Source: Mariprofundus sp.
GTDB taxonomy: Bacteria; Pseudomonadota; Zetaproteobacteria; Mariprofundales; Mariprofundaceae
Reading direction: 5' to 3'
Length of the DNA stretch: 64,000 nt
Assembly: GCA_021772775.1 (NCBI GenBank)
Contig: JAJFLH010000007.1
Coordinates: 1 to 64,000 of the forward strand
In this document: positions 1 to 64,000 of the stretch, piece by piece
Layout of the letters: the number at the start of each line of letters is the position of its first letter
Position numbering within the stretch: the first letter of the stretch is position 1
Made by a program: the position numbers and the translations under genes
Notes under the pieces: generated by a model
The model's input: only the letters and a program-made list of their open reading frames with translations
Told to the model about the DNA's origin: nothing
Databases searched by the model: none

Positions 1-51
1 GATTTGTAACTCAAACACACTCTTCAATACAAGCTTTATGGGATTGGACGA

Positions 52-609
52 TTAACCAATAAGTGGAACTCCGGCGATTGATTCGTGGAAAGCGACAAGA
101 CAGAGGATTGCCACTATAGAGCAGCCCAGAACAATAAGATCGGTTTTTAGCGCCAGAGATTTACCCTTTGGTTGTGCTCCGCGCAGGTTGGCTGAAAAGA
201 TGTCGAACAGAGAATAGGTCAGGAATGAACCGAACAGCATCACTGATGCAAGGTCTCCATTGGCCATGAGATGACCGGTAGCCCAGGCTGAAATGCCCCA
301 GAGCATTGGGTGTGCTGTGATCTTCTGTAAACTGGTTTTTACTTCGATTGAGATCATGCAATAGATGGCGATCAACATGAACAGGCCGGTTGTATGTCTG
401 CCCCATGTTGGCGGTTCATACAGCGGACTGAATTCGATTCTGCCCATGCCAACTATAATCACTACCAGCCCTGCAAGTGCAATCACTGCAAAGGTGATCT
501 TAAAGTTTTTTTCGCCCAGTTTATGTTTTAGTGCAGCATGCAGTGAAGGGATGCTTGGTAATAGATGTATCGCAAAGAAAATGGTTAAGCCTAATATAAG
601 TATTTCCAT
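52..609 (-). CDS. NnrU family integral membrane protein
   Basis: Predicted inner-membrane protein of the NnrU family. The family was named for a gene near nitric-oxide metabolism loci and is related to plant zeta-carotene isomerase; what this copy does is unknown. The 185 residues contain about five hydrophobic segments. Family signatures are visible: HLLPSIPSLH near the N-terminus, HPMLWGI and GHLMANGD in the middle. The ATG at 609 was chosen because GGAGGGG lies six bases upstream; an in-frame GTG at 624 falls inside that SD. The gene appears to stand alone. Its upstream region carries the hexamer tract at 731-778. Family assignment is firm, function is not. Confidence 0.85.
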   Translation of the reverse strand: MEILILGLTIFFAIHLLPSIPSLHAALKHKLGEKNFKITFAVIALAGLVVIIVGMGRIEFSPLYEPPTWGRHTTGLFMLIAIYCMISIEVKTSLQKITAHPMLWGISAWATGHLMANGDLASVMLFGSFLTYSLFDIFSANLRGAQPKGKSLALKTDLIVLGCSIVAILCLVAFHESIAGVPLIG

Positions 610-730
610 TGTTATCCCCTCCACAGCTAGCTTGATCGAATCGGCACAGTATACGCATGACGTGCCTTTCAGCCAATCACATGGCGCTCTAGCTGTTATG
701 GTGTCGCCAGCACTATATTTGTCTGAAAAT

Positions 731-778
731 GTTGGTGTTGGTGTTGGTGTTGGTGTTGGTGTTGGTGTTGGTGTTGGT
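731..778. repeat. Hexanucleotide tandem repeat, (GTTGGT)x8
   Basis: Eight uninterrupted copies of GTTGGT, followed directly by a dispersed repeat (781-903). The tract lies about 122 bases upstream of the NnrU start, in the likely promoter/leader zone. Perfect short tandem repeats of this length are prone to slippage. No gene can be assigned across it; the long plus-strand ORF that reads through it is an artefact of the repeat. Confidence 0.95.
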
Positions 779-780
779 GG

Positions 781-903
781 CTGGTCTTGAATAGTGCATT
801 AAAAATTTCAGTTGAGGGTGATCATAAGGTTCATCATGAATTACGGATCGTCTCCGGAAGAAGGTGAATGTCGCAGATAGAGAAACTACCCTAGGGTATG
901 ACG
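781..903 (+). repeat. Dispersed intergenic repeat, copy A
   Basis: Begins CTGGTCTTGAATAGTGCA, as do copies at 9102 and 9742. It ends with a module (GGAAGAAGGTGAATG... to ...CTAGGGTATGACG, about 857-903) that recurs with small changes at 49815-49854 and 53534-53581. No coding potential. It fills most of the gap between the NnrU gene and the symporter gene. Confidence 0.8.
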
Positions 904-926
904 GGGAGCTCGCTGTGTCATGCGCC

Positions 927-2354
927 TTATGCGTTGTTGCTTATAGTCTCTCTTCGTTTTGCATTGTTTCGGTCTGTTGAACAGAAAGCCAGATAGTTTG
1001 CGACCGCTCCTACGACGAGTCCATCGATGCCAAAGGGAGAGTTCAATAGATGACTCCATACGATTGTTGTCACAATACCGGCAGTCGCGCCGGCAATAAA
1101 ACGATATCGACTTAATGGTGCCCCCAGCAGAGCAGCAGCCAGTGGAACCAGAATGGTCGGTGCCCAGAAATTGTACGAGTAGATGAGAATATCAATAATG
1201 CTGTCAATCGAGAGTGCGAAAACGACCGCTAAAATACCAACTGCGAGGGTAACTATTCGGGCCATACGAAGCTCAGCTTCCGGCGTAAGTGACGTTTTAC
1301 GCAGAGGTTTAATAATGTCATTACTGAATGCAATCGCAGCCGCATTTAAGAAAGAGTCCGCTGATGACATAATAATAGAGATCACAGCTGCTATAATGAT
1401 CCCTTGCAGTAGAGGTGGAAGTGACTCCTGGATAACATACGGCATGGCTAAGTTTGCATCGAGTGCTGGATTCATGGCGAAAGCAACCAGACCAATGAGG
1501 CCCGTACAGGCAAAAAATGGGATCGAAAGTAGCCCGCTGAAGAGTGTTCCTCGCCTCACACTCTGATTTGTTTTACCAATAAGCAGGCGTTGTACATAGG
1601 GAGGGACCAGAGTTTCCCCTAAAAGAAAGGTAAGAAACAGTGAGCCAAGAGCAATAAGCGCGATAGGCTCAGTAGCAATCATAAGATGTTCTGCAGGTAC
1701 TTTTTCTACAACGGCACTCCATCCGCCAACATGCTCTATGCCAAAATAGAGTGCTAATGGAATACCAATGACCAGCACAGTGAACTGTATAATATCTGTC
1801 CAGACTACAGCGCGCATGCCACCAATTGTTGCATATGTAATGACAATACCTAAACCAAGTGCAACGCCTGTTGAGCGACTTAAATCGAGAAACAGGTTAA
1901 AGATATAACCCATTGCACCAATCTGCGCACCAAGAATACCTGCACTGAGTATCACACCAAAGATACCGGCAAAAACTCTCGCCTCTCTACCATAAGCCGG
2001 TTCCATGATGTCACCGACTGAAATAGCGTCAGGGTAGTGTTGTATGTTGGGAGCAATATACCTTGCAACCAGAATCTCTTTTAAACTAAATCCCCACAGT
2101 GCGACGATATTGGATAGGCCAACTAAAAAAACTTTTTCGGCATTACCCATTGTGAAGCCGCCACCAATAAATGAAGCAGATAGCGTGGCAAAAATAGCAA
2201 GTGTACCAAACGACCTGCCTGCAACGGCATAATCCTGCATGTTTCGAACACCACGACCTGCCCAGACCCCGATAATCAGTACGATGATTAAATATGAAAA
2301 TATGATCAGGTTTTGTGTATTCAATATAGTGCTAACTTCATTTAATTCTTGCAT
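927..2354 (-). CDS. Sodium:solute symporter (SSS family), probably proline uptake
   Basis: Inner-membrane Na+-coupled transporter of 475 residues with about 13 hydrophobic segments. Family signatures: DYAVAGRSFG near residue 41, GGMRAVVWTDIIQ at 178-190, and the sodium-site motif SADSFLNAAA at 331-340. It is divergent from putA, so proline is the most likely substrate, which would make it a PutP analogue. That is inferred from context; SSS members also carry acetate, pantothenate, sugars and other solutes, so no symbol is given. The shared 423-base intergenic region contains a long inverted repeat that could coordinate both genes. Confidence 0.85.
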   Translation of the reverse strand: MQELNEVSTILNTQNLIIFSYLIIVLIIGVWAGRGVRNMQDYAVAGRSFGTLAIFATLSASFIGGGFTMGNAEKVFLVGLSNIVALWGFSLKEILVARYIAPNIQHYPDAISVGDIMEPAYGREARVFAGIFGVILSAGILGAQIGAMGYIFNLFLDLSRSTGVALGLGIVITYATIGGMRAVVWTDIIQFTVLVIGIPLALYFGIEHVGGWSAVVEKVPAEHLMIATEPIALIALGSLFLTFLLGETLVPPYVQRLLIGKTNQSVRRGTLFSGLLSIPFFACTGLIGLVAFAMNPALDANLAMPYVIQESLPPLLQGIIIAAVISIIMSSADSFLNAAAIAFSNDIIKPLRKTSLTPEAELRMARIVTLAVGILAVVFALSIDSIIDILIYSYNFWAPTILVPLAAALLGAPLSRYRFIAGATAGIVTTIVWSHLLNSPFGIDGLVVGAVANYLAFCSTDRNNAKRRETISNNA

Positions 2355-2469
2355 TGTTACACTCTTTTGATGAAAAAATAAAATCGTTACTCTCAGCTAT
2401 GAGCAGCTGTTAACTATAACGTAATTTTGGAATTTTAGCGAGTTGAGATCTCTGCAGTATGCCTCATTG

Positions 2470-2505
2470 AAAATGTTGCAGCCTGGTCTTGCAATGCAAC
2501 ATTTT
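2470..2505. promoter_or_regulatory. Operator-like inverted repeat between symporter gene and putA
   Basis: AAAATGTTGCA (2470-2480) is followed after 14 bases by its perfect complement TGCAACATTTT (2495-2505), an 11-base-pair dyad. It sits 115 bases upstream of the symporter start and 272 bases upstream of putA. The PutA here lacks a DNA-binding domain, so control by a separate regulator (for example a PutR/Lrp-type protein) acting here is plausible. A stem-loop in a leader RNA is an alternative. The rest of 2355-2777 holds no gene. Confidence 0.45.
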
Positions 2506-2777
2506 TGATTGCTTGAAGTGCCTTTTGAATAGTTTTTTCTTCAATCTTGTTTTAACAAAAAAACGAAGTAAACGGTGCACTTACTAGTTGGATTCGCTGA
2601 GCCAAAATGGCGATGAATTCACCCAATTAAACGTTGTGGATTTATTAGATTTGTTGGTGCGATTGTAACCATCATCTGCTTGTGCGAAACTACGTCTATA
2701 GCTATCAAAACTCAGTTTCAAGCAGCTACTGCATCATGTTTTAAGTAAATATAAAGGCAGCAAAGGAGATAAGGCGA

Positions 2778-5700
2778 ATGGCGGCTAAGAAATCAGAGTC
2801 AATGGCTGCATGCCGTGAAAAAATCCGTCGTCACTACCTGGCCGATGAAACAGAAGTAGTGAATACGTTGGTGGCCGAAACCGGGCTCTCTCTCGAGCAG
2901 CGGGCATCTATCTCCGCTCGTGCTGCAGAACTGGTGCGCGCTGTGCGCACAGAATCAACGCCGACAATGATGGAGATGTTTTTCTCTGAGTATGGGCTAA
3001 ATAACCAGGAAGGAATTGCACTTATGTGCCTGGCTGAAGCGCTGCTTAGGGTGCCGGACAAGCATACTATTGATGCCCTGATTGAAGATGAAATTTCTTA
3101 TGTAGACTGGGATAGCCACTTGGCTGAGTCCAAATTCACTCTCGTTAATGCCGCTAGCCTTGGCTTGTTTGTTACAGGCAAACTTATCAAACCGACTGAG
3201 ACGGAGGGCATCGTTCATACACTGCAGGGCATGATCAAGCGGGTCAGTGTGCCGGTGGTGCGTGCTGCCTTTGATCAGGCGATGAAGGGGATGGGCCGCC
3301 AGTTTGTTTTGGGGCGAGACCTCCCAGAAGCGATGAAGCAGAGCAAGAAGTATGAGGCGCATGGTTATACCTATTCATACGATATACTGGGGGAATCGGC
3401 TCGAACTGATGCTGATGCCTTGTCTTATCAACGTGCCTATTTGGCCGCGATCGAGAGCTTGGCACCATTAGCCCAATCGGATGATCTGCGTAATAATCCG
3501 GCGATTTCAGTTAAACTGTCAGCGCTTTACGCCCGTTACGAGTTTACTCAAAAAGATCGGGTCATGAATGAACTCGTACCCCGTGTCCTGGAGCTGGCCC
3601 AGAAATCGAAAGCTGCTCACATGGGCTTTACTATTGATGCTGAAGAGGCGGATAGACTCGATCTTTCTCTGGATATCATCGAAGCGCTGTTTTCCGATAC
3701 CTCTTTGGCAGGCTGGGATGGATTCGGTATTGCAGTGCAGGCTTGTGGGCCGCGCGCCTTTCATGTGATTGACTGGTTGTATGCCTTATCGCAAAAGCTG
3801 GATCGACGTATGATCGTGCGACTTGTGAAAGGTGCGTATTGGGATGCGGAAATCAAACGTGCACAAGTGATGGGGCTAAAAGGTTTTCCGGTTTTTACCC
3901 GCAAGGTAAATAGTGATATCTCTTACATCGCTTGCGCCAAAAAACTATTGCAGATGACTGACCGCATCTATCCGCAGTTCGCTTCTCACAATGCCCATTC
4001 GGTCTCTACTGTGCTGGAACTGTGCAGCGATCTGGACAGTTTTGAGTTTCAGCGACTACATGGCATGGGCGAATCACTATTCGACCCCATGGTTAGCAAC
4101 AGGCAGGTACACTGCCGTATCTACGCTCCGGTCGGACAACATCAGGATCTGTTGGCTTATCTGGTAAGGCGTCTGCTGGAGAATGGTGCTAACAACTCAT
4201 TTGTTAACCAGATTGTTGATGACACTGTTAAAGCTGAAGAGATTGCCCGCGATCCGTTCGCGATTGTTGAGAGCATGAAAAACGGACTGGCCAGCAAAGT
4301 AATCACACGGCCGCATGCTATTTACGGTGAGGGGCGTCGCAATTCTAAAGGTTGGGACCTTAGCAATGTAGATGACGTTGCTGTGATTGATCTGCAGCGC
4401 GAGAAATTCAGGCTGCATGAATGGCAGGGTGGGCCTATTTTGGCAGCTAAGGTGCAGAGCACCGATGTGGGGGAAGTTCATAACCCTGCGCAACCCGGTG
4501 ATCTGGTCGGGCACGTTATCCAGGCTTCAGATAGGGATGTCGAGTCTGCCATCGCATCTGCACATTCCGCCTTTGCAAACTGGTTTTTACAGCCGGTCAA
4601 GCAGCGTAATACTTGTATACGCCGCGTGGGGGATCTGTTTGAAATCCATGCGTATGAGCTATTTACGCTGGCAACTCGGGAAGCGGGTAAGAACATGGTG
4701 GATGCGATCGCCGAGATTCGCGAGGCGGTAGATTTTGCCCGTTACTATGCGGATGAAGCACAAGAGAATAAGGCGTTTGGTTCGGGGCGAGGGGTGATCG
4801 CCTGTATCTCTCCCTGGAATTTTCCACTGGCAATTTTTGCTGGGCAGGTGCTCGCCGCGCTGGCGGCGGGTAATAGTGTGATCGCCAAACCAGCCAGTAA
4901 CAGCGTATTGATCGCAACACGGGCGGTCGAATTGATGCATGAAGCCGGGATCCCCAAAGATGTTTTACAATTGCTACCCGGTGCCGGAAATAGAGTCGGC
5001 ACCGCTTTGACCAGTGATGCCCGCATCGCGGGAGTCTGTTTCACCGGATCGATACCCACTGCGCAGCATATTAATAGGCTGATGGCTAAGTCATTAGCTG
5101 CAGATGCTCCGCTGATTGCCGAAACGGGCGGATTAAATGCCATGATTGTGGATTCAACCGCTTTGCCGGAACAGGTTGTAGCTGATGTGATCTCCTCCGC
5201 CTTTCAGAGCGCGGGGCAGCGTTGTTCAGCGCTGCGCATGCTCTATGTTCAGGAAGATATTGCCGAGCATTTGCTGGAGATGTTGTTTGGCGCTATGGAT
5301 GAGCTCATTGTAGGAGACCCCTGGTTACTCTCGACCGATATTGGGCCGGTGATTGACCTAAACGCCAAGCAGAATATTGAAGCGCATTGCCGGAAGTTTG
5401 CAGAGCTGGGGCGTGTGCTGAAAACAGTGCCGGCTCCTGAGCAGGGGTTCTTTGTCGCGCCAACGGTGATTAAACTTGAAGGTATTGATGAGCTGGAAGA
5501 GGAGATATTCGGGCCTATTCTGCATGTGGCAACCTTCAAGGCTGATGAGATTGATCAGGTCATCGATCAGATTAACGCCAAAGGCTTCGGTTTGACCTTT
5601 GGACTGCATACACGCATGGACACGCAGATAGCGCGCATTGTCAATAAGGTGAAAGCGGGCAATATCTATATCAACCGCAACCAGATTGGTGCGATCGTAG

Positions 5701-6404
5701 GTTCCCAGCCTTTTGGTGGAGAAGGACTTTCTGGAACAGGCCCCAAGGCTGGCGGGCCACACTATGTGCGTCGCTTTATGAAATCTAAGAGTCTCACTCA
5801 GATTGAGCCTTGTGCAACTCCAACCGTTAGCGCATCCCAGTTACAGCGTGCAATCGAGCAGTTGGGTACTAAAGAGAGAGAGGGGGGACAGGATTTGGAT
5901 CTTGCTACGCAACTCCAGCCGCTCTTTGGTGATGTGCCGGAAACCTTGGCTGTTACATCAAAAGAGATGCCAGGGCCGACAGGAGAGCTGAATCTTCTCT
6001 CCTTCCATGCCCGAGGTGTGGTACTTTGTCTTGGCCCAGATACGGAGTGCGCCTTTAAGCAGGCGGGAGTCGCACTTTCGCAGGGCAATTCCGTTGTAGT
6101 CGTTGCTCCCGGTGCAGCAGCGCACTTTGCAGCCGTGATCTCTGAAGGGTTTCCCGTGATTCCGCTGGACGGTTTGCTGCAGCCAGAATCCCTTGAAAGC
6201 GTTAATGGCTTTGCCGCAGTGACCAGCTCGGCTACACAAACAAGCTTGTCTGCATATCGGCTGGCTTTGTCGAAACGCCAGGGCGCACTACTGCCGCTGA
6301 TCACCGAGCTCGATGCCCCAGAGCGTTTTATCATAGAACGGCATCTCTGTGTCGATACAACAGCAGCCGGCGGTAATGCGAGCCTGATTGCTGCATCGGA
6401 GTGA
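2778..6404 (+). CDS. putA: Bifunctional proline dehydrogenase / P5C dehydrogenase PutA
   Basis: Two-step oxidation of proline to glutamate, via FAD-linked proline dehydrogenase and NAD-linked delta-1-pyrroline-5-carboxylate dehydrogenase, usually at the inner membrane feeding electrons to quinone. 1208 residues. An N-terminal arm leads into the PRODH barrel (about 190-480; motifs RLVKGAYWDAEIKR and YPQFASHNAHSV). The aldehyde dehydrogenase domain follows (about 600-1035; ISPWNFPLAIF, catalytic Cys816 in SAGQRCSAL). A C-terminal extension of about 170 residues is typical of long PutAs. The protein starts MAAKKSES and lacks the ribbon-helix-helix domain of trifunctional PutA, so it should not self-repress. 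AAGGAG lies just upstream of the ATG. Divergent from an SSS transporter. Confidence 0.97.
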   Translation: MAAKKSESMAACREKIRRHYLADETEVVNTLVAETGLSLEQRASISARAAELVRAVRTESTPTMMEMFFSEYGLNNQEGIALMCLAEALLRVPDKHTIDALIEDEISYVDWDSHLAESKFTLVNAASLGLFVTGKLIKPTETEGIVHTLQGMIKRVSVPVVRAAFDQAMKGMGRQFVLGRDLPEAMKQSKKYEAHGYTYSYDILGESARTDADALSYQRAYLAAIESLAPLAQSDDLRNNPAISVKLSALYARYEFTQKDRVMNELVPRVLELAQKSKAAHMGFTIDAEEADRLDLSLDIIEALFSDTSLAGWDGFGIAVQACGPRAFHVIDWLYALSQKLDRRMIVRLVKGAYWDAEIKRAQVMGLKGFPVFTRKVNSDISYIACAKKLLQMTDRIYPQFASHNAHSVSTVLELCSDLDSFEFQRLHGMGESLFDPMVSNRQVHCRIYAPVGQHQDLLAYLVRRLLENGANNSFVNQIVDDTVKAEEIARDPFAIVESMKNGLASKVITRPHAIYGEGRRNSKGWDLSNVDDVAVIDLQREKFRLHEWQGGPILAAKVQSTDVGEVHNPAQPGDLVGHVIQASDRDVESAIASAHSAFANWFLQPVKQRNTCIRRVGDLFEIHAYELFTLATREAGKNMVDAIAEIREAVDFARYYADEAQENKAFGSGRGVIACISPWNFPLAIFAGQVLAALAAGNSVIAKPASNSVLIATRAVELMHEAGIPKDVLQLLPGAGNRVGTALTSDARIAGVCFTGSIPTAQHINRLMAKSLAADAPLIAETGGLNAMIVDSTALPEQVVADVISSAFQSAGQRCSALRMLYVQEDIAEHLLEMLFGAMDELIVGDPWLLSTDIGPVIDLNAKQNIEAHCRKFAELGRVLKTVPAPEQGFFVAPTVIKLEGIDELEEEIFGPILHVATFKADEIDQVIDQINAKGFGLTFGLHTRMDTQIARIVNKVKAGNIYINRNQIGAIVGSQPFGGEGLSGTGPKAGGPHYVRRFMKSKSLTQIEPCATPTVSASQLQRAIEQLGTKEREGGQDLDLATQLQPLFGDVPETLAVTSKEMPGPTGELNLLSFHARGVVLCLGPDTECAFKQAGVALSQGNSVVVVAPGAAAHFAAVISEGFPVIPLDGLLQPESLESVNGFAAVTSSATQTSLSAYRLALSKRQGALLPLITELDAPERFIIERHLCVDTTAAGGNASLIAASE

Positions 6405-7016
6405 TAAGTTAGACTCTCTATCTGATGGTTGGCTTTATATTTTAAAGTGTTTTCTAATAAAGAGTGAACGTGTGAAATATATTCAGAGACTATAAAGTAA
6501 AGGCCTGACGCTGAGGGGGTTGTGGTTTCCTTCGTATGCATGGTAAACCGGGAACGGCGCAATCGGGTGTGACTGGTTTTATTGAAATCCTCTTCAACGT
6601 TTCATGTGTCGCTATAGATAAGGAGACAGCTTATATATCTATTGATTTCTTCGGTCCGGAGTTCTGTGCTCTAAGTGATCGTCGAACTCTAGTACCACTC
6701 CTGGCATGAGTTATTCAGTCCTTTGTCATCCAAAAGGGTGACAAGCCGAGCCATTTTAGGTTTGTTTTGTTGTTTAGAGTAGCGGATCACCAGAGGTGGG
6801 GATTCAATTCGAAACAGATGATGAGCAGTTAGGAAAAGGGGAGAATATGAGATATCATGATTGGGTTCATTTCTGTGGTGTTATGGAGATAGCACAGGCT
6901 GGATTATTTTATCTTTCAGAAAAGAGTGAGTTGTGTTTCGTTAGCTGTTACTGCACATTCAATAAGCGAGGTACTCGATGAAGTTAAGTAAACTGTTCCT
7001 TTCTTTCCCAGATTAA
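6405..7016. other. Intergenic stretch without a recognisable gene
   Basis: 612 bases between putA and the DUF3047 gene. I see no clear terminator and no copy of the dispersed repeats. The only coding hint is a 44-codon ORF at 6847-6981, listed separately at low confidence. Confidence 0.6.
6847..6981 (+). CDS. Possible small ORF, 44 codons, unknown
   Basis: ATG at 6847 is preceded by AAAAGGGGAGAAT, a plausible SD. The product begins MRYHDWVHFCGVMEIAQAG and is Cys/Phe-rich with no family I recognise. Support is only the SD, so it may well be chance. Confidence 0.2.
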   Translation: MRYHDWVHFCGVMEIAQAGLFYLSEKSELCFVSCYCTFNKRGTR

Positions 7017-7769
7017 ATGAAATCTTCATTGCAAAGCGAACAGCCCCCAGAATCCATGTGTTGGCCAATATCGATAGTCATACTTGCAGTACTGCTCATA
7101 TTGCCTTCTCAAAATAGTACCGCTTCGGACACATCACCCTCTGAAGATCAGAGTTTACGAATCGGACAATTTTCTGACGGAACAGTCGAAGGATGGGAAA
7201 GAGAATCCTTCGCGGGTGAAACCATCTACACACTGGTTACAGACAGCACGCTTCAACAGACTCTGAATGTACTCAAAGCTAGTAGCGACAATACAGCTTC
7301 GGGGGTTTTCCGGAAACTTCGAATTGATCTCGAAAAAACACCTTGGATTCACTGGTCGTGGAAAACCGAACAACTATTTTCTGGTATTAATGAAAAGGAG
7401 AAGAGTGGCGATGATTTCGTAGCACGCCTCTATATCGTGATTGATGGCGGCATCCTCTTCTGGAACAGTCACGCACTAAATTATGTCTGGTCTTCTTCAC
7501 ACCTGAGAGATGAAACCTGGCCAAATCCTTATACATCCAACGTCACCATGTTTGCAGTAGAATCGGGAAATTCAGCCGTTGGAAAGTGGCAAAGCTATAA
7601 ACGCAATGTACGTGAAGACCTGCGCATATTAAGCGGCAAGGATGTCCGTTATATCGATGCGATCGGGATCATGACCGACAGTGATGATTCGGGGCAAAAA
7701 GCCACTACCTATTACGGCGATATCTTTTTCACCCCACATCAAAGGATCAACAGGGGCAGGCTCGATTGA
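7017..7769 (+). CDS. DUF3047 family exported protein
   Basis: 250 residues, function unknown. A hydrophobic segment at about 17-32 (ISIVILAVLLILPSQ) looks like a signal peptide or anchor, so the rest is probably periplasmic. Conserved DUF3047 features follow: GWERESF, a Tyr/Thr strand, TPWIHWSWK, DDFVARLYIVIDGG, LNYVWSS, KWQSYKRNVREDLR and AIGIMTDSDDSGQ...YYGDIFF near the C-terminus. The domain has a beta-sandwich look and is often seen alone. No convincing SD precedes the ATG; an internal ATG at codon 14 is an alternative start. It stands between a large gap and a receiver gene and shows no operon partner. Confidence 0.75.
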   Translation: MKSSLQSEQPPESMCWPISIVILAVLLILPSQNSTASDTSPSEDQSLRIGQFSDGTVEGWERESFAGETIYTLVTDSTLQQTLNVLKASSDNTASGVFRKLRIDLEKTPWIHWSWKTEQLFSGINEKEKSGDDFVARLYIVIDGGILFWNSHALNYVWSSSHLRDETWPNPYTSNVTMFAVESGNSAVGKWQSYKRNVREDLRILSGKDVRYIDAIGIMTDSDDSGQKATTYYGDIFFTPHQRINRGRLD

Positions 7770-7980
7770 TCTAAAAGTTATGGGGAACGCACCAGCTCCA
7801 GCACTTAAAAGCTCATTAAAGACTTGAATTTAAAGGAATGATGGTGCCTGGCTTGACATCTATCTGTTTTGGAGGCGATTCTACGTCCTGAATCGAGGGA
7901 CAAGGTAACGGTAGCAAGTTTCGGGTGAACTGATGCTCAGTTGAAAAAAAGAGGGATCGATAATAAACTCAGCTTCATCT

Positions 7981-8541
7981 ATGAGACATCAAAAACAAAC
8001 AATTCTAGCTGTTGATGACAATCCTACGAACCTTAAAGTTCTTGAACTTGTGTTCAGGAATATTTATGAGGTTATCTCTGTCGATAACGGGTTTGATGCC
8101 ATTGAGGTCTGCAACAATGATGCGATAGACCTTGTTCTTCTTGATATCATGATGCCTGAGATGGATGGCTATGAAGTTTGTGAACGATTGAAAAGGGATA
8201 TGGCTACAAAACACATACCGGTAATCTTTATTACTGCAAAAACTGCAACGGAAGATATTGTCAAAGGCTTCGATGTTGGTGGTGTAGATTATCTTACTAA
8301 GCCATTTAAAAAAGCTGAGCTCATGGCCAGAGTAAGAACGCATATCGAGCTGAAAACATTAAGGGGTATTTTACCTATCTGCGCCTCATGCAAGGATATC
8401 CGTAATGACGATGGATTTTGGAAACAGATAGAGGCCTATATCGGGGATCATTCCGAAGCTGAATTCAGTCATAGCATGTGCCCGGATTGCATGAAAAAAA
8501 TGTATCCGAAACTTGCAGATAAAATGGCTAAGAAGGGTTGA
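7981..8541 (+). CDS. Receiver-domain protein with C-terminal Cys-rich (CxxC/CxxC) segment
   Basis: 186 residues. The N-terminal receiver (1-125) is complete: acidic pair DD12-13, phospho-acceptor Asp55 in LVLLDIMMP, Thr in FITAK, Lys in TKPF. The tail (128-178) has the widespread pattern LPICASCK...RNDDGFWKQIE.YI..HS...FSHSMCPDC, with cysteine pairs at 134/137 and 167/170 that look like a small metal-binding knuckle. This tail is common at the C-termini of sensory proteins, but its role is not established to my knowledge. No HTH, GGDEF or kinase domain, so output is probably by protein contact. Its 3' end overlaps the convergent DTW gene by 73 bases. Confidence 0.85.
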   Translation: MRHQKQTILAVDDNPTNLKVLELVFRNIYEVISVDNGFDAIEVCNNDAIDLVLLDIMMPEMDGYEVCERLKRDMATKHIPVIFITAKTATEDIVKGFDVGGVDYLTKPFKKAELMARVRTHIELKTLRGILPICASCKDIRNDDGFWKQIEAYIGDHSEAEFSHSMCPDCMKKMYPKLADKMAKKG

Positions 8542-9041
8542 GTAATTAGCAGTGAAAGCCAAACTCTGTAGCCTGCTGAGTTCGTGATGAAGCGGGTTAA
8601 ATTAGCCTCTAGGGTTTTAGCGTGTTGTTTGTTGGCAGTGAGATTTAAGAGTTCACTCACACATTCTGCAGTGCATAGGCCTAACTTTTTTTGATTGCGC
8701 CTGAGTGTATAAATCGAAGTTTTTTCACGGTTTAGTTGTACTTTGGCCAGATTCTTTAGGTATGGACTATGATTATACATTTTCTGAGCTTCCTGCCAGG
8801 TCGCATCAATGATGATAAAGCTATCAAAGTTTGCGACTTCATCCATAGATATACTATCCTCAGTTGGATAAATAAGGGCTACTGATTCATGTTTGAGTTT
8901 ATGTAAAAGCTCGATATTTGGTGAGACTCTATCCCAGACAAACACCCGACAGTTTTCCCCCAGCAGCTCAGTTGCCAACACTCCGGTATTGGTCTTGCGC
9001 TCGAGTTCACGTTGATGGGTTAAGAGATAAATGTTCATCAT
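8469..9041 (-). CDS. DTW domain-containing protein (TapT-like tRNA acp3U transferase family)
   Basis: 190 residues. Family features: THQRELERKTNTG.LA near the N-terminus (usual form THPxExxxxSNTGxLA) and IIIDATWQEAQKMY in the middle, where DATW replaces the name-giving D-T-W pattern. Characterised DTW proteins transfer the aminocarboxypropyl group of SAM to uridine in tRNA (acp3U). The N-terminal cysteines seen in E. coli TapT are missing, and about 40 residues are absent at that end, so activity cannot be assumed. The last 24 codons overlap the end of the convergent receiver gene. Two adjacent ATGs are possible starts. Confidence 0.7.
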   Translation of the reverse strand: MMNIYLLTHQRELERKTNTGVLATELLGENCRVFVWDRVSPNIELLHKLKHESVALIYPTEDSISMDEVANFDSFIIIDATWQEAQKMYNHSPYLKNLAKVQLNREKTSIYTLRRNQKKLGLCTAECVSELLNLTANKQHAKTLEANLTRFITNSAGYRVWLSLLITQPFLAILSASFGYIFFMQSGHML

Positions 9042-9101
9042 ATAAAAAATTCTAATGTGTAAAGCTGAGCTGTCTATGGACTAATACTGTTTGATGGGGT
9101 G

Positions 9102-9270
9102 CTGGTCTTGAATAGTGCATTTGCATATCATTATTTATTTGCTGGTAGTCATAGCTATCTCATGGATTCCAGCTCGACTTCGGAAGAAGTGAATACCCCA
9201 AGGTAGCTATCTCTGCTGCAAGCAGCATTCAGGGGGTGGTGTAGCCAGAGAGTATCCTCTGAGCTACGAC
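9102..9270 (+). repeat. Dispersed intergenic repeat, copy B
   Basis: Begins CTGGTCTTGAATAGTGCA like copies A and C. The inner part (GGAAGAAGTGAATACCCCAA and the following GGTAGC, CTGCTGCAAGC and GCATTCA stretches) matches copy C closely. The right boundary is approximate. With copy C it brackets the DnaA-box cluster in direct orientation. Confidence 0.8.
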
Positions 9271-9441
9271 GGATTGTGTTAATGGTTAGTTTGATATGAG
9301 TTGTTTTATATTACTCATAACTCCGATCTCGATCATTTGGAGCTAATCGATGCATTGTAAAGATAGTTTGCCGGGGAATTCGAGTAGCACTATTCTAAAG
9401 TCGTTTCAACTGAAATATTTCATAAAATATATTTTGTTTGA

Positions 9442-9652
9442 GTATCCACAGAAGTTGTGGATAACTTTGTGGATAGAAGCCAAAAATGCATATAAATCAA
9501 TAGATCCAGAGCATATCTTCCCATTTGCCTAAAATTTAGGCTTTTAAATTAAGCCTTAAAAAACAATATTTTAAGAAGACTTTACTTCATCATTTTGAGA
9601 TGATAATGGTCATGGTGATATTTTTTTGCTTGCTGATGGAATAAGTGGATAA
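9442..9652. other. Cluster of DnaA-box-like 9-mers in AT-rich DNA (origin-like)
   Basis: Three sites fall within 35 bases: GTATCCACA (9442-9450), TGTGGATAA (9456-9464, a perfect TTATCCACA on the minus strand) and TGTGGATAG (9468-9476). A fourth, AGTGGATAA, is at 9644-9652. AT-rich DNA flanks them (CATAAAATATATTTTG at 9421-9436; much of 9535-9600). The surrounding 9271-9741 has no convincing gene. oriC, a DnaA-titration site and chance are all possible; no dnaA, dnaN or gidA is in the window. Confidence 0.45.
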
Positions 9653-9741
9653 ATCAAATAAAGCCCTGTTACTAAGGCTATTAGGTCCATGTTATCAGTG
9701 CCTTGCAGCGATTCCTTTATTGTTGTTCAAGGCTTGTGTAG

Positions 9742-9886
9742 CTGGTCTTGAATAGTGCAGTATTACAGCTGATGGTAATCATACGTTCATCCTGGATCTC
9801 GGAAGAAGGTGGATACCCCAAGGTAGCTTCTCTGCTGCAAGCTGCATTCACCTCTGCCGATCAGGTGAAAGCCTCTCAGGGTATGA
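9742..9886 (+). repeat. Dispersed intergenic repeat, copy C
   Basis: Starts CTGGTCTTGAATAGTGCA and shares GGAAGAAGGTGGATACCCCA and the following GGTAGC/CTGCTGCAAGC stretch with copy B. It ends near TCAGGGTATGAGG. It occupies the region upstream of the phosphofructokinase gene. Confidence 0.8.
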
Positions 9887-10020
9887 GGAAGGCTCATTTT
9901 AGAATGATGTAGTGCTCTGTTTTTGTCGACGTAGCGATAAAAGCTTGGATAGATCTTTGTTAAACAGTACACAAACTTTCAAAAGTCATATTGATGATGT
10001 CATCACCACTTGTTAGCCGC

Positions 10021-10026
10021 TATAAT
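10021..10026 (+). promoter_or_regulatory. Possible -10 box for pyrophosphate phosphofructokinase gene
   Basis: A perfect TATAAT lies 29 bases before the ATG. No good -35 hexamer is found at 16-18 bases; TTGATG at 9991 is too far. A nearby dyad (TGATGA TG TCATCA, 9992-10005) could help bind an activator. Weak call. Confidence 0.35.
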
Positions 10027-10054
10027 GCCGAAACTTTTTTCAGGAGGTTTTGAA

Positions 10055-11239
10055 ATGGCTTTAACAGGTAAAATGGTGATCGGTCAGTCAGGTGGACCTA
10101 CAACAGTGATTAACCAGTCACTGGTGGGTGCCGTTTTGGCAGCACGGAAACAGGCTGATATCACCGGTATTTTGGGCGCTAAACACGGTATTGCCGGTAT
10201 CATGAAGGAAGATTTCATTGATCTCACCACGCAGAGTGATGAAGAGCTGGAAATCTTGGCCAACACACCAGCAGCTGGTTTGGGATCTGTGCGTTTGAAG
10301 CCTGGAAAAGCTGAATGTGAGCGTGTGTTTGAAGTATTTAAAAAGAATGATGTGCGCTATTTCTTCTATATTGGCGGCAATGATTCAGCCGAAACGGCTC
10401 ATATCATTGCTGAAATGGCCAAAGAAGCGAATTATGATTTCTGTACCATCCATATTCCTAAAACCATTGATAATGATTTGAGAGTGACTGATCACTGTCC
10501 AGGATTTGCTTCAGCAGCACGCTTTGTGGCGCTGGCATTTATGGGTGATGACCGTGATAACGCTGCTCTGGCAGGTGTTAAAATTAATGTGGTCATGGGA
10601 CGTGATGCTGGTTTCTTGACTGCAGCTTCAGCGCTTGCACGTCAATCCGAAGCTGATGGCCCGCATTTGATCTATATGCCGGAGCGCACTTTTGATGTGG
10701 CTGCCTTTCAGGCCGATGTGAAAACAGCTGTAGCTAAATATGGTCGCTGTGTGGTGGCGGTATCGGAAGGTATTACTGATGCCGATGGTAATCCTGTCAT
10801 GACCAGTGGTGAGCGAGATTCACATGGTAATTTGCAACTTTCAGGTTCTGGTGCGCTAGGTGATTTCCTTTCGGCTAAAGTGAAAGAAGCCTATGCCGGT
10901 GAAACAGTGCGTGTACGTGCCGACACATTCGGTTATTTGCAGCGCAGTTTTGCTTCTATTGTATCACCTATTGATGCGCAGGAAGCACGTATGGTGGGCA
11001 CACATGGTGTAAATCATGCGGTGGAAACAGCGGAACCGGGTTCGGTGGCGATTCGTCGTATTTCCAGTGTGCCGTATGTCAGTGACTGTTTTGTGACGCC
11101 TTTATCTACCGTAGCGCGTGAAGCTACTGAAATGAAAGATGAGTATATCAATGATGCCGGTAATGACGTAACTCAGGCATGGCTTGATTATGTTACTCCT
11201 CTGGTTGGCGATCTTCCTAAAATGGGCAAATTGTTCTAA
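10055..11239 (+). CDS. pfp: Pyrophosphate-dependent 6-phosphofructokinase
   Basis: Phosphorylates fructose 6-phosphate using PPi in a reversible glycolytic/gluconeogenic step in the cytoplasm. 394 residues. PPi rather than ATP use is indicated by two sites: GGNDS, with Asp where ATP enzymes have Gly (GGDGS), and PKTIDND, with Lys where ATP enzymes have Gly (PGTIDND). MGRDAGF (substrate loop) is also present. The ATG at 10055 is chosen because AGGAGG lies seven bases upstream; a longer ORF from 10010 lacks this. Followed by a terminator and then glycogen phosphorylase, suggesting storage-glucose catabolism with PPi saving. Confidence 0.92.
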   Translation: MALTGKMVIGQSGGPTTVINQSLVGAVLAARKQADITGILGAKHGIAGIMKEDFIDLTTQSDEELEILANTPAAGLGSVRLKPGKAECERVFEVFKKNDVRYFFYIGGNDSAETAHIIAEMAKEANYDFCTIHIPKTIDNDLRVTDHCPGFASAARFVALAFMGDDRDNAALAGVKINVVMGRDAGFLTAASALARQSEADGPHLIYMPERTFDVAAFQADVKTAVAKYGRCVVAVSEGITDADGNPVMTSGERDSHGNLQLSGSGALGDFLSAKVKEAYAGETVRVRADTFGYLQRSFASIVSPIDAQEARMVGTHGVNHAVETAEPGSVAIRRISSVPYVSDCFVTPLSTVAREATEMKDEYINDAGNDVTQAWLDYVTPLVGDLPKMGKLF

Positions 11240-11261
11240 TTGGAATAATATCCTAGACATG

Positions 11262-11290
11262 AAAAAGGGCTGCCAGTGGTGGCCTTTTTT
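11262..11290 (+). terminator. Rho-independent terminator after pfp
   Basis: AAAAAGG...CCTTTTTT stem with a bulged G and inner CTGCC/GGTGG pairs, loop AGT, ending in a T run, 22 bases after the stop codon. Confidence 0.75.
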
Positions 11291-11400
11291 CATGTGCCTA
11301 ACAGCTGCTAAAAGCTGCTTACATTGACTTGGGTGATTACATTAGCCAGCGTGCGCGCCCGAAAAATCCTGCTTAATTACTGTCCTAAAAAGGTGTGATA

Positions 11401-13908
11401 ATGAAAACAGAAAAGACAAATAATAAAACTCCCAAATATGATATTACCAATGTACCGCCAGTCGGTGCAACCAGTTATGATCTGGTTAAAGGTGTGCAGC
11501 GCCACTTTGTGCGTACATTAGGGCAGGATAACCGCTACCGTTTAAATCAGAGCCACTATCGTTATCAGGCACTGGCATTTTCCATTCGTGATCGTCTGAT
11601 GGAGTGCTGGAAAGTAAGTCGTGAAGCCAGCTGTGAAGCAGATGGGCGCAAAGCCTATTATCTGTCGCTGGAGTTTTTGATGGGTCGTGCTATGGGCAAT
11701 GCGATCTTGAACCTTGGTCTGGATGAGCAGGCTAAACAAGCGATGCATGATCTTGGCATTAATCTCGAAGAGATGATTGATGAAGAACACGATGCAGGGC
11801 TGGGTAATGGTGGTTTAGGTCGTTTGGCAGCTTGTTTTGTAGATAGTTGTGCAACCCTGCAGTTACCGGTCACCGGTTACGGTATTCGTTATGAATATGG
11901 CATGTTCCGCCAGTTGATTAAAGACGGAGCGCAGCTGGAAGAGCCTGATCATTGGCTCAAGAATGGTAATATCTGGGAGATTGAACGCCCTGAATATGAG
12001 CAGCGTATCCATTTTGGTGGTCGCACTGAACAGTATCGTGATGATGCTGGCATCCAGCGTTGCCGCTGGGTTGGTACGAATGATGTGTTGGCTGTGCCGT
12101 ATGATACCCCAATTCCAGGTTATCAGAATGGTACTGTGAATACACTTCGTCTGTGGAAATCATCAGCTACTGATGAATTCGATCTGGGCGAATTCAATGC
12201 GGGTAGTTATCCTGAATCTGTTGCGGCCAAGAATGATGCCGAGCATATCTCTATGGTATTGTATCCAAATGACTCCAGCGAAAATGGTAAAGAGCTGCGT
12301 TTACGTCAGCAATACTTTTTGGCCAGTGCCAGTATTAAAGATGTACTACGTCGCTGGGTAGAAAGAAATGGTGAAGACTTTAGTCAGTTTGCTGCCAAGA
12401 ACTGCTTCCAGCTTAACGATACACATCCGACTGTTTCTGTTGCTGAATTGATGCGCATTTTGATGGATGAGTATCGTTTAGAGTGGGATGAAGCCTGGGA
12501 AATCACCAGTAACACCATGGCTTATACCAATCACACCTTGTTACCAGAAGCGCTGGAACGTTGGCCTGTCTATCTGTTCGGTCGTCTGTTGCCGCGTGTG
12601 CTGGATATTATTTATGAAATCAATGCACGTTTCTTAAAGAAAGTAGCTGAACACTGGCCGGGTGATGTAGAACGTCAGCGCCGTATGTCGATCATCGAAG
12701 AGGGTGATACGCAGCAGGTACGCATGGCTTACTTGGCTATTGCTGGTTGTTTCTCGGTCAATGGTGTGGCGCAGCTGCATTCTGATCTGTTGGTGGAAGG
12801 TCTGTTCGCGGACTTTTATGCCATGTGGCCTGAAAAATTCAATAACAAAACCAATGGTGTTACCCAGCGCCGCTGGATGGCGATGTGCAACAAATCAATG
12901 ACGGCTCTGATCAATGATACGATTGGTGATGGCTGGATTACGAAATTGAGTGATCTGCGTCAGTTGGCTCCATATGCGGATAAGGCCGCTTTCCGTAAGA
13001 AATGGGCCGCTAGTAAACGTCAGAATAAGGAACATTTGTCAGACATTGTTGAAGAAGTATGTGGTGTTCGATTCAGCCCGGATGCGATGTTTGATGTTCA
13101 GGTGAAGCGTATTCATGAATACAAACGCCAGTTACTGAATGTACTGCATGTGATTCATCTGTATGACCGCATTAAACGTGGTGATACTGCCAACTGGACC
13201 AACCGTTGTGTATTGATTGGTGGTAAAGCTGCACCGGGTTATTACATGGCCAAGCAGATCATCAAGCTGGTGAATAATGTTGCTGAAGTGGTCAACAATG
13301 ATCCTGAAGTGGGCGATAAGCTTAAAGTGGTCTTTTTCCCGAACTATCGTGTATCTGCGATGGAAGTGATTGCGCCGGCATCAGATCTCTCTGAACAGAT
13401 CTCTACTGCGGGTAAAGAAGCCTCCGGTACCGGTAACATGAAATTCATGATGAATGGCGCGATGACTATTGGTACGCTCGATGGTGCTAATATCGAAATC
13501 CGTGAAGAGGTTGGTGAAGAGAATTTCTTCCTGTTCGGTCTGACAGCAGAAGAGGTGGAAGCTACGCGTGGGCACTATGATCCGAATGGTATCATTGCCG
13601 CTGATGAAGACTTCAGACGTGTCATGGAACTGTTGGAGTGTGGTCACTTCAGTCAGTTTGAACCGGGTCTGTTCTCATCTATCACCCATGCTATCCGTGG
13701 TCACGATGATCCATGGTTGGTCGCGGCTGATTTCCGTAGCTATATTGATGCTCAGCAGCGTGCCGCTGTAGCGTATCAGGATAAAGATGCCTGGTTACGT
13801 ATGAGTATTTTTAATACGGCTTACAGTGGTAAATTCTCAACCGATAGAACGATGGAAGATTACAATCGTGATATCTGGAAGCTGAAACCTTTGTCCATTA
13901 AATCATAA
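11401..13908 (+). CDS. glgP: Glycogen/alpha-glucan phosphorylase
   Basis: PLP-dependent phosphorolysis of alpha-1,4-glucan to glucose 1-phosphate in the cytoplasm. 835 residues, the usual length for the family. Landmarks: YYLSLEFLMGR near residue 80, GNGGLGRLAACF near 135, NDTHPT, KRIHEYKRQLLN, and EASGTGNMKF with the PLP lysine at 681. The ATG at 11401 has AGGTG five bases upstream; the upstream in-frame GTG at 11395 overlaps that SD. Transcribed after pfp but separated by a terminator, so probably its own unit. glgA and pgi lie 13-15 kb away on the same window. Confidence 0.97.
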   Translation: MKTEKTNNKTPKYDITNVPPVGATSYDLVKGVQRHFVRTLGQDNRYRLNQSHYRYQALAFSIRDRLMECWKVSREASCEADGRKAYYLSLEFLMGRAMGNAILNLGLDEQAKQAMHDLGINLEEMIDEEHDAGLGNGGLGRLAACFVDSCATLQLPVTGYGIRYEYGMFRQLIKDGAQLEEPDHWLKNGNIWEIERPEYEQRIHFGGRTEQYRDDAGIQRCRWVGTNDVLAVPYDTPIPGYQNGTVNTLRLWKSSATDEFDLGEFNAGSYPESVAAKNDAEHISMVLYPNDSSENGKELRLRQQYFLASASIKDVLRRWVERNGEDFSQFAAKNCFQLNDTHPTVSVAELMRILMDEYRLEWDEAWEITSNTMAYTNHTLLPEALERWPVYLFGRLLPRVLDIIYEINARFLKKVAEHWPGDVERQRRMSIIEEGDTQQVRMAYLAIAGCFSVNGVAQLHSDLLVEGLFADFYAMWPEKFNNKTNGVTQRRWMAMCNKSMTALINDTIGDGWITKLSDLRQLAPYADKAAFRKKWAASKRQNKEHLSDIVEEVCGVRFSPDAMFDVQVKRIHEYKRQLLNVLHVIHLYDRIKRGDTANWTNRCVLIGGKAAPGYYMAKQIIKLVNNVAEVVNNDPEVGDKLKVVFFPNYRVSAMEVIAPASDLSEQISTAGKEASGTGNMKFMMNGAMTIGTLDGANIEIREEVGEENFFLFGLTAEEVEATRGHYDPNGIIAADEDFRRVMELLECGHFSQFEPGLFSSITHAIRGHDDPWLVAADFRSYIDAQQRAAVAYQDKDAWLRMSIFNTAYSGKFSTDRTMEDYNRDIWKLKPLSIKS

Positions 13909-13928
13909 TAGACGAAGAGGTGTTATTG

Positions 13929-13963
13929 AAAGGGTGGGCAGGTTTTCCTGTTCACCCTTTTTT
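13929..13963 (+). terminator. Rho-independent terminator after glgP
   Basis: AAAGGGTG/CACCCTTT stem extended by GGCAGG/CCTGTT (two G-T pairs), loop TTTT, followed by a T run. Strong hairpin 20 bases after the stop. 13964-14185 holds no gene that I can see. Confidence 0.85.
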
Positions 13964-14185
13964 CGTTGTGACATTGGCATATGTTCTGTCGAAGCTTGTT
14001 TCGCAGATCTTTCTATGCGGTTCTGTTCGATCTACAAATCTGTGACTGCTCTTCCTGATGGGATGAAGCACATTCTAGGCATGCTTTATGCTTATGCTTC
14101 ATAATCAATAAATGCATGAGATGGCCCCAGTAGTATGCAGCTACGATGATTATATTGATTGAAGACGTATAAACAGGAATGCACT

Positions 14186-15940
14186 TTGATTGATCGTATT
14201 ATTATTTTCTTAAAAAAAGGTTCGGTCGCCAGGCAGATTGGTGTTGCCGTCTTTTTAATATTTTCAGTGATGATGCTGTTCAATGCATTTGTGGTTCAGT
14301 ACAACTCTCAAAATTCTATGCAGGATCAGATTAAGAAGCAGGTAATTCAGATCAATCAGGGTTACTTCGATAGTCTCAATACATTAATGCTCACCGGCGC
14401 CATGCATGAGCGCGAACTGCTGCGGTCAAAAATGCTTAGAAATTCTAATATTGTTGATGTGCGAGTCCTTCGCAGTGATCTGCTCGGTGAGCAATACGGC
14501 CAGGGAAAGAGTTCTGAAGTGGTTGCTGATGATATAGACAGGCAAGCACTGGAGGGGAAGGAGGTTATTCAGATCAATGATAGCAGTGATGAGCAACGTA
14601 TTCTGACTGTCGCGCTGCCTTATCGTGCAACAGCTGCGAGTCATGGCGTGAATTGCTTGCAATGCCATACTGGGCCCGACGCTCATGTTGTGGGCGCTGT
14701 GCGCATCGATTATTCGCTTCAACAAAGTGATCAGATTATTGCAGGTACGCTGTGGCAATCAATTGTGGTGAATTTCACTGTATTACTGATCGGTATTGCC
14801 CTATTGGCCTGGTATATGAACCGCACTCTGACCCATGCTATTCGCGAAGCTGATATCTTTGCAGAGGCTATTGCTGAACAGAACTTTGATGTCGAAGTGC
14901 CAGCTATTCGGTCAGATAATCTTGGCCGGTTGATGTATTCCATGATCAAAATGCGCGATGCATTAAAAGCACAGCTTATTACTGTACAGGCCAGTAACCA
15001 GATTGAGCTCAAAGAGATGGAAGACAAAATGGAAAGGCAGGCCAAGGAGAGTAATCTGGTTGTCGCCTTTGAATCTGGCATAGTCAGTATAGTCAGAGAT
15101 TTGAGTGTCATCGCTGCAGATGCGGGCAAGTCGGCTTCATCACTTTCTCATATTTCTACTCAGATCAATCAGAGTTCATCCTCAGCTTTGTCAGGCACGG
15201 ATCATGCCTTACTGCAAGTTGCCAACATCACAAAAGATACCCATGCAATCAACTGGGCATTCAAAGATATCAATGAACGTAGTCAGGCAGCGATTGATAT
15301 TTCAAAACGCGCTATGGATGATGCTATTGCCACATCCGAGCGTATGGAAACATTGCAAAAGGCATCCGATGGCATCAGCTCGGTCACTGCGACCATTACT
15401 GACATCGCAGAAAAAACAAACCTTCTGGCCTTGAATGCAAGCATTGAAGCAGCCCGTGCAGGTGACGTTGGTAGAGGTTTTGCTGTTGTTGCCAATGAAG
15501 TTAAATCGCTGTCGAACCAGACCAGAGAAGCGACCGAGGTGATCAGCAAACAAATAGAGGGTGTACAATCTGAAAGTCGGGATGCCATTGCTGCTATTGA
15601 AGGGATCAATCAGGTGATTATTCAGATGAATAAACATACCCTTGATGTGGCAGAAATCATGTCACAATACACCGATACGCTGAACATGCTTGAGACAAAT
15701 GCAGAAGCGACGGATCACGAGATGAAGTCTGTCTACGTTTCAGTTGAAGGTGCCAGCCAGTCGGCTGAAGAGGGTGAAAGTATTTCGGCAGCAGTGGCTA
15801 TGCATTGTGAAAAAATGCAGGATATATCACTTGAGCATTCGCAGTTGGTTGAACAGTTCCTGTCGATGTTACAAGGCCTTCGAAAAAATGCTGAAAATAC
15901 CAACGATGGGGAGTATGACGATGAAGATGAGTTATTCTAA
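14186..15940 (+). CDS. Methyl-accepting chemotaxis protein with periplasmic CxxCH (putative c-heme) sensor
   Basis: Membrane chemoreceptor of 584 residues. TM1 is near residues 17-38, followed by a periplasmic domain (about 40-185), TM2 near 192-212, HAMP, and a C-terminal signalling domain with the hallmark hairpin tip [20 protein letters not shown]. The periplasmic domain contains CLQCH (codons 14654-14668), a covalent c-type haem attachment motif, just before GAVRIDYSL. Chemoreceptors with c-haem PAS-like sensors are known in Geobacter, where they sense redox or small gases. TTG at 14186 is chosen because AGGA lies seven bases upstream; another TTG at 14159 adds nine codons with no SD. Followed by a lone receiver gene. 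Confidence 0.88.
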
Positions 15941-15994
15941 GCAGCTATCGTTATACACTCGAATCAGAGCACAATAATAAATATAAACTCAACA

Positions 15995-16390
15995 GTGGTG
16001 AATAGATTGAAAAAGATAATCATTATAGAGGACTCCCGTCCTACATTACTGACCTTGGAAATTGTAATCGCTAATCTAGGTTTTGTGGTTGAAGGTTTTG
16101 AAACTGCAGAGGCAGCTCTACAACATTTGCATAACAGTGCCCAACAACCTGATCTTATTCTCACAGATTTGCATCTGGATGCACTTGATTGTGAAAAAGG
16201 ACTCGATGGCATTGAATTGATTCAGGAAATCAAAAAGATAAACGGTATGAAGGATGTTCCGATACTCTTATTAACTTCTGAAACTTCAAAGGAAAAAAGA
16301 TTCCTGGCACGTGATATTGGTGCTCAGGGGTGGCTGGTGAAACCTATCACACGCGCAAAACTGAAAGATGTAATCGATCAGTTTATATAA
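15995..16390 (+). CDS. Single-domain response regulator (CheY-like)
   Basis: 131 residues, one receiver domain and no output domain. Acidic pair ED12-13, phospho-acceptor Asp58 in LILTDLH, switch Thr in LLLTSE, and Lys-Pro in WLVKP. It has a small insertion after the acceptor loop (DALDCEKGLDG). It lies 54 bases after the c-haem chemoreceptor gene on the same strand, so it could be a motor- or kinase-directed partner of that receptor. No cheA or cheW is nearby. The start codon is GTG with no clear SD, and a second GTG follows immediately. Confidence 0.85.
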   Translation: MVNRLKKIIIIEDSRPTLLTLEIVIANLGFVVEGFETAEAALQHLHNSAQQPDLILTDLHLDALDCEKGLDGIELIQEIKKINGMKDVPILLLTSETSKEKRFLARDIGAQGWLVKPITRAKLKDVIDQFI

Positions 16391-16436
16391 TACAAAGCTT
16401 GTGCCTGAGCTGTTCGCACACGGTTAGATAATATGA

Positions 16437-16889
16437 TCATTCACCATCCGGTACGGCGATCACGCTGAGAAAGAGTCCCAGCTCCCTGATAGCGTTGCTG
16501 AATTCAACATAATCAACTGGTTTGGTGATATAGATGTTGCAGCCCAGTTCATAGCAGCGCCGAACCTCTCTATCATCATCTGTGGTGGTCAGGATGATGA
16601 CAGGAATATGTTTGGTTCTGGGGTCGGATTTCAGCTTGTCCAACACCTGATAGCCATCAAGCACGGGCATATTTAGATCCAGCAGTAGCAGTACATCGTG
16701 ATCATGAGGGTCACCCTCAAAGGCATCGCGGCCAAGGATGAAATCCAACGCTACTTTACCATTTTCGCACCATTGAACCGGATTATTAATACCAGCTCTC
16801 TGTAAATTTTTTTGTGTGAGCTTGGCGTGCCCCTCTTCATCTTCGGCCAGAATGATAGTGACGGGTTTTGTTTTAATGTTTGATGCCAT
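16437..16889 (-). CDS. Rcp1-type single-domain response regulator
   Basis: 150-residue receiver. ED17-18 form the acidic pocket, Asp71 in LLLLDLNMP is the acceptor, with TTT and Lys-Pro (ITKPVDY) following. The long alpha2-beta3 loop (FILGRDAFEGDPHDHD) and RAGINNPVQW are typical of the Rcp1 group, which partners phytochrome-like or soluble-tail histidine kinases. Last gene of a three-gene minus-strand operon: binding protein, kinase, receiver. Only three bases separate it from the kinase gene, so it is the obvious phosphate acceptor of that kinase. Confidence 0.9.
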   Translation of the reverse strand: MASNIKTKPVTIILAEDEEGHAKLTQKNLQRAGINNPVQWCENGKVALDFILGRDAFEGDPHDHDVLLLLDLNMPVLDGYQVLDKLKSDPRTKHIPVIILTTTDDDREVRRCYELGCNIYITKPVDYVEFSNAIRELGLFLSVIAVPDGE

Positions 16890-16892
16890 GGT

Positions 16893-18902
16893 TTAAACCT
16901 CCGGTTTATTGGAAAAATTTGAATTTAGGGGAAGGAAAACCGAGAAGGTGGAGCCTACATTTTCCTCTGATTCAAATGTTATACTGCCATTCTGGGCGCG
17001 GGCCAAGGTCTGCACATAGGCCAGTCCCATGCCTTCACCCTGTACATCCTGATGTTTGCCACGCCTAAAAATCTGGAACACTTTATCATTCTCTTCTTCA
17101 CTGATGCCACGGCCATTGTCAGTGACATTGATCGTGATGCCATTGTCATCTGATTCAGCATTGATACTAATATTGCCGGCGCGATCCAAAGCCAGATATT
17201 TAATAGCATTGCCGATCAGGTTGTTCATGATCTGTTCGATGACGATGCGATCATTATCAATCACGGGAAGCGTGTTTAATTCGACCGTCGTGCCTGTTTG
17301 TTTGATCTGGTGGGTGAGGGTGGCAAGGATTTCATCACAGAGTGGTTTCAAGTCGATCGACTCAATATGTAGCTCTCGTCTGCCCAATCGCGACAGCGTA
17401 AGGATAGCTGTAAGCATATGATCCATCTTCGCCACCGATGTACTGATGAATGAAAACGATTCAGGAATATCCTCCTGAATAAGGCGATGCATGGTTTTAC
17501 GATCACGTTGTTCCAGTTTTTCTTCGATGCGCTCGGTGAGTTCAGAAATTTCTTTTAGTGTGTATTCCAGTTCGCCGGTAAACCCTTTCATGTTGACCAG
17601 TGGTGAGCGTAGATCATGTGAAACGATATAGGCAAAACTTTTAATCTCTTCGTTGGCAGCAGCAAGTGTGGCAGTTCGCTCACACACTTTTTGTTCGAGC
17701 ACTTCTCCAGCTTTGATTAGCGCCAGATTCTTTGTACGTATCTCCCGGTTATACTCTTCGAGATGGTCGGCCATGACATTAAATGCAGTGGCCAATTGGC
17801 CGATTTCATCGCCGCTGCGAAATGTGCTGCGGACAGAGATGTCGCCTTCTGCATAGCGCAGTGTGGAATCCGTCAATCGGGCAAGCGGAGCGGTGATGCT
17901 TCTTGCCAACAGGTAAGCGATGAAAACAGCGATAAGTAGAATGCCTGCAACAATAATCAGGGTAATGCTTTTCATCTGCTCAACAGGCTCGAGCAATTCC
18001 TCGGTGTCCATTTTGACTACGATACCCATCTGGAGCTCTGGTATATAACCCCAGGCGGCGGCAACATCAATATCGCGGTAATCTTTGTCGAATGCACTGC
18101 CGACATCTCCCTGTAGTGCATACTGAATAGGGCCAGCAAGACTTGACCCCATCGTAACCTCAAGATCAAGCTCAGCTGACGGCATGTGCCTGAGCGGCGC
18201 AAGGTATGCTTTATCCTGCTTTAGAATACCGGCCACAACCTCACCTGATTCTCCCAAGCCTGTAATGGAGGTGAGGGTATCATGTAGTTCTTCCCAGTTA
18301 ATTTGCACGGCTGTGACGCCCAATATTTTATTGTCGTGTATGACAGGTGTGGCGATGAACAGGGCTGCTTCACTGCTGGGCTCATAGTAGGCAACCGTAG
18401 AAATTTGGGGTTGCAGCATCTGCATGGCCTGGCGAAAGACTTTGGCCAGCTGGGTCTCTTTGTATGGGCCACTCAAGAGATTGGTTCTGGCATCGACTTC
18501 ATTGCCCATGCTGTGGATAATATTTCCGTTTGTTGAAATAATGAACAGGTCATGAAGATCGTAGTACTCGCCCTGCTGATCAATGGCATTATGGATTGGA
18601 CTGTTGCTTACTGTTTCAGAATATTCAGCCGGATTATGGTTTGAAAGGTCTTTGATCACTGCAGGCAGAGTGGAGAAACGCTCGTTATCTCGAATGCTTT
18701 TCTGAATACTTGTTCTGATATCATGAATTCGGTTGTTGCGTATATCGGCCATATGCTCAACAGCTTGATGAATCATACTGGATTCAAACTGCTTGAAGGT
18801 AAAATAAGAAATGGATATTGCAGAGAGAAATACAACGACAAATAGTGCTGCCACTACGCGGTAGCGAATAGGAGAGCTGCTGAATCGAATAAAACGTCGC
18901 AT
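16893..18902 (-). CDS. Membrane sensor histidine kinase with dCache-like periplasmic domain
   Basis: 669 residues. TM1 is at about 15-34, the periplasmic Cache-type sensor at 40-310, TM2 at 312-332, HAMP at 333-385, a coiled segment, HisKA with His429 in IVSHDLRSP, and a C-terminal HATPase with GNAIKYL and GRGISEEEN. The sensor has the pattern EYYDLHDLFIIS..GNIIHS, followed by LLSGPYKETQLAKVF, shared with three other proteins in this window. Eight bases downstream of the UrtA-like lipoprotein gene and three upstream of the Rcp1-type receiver. Probable input: a ligand presented by, or in parallel with, the binding protein. The ligand is unknown. Confidence 0.92.
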   Translation of the reverse strand: MRRFIRFSSSPIRYRVVAALFVVVFLSAISISYFTFKQFESSMIHQAVEHMADIRNNRIHDIRTSIQKSIRDNERFSTLPAVIKDLSNHNPAEYSETVSNSPIHNAIDQQGEYYDLHDLFIISTNGNIIHSMGNEVDARTNLLSGPYKETQLAKVFRQAMQMLQPQISTVAYYEPSSEAALFIATPVIHDNKILGVTAVQINWEELHDTLTSITGLGESGEVVAGILKQDKAYLAPLRHMPSAELDLEVTMGSSLAGPIQYALQGDVGSAFDKDYRDIDVAAAWGYIPELQMGIVVKMDTEELLEPVEQMKSITLIIVAGILLIAVFIAYLLARSITAPLARLTDSTLRYAEGDISVRSTFRSGDEIGQLATAFNVMADHLEEYNREIRTKNLALIKAGEVLEQKVCERTATLAAANEEIKSFAYIVSHDLRSPLVNMKGFTGELEYTLKEISELTERIEEKLEQRDRKTMHRLIQEDIPESFSFISTSVAKMDHMLTAILTLSRLGRRELHIESIDLKPLCDEILATLTHQIKQTGTTVELNTLPVIDNDRIVIEQIMNNLIGNAIKYLALDRAGNISINAESDDNGITINVTDNGRGISEEENDKVFQIFRRGKHQDVQGEGMGLAYVQTLARAQNGSITFESEENVGSTFSVFLPLNSNFSNKPEV

Positions 18903-18910
18903 GGCTAGGG

Positions 18911-20191
18911 TTACTCAGCTTGAGGTGCTGCCCAGTGCAGCCCCCAACGATCATATAAAACATCTGTAAGTTGTTTTGCTTCATCACTCAAAATCTTTAA
19001 TGGATAGGGATTCGGACGAAGCATTTTTTCGAATTTCCAGACGATATCAAATTGACCATCAGCAGTAACTTTTCCGATACGAGCGTGTTTCCATGTATGC
19101 TGGGAGTTCAGCCCAAATCCGATGATGCCTTCAGGGGCTGCGAAGCTTTGGCTTCTCAGGTTGAAAAGGATATTGCTGTTTTCAGTGCTTCCAACCAGTT
19201 CGGCGGCCTGGGCCCAGAGATGTACCCCGATATAAGCGGCCTCCATCGCATCACTAAGTACTCTATTTTGTCCGAATCTAGCTTTAAATGCTTTGACAAA
19301 TTTATGGTTCGCTTCGCTATCGATGCTCTGAAAATAGCTGGCCGCAGCATAGTGACCGGTCATTTTATCAGGATTCATTCTGGCCAGTTCATTTTCGCCA
19401 ATACTGAATGAGAGAATGGGCGTAGTTTTTGAGGTGAGACTGCTTTCAGAGAATGCTTTAAAAAAACTGATGTTACTGTCACCATTGATAGTGTTGATCA
19501 CGACATCAGGTTGAAGTCTGGTGATTTCAGCTATGGCGGTTGAAAAAATGTTACTGCCTAGTGGCTGATAATTCTCGCCGACGATTTGTATACCCTGCAG
19601 GGCTGCCTGCCTTTTGATCAGCCAGTTGGCGACTCTGGGGAAAATATAGTCGGAACCGACCAGATAAAGCCGCTTGCCCAGATGTTCAGAAGCCCAACTA
19701 ATGGCAGGGATAATCTGCTGGTTGGGCACCGCACCGGTATAGATGATATGCGGCGAGAGCTCCATGCCTTCATATTGCACAGGATAAAATAGCAGGCTTT
19801 TGTAATGTTCCACGACAGGCTTAACCATTTTCCGGCTGGCCGAGGTCCAGCAGCCAAATATCACAGCCACCTTATCTACAGTAATCAGACGTTTAGCCTG
19901 AATGGAAAAGATTTCCGGATCCGACTTTCCATCTGCTATTACTGGAATAAGTTTCCTTCCCAGCACGCCGCCTTTGGCATTAATCTCTTCTATAGCAAAG
20001 AGGGTAGCATCAATCACCGCTTTTTCACTGATGGCCATGGTACCTGTTTGTGAGTGTAAGATGCCAATATTGATGGGTTGATTGTCACTATTTTGGCAGC
20101 CAATCATGAATAGCGCCAAAGCCATCGAGATGAGTGGCAATATGCTACGCCTGCATAGCTGTTTGAACCTGAATTTCGGTATCTGGGGCAT
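18911..20191 (-). CDS. UrtA/AmiC-like periplasmic binding lipoprotein, probably sensory
   Basis: 426 residues. The N-terminus has a basic region, a hydrophobic stretch and the lipobox FMIGC with Cys32, so it is a predicted lipoprotein. The mature part is a type-I periplasmic binding fold close to urea/short-amide binding proteins: ILHSQTGTMAISEKAVIDAT, VAVIFGCWTSASRKMVKPVV, YPVQYEGMELSPHIIYTGA and TINGDSNISFF. A paralogue lies at 44227-45546. No permease or ATPase gene is adjacent; the next gene is a histidine kinase, so a ligand-sensing role is more likely than uptake. The urea/amide ligand is inferred from family resemblance only. Confidence 0.88.
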   Translation of the reverse strand: MPQIPKFRFKQLCRRSILPLISMALALFMIGCQNSDNQPINIGILHSQTGTMAISEKAVIDATLFAIEEINAKGGVLGRKLIPVIADGKSDPEIFSIQAKRLITVDKVAVIFGCWTSASRKMVKPVVEHYKSLLFYPVQYEGMELSPHIIYTGAVPNQQIIPAISWASEHLGKRLYLVGSDYIFPRVANWLIKRQAALQGIQIVGENYQPLGSNIFSTAIAEITRLQPDVVINTINGDSNISFFKAFSESSLTSKTTPILSFSIGENELARMNPDKMTGHYAAASYFQSIDSEANHKFVKAFKARFGQNRVLSDAMEAAYIGVHLWAQAAELVGSTENSNILFNLRSQSFAAPEGIIGFGLNSQHTWKHARIGKVTADGQFDIVWKFEKMLRPNPYPLKILSDEAKQLTDVLYDRWGLHWAAPQAE

Positions 20192-20311
20192 AAGAGCTTA
20201 TTCAGCATATCGAGTGCCAATCTGAAGTTTGGCTTAATTTATGCTCTAGCCAATAATAATATAACTTTCAGTGCATTTATTAACTTCTATTGCGGAGGGC
20301 CAAGAGAGATA

Positions 20312-22414
20312 ATGACAGACCAGGAATCAGTGATGCCAATCAGTGATCTGCGCATTCTCTATATTGAGGATGATGCAGGCTTGGCTCGCCTGTTGCAAAA
20401 ACAGCTACAGCGACAATACGGTTATCAGCTGGATATTGCTGTCGATGGTGAACAGGGTTTACACGATTTACAGCATCAAGCTTATGATATGGCTATCGTT
20501 GATTATAACCTGCCCGTTTTTAACGCCTTGCAACTGCTCTATATGCTTAAAGAGCGTGGCATTGATGCGCCGATCATTATTCTCACAGGTGCGGGCAATG
20601 AACAGATTGCAGCTGATGTGATGAAAGCAGGTGCTGTCGATTATCTGGTTAAGGATGCCGATGGCGGACATATCAAAAAAATTCACTCCACTGTGCAGCG
20701 GGTCTGGCAAGAGAGACAGAAACAGCTGCAGAAGAAGTTGGTGTTCGCAAAGCGTAAATTGGCTGAGAAGGTATTTGATGTGACCAAAGAGGGCATCATT
20801 GTGACCGATGCCAATCGGGTGATTGAAGCTGTAAACCCTGCATTTTCACTCATCACAGGTTATTCATATGAAGAGGCTTTTGGCAAAACACCGGGCATGT
20901 TGCAATCTGGCCATCACGATGCTCAGTTCTATCAAAAGATGTGGCAGTCGATTGATGAGCATGGCAGTTGGGAAGGTGAAATCTGGAATCGACGTAAATC
21001 CGGTGAGGAGTATCCCGAGTGGCTGGTTATCAATGCAGTGCATGATGAGGCTGGAGAACTTACGCAATACATCGGTGTATTTACCGATATCAGCAGGCGT
21101 AAGGAGGACGAGGAAAAAATATGGCATCAGGCTAATTTTGATGAGCTGACTGATTTGCCCAATCGCGCTCTACTGATTGACCGTGCCTCTGAAGCCTTAC
21201 GTCGGGCAAAGCGTGAAAGCACCTCTTTAGCTATTATCTTTATCGATCTTGATCGCTTTAAATATATCAATGATCACTATGGCCATGCAGCAGGAGATAG
21301 ATTACTCATTGAGATGGGTAAACGCATACGATCGGCCTTACGCCAGAGTGATACTGTCATTCGTCTTTCAGGCGATGAGTTTATTGTACTCATGCCGCTC
21401 ATTCACCACGCCGCCGATGCAGGGGGGGTGGCGGAGAAGATTATCTCCACCGTGTCAGCGCCATATATGATCAATGATAATAAAGTCTATGTGTCGGCCT
21501 CAGCCGGAGTTGCCGTTTTTCCAAGTGATGGTGATAGTGTGGATGTGCTGCTCAGTCATGCCGATATGGCCATGTATAACGCCAAGGATAGCGGCCGCAA
21601 TCAGCATCTTTTTTATAACCAGAAGATGAATGATGAAGCTGAAACAAAGAGAGTCATCGAGCGTGAACTACATACGGCAATCAATGAAAACCAGCTTGTG
21701 ATGTATTTCCAGCCGGTGACGAATTTGAGCACAAATAGAATATCCCATGCAGAGGCATTGATTCGCTGGAATCACCCAAGCAAAGGTCTGGTGATGCCGA
21801 ATGATTTTATTCCGATTGCTGAGGAGTCCGGGCTGATTATCCAGCTGGGTGAGTGGGTGATCGATGCGGTATGCAAGCAGTTGATGGAGTGGAAGGGTAA
21901 AGTCGATGAATCATTACGAATTTGTTTGAATGTTTCACCGACCCAGATGATGCATGCCAATCTGGACAGACAAATGCAGATGGCGATAACCCGTTTTGCA
22001 CCTCCTAGAGGCAGTATTATCATCGAGATTACCGAGAATGTGCTCATCGACGGGCCTGATAAGATCAAGATCAAACTCGATGAGATGAAAGCGATGGGGA
22101 TGAGTTTTCTAATCGACGATTTTGGCACCGGTTTCTCTTCGATGCGTTATTTGAAGAAGCTACCATTCGACGGATTGAAAATTGATCGCAGTTTTGTTGC
22201 TGATGTTGATAGTGATAATGAGAAAGCCGTACTGGTCAAAGCGATGATTGAAATGGCGCATAACCTGAATCTGAAAGTGGTTGCTGAAGGAGTTGAGAGG
22301 GAGGCAGAACTGGAGTTGTTACGCATCTATGGTTGTGATTATGTGCAAGGTTATCTGCTGGGCAGGCCTATGCCAGCAGATGAATTTTTAAATAAAATAC
22401 AAAAGAAAAGTTGA
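20312..22414 (+). CDS. REC-PAS-GGDEF-EAL cyclic-di-GMP turnover protein
   Basis: 700-residue cytoplasmic response regulator. Receiver 12-125 has Asp64 (AIVDYNLP) and Lys114. PAS spans about 155-265. The GGDEF domain (about 280-430) has SGDEF as active-site loop with an RQSD inhibitory site five residues before it. The EAL domain (about 445-695) keeps EALIRW, CLNVSP, EITENV, IDDFGTGFSS, LKIDRSFV and AEGVE, so the phosphodiesterase looks intact; the SGDEF cyclase is plausible too. Divergent from the binding-protein/kinase/receiver operon, with 120 bases between the starts, so that kinase is a candidate phosphodonor. Confidence 0.95.
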   Translation: MTDQESVMPISDLRILYIEDDAGLARLLQKQLQRQYGYQLDIAVDGEQGLHDLQHQAYDMAIVDYNLPVFNALQLLYMLKERGIDAPIIILTGAGNEQIAADVMKAGAVDYLVKDADGGHIKKIHSTVQRVWQERQKQLQKKLVFAKRKLAEKVFDVTKEGIIVTDANRVIEAVNPAFSLITGYSYEEAFGKTPGMLQSGHHDAQFYQKMWQSIDEHGSWEGEIWNRRKSGEEYPEWLVINAVHDEAGELTQYIGVFTDISRRKEDEEKIWHQANFDELTDLPNRALLIDRASEALRRAKRESTSLAIIFIDLDRFKYINDHYGHAAGDRLLIEMGKRIRSALRQSDTVIRLSGDEFIVLMPLIHHAADAGGVAEKIISTVSAPYMINDNKVYVSASAGVAVFPSDGDSVDVLLSHADMAMYNAKDSGRNQHLFYNQKMNDEAETKRVIERELHTAINENQLVMYFQPVTNLSTNRISHAEALIRWNHPSKGLVMPNDFIPIAEESGLIIQLGEWVIDAVCKQLMEWKGKVDESLRICLNVSPTQMMHANLDRQMQMAITRFAPPRGSIIIEITENVLIDGPDKIKIKLDEMKAMGMSFLIDDFGTGFSSMRYLKKLPFDGLKIDRSFVADVDSDNEKAVLVKAMIEMAHNLNLKVVAEGVEREAELELLRIYGCDYVQGYLLGRPMPADEFLNKIQKKS

Positions 22415-22676
22415 GGTCTGAAGTTTATCTGACTTTTTTGCTATAAGGTAAATCCGAAGAGATGAATGCGGTAAATATTATTTATAAACCTTACAGAATT
22501 CATGAGATCAGTCAGCTGATCCGCCACTGCCTTAATAACTGATGAAACAATTGTACCATAAAAATCATATGGTTAAATGGATGTTGGTTATTGGCTTTGA
22601 TCTTGCTTATTCCCTGATAATCCGACAATAGATTTTATACTGTATAGGAAAAGGCGCAATGGATCGAGGTGAAGTC

Positions 22677-25091
22677 ATGAAATTACGTACAAAAATGTTA
22701 ATAGCTACGATGTTACTATCCATTATACCACTGTTAGTGGGGGCTGGTTTGGTAGGGAAAATGGCGGCCAGTTCGGGCCATGAGGAAATTACGCATGAAG
22801 TGAAGGACAGGTTAGTATCCCTGCGTGAAAGTAAAAAACAGCAGGTTGAGCGCTATTTTCAGCTCATTCAAAAGCAGGTTATAAGATATTCCGGAGATTC
22901 AGTGGTGGTGGACGCCACGCAGGGATTTGAACGCTCATTTCGAACATTTCGCAAGGATAGTGGTCTGAGTTCGGCCAGTCGTGTTGCAGAGCAGCGGGAG
23001 CTATTGAAACCGACATATGATGGCTTTGATAAACGTTATCGTCAGGTGAATGGTGGTGTTGGTTCAGAATCGGAAACGATGTTAAATGGTTTGAGCCCTG
23101 AAGCGGTGGCATTGCAATATCAGTTTATTGAAAATAACTCGAATCCTGTTGGCTCAAAAGATGCTCTAAATGATATCTCCGTAGATTCTAAGTATGCTGA
23201 TGTACATGCCCGTTATCATCCGCAGATTCGTAAATACCTGAAAACATTTTCTTTTTATGATATTTTCTTGATTGACTCCAATTCAGGTCAGGTTGTTTAT
23301 TCGGTGTATAAAGAGCTGGATTTTGCGACATCGTTAAAGCAGGGGCCATTCGCTGACTCAGGCCTGGCAGAGGTCTACCGAAAAGCGATGAAATTAACGC
23401 ATCAGGATGGTGTGGTCATTACCGATTTTGCGCCCTATAAAGCATCATATGAAGCACAGGCTGGTTTTATTGCATCGCCGATTTTTAAGAATGGTGAACG
23501 CATTGGTATTCTGGTGTTTCAAATGCCAATTGATGCGATTAATGATGTGATGACCAGCAAGGCGAAGTGGAAAGATGTAGGGCTGGGGGAGTCGGGAGAA
23601 ACTTACTTGGTTGGTCGTGATAAACGTTTACGCAGCCAGAGCCGTTTCCTTATTGAAGATCAATCCGGTTATCTGAAAGCCCTGAAAGAGAGTGGTCTCG
23701 CAGCCAATGTGATTGAGCGCATTAAAGCAACCGGAAGTGGTATAGGTTTACAGCCCGTTGATACTCAAGGTGTGAGAGAAGCTTTGGCAGGACAAGAGGG
23801 GTTCAAGGTTTTCCCTGATTATCGAGGTGTGGCGGTGTTGTCGGCTTTTGCCCCAATTGAGCTTAAAGGCTTGGATTGGGTGCTTATGGCCGAACTGGAT
23901 GAGGAAGAAGCCTTTCATGGTGTGGAAGAGATGAATGATAATATTTTCACCTCTATTTTACTGGTTGTGCTCATCATTGCCGCTATTGCTATTGGGGTTG
24001 GGGCCTATGCTGCACGCTTGTTTACCGGTCCTGTTATGGATGCGGCTAAAGCTGCAGAACGCATCGCTACAGGTGATCTGGAGTCTCCCATCATCGCTGA
24101 ATCTAAAGATGAAATAGGTCAATTGGCGATTTCACTCAATGATATGCGTCTTGCTTTGGCAAAATCAGTTGAAGAACGGGAAAGGCTGGCAACAACTGAA
24201 CGGGAACAGGTTAAGTTGCAGCTTGAGTTACAGCGTCAGGAATCTGAGTTGGTAAAACATTTTGAGGGGAATATAGGTAGTTCTGTTGAATTGGTGAGTG
24301 GTACAGCAGAAGAGGTTAACGACTCGGCAACGGCTCTTGCTTCAACAGCAGAAGAGTTGACAGCACAATCCCAACTGACCGGAGAGAGTGTTGAGAGTGG
24401 TGCGGAAAGTGTGAATTCGACAGCCGCCGCATCGGAAGAGATGAGTGCTTCAATTTCATTGGTCACTGACCGGATTCATTCAGCAATGGATATTTCAAAT
24501 GAGGCTGTGCACCAGGCTAATGCAACCAATGATTCAATGTCGCATTTTAATGAGATGTCCAATCAGATTGGGTCTGTGGTTCAGGTGATCAGTGATATTG
24601 CAGAACAGACCAACCTGCTTGCGCTTAATGCCAGTATTGAAGCTGCTAGGGCAGGTGATGCGGGTAGAGGTTTTGCGGTCGTGGCGGGAGAAGTAAAAGA
24701 GTTAGCCAATCAAACAGCCAGAGCTACTGAGGAGATTTCATCGCAAGTATCTCAACTGCAGGGAGAGAGTGGTCGTGCAATTACGGCGATTAGCAAAATA
24801 TCTGAGGTGATTGGAAGGATGAACGAAATCAGCCAGAGTATTGATGAGGCGATGACACAACAGAATGAGGCGACACATGAAATTTCATCTGGTGCGCAGC
24901 AATCGACGGAGAGCATTTCGCAGATTCAACATGCTTTTGAGGATGTGATAGTGGCTTCAACGGATACAGCGCGCATGTCTTCGTCACTGCTGGAGACTTC
25001 AGATAAGCTTGCTCATGCAGCGGAAGAACAGAAACGTTTGGTTGAGGACTTCCTTTCAGAGATGAAAGAGATCAGATCGAGATCGACATGA
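22677..25091 (+). CDS. Methyl-accepting chemotaxis protein with large dCache sensor
   Basis: 804 residues. TM1 is near residues 6-28, a long periplasmic sensor reaches to about 415, TM2 ([18 protein letters not shown]) is near 425-445, then HAMP and a signalling domain whose tip reads [19 protein letters not shown]. The sensor contains [18 protein letters not shown] (about nt 23250), the same element as in the kinases at 16893, 36865 and 45543, with an N-terminal insertion relative to them. The ATG at 22677 is preceded by GAGGTG at five bases; an ATG six codons earlier (22659) is the alternative. Transcribed alone; no terminator is obvious. Confidence 0.93.
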
Positions 25092-25166
25092 TAGATTGAC
25101 TCTGTTGGATGCAGGTCGTTGGTTAAAACGATGCTCTTAGTGCAAAGCTGAACAGCTATAGATCGG

Positions 25167-25287
25167 CGTCATTCCGGTATGTTTTTAGCCGGAATCCATT
25201 GTGCGGAAACGCTGGAATGCTCCAGGGGGCTCTATCCCACAAGGGATATTTTCGCGCTTTGCGATTCAGTTCATCTGGGGGATGACG
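25167..25287 (+). repeat. CGTCAT...ATGACG-bounded intergenic element
   Basis: Starts CGTCATTCCGG, carries an arm-loop-arm ATTCCGG...CCGGAAT, then TCCCACAAGGGATATT and CGCTTTGCGATTC, and ends GGGGGATGACG. The same blocks in the same order occur at 53385-53581. The ends are inverted (CGTCAT/ATGACG). Together with flanking DNA it fills the 314-base gap before the YigZ gene. Confidence 0.75.
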
Positions 25288-25405
25288 AATGTATCGATTT
25301 TCCGTTTCTTTTCTTGTGAAGGTAACGGTTTTTCAGCCGTGGTTGAATTTGAGAAATTTCGTGAGATAGCAGTCGTGTTTGTTTGGAGAGAGAAGTGACG
25401 GAGTT

Positions 25406-26032
25406 CTATCTGTTCTTTTTGTTGTCGTGCTGAAGTAACGCTTTACCAGAACTCCTTTCGCGGACGGCATTTTCCAACTCTGCTTCTGTGCCCTGTTCGA
25501 TATTGAGATGAAGCTGTACATCATTGTGATAAAGACTCTGTTGTACCGGTATATTCATACTTTCAAGCAGATGACGCATACTGTTTTCCAGCGAGAAAGG
25601 TGTGTGCAGCACGGCTGGAACTGTAATGACGCGCTGGCAAAGTGGCAGTGCATCAATGGCCTGTTGCACCGAACTTGAGTAGGCTCGCACTAAACCGCCA
25701 GCGCCGAGTTTTATGCCACCAAAGTAACGGCTGATGACCACAACGATTTCACCGATGTTTTTATGCTGCAATACATTGAGCATTGGTTTGCCCGCTGTGC
25801 CCTGCGGTTCTCCATCATCAGAGCAGCTGCGTTCAATTGATGCCACCGGATGGCCTGCAATATAGGCCCAGCAGTGGTGGCGAGCATCGGGCTGTCTGAT
25901 TTTAATTTGAGCAATGAAAGCCAGTGCATCGGCTTTGCTTTCAGCATGAGCAATATCGGCGATAAAACGACTGCGCTTGATCTCCTGTTCAACGCAGATG
26001 TTCTGCGCTGGAATATTGTACGATGAGCTCAA
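25406..26032 (-). CDS. YigZ/IMPACT family protein
   Basis: 208 residues. N-terminal UPF0029/IMPACT domain with EIKRSRFIADIAHAES, DARHHCWAYI, SDDGEPQGTAGKP and VVVISRYFGGIKLGAGGLVR, followed by a C-terminal ferredoxin-like domain. Family members are thought to bind translation components or act in stress responses; bacterial function is not settled. Last gene of a minus-strand set glgA-ROK-yigZ, 23 bases after the ROK stop. The start appears to be TTG, with no strong SD. High confidence in family, low in role. Confidence 0.88.
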   Translation of the reverse strand: MSSSYNIPAQNICVEQEIKRSRFIADIAHAESKADALAFIAQIKIRQPDARHHCWAYIAGHPVASIERSCSDDGEPQGTAGKPMLNVLQHKNIGEIVVVISRYFGGIKLGAGGLVRAYSSSVQQAIDALPLCQRVITVPAVLHTPFSLENSMRHLLESMNIPVQQSLYHNDVQLHLNIEQGTEAELENAVRERSSGKALLQHDNKKNR

Positions 26033-26055
26033 AAGTTTCTAAAATCTCGCCCGAG

Positions 26056-26985
26056 CTAACTGCTTGGGGCGATGACAGCAGCTCCGAGTAGACCTGCATT
26101 GTCATCCAGTGTGGAACGTAGCACATCTATTTTGCCTTTTAAGGGCGGGATGAGATTGGCATCGAGAGCGTGCATGATGGCGGGATGCAGAATCGGCCAA
26201 GCACCGCTTAAACCTCCACTGACTGTAACGGTTGAGATATCCAGTAATTTGATCGCTTCGGCGATAGATTTTCCGAGATAACAACCGGCCTGTTTAAGGA
26301 TCGAGATTGCTATGAGATTGTTATCGCAAGCCAGTTGATAGATGGCTTTGGCATTTGAATTAGTGCCCGTTTTTTCTGCGTAGCTTTGAACAACAGCACT
26401 GGCGGAAGCATAGCTCTCAACACAGCCATGATTGCCGCAGCCGCACAGGCGGCCATTGTTTTGTTCAACACAGAGGTGACCGAACTCCATCGCCATGCCA
26501 TGTTCACCGCAGTAGGGATTGTGATTGAGAATAAGACCGCCACCGACACCTGTTCCCAGCGTGATATGCAGTAGACTGTTTTGCCCTTTGCCGGCTCCGA
26601 ATCGATGTTCACCAATGGCGGCGCACAAGGCGTCATTTTGTACTGCTGTAGGCATAGCGAGCGCTTTACCAAGTTGATCAGCCAGTGGAAACTCTTGTAA
26701 TAGAGGTAGGTTGGGAGAGGATGCTAACAGACCCGAATCACCACGAAAGAAACCGGGGAAACCAATGCCGATGCTTTTGGCTGAATAACTACTTTGACTT
26801 AGGAAGCCAAGCATGGCCTCTCTTAAAGTAGTGATGACATGGACTTCAGCTTCAGCCTTGGATTGGGCACTGTGCAGGCTTAATTCAGCCTGCACCCGTG
26901 ATTCATCCAATATCTGTCCTTGTTGGTCGATGATGGCCAGACGCAGATTGGTGCCGCCGATATCAGCGGCTAAGAGATGGCTCAT
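26056..26985 (-). CDS. ROK family sugar kinase, probable glucokinase
   Basis: 309 residues. Phosphate-binding loop DIGGTNLR at the N-terminus, catalytic Asp in VQNDALCAAIGE, GTGVGGGLILN, and the ROK zinc motif CGCGNHGCVESYAS. ROK kinases phosphorylate glucose, fructose, N-acetyl sugars or act as repressors; no HTH is present here, so it is an enzyme. It overlaps the end of glgA by four bases (ATGA), so the two are translationally coupled. With glgP, pgi and PPi-PFK around, phosphorylation of free glucose released from glycogen is the simplest role. Substrate not proven. Confidence 0.85.
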   Translation of the reverse strand: MSHLLAADIGGTNLRLAIIDQQGQILDESRVQAELSLHSAQSKAEAEVHVITTLREAMLGFLSQSSYSAKSIGIGFPGFFRGDSGLLASSPNLPLLQEFPLADQLGKALAMPTAVQNDALCAAIGEHRFGAGKGQNSLLHITLGTGVGGGLILNHNPYCGEHGMAMEFGHLCVEQNNGRLCGCGNHGCVESYASASAVVQSYAEKTGTNSNAKAIYQLACDNNLIAISILKQAGCYLGKSIAEAIKLLDISTVTVSGGLSGAWPILHPAIMHALDANLIPPLKGKIDVLRSTLDDNAGLLGAAVIAPSS

Positions 26986-28445
26986 GCAGTTGTTGCTAAT
27001 AGGTGTTGATAAAGTGTGACATAATCACCGGCTGAAGCTTCCCATGATGAGTCACGTTTCAAAGCGTTGCTGCGCATACGTGACCAGACAGTAGGATTGC
27101 GATAAAGCTCGATGGCTTGTTCAAGCGCAGCATCAAATGCTTCAGGCGTTGCATCTTTGAAATGGATACCAGTAGCTTTGGTTTTGCTGTCAGCATAATC
27201 GATAACGGTATCTTTCAGACCGCCTGTGGCGCGAACTACCGGTACAGTGCCATAACGCATCGCCATCAGCTGACCGAGGCCACAGGGTTCAAAACGCGAT
27301 GGCATGAGGAATATATCACCAGCTGCATAAATCTGACGTGCCAGTGTTTCGTTAAAACCACGGTAGAAGTACATCTGGCTTGGATTAGCATCGGCTTGTG
27401 TGTGAAGCAGGTGTTCGGAATGCGGGTCACCGGAGCCGAGTACAACCAGTTGATAGCCACGTTCTATCCAGCGATTTGTATTGGCGATTAACAGATCGAT
27501 ACCTTTCTGATCGGCCAAACGTGAAATCAAAACCAATAGCGGTGTGTCGGCCGATACATTCAGCCCACAAGCCTGTTGTAAGGCCTTTTTACACTGCTTT
27601 TTACCCGTGACTTTACCGGCACCAAATGATGCTTCAATGGCGCTGTCGGTAGTTGGGTTCCAATCTTCGATATCGAGCCCGTTAACAATGCCAGAGAGTT
27701 TGGTGCTGTGGATTTGCAGAAACCCCTCTAATTCACAGCCGTATTCGCTTGTTAAGATCTCTTCGGCATAGGATGGGCTGACGGTGGTGATGGCTTGGGC
27801 CGATGCAATACCTGCCTTCATACAGTTGATCTGACCATGAAATTCAAAATCAGCCGGGTGGTAGTGGTGACTGGGGATGCCGAGTCTGTGAATCCACTGG
27901 TCTGGGAAATTACCCTGATAGGCCAAATTATGTATGGTATAGACTGTTTTAGCGTTGGCGATTGCGGGATGATGTTGATACTGGGTTTTTAACAGCAGTG
28001 GTATCATGCCGGTTTGCCAGTCGTGGCAATGCAGAATATCAACCGGTGCACCAAGTTGTGCGGATGCTTCCAGAGCAACGCGGCTGAATAGTAGGTAGCG
28101 CAGCAGGTTGTCATCATAGGCGCCGCCGGCGGGGCCATACAGACCATCGCGATTATAGAGATCATCTTGCTCAATAAGGATAAATGACAAACCATCAACT
28201 TCAGCTTTATGCAATGGACAGTGGCGTTGCACACCATCAGCCCACATCTCGATGCTGCTACCTAAGGCTTCGGTTTCAATACCCGAAGCAGCAATGTGCT
28301 GGCGGTAAAATGGCATAATGACGGTGACTTTATGCCCAATTTGTTGCAATGCATGGGGTAATGAGCCTGCGACATCTGCCAGTCCCCCTGTTTTTGCCAA
28401 CGGTGATGCTTCTGAAGCAATGAAAACGATATTGAGTTTGGCCAT
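26982..28445 (-). CDS. glgA: Glycogen synthase (ADP-glucose type)
   Basis: Transfers glucose from ADP-glucose to the growing alpha-1,4-glucan; GT5 family, cytoplasmic. 487 residues, near the usual 477. ADP-glucose loop KTGGLADVAGSLP lies at residues 15-27, TVHNLAYQG-like IHNLAYQG mid-protein, and the C-terminal EPCGLGQLMAMRYG with the catalytic Glu. The ATG at 28445 is chosen because AGGGGGAAATC precedes it; the longer ORF to 28607 runs into repeat DNA. First gene of the glgA-ROK-yigZ unit. No glgC or glgB is within the window. Confidence 0.96.
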   Translation of the reverse strand: MAKLNIVFIASEASPLAKTGGLADVAGSLPHALQQIGHKVTVIMPFYRQHIAASGIETEALGSSIEMWADGVQRHCPLHKAEVDGLSFILIEQDDLYNRDGLYGPAGGAYDDNLLRYLLFSRVALEASAQLGAPVDILHCHDWQTGMIPLLLKTQYQHHPAIANAKTVYTIHNLAYQGNFPDQWIHRLGIPSHHYHPADFEFHGQINCMKAGIASAQAITTVSPSYAEEILTSEYGCELEGFLQIHSTKLSGIVNGLDIEDWNPTTDSAIEASFGAGKVTGKKQCKKALQQACGLNVSADTPLLVLISRLADQKGIDLLIANTNRWIERGYQLVVLGSGDPHSEHLLHTQADANPSQMYFYRGFNETLARQIYAAGDIFLMPSRFEPCGLGQLMAMRYGTVPVVRATGGLKDTVIDYADSKTKATGIHFKDATPEAFDAALEQAIELYRNPTVWSRMRSNALKRDSSWEASAGDYVTLYQHLLATTA

Positions 28446-28523
28446 GATTTCCCCCTGAGGCGAAGAGGCTAGCACATTCTTAACCATATCTGAAAACGTG
28501 GATAATGGGTAACTATTCAGAAG

Positions 28524-28749
28524 CTTTTCAGCGCAGAGGGCGCAAAGAAAAGAAAGATAAAAGCTTAAGTATGGATGAGCTGGATCAAGCTCATCCATAC
28601 AAGGCATAAGAAAGCTAACTCAACATGCTTTAAACATAGTCTTCTTTGTGTGTTTTGTGGCGGGAGTAAAAAATGTTGTCTCCTCAAATGAATAAGCAAT
28701 TTGGATCTGATTTTACTCTGCGTACCTCTGCGAACTCTGCGGTGAAAAG
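28524..28749. repeat. Inverted CTCTGCG/GGTGAAAAG-type repeat
   Basis: Minus-strand TTTGCGCCCTCTGCGCTGAA at 28524-28546 is mirrored by the plus-strand CTCTGCGAACTCTGCGGTGA stretch at 28727-28744, with CTTCTTTGTGTGTTTTGTGG (28641-28660) between. Phrases of the type CTTTGCG...CTCTGCGGTGAAAA are frequent in intergenic DNA of many bacteria. It occupies most of the 375-base gap between divergent glgA and pgi. Confidence 0.5.
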
Positions 28750-28820
28750 ATTTTGACTGCTTGGTCTTTTAGAGCGGTGCAGCTATCCTGTTGCCTTCAA
28801 GAGGGAACCTGGGAGGGCTC

Positions 28821-30467
28821 GTGTCTGATTTAACGCAACTGGATGAATGGAAAAAGCTGGAAGCACATGCGGAAGAGATGAAACAGGTGCACATGCGTGA
28901 TCTGTTCTCCGCTGATGCGCAACGCTTCAATAATAATTCACTCCATGTTGGTGATATGTTGGTGGATTACTCCAAAAATATAACTACGGAAGAGACCAAA
29001 AAAATGTTGTTTGATCTGGCCCGTGCACGCGGTGTGTGTGGCTGGAGAGAGCGTCTTCTCAACGGTGAGAAGATCAACAATACCGAGCAGCGTGCGGTGC
29101 TACATACGGCGTTGCGTAACCGCTCTAACCGTCCGATCATGGTGGATGGTAAAGATGTGATGCCTGATGTGAACAGGGTGTTGGTACAGATGCGTGAGTT
29201 TACTGAAGCTGTGCGTTCAGGTCAGTGGCGAGGTAATACAGGTAAGAGAATTACTGATATTGTTAATATTGGTATTGGCGGTTCAGATCTGGGGCCAGTG
29301 ATGGTGACTGAGGCATTGACCCCATTTGGCCGTGATAAGTTGCATATGCATTTTGTATCGAATGTTGATGGTACACATATGGTGGAGACGTTGCGTCATC
29401 TGAGCAGGGAGACGACCCTGTTTGTTATTGTGTCAAAAACCTTTACGACCCAGGAAACCATCACCAACGCGCGTACTGCGCGTGACTGGTTTCTCACCCG
29501 TGGTGGAACTAAAAAAGCCGTTGCCAAACATTTTGTAGCTGTTTCGACCAATGCAAAAGCGGTGTCGGCTTTTGGTATTGATACAGATAATATGTTCGAA
29601 TTTTGGGATTGGGTTGGTGGCCGTTATTCGTTGTGGAGTGCGGTGGGTCTATCGATCGCATTGTATATCGGTATGGATCATTTTGAAGAGCTGCTTGAAG
29701 GCGCCTATGATATGGACGAGCATTTTCGAACCGCACCCATGGAAGAGAATGTGCCGGTAATATTGGCGATGCTGGGCATCTGGTATAACAACTTCTTCGA
29801 TGCTGATTCACATGCACTGCTGCCTTATGATCAGTATATGCACCGCTTCCCAGCCTATTTTCAGCAGGGCGATATGGAGAGCAGTGGTAAAAGTGTTACC
29901 CACTCAGGCCAATCCGTTGATTATTCTACCGGCCCGATCATCTGGGGAGAGCCGGGTACCAATGGCCAGCATGCTTTTTATCAGTTGATTCATCAGGGCA
30001 CTAAATTAGTACCATGTGACTTTCTGGCACCGGTTGAAACCAAGAATCCGGTGGGTCGTCATCATCCAATGTTGCTGTCCAACTTCTTCGCTCAGACCGA
30101 AGCGTTGATGACAGGGAAGACAGCTGATGAAGTACGCGCTGAGCTGGTTAAAGAGGGGTTGAGCGGTGATGAGTTGGAGGCATTGCTGCCGCACAAGGTG
30201 TTTCCAGGCAATAAACCTACCAACTCGATTCTGTTTCAAAAACTCACACCGCATGCTTTAGGTGGCTTGATTGCCATGTATGAACATAAAACATTTGTGC
30301 AAAGCATTATCTGGGATGTGAATGCTTATGATCAATGGGGCGTAGAGCTAGGCAAACAACTTGCCCGCAAGATTTTACCTGAGCTGGATGATTTTGAAGA
30401 TGTGAAGAATCATGATTCATCGACCAATGGTTTGATCAATTACTATAAAGAGCATAGGAAAGAATAG
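28821..30467 (+). CDS. pgi: Glucose-6-phosphate isomerase
   Basis: Interconverts glucose 6-phosphate and fructose 6-phosphate. 548 residues, matching the E. coli enzyme. Signatures: [13 protein letters not shown] near residue 150, [10 protein letters not shown], the active-site block [33 protein letters not shown], and [12 protein letters not shown] near the C-terminus. The GTG at 28821 is preceded by GGGAGG at four bases and is preferred over an upstream TTG (28791). Divergent from glgA across repeat DNA. Links glycogen-derived hexose phosphate to the PPi-phosphofructokinase. Confidence 0.97.
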
Positions 30468-30487
30468 AGGCCGTTACAGGCTTTATT

Positions 30488-30522
30488 GGGGGGCATGCCC
30501 CCCCCCCCCCCCTCTCTTTTTT
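30488..30522 (+). terminator. Terminator hairpin of pgi carrying a 15-base C tract
   Basis: GGGGGG (30488-30493), loop CATG, then 15 consecutive C (30498-30512), TCTC and a T6 run. Six C would complete the stem; nine more are extra. Either slippage-prone DNA or a sequencing artefact. The rest of 30468-30936 holds one small minus-strand ORF (30560-30676); 30677-30936 shows no gene. Confidence 0.7.
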
Positions 30523-30559
30523 ATTTATAACGTGCTTCGTTTGCCAGATATATCGGCAT

Positions 30560-30676
30560 TCAATGATCAGAAGAGTGATCAGATGTGGGGTTTTGACGCA
30601 TATGAAGATGATATAAGATGACAGTCGCCATCACGTTAATTGCCAGTAATCCAAGGACAGTGAGAAGTGATTCCAT
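30560..30676 (-). CDS. Small predicted membrane protein, 38 residues
   Basis: ATG at 30676 has AAGGAG five bases upstream, an ideal SD. The product starts MESLLTVLGLLAINVMATVI: one transmembrane helix (about 3-22), then a short polar tail rich in His, Ser and Asp. Convergent with pgi. It is too short for standard ORF calling and I recognise no family. The combination of perfect SD and clean single-TM composition makes it a credible gene, but no homology is available to me. Confidence 0.55.
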   Translation of the reverse strand: MESLLTVLGLLAINVMATVILYHLHMRQNPTSDHSSDH

Positions 30677-30936
30677 ACATACTCCTTATGCGCTTATGTA
30701 AGCTTAAACACAATGATATGTAGGAATATAATAGTCACCATACGACTAAAGTATGATTTTAAGTTGTGCAATCCTAGCTGCTCTTTCTGTTATTTATGAT
30801 TCTGCTGGATAGTTACTACAGCGGCTTTGATGTTTGGCTGCATGAAACCATGTCTGCTAAACTTTCGGGTTTACGAAACCGCTTCCATTCAGCAGCGTTT
30901 GCTTTCAGGTGTCGAGCTTAGGGTAGGGGTTAATCT

Positions 30937-31578
30937 GTGAATAAATTAATTACGTTTGAAGGTGTGGATGGTTGTGGCAAGAGCACGCAGCTTAAGCTTG
31001 CAGCGGCGTGGTTGAAAGCACGTGGTGAACAGGTGGTGACGACATTTGAACCGGGTGATACGCCATTAGGTAAAGAGATTCGTCAGCTGCTGTTGGCTGG
31101 TGATTATCTGCCTGTACCGGAAGCTGAACTGTTACTGTTTCTAGCAGATCGGGCTCAGCATGTGAGAAGTATCATTCAACCTGCATTGGAATCTGGAGCC
31201 TGGGTATTATGTGATCGATATTCTGATTCCACCCTGGCTTACCAATTGGCTGCCCGGTGCTTGGGAGAGAGTGCGGCTGATTTAAAAGAGATGTTGAGAT
31301 TTGCCGAGTGCGGTGTGTCGCCATCGCTGACCTTATGGTTTGATGTGCCGGTGGAAGAGGCGATGCGGCGTATGAAAATACGGGCTGAGGCAGGCGAAAA
31401 AGCTACCCGCTTGGATGCAGAAGCTGCATCGTTTCATAAGCGTGTATCGACTGCTTTTGGACATCAGTTTGACTTTGCCCCAGATCGAATTGCTCGCATT
31501 GATGCGCGGCAGAATATTGATGCTGTTGAACAGCAGGTCAGCCAGGTGATCAAACACCGATTCGGTATGGCGGTATGA
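30937..31578 (+). CDS. tmk: Thymidylate kinase
   Basis: Phosphorylates dTMP to dTDP. 213 residues. P-loop FEGVDGCGKSTQ at residues 5-16, DRYSDSTLAYQ in the middle, and the LID region AEAGEKATRLD. The substrate loop reads FEPGDTPLGKEIRQ, where REPGGTP is more usual, a small deviation. Start GTG with a weak GGGGT upstream. Overlaps holB by four bases (ATGA), the standard tmk-holB pair. Confidence 0.95.
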   Translation: MNKLITFEGVDGCGKSTQLKLAAAWLKARGEQVVTTFEPGDTPLGKEIRQLLLAGDYLPVPEAELLLFLADRAQHVRSIIQPALESGAWVLCDRYSDSTLAYQLAARCLGESAADLKEMLRFAECGVSPSLTLWFDVPVEEAMRRMKIRAEAGEKATRLDAEAASFHKRVSTAFGHQFDFAPDRIARIDARQNIDAVEQQVSQVIKHRFGMAV

Positions 31579-32507
31579 AACCCTTAGTCGGGCATGAGAT
31601 AGTTCAACAGCGTTTCACTGAATCGCTGGCAGCAGGCAGTTTGCATCATGCTTGGTTACTCTATGGCATGAAAGGTATTGGCAAACATACACTGGCCGAA
31701 ACATTAGCAGCTTGTTTGATGTGTGAATCGCAATCGGCTTGCGGCGCATGTCATGGTTGTAAAATGTTGATCGTTGGTTCGCATCCGGATCTGTTTCGAC
31801 TTGGTTTGATTGAAGGTAAACGCGATTTAAATATTGAGCAGGTGCGTGGTGTGTTGGCTTTTCTATCGCTCAGTGGTGCTGAGAGCGGGCGGCGCGTGGT
31901 GATTCTGGATGATGCTGAACGCATGAATGGACAGGCAGCCAATGCGCTTTTGAAAGGGCTGGAGGAGCCAACTGCGGGTAGTGTGCTGTTGATGGTGTGC
32001 TCCGACCTTGAGCGTCTTCCTGCCACAATACGTTCGCGCTGTATGCTGCAGCAATGTTCACCATTGCATGATGCTGAGGTGCGTGAGGTGTTAGAGCAGC
32101 AGGAAACCCCGGTTAAAGCTACTTATGTTGATTTGGCCCTGTCGCTGGCCGGCGGTAGCCCGGGTGCTGTGAGCTGTTTGCAAGATGCCAAGGTGGCTGA
32201 GGCACTACTCTCCTGGCGGGACCTGACGGCTGATATGTCCAGTGCCGATGTGGGCAAAATTCAGGCCTGGATTAGTGTGAATGTGAAATTGGTACCGCAT
32301 GCCCTGATTGTGCAACTGTTGGTGAATGCTGTCTCTCCTATGCTGCAAAAGGCGTGTAATGAAGATGCGTATGTTGGCCGTGAGTCGATTCAGCAGGCAT
32401 TGCAGGCGTGCCTGCGTTGGCCGGGAGAAGTGGTGCGCCATAGTCTTCGCGCTGGGCCTGCTCTGTTGTCCTCTGTTTTACAACTGCGTGCAGCACTCAA
32501 AAAATAG
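31575..32507 (+). CDS. holB: DNA polymerase III delta-prime subunit
   Basis: Clamp-loader subunit of the replicative polymerase. 310 residues. N-terminal AAA+ module with a P-loop-like GMKGIGKHT at about residues 30-38, zinc cysteines CGACHGCK, DDAERMN, NALLKGLEEP and the arginine motif TIRSRC. The C-terminal third is less conserved, as usual. Coupled to tmk through ATGA and followed by metG after 147 bases. Confidence 0.93.
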   Translation: MKPLVGHEIVQQRFTESLAAGSLHHAWLLYGMKGIGKHTLAETLAACLMCESQSACGACHGCKMLIVGSHPDLFRLGLIEGKRDLNIEQVRGVLAFLSLSGAESGRRVVILDDAERMNGQAANALLKGLEEPTAGSVLLMVCSDLERLPATIRSRCMLQQCSPLHDAEVREVLEQQETPVKATYVDLALSLAGGSPGAVSCLQDAKVAEALLSWRDLTADMSSADVGKIQAWISVNVKLVPHALIVQLLVNAVSPMLQKACNEDAYVGRESIQQALQACLRWPGEVVRHSLRAGPALLSSVLQLRAALKK

Positions 32508-32654
32508 CCTTGCTACAATCATGAGGGGTTATCTTGAGATGATGTTAAAAAGTATATTTTTCAGCACGGATAAACTTTTGCTCGAAGGGTACTGTTTTTA
32601 CGCGGCAGGACGGTTATAGTTCCATCTTCACAATTCAGGGAGAGCCCACAGCTG

Positions 32655-34193
32655 ATGGAAAGCTATTATGTCACCACGCCCATTTATTATGTTAACGATG
32701 AACCACATTTGGGCCATATGTATACCACTATCGCAGCTGATGTATTAGCGCGCTATCAACGCATGAGTAGCCGGGATGTGTTCTTTTTGACAGGCGTCGA
32801 TGAGCATGGCCAGAAGGTGCAACAGGCGGCAGAAGGGCGCGGTATTGAGCCGATTGAGCTGGCTGATCAGGTGGTGGCGCGTTATCAGTGTTTATGGCCT
32901 GAATTGGGTATCAGCAACGATGACTTCATTCGCACCAGTTCAGATCGACACAAAGCAGGTGTTCAGGCGATGTGGCGGCGACTTGAGAATGCAGGCACGA
33001 TTTACAAAGACTTTTATGAAGACTGGTACTGTGTGCCGTGTGAAACCTATTGGACAGAGACACAGCTTAAAGATGCTGAATGCTGGGATTCCAAACATTG
33101 TCCTGACTGCAAACGCGAAGTTGAAAAGATACAGGAAGAGTCCTATTTTTTTCGTTTGAGCGCATTTCAGGATCAACTTCTAGAACATATCAAAGCGAAT
33201 CCGGATTTCATTGCACCACTTTCGCGGCGTAATGAAGTGTTGAGTTTTGTTGAATCCGGTCTGCGTGATATTTCAGTCTCGCGTACGACCTTCTCCTGGG
33301 GGATAGCGGTACCGGGTGATGAGAAACATGTGATTTATGTCTGGATCGATGCGCTGACCAATTATCTGTCAGCACTTGGTTTTCCTGATCAGGCTCAACC
33401 CAAACATTGGCCTGCCGATGTGCATCTGATTGGTAAAGATATTCTGCGTTTTCATGCGGTTTATTGGCCCTGCATGCTGATGGCAGCCGGACTACCTCTG
33501 CCGAAGCGCATTTATGCGCATGGCTGGTGGACGGTTGAGGGCGAAAAGATGAGTAAATCCAAGGGTAATGCGCTTAAACCCGCTGAGCTGTTGGCTGAAT
33601 ATGATGCTGATGTGTTGCGTTATTTTCTACTGCGTGAAGTACCCTTTGGGCAAGATGGTGATTTCTCCTTCAGTGCATTAAAACAGCGCTATAATTCGGA
33701 ACTGGCCAATGATGTCGGCAACCTTTTGAATCGATCTCTGGCAATGCTGAATAAGTATAATCAGGGTGTGCTGGCTGAAGTGGGTGAAGAGATGGATGGC
33801 GATCGAGCGCTGATTGCTGATGTTGATGCGATGCAGCGTGATGTGGCTGAACTGATGGATAACCAAGCTTTTCATCTGGCTTTGGATCGTATCAATCAGG
33901 TGGTTCGGCACGGCAACCGCTATGTTGAAGATAATGCGCCATGGGCGCTGGCCAAGGCTGGTGATACAGCGCGCTTGAATTCGGTACTCTACCATCTGGT
34001 TGAAACATTGCGTTTGGTAGCTGTGCAGTTGTCACCATTTATGCCGACAAAAATGAATCAGATGTTAAGTCAGATTTATGCTGACGATGTAAGTGAAAGA
34101 GACTTTTCTTTTATCAATGATGGTGGGTGGGGCGTGCTAAAAGCAGGGCATCAATGTGCCAAAGCAGAGCCGGTTTTCCCTCGGATGGATTAA
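32655..34193 (+). CDS. metG: Methionyl-tRNA synthetase
   Basis: Charges tRNA-Met. 512 residues, class I. PHLGHMY is the HIGH motif near residue 16, EKMSKSKGN the KMSKS motif near 300. The connective-peptide zinc site has two visible pairs (CVPC and CPDC). The protein stops after the anticodon-binding helical bundle and lacks the C-terminal tRNA-binding/dimerisation domain of the long form, as in many bacteria. Its stop shares a base with the next start (TAATG), coupling translation to the DUF2062 gene. Confidence 0.96.
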   Translation: MESYYVTTPIYYVNDEPHLGHMYTTIAADVLARYQRMSSRDVFFLTGVDEHGQKVQQAAEGRGIEPIELADQVVARYQCLWPELGISNDDFIRTSSDRHKAGVQAMWRRLENAGTIYKDFYEDWYCVPCETYWTETQLKDAECWDSKHCPDCKREVEKIQEESYFFRLSAFQDQLLEHIKANPDFIAPLSRRNEVLSFVESGLRDISVSRTTFSWGIAVPGDEKHVIYVWIDALTNYLSALGFPDQAQPKHWPADVHLIGKDILRFHAVYWPCMLMAAGLPLPKRIYAHGWWTVEGEKMSKSKGNALKPAELLAEYDADVLRYFLLREVPFGQDGDFSFSALKQRYNSELANDVGNLLNRSLAMLNKYNQGVLAEVGEEMDGDRALIADVDAMQRDVAELMDNQAFHLALDRINQVVRHGNRYVEDNAPWALAKAGDTARLNSVLYHLVETLRLVAVQLSPFMPTKMNQMLSQIYADDVSERDFSFINDGGWGVLKAGHQCAKAEPVFPRMD

Positions 34194-34705
34194 TGACGCC
34201 TAAGGAATTAGTCGCACGGTATATGCCGGATGCAGATAAGATACGTGATCATAAGTATCTGAAGCTGTTTGGGCCGTTATTGCTTGATCCTGCATTGTGG
34301 TTTTTAAATCGCCATTCTGTTGCGAAAGCATTTCTGGTTGGTTTGATGTGTGCGTTTATTCCGGTTCCTTTTCAAATGGTTTTAGCTGCAGGTGGTGCGA
34401 TTCTTGTACGTGGTAATTTACCTATTTCTGTGGCCTTGGTCTGGTTAACGAACCCTTTAACGATGCCGCCGCTGTTTTATATGTCTTATAAAGTGGGAGC
34501 ATGGGCATCGGGTATACCCGAGCAGGCATTTTCATTTGAGCTGAATTTTGAGAGTTTGTCTGTGGAATTGGCTAATATTTGGGAACCCTTTCTTCTGGGT
34601 TGTGGTATTTTAGGTGTTTCTTCAGGTATTTTGGGTTATTTCGCTATACATCTGTTATGGCGCTGGATGGTTGCATATAGATGGCGGCGCAGAAACCAAT
34701 CCTGA
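34193..34705 (+). CDS. DUF2062 domain membrane protein
   Basis: 170 residues. N-terminal part MTPKELVARYMPDADKIRDH, then DPALWFLNRHSVAKAFLVG and a membrane region with AFIPVPFQMVLAAGGAILVRG, WLTNPLTMPPLFY and two or three further hydrophobic segments. This arrangement is typical of DUF2062 proteins, which have no assigned function but are sometimes fused to glycosyltransferases. Start ATG overlaps the metG stop by one base, so it is translated with metG. A longer in-frame ORF beginning inside metG is not the gene. Confidence 0.85.
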   Translation: MTPKELVARYMPDADKIRDHKYLKLFGPLLLDPALWFLNRHSVAKAFLVGLMCAFIPVPFQMVLAAGGAILVRGNLPISVALVWLTNPLTMPPLFYMSYKVGAWASGIPEQAFSFELNFESLSVELANIWEPFLLGCGILGVSSGILGYFAIHLLWRWMVAYRWRRRNQS

Positions 34706-34721
34706 ATAGTTGGTGCTTTTG

Positions 34722-35615
34722 ATGCAGATCTGGAGCTCTGTCGAAGTATCTATCGCGAATGCCAGTGGGCACTCTTTTTCGGTTCAACGTAAGCAAAGCA
34801 TCAGTGGTGGTAGCATCAATCGTGCTTATCGTATTGATGATGAGAGCGGTAGAGAACGGCGCAGCTATTTCCTTAAATTAAATCAAGCGAATAGATTAAA
34901 TATGTTTGAAGCTGAAGCTGAGGCTTTGCTCGCATTAGCATCCTCAGGGGCGATTCGAGTGCCGCAGCCACTATGCAGTGGACAAGCCGATGATCAGGCA
35001 TGGCTGGTGACCGAATATATCAATTTTGGAAGAAAAAGAGTCGATTCAACTCAACTCTTGGGCAGGCAAATAGCCGCCTTACATGCTTGTGAATCTGATG
35101 GTTTTGGCTGGAAACGTGATAATACCATAGGTGCGACAGCCCAGCTGAATTCGAGAAGCCATGACTGGATCGATTTCTACCGTGAGCAGCGATTAGGCTT
35201 TCAATTTCAGTTGGCTTCTCGAAATGGTTTTAGCGGTTCATTGCAACAGAAGGGTGAACAGTTGATGACTCATCTGGATCTGTTCTTTTCCAACTACCAA
35301 CCCAAAGCCTCGTTATTGCATGGCGATTTGTGGAGTGGAAATCGGGCTTTTGATGAGCTGGGAGAGCCGGTTGTTTTTGATCCGGCGCTCTATTACGGTG
35401 ATCGGGAAGCCGACATTGCCATGACTGAGCTGTTTGGTGGTTTTGGGTCAGAATTTTATGAATCATACAACGATGCATGGCCATTGGATGAGGGTTACGT
35501 AATACGTAAAGATCTGTATAATCTCTATCATATTCTCAATCATGTTAATCTTTTTGGCGCCTCTTATGCTGCTCAGGCTGAGTCGATGCTGGATCGCTTA
35601 TTGGCTGAGATATAA
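34722..35615 (+). CDS. Fructosamine/ketosamine-3-kinase family protein
   Basis: 297 residues, kinase-like fold. Signatures: SGGSINRAY near the N-terminus, the ATP lysine in FLKLN, HGDLWSGNRAF (catalytic loop with Asp), VVFDPALYYGDREADIAMTELFGGF and YNLYHILNHVNLFG. Family members phosphorylate ketosamines to repair glycated proteins, and some act on ribulosamines. Start at the ATG after TTTTG; an in-frame TTG at 34710 is an alternative, and neither has a strong SD. It follows the DUF2062 gene by 16 bases and is probably in the same transcript as metG. Confidence 0.9.
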   Translation: MQIWSSVEVSIANASGHSFSVQRKQSISGGSINRAYRIDDESGRERRSYFLKLNQANRLNMFEAEAEALLALASSGAIRVPQPLCSGQADDQAWLVTEYINFGRKRVDSTQLLGRQIAALHACESDGFGWKRDNTIGATAQLNSRSHDWIDFYREQRLGFQFQLASRNGFSGSLQQKGEQLMTHLDLFFSNYQPKASLLHGDLWSGNRAFDELGEPVVFDPALYYGDREADIAMTELFGGFGSEFYESYNDAWPLDEGYVIRKDLYNLYHILNHVNLFGASYAAQAESMLDRLLAEI

Positions 35616-35690
35616 TAGTGAGAAATAGATCATGGGCTATTTGATAGTTGTTACTGCAACACAGCAGCTTTGTCTGCTATGGAGGATAAA

Positions 35691-36116
35691 ATGAAACAGT
35701 CCCTGTTTGATGCCATTGGCGGTTTGCCTGCTATGCAACGGGTACACACATCGTTTTACGATAAGGTATATGCCCATCCGTGGTTGGGTCAGTTCTTTGT
35801 TGGCCACGATCAGAAAATCATTGAGTTGCGGCAAACGCAGTTTATGGCTGAAAAGATGGGTGCAAAGGATATCTATCCCGGTAAAGATCTGGATGTTGCT
35901 CACAAGCGCATGTACATCACGGAAGAGTTGTTATTGCTTCGGCAGGCGTTGTTGAGAGAGGCTATCGAAGAAGAGGGGCTAGCTGCAGATCTGCTGACAC
36001 GCTGGTTGAAAATTGATCGTGCATTCTGGTCAAAAATAAAAAATGACTCCCTGCATGAGTTTCAAAAAACCGACCTTAAATATGAACGCCCTTTGATTGT
36101 TGATAAGCCCAGATGA
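35691..36116 (+). CDS. Truncated-hemoglobin-like globin, copy 1
   Basis: 141 residues. Bacterial globin (truncated haemoglobin family): FDAIGGLPAMQRVHTSFYDK, AHPWLGQFF, ELRQTQFMAEKMG, and the F-helix HKRMYITEELL with proximal-His candidate His71. The C-terminal helices end in RWLKIDRAFW. Such proteins bind O2, NO or other haem ligands in the cytoplasm. The ATG at 35691 is used because GGAGG precedes it by five bases, rather than the ORF start at 35670. Followed 36 bases later by a close paralogue with the same N-terminus (MKQSL). Confidence 0.87.
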   Translation: MKQSLFDAIGGLPAMQRVHTSFYDKVYAHPWLGQFFVGHDQKIIELRQTQFMAEKMGAKDIYPGKDLDVAHKRMYITEELLLLRQALLREAIEEEGLAADLLTRWLKIDRAFWSKIKNDSLHEFQKTDLKYERPLIVDKPR

Positions 36117-36152
36117 ATAAATCGAAACACGAACTACAGAGCGAGAGGTGAT

Positions 36153-36581
36153 ATGAAACAATCTTTAATTGAAGCAATCGGTGGTGTCGCTGCGATGGAA
36201 CGGGTGCATAAGGCGTTTTACGATAAGGTATATGCACATGCGTGGTTGGGGCCGTTCTTTGAGGGCTATAGCCAGAAGCTTATTGAGTTGCGTCAAACGC
36301 AATTTATGGCAAGGAAAATGGGTGCAAAGCAGATGTATCCTGTGAAAGATTTAGATGTTGTTCACCATCGTATGTATATCACTGAAGAGCTGTTGCTGGT
36401 GCGTGAAGGTTTGTTGCGTGAGACTATTGAAGAGGAAGGTATCGCGCTGAACCTGGTTGCACGCTGGCTAAAAATTGACCGTGCATTCTGGTCCAGAGTC
36501 CAAAAGGGCTCTCTGGATGAATTCAAAAAGATTGATCTCAAAAATGAGCAAGCTCTGATTGTTGAGAGACCGGAAGATTAA
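36153..36581 (+). CDS. Truncated-hemoglobin-like globin, copy 2
   Basis: 142 residues, clearly a tandem duplicate of the preceding globin. IGGVAAMERVHKAFYDKVYA, WLGPFFEGY, LRQTQFMARKMGA and HHRMYITEEL (proximal-His candidate His71) align residue by residue. Differences cluster around residues 37-41 (VGHDQ versus EGYSQ), where distal-side and ligand preference could differ. SD GAGAGGTG precedes the ATG. The next gene is a large hybrid sensor kinase 283 bases on; a link is possible but unproven. Confidence 0.87.
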   Translation: MKQSLIEAIGGVAAMERVHKAFYDKVYAHAWLGPFFEGYSQKLIELRQTQFMARKMGAKQMYPVKDLDVVHHRMYITEELLLVREGLLRETIEEEGIALNLVARWLKIDRAFWSRVQKGSLDEFKKIDLKNEQALIVERPED

Positions 36582-36864
36582 AAGCTAAAGAGGCTGATTA
36601 TCGGAGATAAATAAAGAGTTTCTCAGCCAAATGTAAAGCGACTGTTATATAACTATCATCATGATGAACAAGCTGTTTTGAGAATACTGGTATCATACTT
36701 GCTTAAGAAAATACGCTAACCATTTGAACTTAGTCAAAGATGAGAGAGCGGCTGATGCAGAATATAGTTTCATCAATATTTATTATTTTCATAGGCCTTA
36801 TGGCCTTTATGTCACTGTGGCCAGAAAAGAGGCAATCAATGATAGAATCGGGTGTTTTACATTC

Positions 36865-39800
36865 ATGATGAGCTGGCATCAGCTAAGAAAGCTATTGAGG
36901 CGTTCAATTCTTACTGAATTGATGCTGATTATTACCATTGTTATTGTACCTCTGGCTTTCTTGTTTGGCTGGTATGCGGTGAAAAGCTTTATCAATGTAA
37001 TAGAAAATGATCACCTGACAGCGCTAAAAGTATTGAGTGAAGAGAAAACGAATACAATCGACTCATACATGAAGGGGCATATTCTGCATGTAGAGTCATT
37101 TAGCCAGATGCCAACTGTTCAACAAGCGATGATTTCAATGTCAGCTTTGTATTATAGTGATGGCGACAGTTCGGCAGTATTTCAGCAACAGAGTGCGCAA
37201 TATGATGGCTTCTTTAAGCGTTATCGAACGCAATGGAATTATTACGATATTTTTCTGATTGATCTGCAGGGAAATGTCATTTACAGCAGCAAACATGAAA
37301 ATAACTTATCAAGTAATGTGATGATAGGTGCTGATAATGAGACAGGTCTGGCACAGGCGGTTAAAAAAACTCTCCGGAGATCAGAGTCGAGCATTAGCAG
37401 CTTTGAGTTTTTTGCGCCTTCTCAAGAGGGGGCAGGTTTTGTTTCCGCCCCAATCTTGCATGAAGGGAGAATAGTGGGTGCACTGGCATTTCAATTCGGC
37501 GCATCGGAATTTTATAAGGTGGTTAATGATTATACCGGGCTGGGTAGATCAGGCGAAATTGTGATCGGACAAAAGGTTGAAGATCATGTGTTATTGATAG
37601 CGCCGCTACGACATGATCCTAAAGCAGCCTTTAATCGTAAGATCAAATTGGATAGTGCGATTGCGCTTCCTATTCGAGAAGCTTCATATGGTATGTCCGG
37701 TATGGGGACTACCATTGACTGGCGTGGTGTAGAAGCGCTGGCGGTTTGGAAGTATGTACCATCTATAAAATTGGCTATGGTGGTTAAAATTGATGCAGAA
37801 GAAGCTTTTGAGTCATGGTCTGATATTAAAACCAACTTAATTCTATGCTTTATCATAAGTCTGTTTTTCATCTATCTGTTACTTTATCTATTTGCAAAAC
37901 AGATTACCGAGCCGTTACATAAATTGACCGAGGCCAGTTCAGATCTGGATATGTTTGGTGAGGTATTAAATCTTGATTCACTCACTGTTATGGAAAATGA
38001 AGTGGGCACATTAGCACGTGGCTTTTCAACCATGGCAGAGCATATTCAGGAATCAGAAGAATCATTAAAAGCGGCTCTCATTAGCGCTGAACAGGCAGGG
38101 ATCGCGAAGAGTCAGTTTTTGGCTACGATGAGTCACGAAATCCGCACACCGCTAAATGGCGTACTGGGTTTAACTGAACTTGTTTTAGCATCTGAGTTGA
38201 CTGGCGAGCAGCGTGAACAGCTAGGTACGGTTAAATTAAGTGGTGAGACTCTACTCATCATCCTGAATGATATTCTCGATTTCTCCAAGATCGAAGCCGG
38301 CTTGATGGAAGTCAAACTGGTTGAATTTAATCCCAATGAAGTAATTGAGAACGTGGCTAAACTATTTGCCAGTAAAGTGAATCAGGATGAGGCGGTGTTG
38401 GAGTTGATTGCCCGAGGTATTCCACATTTGCCACACTTTTTGGTAGGTGATTCAGACCGTCTGCATCAGGTGTTGTCTAATTTACTATCTAATGCAGTGA
38501 AATTCACCAGCAGAGGCGAGATTATTATAGGGGCAGATATTATCAGTGAGAGTGATGCTGATGCGCTGGTCAGATTTCATGTGACCGATACTGGCAACGG
38601 TATTTCTGAAGCAGATCAAATTAAGATATTTGAGCAGTTTATGCAGGCTGATGGTACGGATACCCGTAAGCATGGAGGCACTGGACTTGGCCTGTCGATA
38701 TCAAAAACTCTTGTAGAGTTAATGGGTGGTGAAATAGGCGTAGAGAGTGAGCTGGGCAAAGGTTCAAGTTTCTTCTTTGAGATTCGCTTGAAAAAAAGTG
38801 GGGAGGTGAAAGATGGGCCTCATCATTACCGACCTCAACTCTCGCAGTGGCAGATACTTGTTGTCGATGACAATACGTTTAACCGTAATAAGATACATGG
38901 TGCTCTCAATGCCTGGGGTATGCACTGTAAAGCTCTCTCATCAGGGCCTGAAGCCCTGCAGGAGTTGCGTGAAAAAGCAGGAACACATGCTGGTTACCAT
39001 ATCATTACGATTGATCAGCAGATGGAAGGCATGGATGGCATGGTTCTGGCCCGGCATATCAAGAACACCCCTGCATTGGCTGAGCTTAAAGTGATTATGA
39101 CTACCTCATTGGATATGACTTTTAATGCGCAGCTGCGTGATGAATATGGTCTTGATGGTTTTATCCGTAAACCGGTTTATTTGAGCTCTCTGTTTGAAAC
39201 CATTCTATCTGTGATGGGAGAGAGAAAGCAGTACCGAGCACTGGATGTAGGGCATGAAGCGCCTGAGCGTAAAGAAAAGATTCTTTTGGCTGAAGATAAT
39301 GTTGTAAATCAGCAAGTTGCAATGGGACTGCTGGCGAATCAAGGCTTCAAAGGTGTTGATCTGGCTCAAAATGGTATTGAAGCAATGGATCTGTTCACAC
39401 AAACAGCCTATGACCTGATTCTCATGGATGTTCAGATGCCCGAACTTGACGGTATTTCAGCGGCACGTGGTATTCGGAAGTTAGAGGATATGCGATCTAC
39501 TGATGAGCATGTGACGATCATTGCTGTTACAGCCCATGCACTAGCAGAAGATAGGCAGCGTACGAAAGATGCAGGCATGGATGGCCATTTAACCAAGCCT
39601 TTGACGGGTACTGCTTTACAGGAGATGTTGGCGGAGTGGCTGCCAATGGATGAAGAGAATGAATATATTAATACAAGCACTCAGGTAGTTGTTGAAGAGG
39701 AGGCACTAGTTCAGAATGATAGTGTTATCGATGAGAGTATTTTGCGCCAAATGCGCACGGATATAGGCTGTGGCATTGGCATGATTATTGATGCCTATGT

Positions 39801-40065
39801 TGCTGAATTGCCAAGAGATGTAGAGGCGCTTGAGTCTGCTATTGCCAATGCAGATGCCGATGCACTGCGCAGCTGTGCCCATCGTTTAAAAGGGGCCAGT
39901 AATTCTGTTGCAGCATTAGGATTTGGGGAAATGTGCTTTCGTTTTGAAAGCATGGCGAAAGATGGGGAGTTAGAGGCTGCAGTGAATCAACTTCCAGAAC
40001 TTAAAGCGATGGCTGATGCTGTGCAGCTGGCTTTCAGTGCTAGCTGGGTTGATGAGGTACGCTGA
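36865..40065 (+). CDS. Hybrid sensor kinase: Cache-HAMP-HisKA-HATPase-REC-REC-HPt
   Basis: 1067 residues. TM1 is near 20-42, a periplasmic Cache sensor has NYYDIFLIDLQGNVIYSS, TM2 is near 325-345, then HAMP. HisKA has His424 (MSHEIRTPLNG) and HATPase has GGTGLGLSI. REC1 has Asp717 (TIDQQM; alignment around it slightly unusual), REC2 has Asp855 (LILMDVQMP), and an HPt has His1006 (HRLKGASNS). This is a full BarA/ArcB-style phosphorelay in one chain, so the output regulator is elsewhere. The longest ORF starts at a TTG (36724); ATG 36865 is preferred because the protein there begins just before TM1, like the paralogue at 45543, though its SD (GGGTG, ten bases away) is modest. Confidence 0.9.
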   Translation: MMSWHQLRKLLRRSILTELMLIITIVIVPLAFLFGWYAVKSFINVIENDHLTALKVLSEEKTNTIDSYMKGHILHVESFSQMPTVQQAMISMSALYYSDGDSSAVFQQQSAQYDGFFKRYRTQWNYYDIFLIDLQGNVIYSSKHENNLSSNVMIGADNETGLAQAVKKTLRRSESSISSFEFFAPSQEGAGFVSAPILHEGRIVGALAFQFGASEFYKVVNDYTGLGRSGEIVIGQKVEDHVLLIAPLRHDPKAAFNRKIKLDSAIALPIREASYGMSGMGTTIDWRGVEALAVWKYVPSIKLAMVVKIDAEEAFESWSDIKTNLILCFIISLFFIYLLLYLFAKQITEPLHKLTEASSDLDMFGEVLNLDSLTVMENEVGTLARGFSTMAEHIQESEESLKAALISAEQAGIAKSQFLATMSHEIRTPLNGVLGLTELVLASELTGEQREQLGTVKLSGETLLIILNDILDFSKIEAGLMEVKLVEFNPNEVIENVAKLFASKVNQDEAVLELIARGIPHLPHFLVGDSDRLHQVLSNLLSNAVKFTSRGEIIIGADIISESDADALVRFHVTDTGNGISEADQIKIFEQFMQADGTDTRKHGGTGLGLSISKTLVELMGGEIGVESELGKGSSFFFEIRLKKSGEVKDGPHHYRPQLSQWQILVVDDNTFNRNKIHGALNAWGMHCKALSSGPEALQELREKAGTHAGYHIITIDQQMEGMDGMVLARHIKNTPALAELKVIMTTSLDMTFNAQLRDEYGLDGFIRKPVYLSSLFETILSVMGERKQYRALDVGHEAPERKEKILLAEDNVVNQQVAMGLLANQGFKGVDLAQNGIEAMDLFTQTAYDLILMDVQMPELDGISAARGIRKLEDMRSTDEHVTIIAVTAHALAEDRQRTKDAGMDGHLTKPLTGTALQEMLAEWLPMDEENEYINTSTQVVVEEEALVQNDSVIDESILRQMRTDIGCGIGMIIDAYVAELPRDVEALESAIANADADALRSCAHRLKGASNSVAALGFGEMCFRFESMAKDGELEAAVNQLPELKAMADAVQLAFSASWVDEVR

Positions 40066-40157
40066 TTGAAACATAACGTAGCTCAATAAGTATGTAGAAG
40101 CCTGAGTTTTCTGTTGTTTAGATGATCCATATCTGCGCTAGCTTAGGCCATGTACTG

Positions 40158-40184
40158 GATGAGAGGCATTTGACGCCCCTCATC
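40158..40184. terminator. Possible bidirectional terminator hairpin between convergent genes
   Basis: GATGAGAGGC / GCCCCTCATC stem (one mismatch) with a seven-base loop, midway between the hybrid kinase stop and the pmbA stop. No T run follows on either strand, so intrinsic termination is uncertain. Confidence 0.4.
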
Positions 40185-40193
40185 ACTTTGCAA

Positions 40194-41600
40194 TTACTCT
40201 CCGGCGATAGTCATGCCTGAGACGGCAATCGATGGTACTGCACGGGAGCCGAACCATGTGAGATCAGAGCCGATGAGTTCAATGTTGGCAAACATATCTT
40301 TCAGATTTCCTGCAATGGTGATGCCCTGTACAGGATGGCTAATTTTACCGTTTTCGATCAGGAAACCACCTGCACCACGCGAATAATCACCGGTGACACC
40401 ATTGACGCCAAAACCGATCAATTCAGTGATCAGAACACCATTGCCGATGTCACTGATCATCTCAGCCTGCGTACGCGTGCCGGGTTGCCAGAGAATGTTG
40501 GAGGAGCCAATGCCGATATCACCGGTTAGACCGCGTGAAGCACTGCCCGTTTCGGGTTGTCCAAGACGTTTGGCGACATAACGGTCAGCCAGAAATGTAT
40601 TGAGTCTGCCCGCTTCAATGATCTGGTTGAGTGAACAGCGGGTACCTTCGCCATCAAACAGACGATTGCCTAAACCGTCGGGATGATTTGGGTTCTCTTC
40701 GATGCTGACAAAGTCGGGAAAGATGGATCGGTTCAGGCTATCGGATAAAAATGAGCGTTGTTGTAGTACGGAACGACCATTGATGGCACCAATAAGATGG
40801 CCAAGTAGGGAGGTGGCGATGCGTGGTTCAAATATGACGCTGTGTTCTCCATGCTTCATGCTATCGGGCAAACTGCTTGGGTTGAGGCGATCGGTGGCTC
40901 GCTGAGCTGCTTCTTCAGCGATAATTTGTGGTGAGCGTAAGTCAGCGGCATTGAAGGCGCTGTGCCAGGCGTAATCGCGTTGCATTCCTTCACCAGTGCC
41001 TGCTATGACCGATACACTAAGTGAGGCGGAAGCTTTGGCATATTCAGAAGCAAAACCATCACTGGAGGCATAAGCAACACGGCTGTTGCCGAAGCTGGCA
41101 TCAGCACCTTCACTATTGCTAATCTGATCGGAATAGTTTCGGGCAATCTCTTCGCACTGCATAGCTGCGGCTTTGGCTTGACTAAGATCCCAGCCGGAAT
41201 CGTGATGGTCATGTTTAGTCTGCCATGCTTGTAGTTCAGCTGAACTGGGGTGGTTGGCACCAACTGGAGGCATTGCATCGGGATCAGGCTCAGAGATACG
41301 TGCCATGGCGATCACCTGCTCAGCTAGTTTGTTGAGGCCAGATTCGGATACATCCGATGTTGATGCTGTCGCAAAAGCCAGTCCTTTTGGTGTTTCAATA
41401 AATGCACGCAGGCCTAAACCCTGTGCATCTTCGCGTTCTACGGATTCGACCATGCCATTGCGGATACTGATTGAATCACCGGTATCGCAAACAGCCAGAG
41501 CATCGGCATGAATAGCACCGCATTTTTTGGCTGCTTCGAGCAGTTGAATGGATTGGTGTGAGATGGATGGCTGTGAGGTACTGCCTGTTTTTAAACTCAT
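40194..41600 (-). CDS. pmbA: Metalloprotease subunit PmbA/TldE
   Basis: 468 residues. Partner of TldD in the TldD/TldE peptidase complex, which trims modified peptides such as microcin B17 and contributes to protein turnover. Features: GLRAFIETPKGLAFA near the N-terminus, SVSVIAGTG, a C-terminal RGAGGFLIENGKISHPVQG and NLKDMFANI. It lacks the catalytic HExxxH, which TldD supplies. Its ATG overlaps the tldD stop by four bases, so the two subunits are made together in a two-gene operon. Confidence 0.94.
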   Translation of the reverse strand: MSLKTGSTSQPSISHQSIQLLEAAKKCGAIHADALAVCDTGDSISIRNGMVESVEREDAQGLGLRAFIETPKGLAFATASTSDVSESGLNKLAEQVIAMARISEPDPDAMPPVGANHPSSAELQAWQTKHDHHDSGWDLSQAKAAAMQCEEIARNYSDQISNSEGADASFGNSRVAYASSDGFASEYAKASASLSVSVIAGTGEGMQRDYAWHSAFNAADLRSPQIIAEEAAQRATDRLNPSSLPDSMKHGEHSVIFEPRIATSLLGHLIGAINGRSVLQQRSFLSDSLNRSIFPDFVSIEENPNHPDGLGNRLFDGEGTRCSLNQIIEAGRLNTFLADRYVAKRLGQPETGSASRGLTGDIGIGSSNILWQPGTRTQAEMISDIGNGVLITELIGFGVNGVTGDYSRGAGGFLIENGKISHPVQGITIAGNLKDMFANIELIGSDLTWFGSRAVPSIAVSGMTIAGE

Positions 41601-43036
41601 GACTCGGTTCCTCCCACGGTTAATTCATCAATACGAATGGTCGGTAGCCCCACACCAACGGGAACCGATTGACCACCTTTGCCGCAGGTGCCGACACCGG
41701 GGTCGAGTTCCAGATCATTGCCGATCATTGAAACCTTTTGAAGCACTTCGTGACCGGAGCCAATCAATGTTGCGCCCTTAACAGGATATTGAATCTTTCC
41801 ATTTTCAACGTAATAGGCCTCTGAAGTGGTGAATACGAATTTGCCGGAAGTGATATCTACCTGTCCACCTCCAAAATTGACGGCATAAATACCTTTGTCT
41901 AACGATGCAATGATATCATCGGGAGTGTCGCTGCCAGCCAACATGAATGTGTTGGTCATGCGGGGCAGAACGGGGTGGGCATATGATTCGCGGCGACCGT
42001 TTCCGGTTGCCTCCATGCCCATCAGGCGTGCATTCTGTTTATCCAGCAGATAGCCAGTTAAGATGCCATCTTCAATCAAGACAGTGCGATTGGTATCAGT
42101 GCCTTCATCATCAACTGTGAGCGAACCACGACGCTCAGGGATAGTGCCATCATCGACTACCGTAATGCCTTTAGCAGCTACCCGTTGTCCCATTTTATCA
42201 GAGAAAACGGAAGTGCCTTTACGATTGAAATCACCCTCTAAGCCGTGACCAATAGCTTCGTGCAATAAAATGCCCGGCCAGCCGGGGCCGAGCACAACAG
42301 GCATGTTTCCAGCCGGTGTGTCGTGGGCATCGAGATTGAGCAGGGCCAGGCGTATTGCTTCGTGAACCAGCTGTTTGGCCTGTTCACCTTCAGTCAGACG
42401 AGATAGGGCAAAACGACCGCCACCACCGGCAGAGCCAGTTTCACGTTTATCATTCTGTTCGACAACGACGGAAATATTCATCCGCACCAGTGGGCGGGCA
42501 TCATGAATGTGACGGCCATCCATACGAATAATATGAATATCTGAAAAGGATGATGAGACGTTGGCAAACACTTGAACAACACGAGGGTCCAGACTTCTGG
42601 CTAAAGCATCGAGTTCTTCAAGCAGAAGTTTACGTTGCAGAAAATCAACGGCATCAGATGGATTGATGGCCTGATAGAGGGAAGGGGAGCTTTTGGCCTG
42701 ATGAATGGAGACAGGTGCAATGTTCTGACCACTCTCAGCAATGGCACGGGCAGACTTGCCGGCCTGCATCAATGCGGCGCTATCAAAGCGATCGGTAAAA
42801 GCGTGACCGGCTGATTCGCCTTTAATAACGCGTGCGCCCATACCCTGATGGGTAGAGGCGGAGACGTGTTTAACACGGCCTTCTTCCAACGCGAGCGATT
42901 CAGAGACACCGTGTTCGATATAGAGATCACCATCATCGGCATGGGCGGGTAACATATTTGAGAGAACCGATTGCAAGGTTTCAATGGCGATGGGTAGTTC
43001 TGAATTAGCAGTGGTGGTGTCGGGGGTATTTGGCAT
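41597..43036 (-). CDS. tldD: Metalloprotease subunit TldD
   Basis: 479 residues. Catalytic subunit of the TldD/TldE peptidase; the zinc motif HEAIGHGLEGD is at residues 259-269 (HExxxH 259-264). Other conserved parts: RNISVVVEQ-like region (RMNISVVVEQ), FSDKMGQRVA, DDEGTDTNRTVLIEDG, and the C-terminal VKGATLIGSGHEVL and PGVGTCGKGGQ. No natural-product cluster adjoins it, so a housekeeping role is likely. First gene of the tldD-pmbA operon; divergent from the DUF2007 gene with 111 bases between starts. Confidence 0.95.
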   Translation of the reverse strand: MPNTPDTTTANSELPIAIETLQSVLSNMLPAHADDGDLYIEHGVSESLALEEGRVKHVSASTHQGMGARVIKGESAGHAFTDRFDSAALMQAGKSARAIAESGQNIAPVSIHQAKSSPSLYQAINPSDAVDFLQRKLLLEELDALARSLDPRVVQVFANVSSSFSDIHIIRMDGRHIHDARPLVRMNISVVVEQNDKRETGSAGGGGRFALSRLTEGEQAKQLVHEAIRLALLNLDAHDTPAGNMPVVLGPGWPGILLHEAIGHGLEGDFNRKGTSVFSDKMGQRVAAKGITVVDDGTIPERRGSLTVDDEGTDTNRTVLIEDGILTGYLLDKQNARLMGMEATGNGRRESYAHPVLPRMTNTFMLAGSDTPDDIIASLDKGIYAVNFGGGQVDITSGKFVFTTSEAYYVENGKIQYPVKGATLIGSGHEVLQKVSMIGNDLELDPGVGTCGKGGQSVPVGVGLPTIRIDELTVGGTES

Positions 43037-43147
43037 GTTGGCAATCGTCGTGACTGGCTGAGCAGTGTCAAGGTTGGTTGATTGTTGTGGTAAAATGTTT
43101 TTGATCTACTGCGTGACGATCAGAGAGATTCTTTTTAGGCTGGGCAG

Positions 43148-43354
43148 ATGATTGAACTCATTAAACTATCCAACCCTGTTAGCATACAGATTCTCAGCGA
43201 TGAGCTGGAATCACGGGGTATTATATTTCGTATTGATAATGCAGGTATGCATGCGCTTATGCCATTGCCAACGGTGATGGATGCGCGTGTGCTGGTGGCA
43301 GAAGAAGATAAAAGTGCTGCCGATCAGATTGTGACTGACTTGGAGTTGAACTAA
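43148..43354 (+). CDS. DUF2007 family small protein
   Basis: 68 residues, soluble. Starts MIELIKLSNPVSIQILSDEL, with a short ferredoxin-like pattern ending in RVLVAEEDKSAADQIVTDLE. It matches the DUF2007 family (putative signal-transducing protein); function is unknown. The stop overlaps the following ATG (TAATG), coupling it to the EI24-type membrane protein. Confidence 0.75.
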   Translation: MIELIKLSNPVSIQILSDELESRGIIFRIDNAGMHALMPLPTVMDARVLVAEEDKSAADQIVTDLELN

Positions 43355-44055
43355 TGATTAAGGGTGCTTTAACACTATTGAGCGGCATGCGTCTGTTGTT
43401 GGCGCGAGCTGAATTAAGGGCTGTTTTATGGCGTATGCTGGCCCTCTTGCTGGTCTTGATGCTGGCTTTGGGTACAGGCGTCTTCTGGCTGCTGGATTAT
43501 GTGGCCGGCTTATGGATTCCAGAAGGAGATGCATGGTATTGGCAGATATTGGCCGGGATGGTCTGGGGTTTGGCATTTCTGTTGGCGGCGGTGTGCGGTA
43601 TTGTGAGTTTTGTACTGCTTGGCTCTGCTGTCTCATCGCCTTGGCTGGATCTGTTGGCTGTGCGTACAGAGGCCATCGCCGGTTATAAGTCGGTTGAACA
43701 GGAGTCAGCCTTTTTGCCGATGATCATGCAGAGCCTAGCGAATTCTGTGCGTCCACTGTTGGGGCTAATGCTTTGGGGAGCAGTGGCTTTACTATTTTTC
43801 TGGTTACCACCGTTAGCGACTGCAATTTGGACCTATGGCGCAATCCGCTTTCTTAGCTTTGAGTTGATTGATACACCTGCATCACGTCGCAGCTGGGGAT
43901 ATACGGAACGTAAAAGCAGACTGGTGGAGAAGCGCTGGTTCTATCTTGGTTTTGCTGGTCTGGCGACGCTGTTGATGATGGTGCCGATTATTAACCTGCT
44001 GGTGATTCCAGCCGCCGTGGTTGCTTTGAGTCAATATCTGTCCGCTGAGGCGTGA
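43354..44055 (+). CDS. EI24/CysZ-like membrane protein
   Basis: 233 residues with four to five hydrophobic segments, including MLALLLVLMLALGTGVFWLL near residue 30 and a C-terminal LMMVPIINLLVIPAAVVAL. The pattern SAVSSPWLDLLAVRTEAI and the motif VPIINLLVIPAAVV resemble EI24-domain proteins, which include the CysZ sulfate transporter. It lacks close CysZ context: no cysteine or sulfate genes are adjacent, so substrate is unassigned. Translationally coupled to the DUF2007 gene. Confidence 0.78.
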   Translation: MIKGALTLLSGMRLLLARAELRAVLWRMLALLLVLMLALGTGVFWLLDYVAGLWIPEGDAWYWQILAGMVWGLAFLLAAVCGIVSFVLLGSAVSSPWLDLLAVRTEAIAGYKSVEQESAFLPMIMQSLANSVRPLLGLMLWGAVALLFFWLPPLATAIWTYGAIRFLSFELIDTPASRRSWGYTERKSRLVEKRWFYLGFAGLATLLMMVPIINLLVIPAAVVALSQYLSAEA

Positions 44056-44226
44056 ATACGCAATTATAGGCATAGAACTTGCTGTATTTATGTCCTATTG
44101 CTGAGCGTGATGAGCATAAGCGTTGTTAAATATACACTATTTTACTGATGTCTATATTATTCATTACAATGATTTAGTTTTTTATGCGCCTACACATGTG
44201 ATTGATGAGTCATCCAGGAGGATCTG

Positions 44227-45546
44227 TTGCAACGACTTTTTGTATTGATTCCCGCGGCTTTTATTTTGCTTGTCGCTGTAATTACATTATGGCGGGAAGA
44301 TGATCTTCCCCCTATTAAAGTTGGTATTCTGCACTCTCTGACAGGTACGATGGCGATCAGTGAAAAGCCCGTGATGCAGGCAACATTGCTGGCTATTGAA
44401 CAGATTAATGCCAAAGGCGGCCTACTTGGTCGCAAAGTTAAAGCTATTGTGGTGGATGGTGAATCTGAAGAGCTACTCTTCGCACGTGAAGCTGAACGTT
44501 TGATTGTTGAAGAAAACGTCAGTGTTATCTTTGGTTGCTGGACATCGGCCAGTCGTAAAATGGTTAAACCGATGGTTGAAAAATATAATCATCTGCTTTT
44601 TTACCCGTTGCAATATGAAGGTCTGGAACAATCCGCCAACATTATCTACACCGGTGCGACCCCCAATCAGCAGATTATTCCTGCTGTCTCTTGGGCAGTG
44701 CAACAATTTGGGCCACGTATCTATCTGGTTGGTTCTGATTATGTCTTTCCACGCGTAGCTAACTGGCTTATTGGCAAGCAAGCGCTTGCGTTAAATGCTG
44801 CAGTAGTTGGAGAGCGCTATATCCCGTTAGAGAGCAGAGACGTAGAAAGCATTATCGAGGAGATTCAAAAGCTTAAACCTGATGTGGTGTTGAACACAAT
44901 CAATGGTGATTCTAATATAGCCTTTTTCCATCGTTTGAACGAGGCTGGTATTACCGCTGAAGAGAGGCCTGTATTATCCTTCAGTATTGGTGAATCGGAA
45001 CTAACTAAGATGCATGATGATGATGGTGATCCAACGGGACATTTTGCAGCCTGGAATTATTTCCAAAGTATCGATAATCAGCAGAACCGCAACTTTATTG
45101 AAGCTTATCAATCACGTTTTGGCAAAGCTCAGCCAGTCAGTGACCCGATGCAGGCCGCATGGGCTGGAGTGCATCTATGGGCGAGGGCTGTTCAAGCCTC
45201 ACAAACAGATGATAGTCAGGTGATTCGCCAAAGTATTTCGCATCAGAGTCTTATTGCGCCGGAAGGAATTATTGCGATTGATCAGAAAACCCAGCATGCC
45301 TGGAAGACAGTCCGTATTGGCCAGATTCGTTCCGATAGTCAATTTGATATTCTCTGGTCCTCTAATGCACCTGTACGACCTGATCCATATCCAGCTCTGG
45401 TGACAAAACAGCAAGCCGATGCCTTTCTTCGTCAGCTTTATGATGGCTGGAACGGGCATTGGGCACGACCCATAGCTATGGATAAGGCTGCGGGACAGAT
45501 GATGCCTCACACTGAAAAGCCAGCGCAAGCGGGGAATCAGCCATGA
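44227..45546 (+). CDS. UrtA/AmiC-like periplasmic binding protein coupled to a kinase
   Basis: 439 residues, paralogue of the protein at 18911-20191. Shared blocks: ILHSLTGTMAISEKPVMQAT, FGCWTSASRKMVKPMVEKY, LLFYPLQYEGLEQSANIIYT and TINGDSNIAFF. The N-terminus (LFVLIPAAFILLVAVITL) is a signal peptide or anchor without a lipobox, unlike copy 1. The TTG start is supported by AGGAGG five bases upstream. Its stop overlaps the next ATG (ATGA), so it is translated with the histidine kinase; no permease or ATPase gene is present. A sensory ligand receptor is the best reading; ligand (urea or amide-like) is inferred. Confidence 0.9.
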   Translation: MQRLFVLIPAAFILLVAVITLWREDDLPPIKVGILHSLTGTMAISEKPVMQATLLAIEQINAKGGLLGRKVKAIVVDGESEELLFAREAERLIVEENVSVIFGCWTSASRKMVKPMVEKYNHLLFYPLQYEGLEQSANIIYTGATPNQQIIPAVSWAVQQFGPRIYLVGSDYVFPRVANWLIGKQALALNAAVVGERYIPLESRDVESIIEEIQKLKPDVVLNTINGDSNIAFFHRLNEAGITAEERPVLSFSIGESELTKMHDDDGDPTGHFAAWNYFQSIDNQQNRNFIEAYQSRFGKAQPVSDPMQAAWAGVHLWARAVQASQTDDSQVIRQSISHQSLIAPEGIIAIDQKTQHAWKTVRIGQIRSDSQFDILWSSNAPVRPDPYPALVTKQQADAFLRQLYDGWNGHWARPIAMDKAAGQMMPHTEKPAQAGNQP

Positions 45547-48323
45547 CTATTTCCAAAAGAGGTGCGGGTTCTGTCACACGTTCGATTATTGGTGAATTCA
45601 TGTTACTGCTCACCGTCATTATTGTGCCATTTTCATTCGTCATTGGCTGGTATGTTTTTAGTAGCTTTAATCAATTTACCATTCAGCAGCAGTTGCAATC
45701 ACTGGAAAGTTTAGCTGAAGAAAAATCAAGTACGATTAACCAATACATCGATGATCATATCGGCCGCATTGAAACTTTGAGTCTGATGCCAGTCACCACA
45801 TCAGCCATCGCTGCTTTTTCAGATGCATTTCAAACAGGCATTGATTCTGAATTGTATGATCGTACCAATACAGATTATGCAGAGGTTTATAAACGTTACC
45901 TTTCATACTGGAATTATTACGATCTATTCCTTATCGATTTGCAGGGTAATATTGTTTTTAGCATCAAACACGAAAGTGATATTGGCAGCAATTTGAAGAG
46001 CGGCCCTTATGGTGAGACAGCTTTGGGGCAGGTGTTCAAACAGTCACTGCTTATGCTACAAGCAAATAATAGTACCTTTACCTATTATGAACCATCCAAA
46101 GAAGTGGGCGCTTTTGTTGCAACGCCTGTGATTAGCGGTGGAAAAGTTATCGGGGTTATTGCACTGCAGTTCGATACCAATATTTTTTATGATGTGATCA
46201 ATAACCTGGTCGGCCTTGGCGCGAGTGGGGAAGTGGTTGTTGGGCAAGTGGTCAATGATAAGATTTTACTTACTGCACCACTGCGGCATGACCCAGATGC
46301 CGCATTCAAACGCACTATTGAACTCGATGCAGTCAATGCTTTACCGATCAGAGAAGGCTCTCAGGGAGGAACAGGCTCAGACATCATGATTGATTGGCGT
46401 GGTGAAGAGGTGCTAGCGGTATGGCAATATATTCCAGCTCTGAAATGGGGTATGGTTGTGAAAATCGATACCGAAGAAGTGTTTGGTCATTGGCAATATA
46501 TTCAAAGAAATTTGATTGTGTTTATAGGATTAGGATTGTTTATCAGCTATCTGCTGATTTATCTGTTTACGCGGCGCATCACACGCCCACTGCGCAAGCT
46601 CACCCAGGCAAGTCTGGCTTATGCAGCAGGCAAACATGATATACAGATTGATTCGTTGCTTGAGATTAACAATGAAGCAGGGGCTCTGGCCAACGCGTTT
46701 GGAGAGATGATCAGTCAGGTTCAGAGTTCAAAAGCAGAGCTGGAGCAGACAGTCGCAGAACTGGCGGAAAATAACCGCACACTGGACCAGAGGGTTGTGG
46801 CGCAAACAGAACACATACAAGGTATCATAAAATATTCGGCTGATGGCATCATCACCATGAATGCGAAGGGAGATATAGAAAGTGTTAATCCTGCGCTGTG
46901 TGATATTTTTGCTTATAGGGAGCATGAGCTTATCGGTCAGCCGATGACAATGCTGATGCCGGAGAAGTATAGAGAGGCACATCAGGCAGGCTTTAAACGC
47001 TACTCAAAGGGTGAGAAAGATTTTCATTTTAATCTTTCTGTTGAGTTGGAAGGTCTACGTAAATCCGGAGAGCTCTTTCCGCTTGATCTACATATCAATG
47101 AAATGTGTATTGGCTCCGAGACGCTGTTCCTGGGCAACATTCGAGATATCACGGAGGAAAAAACGAAACGTGAAAAACTTGAACATACGCAACGCCTGGA
47201 GTCACTTGGCATATTAGCCGGTGGTATCGCTCATGATTTTAATAATCTGCTTACCGCAATTCTTGGTAATGCAGCTTTGGCAAAAGGGCGTATTGATCAT
47301 AAATCACCTGCTACCGAGATGCTGGTCAATATTGAGAAATCCAGTGAACGTGCGGCGGTTTTATGTAAACAGATGCTGGCTTATTCAGGCAAAGGACATT
47401 TTGTGGTTGAAGTTTTCAATCTCAATGAGCTGATTGAGGAGATGATGAATCTTCTGGAAGTCTCTATTGAGAAGAGTGTTATGTTGCGTTTGGATCTTTC
47501 AGAGCAATGTTTACCCATCGAAGCTGATGTTGCTCAAATGCAGCAAGTGATTATGAATCTGGTGATCAATGCATCTGAGGCTATCGAAAATCATAGCGGC
47601 ATGATCACCATTCATAGCGCTGTTGTAGATATTGATCATGCTTATGCACAGAGCTTGTATATGGAAAATGAGCTGCTGGTCGGCCGTTATGTTGTTCTGG
47701 AAGTGTCCGATACAGGCTGCGGCATGGATGAAGAGACCAAAAAGCATCTGTTTGATCCATTTTTTACCACTAAATTTACTGGCAGGGGGCTGGGGATGAG
47801 CGCCATACTAGGGATTATTCGCGGCCATAAAGGTGCGATTAAGGTATATTCAGAACAGGGGAAAGGTTCGACGTTTAGAATGTTATTTCCATGCTCAGGT
47901 GCTATGCAAGTGGAACAAAAGAATAACATTAAAGAGGCTGTTCGCTCTGAGGACAGAGGTACTATTTTAATTGTAGATGATGAAGAAAATATCAGAGAAA
48001 CAGCGGCAATGATGCTTGAAGATATCGGTTTTACGACGCTTGAGGCGAAAGATGGTCTTGAAGGTATGGCGATGTTTCGCCAGCATCAGTCAGTGATTTG
48101 TGCTGTATTGCTTGATATGACCATGCCTCATATGATTGGTGATGAAGTGTTCCATGCTATTAGGGATATAGAGCCGGATATGAAAGTGATTCTATCCTCC
48201 GGCTATAGTGAACAGGATGCGACGAAAAGTTTTGCAGGTAAAGGACTGTCCGGTTTTATTCAAAAACCATATGGGCCGGATGATTTACAGTCCATTGTGC
48301 TCGAGGTTTTGAATGATAAATAA
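45543..48323 (+). CDS. Hybrid sensor kinase: Cache-HAMP-PAS-HisKA-HATPase-REC
   Basis: 926 residues. TM1 is near 15-37 and the periplasmic sensor carries YWNYYDLFLIDLQGNIVFS. TM2 is near 315-335, then HAMP, PAS (about 418-535; YSADGIITMN), HisKA with His564 (GGIAHDFNNLLTAI), HATPase (TKFTGRGLGMSAI) and a C-terminal receiver with Asp858 (VLLDMTMP). The HisKA type (AHDFNNLL) is typical of NtrB-like/hybrid kinases. Translation is coupled to the upstream binding protein by ATGA. Two atypical receiver genes follow on the same strand. Confidence 0.95.
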   Translation: MTISKRGAGSVTRSIIGEFMLLLTVIIVPFSFVIGWYVFSSFNQFTIQQQLQSLESLAEEKSSTINQYIDDHIGRIETLSLMPVTTSAIAAFSDAFQTGIDSELYDRTNTDYAEVYKRYLSYWNYYDLFLIDLQGNIVFSIKHESDIGSNLKSGPYGETALGQVFKQSLLMLQANNSTFTYYEPSKEVGAFVATPVISGGKVIGVIALQFDTNIFYDVINNLVGLGASGEVVVGQVVNDKILLTAPLRHDPDAAFKRTIELDAVNALPIREGSQGGTGSDIMIDWRGEEVLAVWQYIPALKWGMVVKIDTEEVFGHWQYIQRNLIVFIGLGLFISYLLIYLFTRRITRPLRKLTQASLAYAAGKHDIQIDSLLEINNEAGALANAFGEMISQVQSSKAELEQTVAELAENNRTLDQRVVAQTEHIQGIIKYSADGIITMNAKGDIESVNPALCDIFAYREHELIGQPMTMLMPEKYREAHQAGFKRYSKGEKDFHFNLSVELEGLRKSGELFPLDLHINEMCIGSETLFLGNIRDITEEKTKREKLEHTQRLESLGILAGGIAHDFNNLLTAILGNAALAKGRIDHKSPATEMLVNIEKSSERAAVLCKQMLAYSGKGHFVVEVFNLNELIEEMMNLLEVSIEKSVMLRLDLSEQCLPIEADVAQMQQVIMNLVINASEAIENHSGMITIHSAVVDIDHAYAQSLYMENELLVGRYVVLEVSDTGCGMDEETKKHLFDPFFTTKFTGRGLGMSAILGIIRGHKGAIKVYSEQGKGSTFRMLFPCSGAMQVEQKNNIKEAVRSEDRGTILIVDDEENIRETAAMMLEDIGFTTLEAKDGLEGMAMFRQHQSVICAVLLDMTMPHMIGDEVFHAIRDIEPDMKVILSSGYSEQDATKSFAGKGLSGFIQKPYGPDDLQSIVLEVLNDK

Positions 48324-48386
48324 TCGCCGATCAGTTTTTGTGCTTGTATTGATGTTTCAGTGTGAAAAAGAGATGAGACTGGACTG

Positions 48387-49016
48387 ATGGCAAAGATAAC
48401 CATCGTATCAACACATCATTTAAACCAGATACTGGTTGATAACATTGCATCCTGTTTGTTTACAGAAACCCATTTCAGAGTGTTTGAAGGTAGTAATTTT
48501 TTTCATGATATCGATGCGTTAATAGAAAAAAAACGCGCTGATGTATTGATTGCTTTTGTTAAAGACAAGGGACATTTGCAAAAGATAAGAAATATCATTC
48601 ATACCTATCCGAAACTTAAAGTGGTGATTACAGGGGTGAATCATAGAGATGTTATTTTTGAATACATTCAGCTTGGTGTAAAAGGCCATTTTGGTGATGA
48701 TATTTCAGAGGAATTATTAAAGCGGGCCATCAGGGTATTGCATCAGGGAGAAGTGTGGTTTGATCGTGAGGTTTCAGCCAAAGTGCTAGCCATGTTTATC
48801 GGTCAAAGTGTTGCAGCAATTCATACTCCCAAAAGTGCACTGTTATCAGCCAGAGAGCGTGAAGTGATGGAGTGTGTATCGCGTGGTATGAAAAACCGAG
48901 CTATTTCAGAGGCACTGTTCATATCCGAAAGTACGGTGAAAACCCATTTGTATAAAGTTTATGAAAAACTGGGTGTGAAGGATCGCATGTCAGCAGTCCT
49001 GAAAATGAACGAATGA
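48387..49016 (+). CDS. LuxR/NarL-type regulator with degenerate receiver domain
   Basis: 209 residues. The C-terminal HTH (about 152-205) is canonical: LSAREREVMECVSRGMKNR, ISESTVKTHLYKVYEKL. The N-terminal domain has receiver-like length and secondary-structure pattern (LGVKGHFGDDISEELLKRAI, then GEVWFDREV), but the acidic pocket is missing (VSTHH in place of V-x-D-D-H) and the expected acceptor position reads IAFV. It therefore probably does not use normal Asp phosphorylation. It lies 63 bases after the hybrid kinase gene, so its target genes could be the output of that module. Confidence 0.88.
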   Translation: MAKITIVSTHHLNQILVDNIASCLFTETHFRVFEGSNFFHDIDALIEKKRADVLIAFVKDKGHLQKIRNIIHTYPKLKVVITGVNHRDVIFEYIQLGVKGHFGDDISEELLKRAIRVLHQGEVWFDREVSAKVLAMFIGQSVAAIHTPKSALLSAREREVMECVSRGMKNRAISEALFISESTVKTHLYKVYEKLGVKDRMSAVLKMNE

Positions 49017-49053
49017 TGGCATGGTTATTGAATAAAACGAGGCAGATCTCATT

Positions 49054-49440
49054 ATGTTGAAAATATTTGTGCAAAACAGGCTAGCTGATCTTGCAGCGCA
49101 GTTAACAGGACTCGCTTATCAAGTGGAGTGTTGTTCTGAAACAATGGTTTTTAACGATTTAGAAGAACATCTGATTCATGGTGATATTGTTTTCTGGGAC
49201 CATATTCCGGAGTCAGGCTTCTATGGTTCCAAGGCCAACATCATTGTTGCCACTGCGAAAAGTAGTGCGACTGAAGAGCATGATGCTGCGAAAGCCGGAG
49301 CACTTGCTTATATCGCTTCCGACATATCTGATGAGATGCTGAAACATGTCATTGTGAGTGTCTCGAAAGGTGAACTTTGGATGACACGGGATACTATTGC
49401 CACGCTGTTTGATGAGTTCGTCAAATCAAAAGAGAGCTAG
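49054..49440 (+). CDS. Stand-alone atypical receiver-like protein
   Basis: 128 residues with no HTH. It resembles only the receiver half of the preceding LuxR-type protein, including a matching linker-like end (VSKGELWMTRDTIATLFDEF versus LHQGEVWFDREVSAKVLAMF). IVFWDHIPE places Asp49 where the phospho-acceptor belongs, and IIVATAK resembles the switch Thr strand, but the N-terminal acidic pair is absent (FVQNRL). It could modulate the kinase or the LuxR-type partner by competition or heterodimerisation; that is inference. It lies 37 bases after the regulator gene. I know no named family for it. Confidence 0.7.
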   Translation: MLKIFVQNRLADLAAQLTGLAYQVECCSETMVFNDLEEHLIHGDIVFWDHIPESGFYGSKANIIVATAKSSATEEHDAAKAGALAYIASDISDEMLKHVIVSVSKGELWMTRDTIATLFDEFVKSKES

Positions 49441-49647
49441 GAGTCTGTTGGATCTAGCTCACAAACTGCGAAAAGATGAATAATGGCTGATTTTCACCTT
49501 GATTCTCATTTTGAGCCCTGCTGTTCGCCTTAAATCAATGCAAACAGTAACTCAATCCCGTTATCCCTAGCTACCAGCTGCATAAGTCCTGAAGAGCACT
49601 GATCTGTTTTACAGGTATGAACCACTCTGTCCTACTTAAGTTGTTTT

Positions 49648-49854
49648 GTACCCTAGGGTACCCTCTCTGGCTACGCCATTCACCACGTCATACCCGACCT
49701 GATCGGGTGTCCAGAAATACGTTGAGTGACTGGATTGATTCAGCGCTTTGCGGCTCACCCTACGGGCGGCTTGCAGCCGTCCAAACGACTTCGTCTCCCT
49801 GTCCCGCCTTCGCAGGAAGAAGGTGAAGGCCGAGAAGCTGCCCTGGGGTATGAC
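49648..49854. repeat. Palindromic dispersed element with inverted end modules
   Basis: Left end 49648-49684 (GTACCCTAGGGTAC...GCCATTCACC) is roughly the reverse complement of the right end module at 49815-49854 (GGAAGAAGGTGAAGG...CTGGGGTATGAC). An inner boundary CGTCATACCC starts at 49686, and CGCTTTGCGG resembles the copies at 25167 and 53385. It fills much of 49441-49972; the remainder holds no gene that I can support. Confidence 0.7.
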
Positions 49855-49972
49855 ACGTATGGTTCAACTGCTGTCATGTCGAAGGCGCCTTGAAATAGCG
49901 TAATTTGTTGTTTGGTAATGTTATTCGAGGCTGTATTGAATACTATATGGGACAGTAGTGGGTTTGAACCGT

Positions 49973-51199
49973 TTAGATCTTGGCAGATAAGGCTAATGCC
50001 GAGAATGTTGCAATGCCGGAGTGCATGGATGATTCATCAATATCAAAGCTGGGGTGGTGTAGGGGATAACGGGTCTCAGGACTACTGCCGGTACCGAGGC
50101 GGAACAGACAGCCCGGAATCTCACGCATGAACTCGGCGAAATCTTCACCCCCCATGGATGGTTCATGAATATCAATGCATTTTATTTGCGGAGTGAGCTG
50201 TTTTAACAGAGCAGTAGCATCTGTTAATAGTTCGGCATCGTTGATAAGCACTGGCGTTGCCTGTTTGAGCATGAACTTGCTGGTTGCACCCCATGTTTCC
50301 GATGTTTGGCGGATGATATGATCCATGCAGACTCTAATCTCTTCATGAACCTCTGGATGCAGGCTGCGGAAGGTACCGGAAAAGGTGATGTGATCAGGTA
50401 TAACATTGCCAGCATGGCCACCATGGATTTGCCCAATCGTCAGCACTGCCTGATGCAGTGGATTGACGCGCCGGCTAACAATGTGATGCAGGGCCTGAAT
50501 GACATGGCTGGCCACCAGGACCACATCAATGCATTCATGTGGACGGGCTGCATGGCCACCCCGGCCATGAATTTCGACTTCAAACATATCTGCAGCGGCA
50601 CACATCGCACCCTCTCTCAGACCAATTGATCCTGCAGGCAGATAGGGATAGACATGCAGAGCGTAGATTTGGGCCGGCTGAATGGTTTTGAAAAGACCAT
50701 CTTTAAGCATGGCAGCAGCACCCTGGCAGGTCTCTTCTGCCGGTTGAAATACAAAAGCTATATTACATTGCAGCTGCTCTTTGAATTGGCTGAGTAACTG
50801 TGCTGTACCAAGCAGGATGGCGGTGTGGGCATCGTGGCCACAGCTGTGCGATATATTGGCAATCGGGGAGGAGTAGGGCTGATGCTTGGTGTCCTGAATG
50901 GGCAGGGCATCCATATCCCCACGAAAGGCGATCCAGGGTTTGTCAGGGGCTATCTTCAAGCAAGCCAAAACACCGTGACCGCCAATGGCTTCGTCGACTT
51001 CCAAGCCAAGTTGGCGGCAGCTATTGGCGACGAATGCAGCGGTGTTTTTTTCATCACCCGAGAGTTCAGGGTGTTGATGCAGATACCGACGCATGCGGAT
51101 CACTTCAGGCAGAAGCGCATCGACTGCGGATGCGAGTTGCTCGGTACTCACATTGTGGGATTTAGATTGTTGCTTAACATCAATTTGCTCGAAGCTCAT
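49973..51199 (-). CDS. M20 family amidohydrolase (hippurate hydrolase-like)
   Basis: 408 residues. Zinc peptidase fold: RRYLHQHPELSGDE near the N-terminus, FRGDMDALPIQDT, SHSCGHDAHTAILLG, FQPAEETCQGA, the dimerisation-domain GRGGHAARPHECID, and a C-terminal EPSMGGEDFAEFM. Members of this M20D branch hydrolyse N-acyl amino acids and related amides. ATG 51199 is preferred: it shares its A with the upstream stop (TAATG) and has GGTGG six bases before it. Operon partner is a YbdK-type ligase, suggesting linked making and breaking of an amide; substrate unknown. Confidence 0.93.
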   Translation of the reverse strand: MSFEQIDVKQQSKSHNVSTEQLASAVDALLPEVIRMRRYLHQHPELSGDEKNTAAFVANSCRQLGLEVDEAIGGHGVLACLKIAPDKPWIAFRGDMDALPIQDTKHQPYSSPIANISHSCGHDAHTAILLGTAQLLSQFKEQLQCNIAFVFQPAEETCQGAAAMLKDGLFKTIQPAQIYALHVYPYLPAGSIGLREGAMCAAADMFEVEIHGRGGHAARPHECIDVVLVASHVIQALHHIVSRRVNPLHQAVLTIGQIHGGHAGNVIPDHITFSGTFRSLHPEVHEEIRVCMDHIIRQTSETWGATSKFMLKQATPVLINDAELLTDATALLKQLTPQIKCIDIHEPSMGGEDFAEFMREIPGCLFRLGTGSSPETRYPLHHPSFDIDESSMHSGIATFSALALSAKI

Positions 51200-52320
51200 T
51201 ATTTCCACCCGTCCTGTTCACGCATTGCTTTTAGCATGGCAGCAAAATCTGCTGTTTGATTATATATCCTGAGCTGCATCTCTGCTCCACCGCCATGTTG
51301 CCGCCAGTGTGGGATGCGCTGGCGAACGATCTCCAGCTCAGAACTTTCAGCCCCTAAGCCGGCTAGTCTGTCGAGCCGGTGTTCTAACCACTCCAGCAGT
51401 GGTATCAGTTCTTCAGTTAGCGGATCAATCATGATGGCCTGCATACCATAACGGCAGGCTCGCCAGCGATTTTCGCGGATGAGAGAAGGGTGAACACGGG
51501 GTGTTAACTGCTTATCTCCCTTGGCTGCTGCGATAGCTTCGGCGCGTACATAAGCGATGTAAGCAGCGCTATCGGCAAAGTTACCGGGCATGTCGCCTAT
51601 ACGGATTTCCAGCGTGCCAAAGTTGGGGTGTGGGCGCATCTCCCACCAGATGTCGCGTACCGAATCGATACTTCCCGTGGCTTTGAGGCGAGAAGCGCAA
51701 TGTTCAAAATCTTGCCAGTCTTTAAAATAGAAGGGCATACCTCCCTGACTTAAGCCTTCAAATATTTTGATGCGACTGGCGGCTAAACCGGTTTTTTCAC
51801 CATGCCAGAAGGGTGAGTTGGCTGAGATGGCCAGAAACATTGGCATGATGGGCAGCAGTTGATTCATGGCATGGATACAGCTATCGCCATCGGGCATGCC
51901 AATATGGGTGTGAATACCGCAGATATTAAAACGTCGAGCAACCCAGCAGAGGCGTCTGAGCAGTTGTTTATAACGAGGGTCGTCGCTGATCTCCTGATCG
52001 CGCCAGTGTGAAATAGGGTGGGTGCTGGAGCTCAGAAGAGCTGCGTTCTGAGCTTTTAAATCAGCACTGATTTGACGATATAAACATAGGAGTTGCTGAA
52101 CTGCATCCGGGGTGTTGGTGTGAATGTCTGTATTGATTTCAATGATCGAGGTAAACAGTTCTGCTTTGATACGTGGTGTCTCAACGATGCGTGATAACAG
52201 CTCTGGTGCAGCAGAGATTTGCTGACCAGAAACAGCATCGACAGTCATCCACTCCATTTCGACACCCAGCGTACCTAGGCTGGAGTCGTGGAAGGGGATA
52301 CTATCGATCTTATTCACCAT
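51199..52320 (-). CDS. YbdK-type carboxylate-amine ligase (GCS2 family)
   Basis: 373 residues. Glutamate-cysteine-ligase type 2 fold: GTLGVEMEWMTVD near the N-terminus (metal-binding Glu residues), CGIHTHIGMPDG, ANSPFWHG, WWEMRPHPNFGTLEIRIGDMP and ENRWRACRYGMQA. E. coli YbdK has weak gamma-glutamylcysteine ligase activity; most relatives have no proven substrate. The gene is translationally coupled to the M20 amidohydrolase and divergent from the phnA-like gene. Ligase class is confident, product is not. Confidence 0.92.
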   Translation of the reverse strand: MVNKIDSIPFHDSSLGTLGVEMEWMTVDAVSGQQISAAPELLSRIVETPRIKAELFTSIIEINTDIHTNTPDAVQQLLCLYRQISADLKAQNAALLSSSTHPISHWRDQEISDDPRYKQLLRRLCWVARRFNICGIHTHIGMPDGDSCIHAMNQLLPIMPMFLAISANSPFWHGEKTGLAASRIKIFEGLSQGGMPFYFKDWQDFEHCASRLKATGSIDSVRDIWWEMRPHPNFGTLEIRIGDMPGNFADSAAYIAYVRAEAIAAAKGDKQLTPRVHPSLIRENRWRACRYGMQAIMIDPLTEELIPLLEWLEHRLDRLAGLGAESSELEIVRQRIPHWRQHGGGAEMQLRIYNQTADFAAMLKAMREQDGWK

Positions 52321-52462
52321 GAACCTATCATGACTAAAGTATAACGAAGTAATCTTTGTGCGTTAACAAGAAGTTGAATTATGACAATGGATATTCTCTT
52401 GCTTCAATTGACTTTAGAGAGTGAGAGACTAATCATCCGCGTAAAAATGCGGGGTATCATTG

Positions 52463-53044
52463 ATGAGTATAGAAAAGGAATTGCACACACGTAGCGGATC
52501 TATATGTGAGTTGTGCGGCGCAACTGATAACTTATCGGTATATGAAGTTCCTTCCAGTGCTGATAGCAGTGCCGACTCATCTGTGCTGCTGTGCAATACA
52601 TGCAGCGGTCAAATTGATCAGCCGGATAGCGTGAACGCCAATCACTGGCGTTGCCTTAATGATAGTATGTGGTCCCAGGTGCCTGCTGTGCAGGTGATGG
52701 CATGGCGTATAATGATGCGTTTAAGGTCGGAAGGGTGGCCACAAGATCTGCTTGATATGATGTATCTGGAAGACGATCTGCAGGCATGGGCGGAGGCTGC
52801 TGGCGATGCTCAGAGTGGCGATGATGCGGTCAAACATATTGATAGTAATGGTGCGAGCCTCGAAGCTGGCGATACTGTCACTTTGATCAAAGATTTGAAT
52901 GTTAAAGGCGGTGGTTTTACAGCCAAACGAGGCACTGCTGTACGCGGTATTTCATTGGTGGCGGATAATGCGGAACATATTGAAGGCCGTGTAAGTGGTC
53001 AGCAGATTGTAATTTTGACCAAGTTTGTAAAGAAATCGAATTAA
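52463..53044 (+). CDS. PhnA (YjdM) family zinc-ribbon protein
   Basis: 193 residues. N-terminal zinc ribbon with CELCG near residue 15 and CNTCSG near 47. The C-terminal PhnA domain reads LEAGDTVTLIKDLNVKGGGFTAKRGT followed by VRGISL and IEGRVSGQQIVILTKFVKK. Despite the historical name, members are not needed for phosphonate breakdown in E. coli and their role is unsettled. No phn genes are nearby. ATG at 52463 follows GGGGT at seven bases. Followed after 20 bases by a small membrane protein gene. Confidence 0.92.
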   Translation: MSIEKELHTRSGSICELCGATDNLSVYEVPSSADSSADSSVLLCNTCSGQIDQPDSVNANHWRCLNDSMWSQVPAVQVMAWRIMMRLRSEGWPQDLLDMMYLEDDLQAWAEAAGDAQSGDDAVKHIDSNGASLEAGDTVTLIKDLNVKGGGFTAKRGTAVRGISLVADNAEHIEGRVSGQQIVILTKFVKKSN

Positions 53045-53064
53045 AGATTTGGGGAGCTTTTATC

Positions 53065-53361
53065 ATGTCTAGCCATGATCAATCCGAGATTATTGAATCA
53101 ATTAGGAAAAAGCAGGAAAATATTGCTCTGGTGATTGGTGTGACACTGGCGATGACTCTCGCTGTCTATTTTTTCACCTATGCAATGGTGACGGATAAGG
53201 GATTAATCAGTCTACTCTGGTTTATGGCTATCTCTAGCATGGTGATCGTTGCGATGCTTTTTCGCCTGCAATCAGTATCATTTTTCGTGACCCGTTTATG
53301 GCTTGGTCGGCGGGCTGGTTACCGGGAAGTCTTCCCATTGATTACCGCAACTAAAGAGTAG
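53065..53361 (+). CDS. Small two-TM membrane protein, unknown
   Basis: 98 residues. Basic/acidic N-terminus (SIRKKQEN), TM near 21-42 (IALVIGVTLAMTLAVYFFTY), a second near 48-66 (ISLLWFMAISSMVIVAMLF), then a basic tail (FVTRLWLGRRAGYREV). I recognise no family. GGGGAG lies upstream of the ATG. It is 20 bases after the PhnA-family gene and probably co-transcribed. Confidence 0.65.
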   Translation: MSSHDQSEIIESIRKKQENIALVIGVTLAMTLAVYFFTYAMVTDKGLISLLWFMAISSMVIVAMLFRLQSVSFFVTRLWLGRRAGYREVFPLITATKE

Positions 53362-53384
53362 TTTCTGTAGCTGCTACGCATCAG

Positions 53385-53581
53385 CGTCATTCCGGCATGC
53401 TTTTAGCCGGAATCTATGGTGCGGCAAAAAATGGCTCCCCCTCCGGGATTCTCTCCCTCAGGGGATATTCTCTCGCTTTGCGATTCACCTGATCTGCCGC
53501 AAACGGCATTCACCTTACCTGATAAATCATCTGAGGAAGAAGGTGAACGCAGAAGATAGAGAAGCTACCCTGGGGTATGAC
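53385..53581 (+). repeat. CGTCAT...ATGAC-bounded intergenic element, long form
   Basis: Starts CGTCATTCCGGCATG, with the CCGGAAT return arm, CCCTCAGGGGATATTCTCTC, CGCTTTGCGATTCACC, an inner inverted pair (GGCATTCACCTT / GAAGAAGGTGAAC) and the end module GAGAAGCTACCCTGGGGTAT. It combines the body of the 25167 copy with the end module of copies A and 49648. Occupies half of the 321-base space before the next ORF. Confidence 0.78.
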
Positions 53582-53682
53582 AATATGTAGCCTTTTCTAC
53601 TCTTTTATTTATATAAGCTAACGGCTTTCAATCGTTCCTTATCAAGCTATTGATGCTAAGCTCTTATATTAAGCTAGCGCTC

Positions 53683-53781
53683 TTAGCTGATGTAACGAAG
53701 TTTATGAGAGTGCATCCAGATATACAAAACATAGCCACTGATTATGACAGCGTATGCTGTGATTAGCGGCGTCCTACCCAA
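53683..53781 (-). CDS. Possible 32-residue membrane protein, CcmD-like pattern
   Basis: An ORF in the +2 frame starting at a TTG inside the end of the SPOR gene gives MGRTPLITAYAVIISGYVLY, then a short basic tail (HSHKLRYIS). One hydrophobic helix preceded by an AY motif and followed by basic residues resembles the size and layout of CcmD-type proteins. No SD is visible and the start is not ATG; expression would rely on coupling to the SPOR gene. Low confidence. Confidence 0.25.
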   Translation of the reverse strand: MGRTPLITAYAVIISGYVLYIWMHSHKLRYIS

Positions 53782-54626
53782 GCGCTGTTGTCAGGCAAGA
53801 ATCGGGATAATTCTGACATGGCCATCTTGGCTTCCAGCCTACTTTTAAAGCCTATAAGGCGAATACGTATCCACTGCTTCCCATTGACGATTGTTGTGAA
53901 TGACTCAACAGGAATATCGATAGATTCAACTTCTGCTAACAGAAGCTGGGCTCTCTCTTCTGAGTGGAAAGAAGCCAGGTTAACAACCCACGCTCCATTG
54001 ACTACAGCAGCTACCTCTTCTTTCTTTTGCTTGGTGCTGATCGTGCCGTTCAATTGGTGTAACTGGCTAACTACGGCTTGCAACTGTGACTCTTTTTCAT
54101 CCTCTTTAGTGGTCATTGCACCATTCAATTGATGCAGCTGGGCTGCCATAGCTTGTATTTGTGATTCAAGTGCATGGACCGATTGAACCTGGCTTTCAAC
54201 AGCACTAAGGCTCTGTTCAATATTATTAAGATGACTGTTGGAAACCACTTCAGGTTCAGCTTCACTGGTAAGGAAATAGACAGTGAACAGGAACGCCGCA
54301 CAGGCTGTGAGACTTAAAACAATACCGCTAATGGTGCCATAGTGGTTGGGGTGAATATCACCTGGGAGTGCTTTTGCCTGGTTCGGGGAGACAATGTTGA
54401 GTGTGTAGTATTTGTCTTCATCCTGAGAAGGCATACCGACAATGAACTCCTCAAAAGGTTCAGGTGTCCATTCGGACTCTGTTACCGCTAAAGGGACTTC
54501 CTGCTTAGGTTCATTCGAGTCATCTTCGAATTGTTTCTTCTCTTCGAATACAGAGTCAACAAATCCGTAAAACAGATCGTAATCATCTTCAGTAACCGGT
54601 TGTTTGTTTAGTTCTTTGTCGTTCAT
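53763..54626 (-). CDS. SPOR-domain membrane protein with coiled-coil
   Basis: 287 residues. Acidic cytoplasmic N-terminus, one TM at about 99-119 (GIVLSLTACAAFLFTVYFL), then a periplasmic coiled-coil with an internal near-repeat (MAAQLHQLNGAMTTKEDEKE / VVSQLHQLNGTISTKQKKEE), and a C-terminal SPOR fold (about 212-284; WVVNLASFHSEERAQLLL, WIRIRLIGFKSRLEAKMAM). SPOR domains bind glycan strands stripped of peptides at the division septum, so a septal role is plausible. Start ATG 54626 is chosen over a GTG three codons earlier; neither has a clear SD. Stands alone. Confidence 0.82.
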   Translation of the reverse strand: MNDKELNKQPVTEDDYDLFYGFVDSVFEEKKQFEDDSNEPKQEVPLAVTESEWTPEPFEEFIVGMPSQDEDKYYTLNIVSPNQAKALPGDIHPNHYGTISGIVLSLTACAAFLFTVYFLTSEAEPEVVSNSHLNNIEQSLSAVESQVQSVHALESQIQAMAAQLHQLNGAMTTKEDEKESQLQAVVSQLHQLNGTISTKQKKEEVAAVVNGAWVVNLASFHSEERAQLLLAEVESIDIPVESFTTIVNGKQWIRIRLIGFKSRLEAKMAMSELSRFLPDNSAWVGRR

Positions 54627-54818
54627 GAAAACCACGTGATATTTTTGTGGAACTATCCTTATTCATCCGTGAATGACGATGAGTACTGCGTCTACAGTAT
54701 CATGTTCAGGAGATTTCCTAGCTGGGAAGAATACGCGAAGAATTAAATTGTGAAAGGGGTTTATAATAGGGCAATCGCATTAAAAGTGGACGATAATTTG
54801 AATTATCACTCAAAAGAT

Positions 54819-54885
54819 CGTCATTTCCAAGCTCATATCGGGCAGGGTGAATGCCGAAGACAGAGAGGCTGCCTGGGGCATGACG
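54819..54885 (+). repeat. Short CGTCAT...ATGACG intergenic element
   Basis: 67 bases: CGTCATTTCC at the left, then GGGTGAATGCCGAAGACAGA, and CTGCCTGGGGCATGACG at the right. A reduced form of the family, lying in the 366-base gap between the SPOR gene and dnaB; nothing else is recognised there. Confidence 0.7.
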
Positions 54886-54992
54886 CAATAGGAACAAGTG
54901 GAAAACTGAATATAACTCAGGAATTTTAATGTGATCGCCCTGGGGTTTATGATGTTTTAGCTTATGTTGATGCGAATCGAGCTGTTATTGAA

Positions 54993-56381
54993 TCAGTCGT
55001 CAAAGCTGGCTGAAGCATGATTTTCAAAGCGGGTGAATTTGTGCACGAAGGTTAATTTTACATCACCAATTGGGCCGTTACGTTGCTTGGCAATAATGAT
55101 TTCAGCCAGACCTTCATTTTCAGGTTTCTTGTTATAAACCTCATCACGATAGATGAACATAATCACATCGGCATCCTGCTCGATTGCACCGGATTCACGT
55201 AGATCGGACATGATTGGACGTTTGTCAGCACGTTGCTCGAGTGAGCGGTTGAGCTGTGAGAGGGCAATGACAGGAACATTGAGCTCCTTGGCCAGGCCTT
55301 TGAGTGAACGGGAGATTTCAGATACTTCCTGAGCCCTGTTGTCTGAGCCTGCACGACCCGACATCAGCTGGATATAATCAATGAGAACCATGTCCAGACC
55401 TTTATTTTCACGTTTCAGACGACGGCATTTAGAACGTAACTCCATCACTGAAATAGCTGGGGTATCATCTACAAATACATTGGATTCAGCCAGAGCACCA
55501 CTTGCTGCTGCAAGCTTTCGCCAATCTTCAGCAGAGAAACGACCGGTACGCAGGTTGGACATATCGACACGTGCTTCACAGGCCAGCATACGCATAGCAA
55601 TCTGCTGGCTCGACATCTCAAGAGAAAATACTGCCACGACACCGGAGTTGTCATCATCACCACGCATGGCTGCATTTTGAGCCAGGTTCATAGAGAAGGC
55701 GGTTTTACCCATACTTGGACGACCAGCGACAATAATCAGATCACCGCGTTGCATACCAGCGGTCTGAATATCGAGATCTGTAAAGCCAGTAGGTACACCC
55801 GTAACAACCTTTTTCTGGGCGTAGCGATCTTCCAGCTCTCTATAAGTCTCAAGCATTAGATCAGACATTTTGGAGAAAGAGGGACGTGAGCGATTAAATG
55901 ATTCAGCAATAGCGAGAATGTTTTTCTCAGCTGTGTCGAGATGCTCGTTGACTTCACGTGAGCTCTCTTGATAAACATCCTGAGATACAGTGCTACAGAC
56001 AGACAAAAGCTCGCGTAGCACAAAGCGCTCGCGAATGATGCTGGCATAGTGTTTAACGTTGGCAGAGGTAGGTACAGCGGTCACAAGCTCAGCGAGATAG
56101 GCTTCTCCACCACTGGCGGCAAGCTCATCGCGTCGTTCAAGGTGATCCTTGATGGTTAGCGCATCAACAGGCTGCCCTTTACCTGCCAGCTCGAGAATGA
56201 CATAAAATACCCGAGCGTTGGCCTCTACATAGAAGTGCTCGGGCTGCAGTGTGCCCTCAAGTCGTTCCAGCGCTTCGGGATCAAGCATGACCCCCCCCAG
56301 CACAGCCCGCTCTGCATCATATGCGTGCGGCGGGATACGCTCTCTGAGCGAATCAGTGCGGAGGGGAATCGGTTGATTCAA
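54993..56381 (-). CDS. dnaB: Replicative DNA helicase
   Basis: 462 residues. Hexameric 5'-3' helicase of the replication fork. N-terminal DnaB domain (AERAVLGGVML), RecA-like C-terminal domain with Walker A GRPSMGKTAF, FSLEMSS, DYIQLM, LSQLNRSLEQR and DLRESGAIEQDADV. No intein interrupts it. The apparent start is TTG with a poor SD; no ATG is available before conserved sequence. It is the last gene of the rpsF-priB-rpsR-DUF2232-rplI-dnaB series, 15 bases after rplI. Confidence 0.96.
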   Translation of the reverse strand: MNQPIPLRTDSLRERIPPHAYDAERAVLGGVMLDPEALERLEGTLQPEHFYVEANARVFYVILELAGKGQPVDALTIKDHLERRDELAASGGEAYLAELVTAVPTSANVKHYASIIRERFVLRELLSVCSTVSQDVYQESSREVNEHLDTAEKNILAIAESFNRSRPSFSKMSDLMLETYRELEDRYAQKKVVTGVPTGFTDLDIQTAGMQRGDLIIVAGRPSMGKTAFSMNLAQNAAMRGDDDNSGVVAVFSLEMSSQQIAMRMLACEARVDMSNLRTGRFSAEDWRKLAAASGALAESNVFVDDTPAISVMELRSKCRRLKRENKGLDMVLIDYIQLMSGRAGSDNRAQEVSEISRSLKGLAKELNVPVIALSQLNRSLEQRADKRPIMSDLRESGAIEQDADVIMFIYRDEVYNKKPENEGLAEIIIAKQRNGPIGDVKLTFVHKFTRFENHASASFDD

Positions 56382-56396
56382 TGCGATGAATCGGGT

Positions 56397-56846
56397 TTAG
56401 TGCTTTTCGGATTCAACTTTGATGCTAAGGTCGGCTGTAACATCCGGATGCAGACGAACGCGGAAGTTGTGGTCGCCAACAACTTTGATCTGTTCGTCGA
56501 GCAGGATGCTACGGCGTTCAACGTGCTGACCGTTTGCGTTGAGTAGTTCAGCCAGCTCGTGAGTGGTTACAGAACCATACAGATGTTTGCCATCTGAAGT
56601 GGCACGAATAACTTCCAAGCTTAGTGTAGACAGTTTTTCAGCTTCAGTCTTGGCATTTGCCAGAACATCAGCCTGTTTCGCTTCAAGTTGAGAGCGACGA
56701 CGTTCAAAGGTCTTGCGGTTACCAGCATCAGCAATGTTTGCTTTACCCTGTGGTAGCAAAAAGTTGCGACCATAACCTGCGCGAACGTTGACTTCATCAC
56801 CAACATTTCCCAAACCTTCAACACGTTCCAAAAGAATTAATTGCAT
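56397..56846 (-). CDS. rplI: 50S ribosomal protein L9
   Basis: 149 residues. MQLILLERVEGLGNVGDEVN, VRAGYGRNFLLPQGKA, then the long helix and C-terminal domain ending near DLSIKVESE. The ATG at 56846 has GGAGG five bases upstream; that SD overlaps the last codons of the DUF2232 gene, giving tight coupling. Complete and of normal length. Confidence 0.97.
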   Translation of the reverse strand: MQLILLERVEGLGNVGDEVNVRAGYGRNFLLPQGKANIADAGNRKTFERRRSQLEAKQADVLANAKTEAEKLSTLSLEVIRATSDGKHLYGSVTTHELAELLNANGQHVERRSILLDEQIKVVGDHNFRVRLHPDVTADLSIKVESEKH

Positions 56847-56847
56847 T

Positions 56848-57873
56848 TTATCCTCCAACTACCGGAATTTTCCGGCGATAATCAAACCAAATATCCAGTA
56901 GGCCAATGATCACAAAGGGAATGATCATGACCGACCAAATTAATAACATTAAATACATCATAGCGATTGAAAGCATCATACCCTTCGCTTTCAACCAGCT
57001 GTGTCCAACTGCAACACCCTGCATCGCTAACATACCACCGGTCAGGATGGCCGCGTTACTGGCTAAATATTGCAAATCACCCGCACCTGTCAGATTCATC
57101 AACAGCAGCAGAACCAAAAACACATAAGCAATCATTTTACCAAAACGCAGTGTCAACAGATTCGCTGTATCACCCTGATAAAAACCGTATTTACTGGCGT
57201 AATGCCGCGCAAATACAAGATTACTCCACCATGTTAACCACAGCCCTAAGGCCATCAAACCGGGCAGTATCGCTACCATCATTTGGCGGCCCTGTTCTAG
57301 CATCAGAGCTGCTTCATTTTGCCCCGCAGTCTGTCCACTGCTTGTAATCTGCTGCTCTACACCTTCAAACATTGGTGCTAACAACTGATTTACCCATGCC
57401 TGAATGCTTACATCATGCATCATAGCGGCGATGGTTAGAGACAATAAGGTAAGGCTACCAAGTCCCAAACCAAGCCATTCTGCACTCTGTTTGACACCAT
57501 CGGGACGCATCATCAATAGAGCGCCCACTATCGGTAACAGACCGTAAGCTACAAATACAATCAGTCCGGGCACAAAGGCAAAGCCTGTGATCAGCATGAC
57601 TGCTACTGCGGTTATGGCGCTGACATGGAGTGCGAAAATTAATCCACCGCCAAACGTCACCAATGCTACCAATGCGGGCACCAACATATGGATGGTCAAA
57701 CCAACCATGGTGATGATCAATAGCAGGAAGGGGATAAACCCTTGTGCAAATAAGGGCAGCCAAACTGCACTCATCAGCATCACCAGCATTAATGATGCAC
57801 ATGGCAAACGGTGAGCCAGAATGAAGCTGGCCACCTTTGGCATGTGCTGTGGTTCAGGTTCCTGGTTTTGCAT
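56848..57873 (-). CDS. DUF2232 (YybS-like) membrane protein
   Basis: 341 residues, about eight hydrophobic segments, in the slot between rpsR and rplI where DUF2232 proteins are often found. Recognisable pieces: LMALGLWLTWWSNLVFAR, RFGKMIAYVFLVLLLLMNL and the C-terminal IPFVIIGLLDIWFDYRRK. Function is unknown; the constant ribosomal-operon neighbourhood hints at a growth-linked role. ATG at 57873 (a TTG precedes it) with AGGG upstream. Its stop is within the rplI SD. Confidence 0.85.
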   Translation of the reverse strand: MQNQEPEPQHMPKVASFILAHRLPCASLMLVMLMSAVWLPLFAQGFIPFLLLIITMVGLTIHMLVPALVALVTFGGGLIFALHVSAITAVAVMLITGFAFVPGLIVFVAYGLLPIVGALLMMRPDGVKQSAEWLGLGLGSLTLLSLTIAAMMHDVSIQAWVNQLLAPMFEGVEQQITSSGQTAGQNEAALMLEQGRQMMVAILPGLMALGLWLTWWSNLVFARHYASKYGFYQGDTANLLTLRFGKMIAYVFLVLLLLMNLTGAGDLQYLASNAAILTGGMLAMQGVAVGHSWLKAKGMMLSIAMMYLMLLIWSVMIIPFVIIGLLDIWFDYRRKIPVVGG

Positions 57874-57918
57874 CAATAACCCTGACAGGTCAGTTTGTTA
57901 AGCTTCAACCTTACTGAA

Positions 57919-58263
57919 TCAATCGTGATGCAGTGGGGTGAATGGAACCAGTGCCAATACGCGTGCACGCTTGATAGCAGTGGTCAGAAAACGCTGATGC
58001 TTTGCACAAGTGCCAGTTACACGTGATGGCAAAATCTTGTAACGCTCGGTGATGAAGCCGCGCAGCATATCAGGGTCTTTGTGGTCGATAATGATGCTTA
58101 CATCTGCACAAAATTTACAAAATTTACGGCGACGCTGAAAACGACCACCAGCACCACCACTGCGCTGTGGACGCTGTGGACGCTGTGGACGATCACCTTG
58201 TGGACGGCTAGCTGGGCGCTCAGTCGGCGCAGCAGCTGCAGTGCTTTTTACTTCTTCAGTCAT
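57919..58263 (-). CDS. rpsR: 30S ribosomal protein S18 with long N-terminal extension
   Basis: 114 residues against about 75 in E. coli. The core starts near residue 41: [34 protein letters not shown] and [19 protein letters not shown]. Residues 1-40 are an Ala/Pro/Arg-rich tail with RPQ repeats. CKFC plus the later Cys and His (CAKH) is the pattern of the metal-binding S18 type. SD AGGAGT precedes the ATG by five bases. Confidence 0.96.
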
Positions 58264-58294
58264 GTTTAACTCCTAAATCTCAATATCCGTGGTA

Positions 58295-58648
58295 TTAATC
58301 TGAACTTTGCATGGGGCGATCTATTGCCCTGCATGCATCCACCCAAATTTCTACCTGTCCCCAGCAAGGGTTGTTATCCTTGCTGTAAAATCGTCTGCGC
58401 AGGCAACCATCAATCATCACTGTTTTGCCATCAAGTGACAGTAATGTGTTGGCGATATTACCATTTGCACGCAGTGGCATTGGCTGTTCATCCTGAACAT
58501 CGGCGCGAACGTGCCCTAATTTAGGACGTGTTGTTGCCAACTCTGCAATCAACGACAGTGAGCCATCAGGCATCCAGCGCTGTTGCATGTTTTCTAGCCG
58601 GCCCGAAACTCGAGCGCGGTTAAAATCAGGCGCTTGCTTCTGCTCCAT
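58295..58648 (-). CDS. priB: Primosomal replication protein N (PriB)
   Basis: 117 residues, OB-fold single-strand DNA-binding protein: NRARVSGRLENMQQRW near the N-terminus, RANGNIANTLLSLDGKTVMI, and a C-terminal GQVEIWVDACRAI. It helps restart stalled forks with PriA. The start is ATG 58648 with AAAGG upstream, inside the last codons of rpsF (23-base overlap); the longer ORF is only the other frame of rpsF. Position between rpsF and rpsR is classic. Confidence 0.9.
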   Translation of the reverse strand: MEQKQAPDFNRARVSGRLENMQQRWMPDGSLSLIAELATTRPKLGHVRADVQDEQPMPLRANGNIANTLLSLDGKTVMIDGCLRRRFYSKDNNPCWGQVEIWVDACRAIDRPMQSSD

Positions 58649-59048
58649 CAGCCTTTTCCGTTGTTGCTTCAGCAGCAGGAACTTCTTCAGCTGCAGCAGC
58701 AGCTTCTTCTTCACGCTTAGCAGCAGCTTGAGCGCGACGGAACAATGGAGATGCTTTGTCGGAAAGTTCAGTGAGTTTAGTGGTCAGGCAACGGACGATG
58801 CGTTCTTCAAGGCTGATCGCATGTTCCAATGTTTTCAGGGCTTCTGCGCTGCCATCTGTGACAAGCAGCATATAGGTGCCACGTTTACGGTTGGCAATAG
58901 TGTATGCCAACGGACGTGAACCCCAGTTTTCGCGTTTAACAATGCGGCCACCGACTTTTTCGACTTTAGCGATGAGATCATCGGTTAGTGCTTCGGTGTT
59001 TTCCTGAGAGATATCAGGATTAACGATAAAAATAGTTTCGTAATACAA
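58626..59048 (-). CDS. rpsF: 30S ribosomal protein S6
   Basis: 140 residues. MYYETIFIVNPDISQENTE, RENWGSRPLAYTIANRKRGTY and LEERIVRCLTTKL are the S6 core; an Ala/Glu-rich tail follows, as in many S6 proteins. The start codon is TTG at 59048, with GAGGAG seven bases upstream; no ATG or GTG fits the conserved N-terminus. First gene of the rpsF-dnaB series, overlapping priB at the end. Confidence 0.96.
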   Translation of the reverse strand: MYYETIFIVNPDISQENTEALTDDLIAKVEKVGGRIVKRENWGSRPLAYTIANRKRGTYMLLVTDGSAEALKTLEHAISLEERIVRCLTTKLTELSDKASPLFRRAQAAAKREEEAAAAAEEVPAAEATTEKADGAEASA

Positions 59049-59100
59049 AACGGCGCTCCTCTAGGTGTACTTACGTACGCCCCGGTACGATTTAGCGCGT
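59049..59100 (-). promoter_or_regulatory. rpsF leader with possible S6:S18 autoregulatory stem-loop
   Basis: On the minus strand the leader reads ACCGGGGCGTACGTAAGTAC..., with a stem GGCGTAC/GTACACC (59064-59081, one mismatch) around a GTAA loop and a CCG just before it. A conserved leader motif with a CCG element next to a hairpin is known to bind the S6:S18 complex in many bacteria. Match judged by eye only. Confidence 0.3.
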
Positions 59101-59244
59101 CCGGAGCAAGGTATGTAATCTACATGGTTTCCCATGCAGTGGCGCCGCACTATAGGGGGAAGCGAAGTGATTGCAAGCGCATGCTATGATAGAAGGATAT
59201 TGCAGCGTATAATGGTCTTTCTTGTTGGTAGTGCAGGAGGCGAT

Positions 59245-59478
59245 ATGGATGTGTTAATTTTTTTAGGCATTGGTGCAGTTGCTGGCTGGATCGCAGGCAT
59301 TTTGATGAATGGGAGTGGTTTTGGTCTGATCGCGGATGTGATGATCGGCGTACTCGGTGCTTTTATTGGTAAGTTTTTGTTCGGACTTATGGGCTTTGCA
59401 TTTGCCGGTATGGTAGGCACGCTGATGGCTGCTGTGTTGGGTTCTGTTATCCTGATATTTCTAGTTGGACTTCGTTAA
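59245..59478 (+). CDS. GlsB/YeaQ/YmgE family membrane protein
   Basis: 77 residues, three hydrophobic segments with Gly-rich turns: IFLGIGAVAGWIAGILM, GLIADVMIGVLGAFIGKFLF and a C-terminal GSVILIFLVGL. Often annotated as transglycosylase-associated, but without enzymatic evidence; many relatives are stress-induced. The ATG at 59245 is set by AGGAGG four bases upstream; 37 upstream codons of the longer ORF are discarded. Divergent from rpsF and followed by a strong terminator. Confidence 0.88.
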   Translation: MDVLIFLGIGAVAGWIAGILMNGSGFGLIADVMIGVLGAFIGKFLFGLMGFAFAGMVGTLMAAVLGSVILIFLVGLR

Positions 59479-59483
59479 GTGAA

Positions 59484-59532
59484 AAGGTTCTGCCAGTTGC
59501 TTGGAAGTGGCAGAACCTTATTGTGTTTTTTT
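59484..59532 (+). terminator. Rho-independent terminator
   Basis: Perfect 12-base-pair stem AAGGTTCTGCCA / TGGCAGAACCTT, 12-base loop, followed by a T-rich run (TTGTGTTTTTTT). Five bases after the stop of the YmgE-family gene. Confidence 0.9.
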
Positions 59533-59619
59533 CAGGCGGTGTTTTCGGTAAACATGGATCTATCTCTTCGCACCATAAAAGCGTATGAACAGGTCAACGA
59601 AGATGATCGGCCTCCGCTT

Positions 59620-60606
59620 CTACTCCGATAGCAGTGCTTCAATCTCTTCTATTGTGAGTGGGTCGAGTAAACGGGCGCCCAGTTGAGAGACAACGCGGGC
59701 AGCAGCATGTGAGCCGAGGTGGCCTGCTTGATGCCAGCTTAGGCCATTGGTGACACCATAGAGTACACCAGCAGCATACATGTCACCGGCACCAGTGGTG
59801 TCTGTTGCTTCCACTTCAAAGCCTTCAATAGGGATTACCTCATTTTCATGCATGATGATGGAGCCGTTCTTACCTAATGTTAGGGCTACATTGTCACAAT
59901 GTTGGTGGATGGCTTGGGCGCAGGCGATGGGATCTTCAAGACCAGTTAGTGCTTTGGCTTCTTCTTCATTGCAAAATAGCAGATCAACCGGGCCTTCGAT
60001 GAGAGCTTGGAATTCATCACGGCAGATCGCAATCAAAAATGGATCAGAAATGGTTAGCGCAATTTTGACGTTGTTCTTTTTTGCCAGTTCAATGGCTTTA
60101 AGCGCTGCTGCTTTGGTGCTGTCACCGGCGAAAAGGTAGCCTTCAACATACAGATATTTAGCTTTGGCGATCTCTGCTTCGAGAATATCATCGGCGTCCA
60201 AAGAGCTGGAGACACCTAGGCTGGTTAGCATGGTGCGCTGAGCATCCGGAGTGATAAGTACAACACAGGTGCCTGTTAGGCCGTCACGTTGTTCGATCTC
60301 GATTGTGATGCCCAGATCTTTCATCTCCTCAAGGTACTGTTTACCAAAGCTGTCAGAGCCGGTTTTACAGGCATAAGCAGTGGTACCCCCCATTTCAGCA
60401 ATGCCGACAATGGTATTGGCTGCAGATCCGCCAGAGCAAAAGTTGAGATCATGATCGGATAGTGCATCAAGTACGAGCTGTTGGCGGGCGTCATCGGTTA
60501 GTGTCATGATGCCTTTTTCAATAGCGGTGGATGTGAGGAAAGCATCGTCGCAACGCACCTGTATGTCCATAATTGCATTGCCTACACCAAAAACGTCGTA
60601 ATTCAT
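59620..60606 (-). CDS. PfkB family carbohydrate kinase, adenosine kinase-like
   Basis: 328 residues. [20 protein letters not shown] at the N-terminus, [29 protein letters not shown], and the C-terminal anion-hole motif [16 protein letters not shown] with the catalytic Asp. The arrangement is closest to the adenosine-kinase-like branch, though sugar kinases of this fold look similar. With mtnP nearby on the same strand, purine nucleoside salvage would make sense, but the genes are not in one tight operon. ATG 60606 has GGAGC upstream. Confidence 0.85.
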
Positions 60607-60686
60607 GATTTGCTCCATTTTAGAAAAGAGTGAAAAATATTTGCGCTATCCTGCCATTACTCATTTTGAATGCCAGACCGATGTTA

Positions 60687-61829
60687 TCAATGTTTGTTGA
60701 TATCGAAGCGATAATCACGCAACACTTTTTTACCATCCCCTAAACTACCCGGTTCGGCGGCGAGTTTTTTATCCACCTTGATGCGCAGGGCTAATGCGTT
60801 GCCACAGGTAATCCATAGTGATTCAGTGGCATATCGAATGTTGGCGGACTGTCCTGCTTGCAACAGCATCTCTTTTAGCAGACGGCCTTTACCATCACCT
60901 GCAGCATTGGGTAAAAACACCTGCATCCAAATGGGGGCACCCACGGCTTCAAATCGAAAGACGTGTCTGGATGCATTTGCTGGCGCTTTGGTCTGTGGTT
61001 TAGGGTGATCCATAAGTGGTGATTGGAGTTTGTTTTTTGAAACCGTTGCGACGGCTTTTACTGCCGGTTTCGCGGTGGCTACAATAGTTTTCTTTATTGG
61101 TGTAGCAGCACTCTTCACCGCAGGTTTGGCGGCAGCTTCGACGGCTTTTTTCACTTTAGGCGCTTCGGTGATGGCAGCCGGCTTGACGGTTGGAGCTGTT
61201 TTGCTTGTTGTCGGTTTTGCTGTAGTCATTTTGCTGGCGTCAGCGATAGCAGCAGGGGCCTTCTCTGGTTTCGCTGTTTTTGCAATGGTCTTTTCTTCTT
61301 TTTTGACAGCAGGAGGGGTTACACTCTTTTCGTCACTGCTTTGAGCATGATTTTGATCAGCGGTGTGTGCCACTGCATTCGCTGGGCTTGAGGTCGCCTC
61401 TTGCTGTTCGTCATCGCTGCTGATGACATTGAAGGTAATGAACAGTACGACAAAAGCACCACCTGCTATCCATGCCCAAAGGCGTGAAGGAGAAACCGGT
61501 GGATCGGGAAATGTTAAAGGTTTGGTGAGTGTGTAGTCGGTGTTTTTTAGCCGCTCTATTTCATTGGATAGATCAACACCTAAATATTTACTGTATTGGC
61601 GTAAAAAACCAATCACATATACATCGTCGGGCAATGTGTCCCAGTTGCCGTTTTCCAGTGCCCGCAGATGGTTGGCAGGAATTTTTAGTTTGCGTTCGGG
61701 CTTGGTGATAGGTTGTTTTTTAGCTGCACGAGCTTCTTCCAGCTTGTGAGCAATTTCATGCAGCAATAGCTGACGCCCAGAAATGAGTTCTTTGGACTCA
61801 TCTTGCTGAGGAGGTGTGTTTGTGTTCAT
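60687..61829 (-). CDS. RodZ-like HTH/DUF4115 membrane protein
   Basis: 380 residues. N-terminal HTH_25-type region (LHEIAHKLEEARAAKK, then LRALENGNWDTLPDDVYVIG with FLRQYSKYLG), TM at 117-136, a long Ala/Lys/Pro/Thr-rich periplasmic linker with KPA-type repeats (about 145-280), and a C-terminal DUF4115 domain (VFRFEAVGAPIWMQVF). This is the architecture of RodZ, which links MreB to the cell-wall machinery and sets rod shape. Coupled to the PilF-like gene by ATGA. The ispG usually found downstream is absent here. Confidence 0.85.
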   Translation of the reverse strand: MNTNTPPQQDESKELISGRQLLLHEIAHKLEEARAAKKQPITKPERKLKIPANHLRALENGNWDTLPDDVYVIGFLRQYSKYLGVDLSNEIERLKNTDYTLTKPLTFPDPPVSPSRLWAWIAGGAFVVLFITFNVISSDDEQQEATSSPANAVAHTADQNHAQSSDEKSVTPPAVKKEEKTIAKTAKPEKAPAAIADASKMTTAKPTTSKTAPTVKPAAITEAPKVKKAVEAAAKPAVKSAATPIKKTIVATAKPAVKAVATVSKNKLQSPLMDHPKPQTKAPANASRHVFRFEAVGAPIWMQVFLPNAAGDGKGRLLKEMLLQAGQSANIRYATESLWITCGNALALRIKVDKKLAAEPGSLGDGKKVLRDYRFDINKH

Positions 61830-62611
61830 AGACGATCCAGTCTGTCGAGTTGATTAAGCGCCCAAGTTTTATCCTGAAAGGATGATGTGCGCTGAGAAAA
61901 CAGTGCTAACACTTTACGAGCTTTCTTATTGTCATTTTGTTTGAGTAACACAGCGAGAAGTCCTTCAACTGCATTGCGGCTATCTTGTTGTTGGTTTATG
62001 ATAGTTTCATATAAAAGGCGCGCTTCGGGTAATTTATTTTGCTGATAAAATGCATCAGCGATCCTTAAATCAGGTAGTGCTGAGGATGGATTAAACAGCT
62101 TGGCCTGCTGAAAAGCCTGAGTCGCTTCGGGAAAGTTTTCTTGGCCAAGCAGGGCATTGCCCAGATTGATGAAGGCAAGATCCTGATTGGAGTAGCGGGG
62201 ATCATCCAATGCTTTGCGGGCATTTTTTTCTGCCTTTTTATACTCTTCCTGTCGGTTGAGTAAGCTGGCGTAATTGTTGTAGATGCTTGCATTATCACCA
62301 TATTTGAGCGCTTTGATGTAATAGCTTTCCGATTTTTTCAGATCACCGCGCAATAACCAAGCGTAAGCTAACATATCTAAAACATGCGGTTGATTGGGCA
62401 GGATGGAGTTAGATTCCATTAACTCTTCAAAAGCTTTGGGGAGCATACCTTCTTTACTGATGGCATCGACACCAATTTGATAATGAATATGTGCCAGTTT
62501 TGCCTGTTTGTCGGGATCAAGTTGTTGGTGGCGACTGCTTGCACATGAGCTTAGTGCAATGGTGAGCAGTGCAATGCATAGGATCTTTGCATAGCTGTTT
62601 CGACAGCTCAC
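61826..62611 (-). CDS. PilF-like TPR lipoprotein
   Basis: 261 residues. Signal peptide and lipobox LSSC with Cys23, then tandem tetratricopeptide repeats (for example YHIQIGVDAISKEGM-like start, LDMLAYAWLLRGDLKKSESY, AFINLGNALLGQENFPEATQ). PilF/PilW pilotins help assemble the type IV pilus secretin at the outer membrane, and the pilF-rodZ pairing is common. No other pil genes are in view. The GTG start overlaps the mtnP stop (GTGA) and the stop overlaps rodZ. Confidence 0.85.
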   Translation of the reverse strand: MSCRNSYAKILCIALLTIALSSCASSRHQQLDPDKQAKLAHIHYQIGVDAISKEGMLPKAFEELMESNSILPNQPHVLDMLAYAWLLRGDLKKSESYYIKALKYGDNASIYNNYASLLNRQEEYKKAEKNARKALDDPRYSNQDLAFINLGNALLGQENFPEATQAFQQAKLFNPSSALPDLRIADAFYQQNKLPEARLLYETIINQQQDSRNAVEGLLAVLLKQNDNKKARKVLALFSQRTSSFQDKTWALNQLDRLDRL

Positions 62612-63477
62612 AGGAAACGTTCCACTAAGGCATGAATAGGACGAATCGCAGCATCATCCTGTGCTTTCAGATCGGCAAATATGCCGTGTTCAAGCGCTTG
62701 TCGGCAGCTACATGAGGCTGAATCAGATGGATGGGAAAAGAACTGCTGGAGCATGTTTTGTGCTTTGCTAACGTTGGCATGCATCACTTCGACAATGGAC
62801 GCAACAGAGACGTCTTCCTCTTCTTCGTGCCAACAATCGTAATCTGTGCTCATGGCAACCGTGGCGTAACAAATCTCAGCTTCGCGGGCCAATTTTGCTT
62901 CTGGCAGATTGGTCATGCCGATGACATCCATTCCCCATGAACGATACAGTTCAGATTCAGCCCGAGTAGAAAACTGTGGTCCTTGCATGACAAGATATTT
63001 GCCTTGTTGATGGGTGTGAATGTTGGCCTGTTTGCAAGCTGAAGAGAGGGCTGACTTTAAGCAGTGACATACCGGATCAGCCATTGAAACATGAGCAACA
63101 ACAGGGCCATCAAAAAAGCTGCTCTCTCTGCTGTGGGTGCGATCAACAAACTGATCTACGAGAACAAAGTCACCCGGTGCTATCTTTTTGCGTAGTGAAC
63201 CGACCGCAGAGATTGAGATGATGCGGTTTACACCAGCCAATTTCATCGCATAGATGTTGGCGCGGTAATTAATTTTGTGCGGGGGAATACTGTGTCCACG
63301 TCCATGACGTGGTAAAAAAACGACTTCCTGATCATGAAATTTGGCTAACATAAGCTCATCGGAGGGCTTGCCAAATGGGGTATCAATATCCAGCCGTTCA
63401 ATCAGTTCTACGCCTGCAATATCATATAATCCACTACCGCCAATAATGCCGGTGCGTCCAAGTTGTTGTTTATTCAT
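62608..63477 (-). CDS. mtnP: S-methyl-5'-thioadenosine phosphorylase
   Basis: 289 residues. Phosphorolysis of methylthioadenosine to adenine and methylthioribose 1-phosphate in methionine salvage. TGIIGGSGLYDI at the N-terminus, FLPRHGRGHSIPPHKINYRA, SAVGSLR, MQGPQFSTRAES, MTNLPEAKLAREAEICY and STDYDCWHEEEEDVSV. These fit the MTA phosphorylase branch rather than ordinary purine nucleoside phosphorylases, though related inosine-preferring enzymes exist. Coupled to the PilF-like gene downstream; 34 bases after the rlmN stop. Confidence 0.92.
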   Translation of the reverse strand: MNKQQLGRTGIIGGSGLYDIAGVELIERLDIDTPFGKPSDELMLAKFHDQEVVFLPRHGRGHSIPPHKINYRANIYAMKLAGVNRIISISAVGSLRKKIAPGDFVLVDQFVDRTHSRESSFFDGPVVAHVSMADPVCHCLKSALSSACKQANIHTHQQGKYLVMQGPQFSTRAESELYRSWGMDVIGMTNLPEAKLAREAEICYATVAMSTDYDCWHEEEEDVSVASIVEVMHANVSKAQNMLQQFFSHPSDSASCSCRQALEHGIFADLKAQDDAAIRPIHALVERFL

Positions 63478-63511
63478 GCGTTTTGCCGTTTATATTTCAT
63501 AATTGCTGTTG

Positions 63512-64000
63512 TTAGTCCGCCTTGGTATTTGCTTTTAACTGCCCGCAAGCTGCCATAATATCATCACCTCGCGAGCGCCTTACAGTGGCACGAATTCCTT
63601 TAGAAATCAACTGTTGCGCAAATTCCCTCATGTGTTGCTTTGAACTTCCGTTGTAGGGGCTGCCAGGAAAAACATTAAACTGGATAAGATTGACGCGTTC
63701 GCGTTCAGGGTTCACAAATTGAATCAAGGCGTCCAAATCTTCGCTTTGATCATTAATACCTTTGAGTAATACATATTCCAGTGTGATGTGGCGTTGTTTG
63801 CCAACCGGGTAAGCGTTCAAGCATTGGCGCAGATCCTGTAATGGATGTTTGCGATTGATAGGAACCAGTGTATTACGTTTTTCATCAATGGCTGAATGCA
63901 ATGAAATGGCCAGATTAACCGGATGTACGTCACCTAAACGTTCTATTTGCGGGGTTAATCCGGATGTGGAGACCGTGATACGTCGGCGGGAAATGTTGAG
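63512..64000 (-). CDS. rlmN: 23S rRNA/tRNA adenine-C2 methyltransferase RlmN, 3' part
   Basis: The reading frame is open to the window edge, so the N-terminal half is missing. What is visible is the C-terminal radical-SAM part: ITVSTSGLTPQIERLGD, LAISLHSAIDEKRN, LEYVLLKGIND, NLIQFNVFPGS and the conserved Cys in MAACGQL near the end. The CxxxCxxC iron-sulfur motif lies outside. RlmN methylates A2503 of 23S rRNA and A37 of some tRNAs. A later in-frame start would give only a fragment and is not used. Confidence 0.92.
   Translation of the reverse strand, partial: LNISRRRITVSTSGLTPQIERLGDVHPVNLAISLHSAIDEKRNTLVPINRKHPLQDLRQCLNAYPVGKQRHITLEYVLLKGINDQSEDLDALIQFVNPERERVNLIQFNVFPGSPYNGSSKQHMREFAQQLISKGIRATVRRSRGDDIMAACGQLKANTKAD

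Follow-up and report, generated by a model that had tools for sequence, protein, structure and literature searches.

UrtA-type binding proteins pair with BPD_transp_2 permeases. What such a protein does when its gene is packed together with those of a histidine kinase and a receiver is the question raised by the locus described here. The window, meaning the entire stretch of DNA analyzed, comprises 64,000 nucleotides of Mariprofundus sp. (contig JAJFLH010000007.1), and its relevant features are collected in Table 1. Our preferred answer, to which we assign a probability of roughly 0.6, is that the locus encodes a transport-free sensor in which a tethered urea-type substrate-binding protein (SBP) would act as a co-receptor by docking on a dCache domain, with phosphotransfer setting c-di-GMP.

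Table 1. Coordinates of the sensor module and related genes in the window
Feature	Position	Strand	Evidence
RR1, stand-alone Rcp1-type receiver, phospho-acceptor Asp71	16437..16889	-	Pfam, Rcp matches, motif
HK1, TM-dCache-TM-HAMP-HisKA-HATPase_c kinase, His429	16893..18902	-	Pfam, membrane helices, motifs, models, fold comparison
SBP1, UrtA-family binding protein, probable lipoprotein (MIG-Cys), 426 aa	18911..20191	-	Peripla_BP_5, TIGR03407, urea residues
Divergent spacer, 120 bases, SBP1 to GGDEF-EAL gene	20192..20311	.	ORF coordinates
REC-PAS-GGDEF(SGDEF)-EAL enzyme	20312..22414	+	Pfam, motifs
dCache chemoreceptor after GGDEF-EAL gene; neighbor, candidate member only	22659..25091	+	Pfam; separate Cache branch
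HK3, hybrid kinase with dCache and no SBP gene of its own; possible third receptor	36724..40065	+	Cache tree position
SBP2, second UrtA-family binding protein, N-terminal hydrophobic anchor without Cys	44227..45546	+	Peripla_BP_5
HK2, dCache-HAMP-PAS-HisKA-HATPase-REC hybrid kinase	45543..48323	+	Pfam
GerE/LuxR-type regulator after HK2, candidate output	48387..49016	+	Pfam GerE

Gene layout and the absence of an ABC permease

For the first module, ORF coordinates gave intergenic gaps of 3 bases (RR1/HK1) and 8 bases (HK1/SBP1). Together with the divergent spacer, these match to the base the four-gene layout given in the first-pass annotation of this DNA. Conservation of gene order had been suggested there as a check; the gene set does recur in relatives, so the arrangement reflects more than chance. 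A second SBP-kinase pair, missing from that annotation, lies 24 kb from the first module (44227-48323). SBP2 is 54% identical to SBP1, and the two match the Pfam model Peripla_BP_5 with 506 and 496 bits, respectively. The SBP2 and HK2 genes overlap by 4 bases, and the gene for the LuxR-type regulator then follows HK2. In a tree of Cache domains, that of HK3 falls within the SBP-linked clade near HK2 (the nearest forks are weakly supported), so that HK3, judged from sequence, may use SBP2 or SBP1. The Cache of the dCache chemoreceptor lies on a separate branch of this tree.

The window genome is 99.96% complete and encodes only two UrtA-like proteins, SBP1 and SBP2. The BPD_transp_2 permease was matched neither in this genome nor elsewhere among the 74 genomes of the family (36 of high quality), using searches that were positive for 12 of 14 control genomes; UrtC was not matched in the window genome, using a search positive for 11 of 14 controls. 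Due to this absence of Liv/Urt-type permeases, SBP1 cannot be an ordinary transport subunit, and an uptake role of the ABC type was ruled out. The earlier observation that transporter genes are lacking is thus true locally and, for this ABC permease type, genome-wide; Urt permease genes elsewhere, which would have spoken against a sensing role, number zero in the window genome and zero in the 74 family genomes. Note that the exclusion covers ABC-type uptake only, due to a UT-family urea-channel domain that is encoded on another contig as a fusion with an M23 peptidase, in an operon that looks unrelated. SBP1 might still be an uptake protein partnered with a permease of another type, as the proximity of its score to the UrtA cut-off and the presence of the UT-domain protein could suggest. 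We consider this very improbable, since none of the 74 family genomes carries the permease family used by UrtA-type proteins and UT channels are not known to require such a protein.

Pairing of the binding protein with receptors in relatives

Matches to SBP1 were found at 32 places in 27 of the 74 family genomes, so the protein is not essential. A signaling gene adjoins 31 of these places, the 32nd (G064:C90) being half of a gene that runs off its contig. At 28 of the 31, the neighbor is a kinase with a window-like Cache, as judged by BLAST. In G066 the SBP has a REC-HD protein and a dCache-less kinase as neighbors, and in G006 it is fused to PAS-HK-REC and has no signal peptide; G045 has the layout of G006, broken by one in-frame stop. 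The SBP itself carries a partial dCache in G066 and also in G055, which, like G058, belongs to the same genus as the window genome. All 38 SBP-receptor pairs that were measured in relatives overlap or lie no more than 11 bases apart, when ORFs are called mechanically as the longest.

Farther afield, 240 of 397 genomes in a sample of the phylum match SBP1. Twenty places were examined outside the family, of which the eight best-scoring are all signaling-linked and the twelve lower-scoring are all Urt operons. Of at least 547 named loci, the 80 best comprise 16 that are signaling-linked, 58 Urt operons with UrtB and 6 that were left unclassified. By Pfam, the signaling partners include dCache kinases (one of which, L078, ends in EAL), dCache chemoreceptors (L077, L085 and L087) and dCache-PAS-GGDEF-EAL enzymes (Gallionella L079, G099). 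The partners in G153 and G156 are chemoreceptors with a 4HB domain in place of dCache, which weakens a strict rule of dCache only. The G134 contig ends inside the Cache, and the start of this domain alone is visible.

A tree was built from 88 of the 125 collected SBPs, omitting G134, G187 and 35 of 71 transport rows; the fragments G060, G064 and G038 are likewise absent from it. In this tree, which was obtained by a quick search without bootstrap, 40 SBPs form one clade (SH-aLRT 100) that is entirely signaling-linked and contains no transport members. The clade spans Zetaproteobacteria, Planctomycetota and other groups; note that a “Thaumarchaeota” record may be mis-binned. Because the query SBP lies within the clade, its distant members are under-sampled. 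Signaling use also occurs outside it, in cyanobacterial SBP-TM-HAMP-kinase fusions (L081, L082 and L089), a Paenibacillus SBP-chemoreceptor fusion (L109) and the cytosolic pair G006/G045.

The binding pocket and the dCache domain

The top NCBIfam model for SBP1 is UrtA (TIGR03407), with 467.1 bits, which is below the cut-off of 492.75. Urea-relevant residues of UrtA are given in PMC10392092 as Trp120, Ser122, Tyr141, Gln144, Glu146, Tyr190, Asn246 and Ser274. By alignment, SBP1 retains all eight (W115, S117, Y136, Q139, E141, Y182, N236 and S263), as does SBP2. Among the 40 clade members, Ser122 and Glu146 are conserved in all, Trp120, Tyr141 and Tyr190 in 39, Ser274 in 37, Gln144 in 36 and Asn246 in 35; G134 and G187 are left out of this table. 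Four clade SBPs combine Gln→Ala with Asn→Val, three of them having chemoreceptor partners (L077, L085 and L087) and one a kinase partner (G205). These four probably bind another ligand, and due to such pocket changes the clade appears able to switch ligand.

AmiC, of the AmiC-AmiR amidase regulator of Pseudomonas aeruginosa, is a UrtA-family protein that likewise serves sensing and not transport, as judged from PDB titles. It is cytoplasmic, acts on an antiterminator and binds acetamide. AmiC departs from the UrtA urea residues at three or more positions, and several SBP1 pocket positions differ from it in the alignment. In Magnetovibrio, the sensor module adjoins a UrtA-UrtB-UrtC operon. Due to the retained urea residues, the differences in AmiC and the Magnetovibrio neighborhood, urea or a urea-type molecule is our best guess for the ligand of SBP1, and a likely one. 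The urea- or amide-like ligand proposed earlier is supported in particular by the complete set of urea-binding residues.

Urease alpha was not detected above the cut-off in any of the 74 family genomes (one sub-cut-off match was obtained, in G072). Urea carboxylase exceeded the cut-off in one of the 74 (G046, full-length), a genome without the SBP, and neither a full-length urea carboxylase nor the FmdA/AmdA amidase was found in the window genome. Urease and urea carboxylase were therefore discarded as reasons for sensing, and a motive for sensing urea is not evident; without urea catabolism, urea would serve as a cue and not as food. The urea-like pocket could instead read a guanidine-like compound, a small derivative of an amino acid or an amide other than urea. 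We regard this as possible but less than probable: the lack of urease and urea carboxylase in the window genome and the altered pockets of L077, L085, L087 and G205 are in its favor, and it is opposed by the intact residues of both SBP1 and SBP2, the departures of the acetamide binder AmiC, the urt genes beside the Magnetovibrio module and the reported binding of urea by all four sampled homologues (PMC10392092).

The other half of the preferred reading, docking of a ligand-loaded SBP1, concerns HK1. Its Pfam domains are dCache_1 (40.1 bits, for a Pfam cut-off of 45), HAMP, HisKA and HATPase_c; two predicted membrane helices flank the sensor region, and motif reading showed that the phospho-accepting region contains the His listed in Table 1 and that the N and G boxes are intact. 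The sensor region, modeled alone, is predicted to adopt a dCache fold with a mean pLDDT of 87.8, and the model was matched to DctB (3by9_A) with a VIA Z of 19.2 and an rmsd of 3.0 over 227 residues. The fold neighbors Tlp3, PctA and DctB are ligand-binding domains. LuxQ, considered as the nearest fold, was not among the 50 matches listed in either comparison of the HK1 sensor. A fold search with the entire HK1 was dominated by the kinase domain, which resembles the bacteriophytochrome RpBphP2 (8f71_A, TM 0.86 by target length). Residues 344-593 of PDB 5ere, which is described as an “extracellular ligand binding receptor”, align with the HK1 dCache (Z 17.6, rmsd 3.6, 219 residues). This entry resembled a solved SBP-dCache chain, but sequence searches gave no tie of its N-terminal part to the SBP family studied here, and it is retained as a lead.

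Over five relatives, identity ranges from 31% to 53% for the sensor half of HK1 versus 52% to 65% for the SBP. Distances between SBPs are correlated with those between Caches for 34 pairs (Mantel r 0.789, where the best of 2000 permutations gave 0.302), although such matched branching is also expected from plain co-inheritance.

The first-pass annotation had viewed a binding protein plus a kinase with its own Cache as an unusual double input. LuxQ and HptS are double-PDC kinases, and AI-2 acts through LuxP and is not bound by the LuxQ PDCs, according to PMC8534201. Due to this precedent, and because the feature shared by most SBP partners is dCache and not the output, the HK1 dCache is probably a dock for SBP1. 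A double input is thus not needed to explain a dCache that accompanies the SBP across unrelated outputs. We consider it unlikely that SBP1 reports one ligand and the HK1 dCache independently binds a second small molecule, as would be suggested by the ligand-binding fold neighbors and by AsrK, which binds AI-2 via its own dCache_1 and controls a phosphodiesterase response regulator (PMC11796354). The greater variability of the HK1 sensor half and the docking tandem PDC of LuxQ point away from a second ligand, neither being decisive.

Output, mechanism and meaning

RR1 (Pfam Response_reg) aligns over nearly its full length with RcpB, Rcp1 and RcpA, and its phospho-acceptor lies in the motif LLLLDLNMP, which starts at residue 67; the earlier designation as an Rcp1-type receiver is upheld by both. 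The divergent enzyme contains Response_reg, PAS, GGDEF and EAL domains by Pfam. Its EAL, DDFGTG and QGYLLGRP motifs are intact, and its GGDEF motif reads SGDEF, as in all five REC-PAS-GGDEF-EAL relatives that were read. Due to this combination the enzyme was called a probable phosphodiesterase, for which cyclase activity is also possible.

Eight modules of the RR1 type were compared (the window, G048, G047, G058, G059, G055, G159 and a Planctomycetota MAG). A REC-PAS protein adjoins every one: four times it is REC-PAS-GGDEF-EAL, once REC-PAS alone (G058) and three times a hybrid kinase of the REC-PAS-HK-REC types (G059, G159 and the Planctomycetota MAG). Of the six RR1-type loci in the family, two have a divergent REC-PAS gene without GGDEF-EAL. 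The adjoining REC-PAS proteins link the module to a further receiver and, for four of the eight, to c-di-GMP. RR1 could itself be the real output, acting for example on a motor or on another protein, with the GGDEF-EAL neighbor serving other kinases. The strong conservation of RR1 (65% to 86% identity over five relatives) beside a neighbor that varies in G058, G059, G159 and the Planctomycetota MAG speaks for this alternative, which we hold at less than even odds; the presence of a REC-PAS protein at all eight loci argues for a functional tie.

The locus had been proposed to be a solute-sensing switch that controls c-di-GMP. Its dedicated non-transport sensing role gained support from the absence of Liv/Urt permeases in 74 of 74 family genomes and from the conserved SBP-kinase pairing. 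Control of c-di-GMP should be considered plausible, resting on the conserved REC-PAS neighborhood (GGDEF-EAL in half of the modules) and on the pairing of SBPs in relatives with dCache-PAS-GGDEF-EAL enzymes.

For the transport-free sensor that we favor, SBP1, probably lipid-anchored to the inner membrane, would close on urea or a similar small amide in the periplasm. Ligand-loaded SBP1 would then dock on the HK1 dCache and alter autophosphorylation of HK1 at His429. Phosphate would pass from HK1 to RR1 and would probably reach the REC domain of the divergent enzyme as well, whether directly or through competition. With this enzyme acting mainly as a phosphodiesterase, the ligand level would set c-di-GMP and the choice between attached and motile states. 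SBP2-HK2-LuxR may be a paralogous copy with transcriptional output.

LuxP belongs to another binding-protein family and has another ligand, and HptA is the binding protein of HptA-HptS. LuxP-LuxQ of Vibrio and HptA-HptS of Staphylococcus likewise place a binding protein beside a tandem-PDC/dCache kinase (PMC8534201). The module reported here differs in that the SBP is UrtA-derived, the receiver is of the Rcp1 type and a c-di-GMP enzyme is adjacent. SBP1 shares its family and urea-contacting residues with UrtA of UrtABCDE, and differs from it in scoring below the model cut-off, lacking a permease partner and having a membrane anchor and signaling neighbors. The catalytic domain of HK1 and the Rcp matches of RR1 recall the Cph1/BphP phytochrome kinases with their Rcp1-type receivers, but the HK1 input is a periplasmic SBP plus dCache and not a light-sensing bilin module. 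In polyamine sensing by Vibrio cholerae, the binding protein NspS, of a different SBP family, steers the GGDEF-EAL protein MbaA, whereas the window enzyme is a cytoplasmic response regulator and not a docking receptor. PMC9602780 mentions SBP-activated cyclases and phosphodiesterases, counts about ten sensor kinases characterized as activated by binding proteins and considers further SBP families likely. The PMC literature searched gave no description of a UrtA-type protein that partners a kinase or chemoreceptor, although this does not prove that none exists. Receptors stimulated by binding proteins are already known, and the present module would be a UrtA-derived variant of them.

The 40-SBP clade would add an SBP family with a directly testable ligand, and SBP-to-dCache docking would become comparable across three output types, for which the natural SBP-kinase fusions are material for structural work. 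Annotators should be cautioned against “urea ABC transporter substrate-binding protein”, which mislabels the function of this clade. More tentatively, and at somewhat less than an even chance, we propose that a branch of the UrtA family gave up transport to become a plug-in co-receptor for urea or a urea-like molecule. Its natural partner would be dCache itself, and several phyla would have coupled the pair to outputs that include histidine kinases, chemoreceptors and c-di-GMP enzymes. In permease-free, urease-free Zetaproteobacteria, urea would act purely as information and set c-di-GMP. The locus suggests a cell in which a urea-like molecule would be read as a signal and not imported as food.

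Third kinase and chemoreceptors of the window

The Cache domain of HK3, a hybrid kinase, branches near that of HK2, the kinase paired with the UrtA-family binding protein SBP2; HK3 may therefore use SBP2 or its paralogue SBP1 in trans. The Cache domain of the dCache chemoreceptor groups with that of a 945-aa protein on contig C22, and is not paired with those of the kinases linked to binding proteins. A chemoreceptor-like protein, followed by another stand-alone receiver, lies on the other side of the Rcp1-type receiver RR1. The 128-aa ORF had no match in Pfam.

Features in the window, the same genome and relatives
Feature	Locus	Positions	Remarks
HK3, dCache hybrid kinase	window	36724-40065	receivers and Hpt-like tail, by eye; no binding-protein gene of its own
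dCache chemoreceptor	window	22659-25091	directly 3' of GGDEF-EAL gene
Chemoreceptor-like protein	window	14159-16390	periplasmic CxxCH haem-type motif, by eye
128-aa ORF	window	49054-49440	after LuxR-type regulator; receiver-like by eye
945-aa protein	L068	6675-9512	
UT urea-channel domain-M23 peptidase fusion	L189	5237-7447	same genome, contig C30
UrtA-type domain-TM-HAMP-kinase, cyanobacterial	L081; L082; L089	7962-10430; 7950-10511; 7959-10868	signal peptide not evident
UrtA-type binding proteins with partial C-terminal dCache	L050; L061	2571-4358; 8129-9910	
Magnetovibrio sensor binding protein and dCache kinase	L075	7911-17224	adjoin response regulator and UrtA-UrtB-UrtC operon

Urea-related domains and binding pockets

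All eight residues reported to matter for urea binding are present in the three cyanobacterial kinase fusions, which are possible intracellular urea sensors. In the binding proteins of four other loci (L077, L085, L087 and L172), the urea-contacting Gln is replaced by Ala and Asn by Val, and, judged from these residues, the ligand probably differs from urea. Their partners are dCache chemoreceptors or a kinase. Genes for PqqD-like and ATP-grasp proteins, one each, together with those for a PLP decarboxylase and a hybrid kinase, appear to share an operon with the UT-M23 gene.

A locus for testing urea sensing

The Magnetovibrio locus would be a good test system for urea sensing.

Follow-up and report, generated by a model that had tools for sequence, protein, structure and literature searches.

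A UrtA-like binding protein paired with a hybrid histidine kinase, and an adjoining pair of pseudo-receiver proteins, in a Mariprofundus genome

The window, i.e. the whole stretch of 64,000 nucleotides of DNA of Mariprofundus sp., a marine iron oxidizer, that was analyzed (source genome G000), contained the following four genes at 44227-49440:

SBP_B, 44227-45546, plus strand: UrtA-like (Peripla_BP_5) binding protein with an N-terminal hydrophobic segment and without a lipobox
HK_B, 45543-48323, plus strand: hybrid histidine kinase, TM-dCache-TM-HAMP-PAS-HisKA-HATPase-REC, without an Hpt domain
LuxR_B, 48387-49016, plus strand: NarL-type regulator with a pseudo-receiver, an intact GerE HTH and WFDR at the position of the VpsT motif
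pREC_B, 49054-49440, plus strand: stand-alone degenerate receiver of 128 aa, without an HTH, with WMTR before the C-terminal helix

The original prediction had described a binding protein gene overlapping a kinase gene by ATGA, followed by genes for a LuxR-type regulator and a receiver-like protein. All four open reading frames were found where they had been placed, and the 4-bp overlap, which joined the SBP_B and HK_B genes into a pair spanning 44227-48323, was exact.

SBP_B was assigned to Peripla_BP_5 (PF13433, E=9.7e-152) by a Pfam search. The start codon of its gene was TTG, with AGGAGG ahead of it, and a hydrophobic scan of the protein revealed a single hydrophobic segment at the N terminus (residues 4-22), while a lipobox was absent. 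SBP_B was thus a protein of the periplasmic binding protein fold carrying an export or anchor signal. The closest solved chain was 8tg1, followed by the urea-binding proteins 7s6f, 7s6e and 8hic and by AmiC, the structure of which (1pea) was matched at E=2.6e-55. The dCache domain of HK_B (residues 46-306) was located between two transmembrane segments (15-33 and 324-342), i.e. as an extracytoplasmic sensor domain. The catalytic residues of the kinase were intact, including the His (AHDFNN) and the N and G boxes, all receiver residues (DD, D, S and K) were present, and the core was recognized as a CckA-type kinase by NCBIfam.

Two modules of one design, 25 kb apart, had been described in the original prediction. 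The other module was confirmed at 16437-20191 on the minus strand, and it consisted, according to Pfam, of a binding protein, a non-hybrid dCache kinase and a single-domain receiver, with a REC-PAS-GGDEF-EAL gene divergent from them:

RR_A, 16437-16889, minus strand: single-domain receiver (Pfam Response_reg), after HK_A
HK_A, 16893-18902, minus strand: dCache-HAMP-HisKA-HATPase kinase, partner of SBP_A
SBP_A, 18911-20191, minus strand: paralogous UrtA-like binding protein, predicted lipoprotein with the lipobox ...MIGCQN
EAL_A, 20312-22414, plus strand: REC-PAS-GGDEF-EAL protein, divergent from SBP_A

SBP_A and SBP_B were 53-55% identical. The SBP_A/HK_A pairing was kept in genomes G050, G051, G058, G061 and G062, the position of RR_A behind HK_A was conserved, and EAL_A was divergent from SBP_A in G050, G051 and G058 as well. 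A dCache-HAMP chemoreceptor, adjoining EAL_A, was present at 22659-25091 of the window. It was also observed that an A-type binding protein of G058 (L057, G058:C221, 2571-4358), with a kinase adjacent, carried an extra C-terminal region matching part of dCache (E=6.9e-06).

The pairing was followed in 78 genomes of the order Mariprofundales, 1.2-3.1 Mb in size. A total of 35 binding protein matches were found across 30 of the 78 genomes, one of which was at the end of its contig, so that no sequence followed it. A kinase was located directly downstream of, or fused to, the binding protein in 33 of the 34 cases with downstream context. The remaining gene, that of G069, closed an operon that also encoded a histidine kinase and a REC-HD-GYP protein. 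The latter operon (L060, G069:C24, 9129-14037, minus strand) is a further link to c-di-GMP. In the G009 fusion, a binding protein domain without a signal sequence was joined to PAS-HisKA-HATPase-REC, with neither a transmembrane segment nor Cache; a split or frame-broken version of such a fusion was found in G048. The fusion protein itself (L063, G009:C97, 7365-10094, minus strand) is a predicted cytoplasmic binding-protein kinase.

The tree of the binding proteins and that of the kinases, the latter built on the sensor region (the first 430 residues), agreed in their principal clades, namely the A-type group, a group of G052/G062b/G053/G059/G061b/G060, one of G004/G005/G007, and G000_B with G045. 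Distances of the two proteins were correlated at 0.79 within the order in one set and at r=0.87 in the set for which DnaB was available, whereas DnaB accounted for hardly any of this (r 0.18 and 0.13). A partial Mantel r of 0.867 was obtained when DnaB was controlled for, a value reached by none of 5000 permutations. Both SBP_B and HK_B were nearest to their counterparts in G045, a member of another genus with a DnaB 68% identical to that of G000. The DnaB of G053 was 95% identical to that of G000, yet the G053 pair was farther from the G000 pair than that of G045. Because the two trees agreed without following DnaB, it was concluded that the two genes travel or are sorted together, irrespective of the species tree. 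Congruence of neighboring genes can also result from simple linkage; the gene fusion and the exchange of output domains speak in favor of a function. The prediction that a binding protein plus a Cache kinase is a repeated, co-inherited type of system was borne out, since the pairing extended widely beyond G000, the trees were congruent, and conserved linkage or fusion was observed together with co-inheritance.

It was considered that SBP_B might still be a transport protein, an orphan UrtA served by an unlinked permease, the uptake being controlled by the adjacent kinase. SBP_B was strongly similar to the urea-binding UrtA structures and reached 472.9 bits against the NCBIfam UrtA model (467.1 bits for SBP_A), but both scores were below the curated cut-off of 492.75. 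Moreover, no match to the UrtB permease was found in any of the 78 Mariprofundales genomes, G000 included, and no urease alpha subunit scored above the cut-off in the same genomes, while the same binding protein domain occurred fused to kinases and chemoreceptors. The transport explanation is therefore very improbable. As UrtB and urease were missing from the order in these searches, its UrtA-like proteins are probably sensors, and a sensory role is the probable one for SBP_B as well, its role in transport being doubted.

Further, SBP_B was compared with 29 UrtA proteins that were classed as transport-type by the permease-like gene following theirs. It retained 105 of the 133 positions constant in that set. 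E76, K88, K91 and K212, constant in the transport-type proteins, were replaced in the sensory set, and W105, T106, S107, Y126, Q129, Y130, E131, D171 and Y172 were kept in SBP_B and the sensory set; since the transport-type proteins came mostly from Firmicutes and cyanobacteria, these differences are confounded with phylogeny. The lost positions may correspond to a permease-facing surface and the kept ones to the ligand cleft, as read from this taxonomically skewed comparison. Based on the fold and the conserved residues, the ligand of SBP_B is probably urea or another small or short amide. SBP_B thus belongs to the same family as UrtA of the UrtABCDE urea transporter and keeps most of its constant residues, but it differs from UrtA by the changed positions, the score below the cut-off and a genome without UrtB. 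AmiC of the Pseudomonas AmiC/AmiR system contains a homologous binding protein domain serving amide sensing. AmiC is cytoplasmic and sequesters the antiterminator AmiR, whereas SBP_B is predicted to be exported and has a kinase as its partner.

Direct ligand binding is common among dCache domains. Hence, HK_B might sense through its own dCache, with SBP_B only modulating the response, e.g. as a ligand scavenger or an inhibitor released on binding. The near-complete conservation of the binding protein-kinase pairing and the G009 fusion, where the binding protein domain takes the place of the whole dCache and transmembrane part, make this explanation rather unlikely.

We propose that HK_B is a sensor kinase to which SBP_B is coupled as the binding protein, and that LuxR_B and pREC_B constitute an independent second unit; this is the likely organization of the locus. 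SBP_B would be anchored by its hydrophobic segment to the inner membrane, on the periplasmic side, where it would bind its small ligand. Judging from the co-inheritance, the gene fusion and the mode of action of other such systems, the binding protein would then dock onto the dCache domain of HK_B and alter the autophosphorylation of the intact CckA-type kinase. The phosphate would pass to the kinase's own receiver and from there to some unlinked Hpt or regulator.

LuxP/LuxQ and TorT/TorS are kinase cases of receptors stimulated by solute-binding proteins. The stimulation of chemoreceptors, kinases (e.g. the BctC case), c-di-GMP enzymes and Ser/Thr kinases by such proteins is an established principle (PMC9602780). 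As in those systems, the binding protein was encoded here with a transmembrane kinase bearing a periplasmic sensor domain, and the output domains varied across the class. The present pair differed in that its binding protein was of the UrtA/AmiC (Peripla_BP_5) family, in an order where UrtB was not found, and in that the interaction is deduced from the genes.

A scan of 84,980 species genomes, which is not a census, yielded at least 80 loci with UrtA-family proteins, the partner genes being assigned in part by BLAST to HK_A and HK_B. Among the loci listed, the nearest relatives bearing a name were Ghiorsea and Mariprofundus. Transport-type loci with a permease-like gene next to the binding protein gene were among those listed. 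The other loci listed included binding proteins with dCache-HAMP kinases, one of them with Hpt (Magnetovibrio), with a following dCache-PAS-GGDEF-EAL protein (Gallionella and Rhodocyclaceae), with HAMP-MCP (Tautonia) and with a dCache-HAMP-SpoIIE phosphatase (Azospirillum). Single-polypeptide fusions were listed as well: to histidine kinases in cyanobacteria and a planctomycete, to Ser/Thr kinases in Planctomycetes and to an MCP in Paenibacillus sabuli. A 1517-aa protein of a Deltaproteobacteria MAG (L109, 2446-6999) contained two UrtA-like domains and HEAT repeats. A binding protein and dCache kinase pair was also located on contig JACQCT010000001.1 (L091), labeled Thaumarchaeota, with a binding protein 54% identical to SBP_B; misbinning or transfer is possible.

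These loci indicate that one binding protein family, usually annotated as part of a urea transporter, has been recruited across phyla to provide the input to kinases, Ser/Thr kinases, chemoreceptors, phosphatases and c-di-GMP enzymes, and many 'UrtA' annotations may be functionally wrong. The predicted diversification at the output end held across the family, where c-di-GMP enzymes, chemoreceptors, a phosphatase and Ser/Thr kinases were encountered, but not for LuxR_B and pREC_B as the output of this particular module. The expectation of an undescribed system was likewise sustained in part: the general principle had already been described, and novelty applies at most to the UrtA-family branch and to the pseudo-receiver pair. 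No description of a UrtA-type binding protein with a hybrid kinase was found in a literature search that covered few subscription journals. The mechanism represented by SBP_B/HK_B is a known one, of which this pair is a new branch; it belongs to a widespread part of the UrtA family for which that search found no description.

The LuxR_B/pREC_B pair is the less explained part of the locus compared with the SBP_B/HK_B pair. The C-terminal GerE HTH of LuxR_B was clearly recognized (PF00196, E=1.1e-19). In the alignment, its receiver had ST in place of DD and lacked the phospho-Asp, the T/S and the Lys, which set it apart from canonical NarL/FixJ receivers. The acidic pair, the phospho-Asp and the Lys were missing from LuxR_B in all five genomes carrying it. 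pREC_B lacked the acidic pair and the Lys, and the residue at its phosphorylation site was Asp in four genomes and Asn in G053. The two receivers were therefore atypical, as predicted. The full set of phosphotransfer residues was present in 19 of 20 control NarL-type regulators from the order. Since neither receiver possessed these residues, phosphorylation of both by the kinase is unlikely, and the two proteins probably respond to the binding of a ligand or of another protein, not to phosphate.

Among 398 genomes sampled across the phylum, relatives of pREC_B were found in only five, which belonged to a single genus. An orthologue of LuxR_B was directly beside pREC_B in each of the five, with identities of 75-76% in two and 39-43% in two. 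The pair adjoined the SBP/HK genes in G000 only. In G053 and G058, it was followed, as in the window, by the M20 peptidase and GCS2 genes, but SBP/HK were absent and a cytochrome b561-DUF1924-diheme cytochrome operon ran in the opposite direction on its other side. In G063, the SBP/HK genes were located before the same peptidase gene, and LuxR_B/pREC_B were absent. G000 was the only genome found with both pairs at the M20 peptidase junction.

It had been predicted that the four genes were a single module in which SBP_B senses, HK_B transduces, and LuxR_B and pREC_B serve as the dedicated output. The genes lay on the same strand with gaps of 63 bp (HK_B to LuxR_B) and 37 bp (LuxR_B to pREC_B) and no predicted terminator in between, and four genomes (G000, G052, G053 and G062) contained both pairs. 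However, LuxR_B/pREC_B were unlinked to SBP/HK in all four other genomes carrying them, G063 had the SBP/HK genes at this junction without the second pair, and the phosphotransfer residues were missing from both receivers. A single module is thus unlikely, and the claim that LuxR_B and pREC_B formed its output end was not supported. The four genes are two units, and the position of LuxR_B/pREC_B behind HK_B is peculiar to the G000 genome. Because the gap behind HK_B was only 63 bp and no terminator was predicted in it, read-through could place LuxR_B/pREC_B under the same promoter as HK_B, and co-transcription in G000 is possible. Promoter and terminator scans were not clearly above shuffled sequences. 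The Rfam search returned one weak sub-threshold match to a viral stem-loop, which was taken as chance.

The second, independent unit would consist of a pseudo-receiver transcription factor, LuxR_B, and its stand-alone pseudo-receiver partner, pREC_B. No Pfam or NCBIfam match was obtained for pREC_B, and its sequence gave only chance matches against the PDB. Its AlphaFold model (pLDDT 92.9) had a receiver fold, best matched by the DesR receiver (Z about 13), with a further helix (112-127) after alpha-5. The LuxR_B model was of moderate confidence overall and poor (pLDDT about 40) at the region of the sixth helix of VpsT. In the PDB, VpsT ranked second among the sequence matches of LuxR_B, and it was among the best structural matches of this moderate-confidence model; it was absent from the structural matches listed for pREC_B, which has no bearing either way.

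A W-x-x-R sequence was found just after alpha-5 in all 10 LuxR_B and pREC_B proteins and in none of the 20 control regulators. VpsT binds c-di-GMP via W[F/L/M][T/S]R and has lost the phosphotransfer residues except the putative phosphorylation site (PMC9303241); the R134A replacement disrupts this binding (PMC3359988). The motif of LuxR_B was WF[D/H]R, with D or H at the third position where VpsT-type proteins have T/S, and therefore did not match the strict form. That of pREC_B was W[M/I][T/S]R, matching the strict form in three of five orthologues, the other two having WITR. Missing phosphotransfer residues and a Trp-Arg motif at the same position are shared with LuxR regulators of the VpsT/CsgD type. 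In the latter, the motif and the HTH are on one polypeptide, whereas here the strict motif was in pREC_B and the HTH in LuxR_B. Because of the W-x-x-R motif, c-di-GMP is the leading candidate for the ligand of the pair.

It may be suggested, tentatively and with considerable doubt, that the locus combines a split VpsT-like switch, in which c-di-GMP-binding pREC_B would pair with DNA-binding LuxR_B in a c-di-GMP-dependent, phosphorylation-free heterodimer, with a neighboring UrtA-family receptor class feeding several outputs, repeatedly c-di-GMP enzymes. The activation mechanisms of bacterial pseudo-receivers are largely unknown (PMC12632262), and a small pseudo-receiver pair with a recognizable ligand motif would make a tractable test case. 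For the Zetaproteobacteria, where a pan-genome study ties c-di-GMP signaling to stalk formation and attachment (PMC8250860), the locus supplies one candidate for a sensor and another for a pair of c-di-GMP-responsive regulators.

Assignment of LuxR_B/pREC_B to the diheme cytochrome operon was considered and rejected, as no stable link existed: the diheme cytochrome gene of G000 was on another contig, and the neighbors differed in G052 and G062. One further feature was located behind pREC_B:

Dispersed repeat, 49460-49940, no strand assigned: fills the gap that separates pREC_B from the M20 peptidase gene

This repeat of ~480 bp was mosaic and had 20 matches in the genome, on many contigs. Identity reached 93% in short pieces and was 86-91% over 180-270 bp away from 49460-49940. 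The repeat in the gap, together with the location of the diheme cytochrome gene on a different contig, suggests that the junction with the M20 peptidase gene is a rearranged, variable site.
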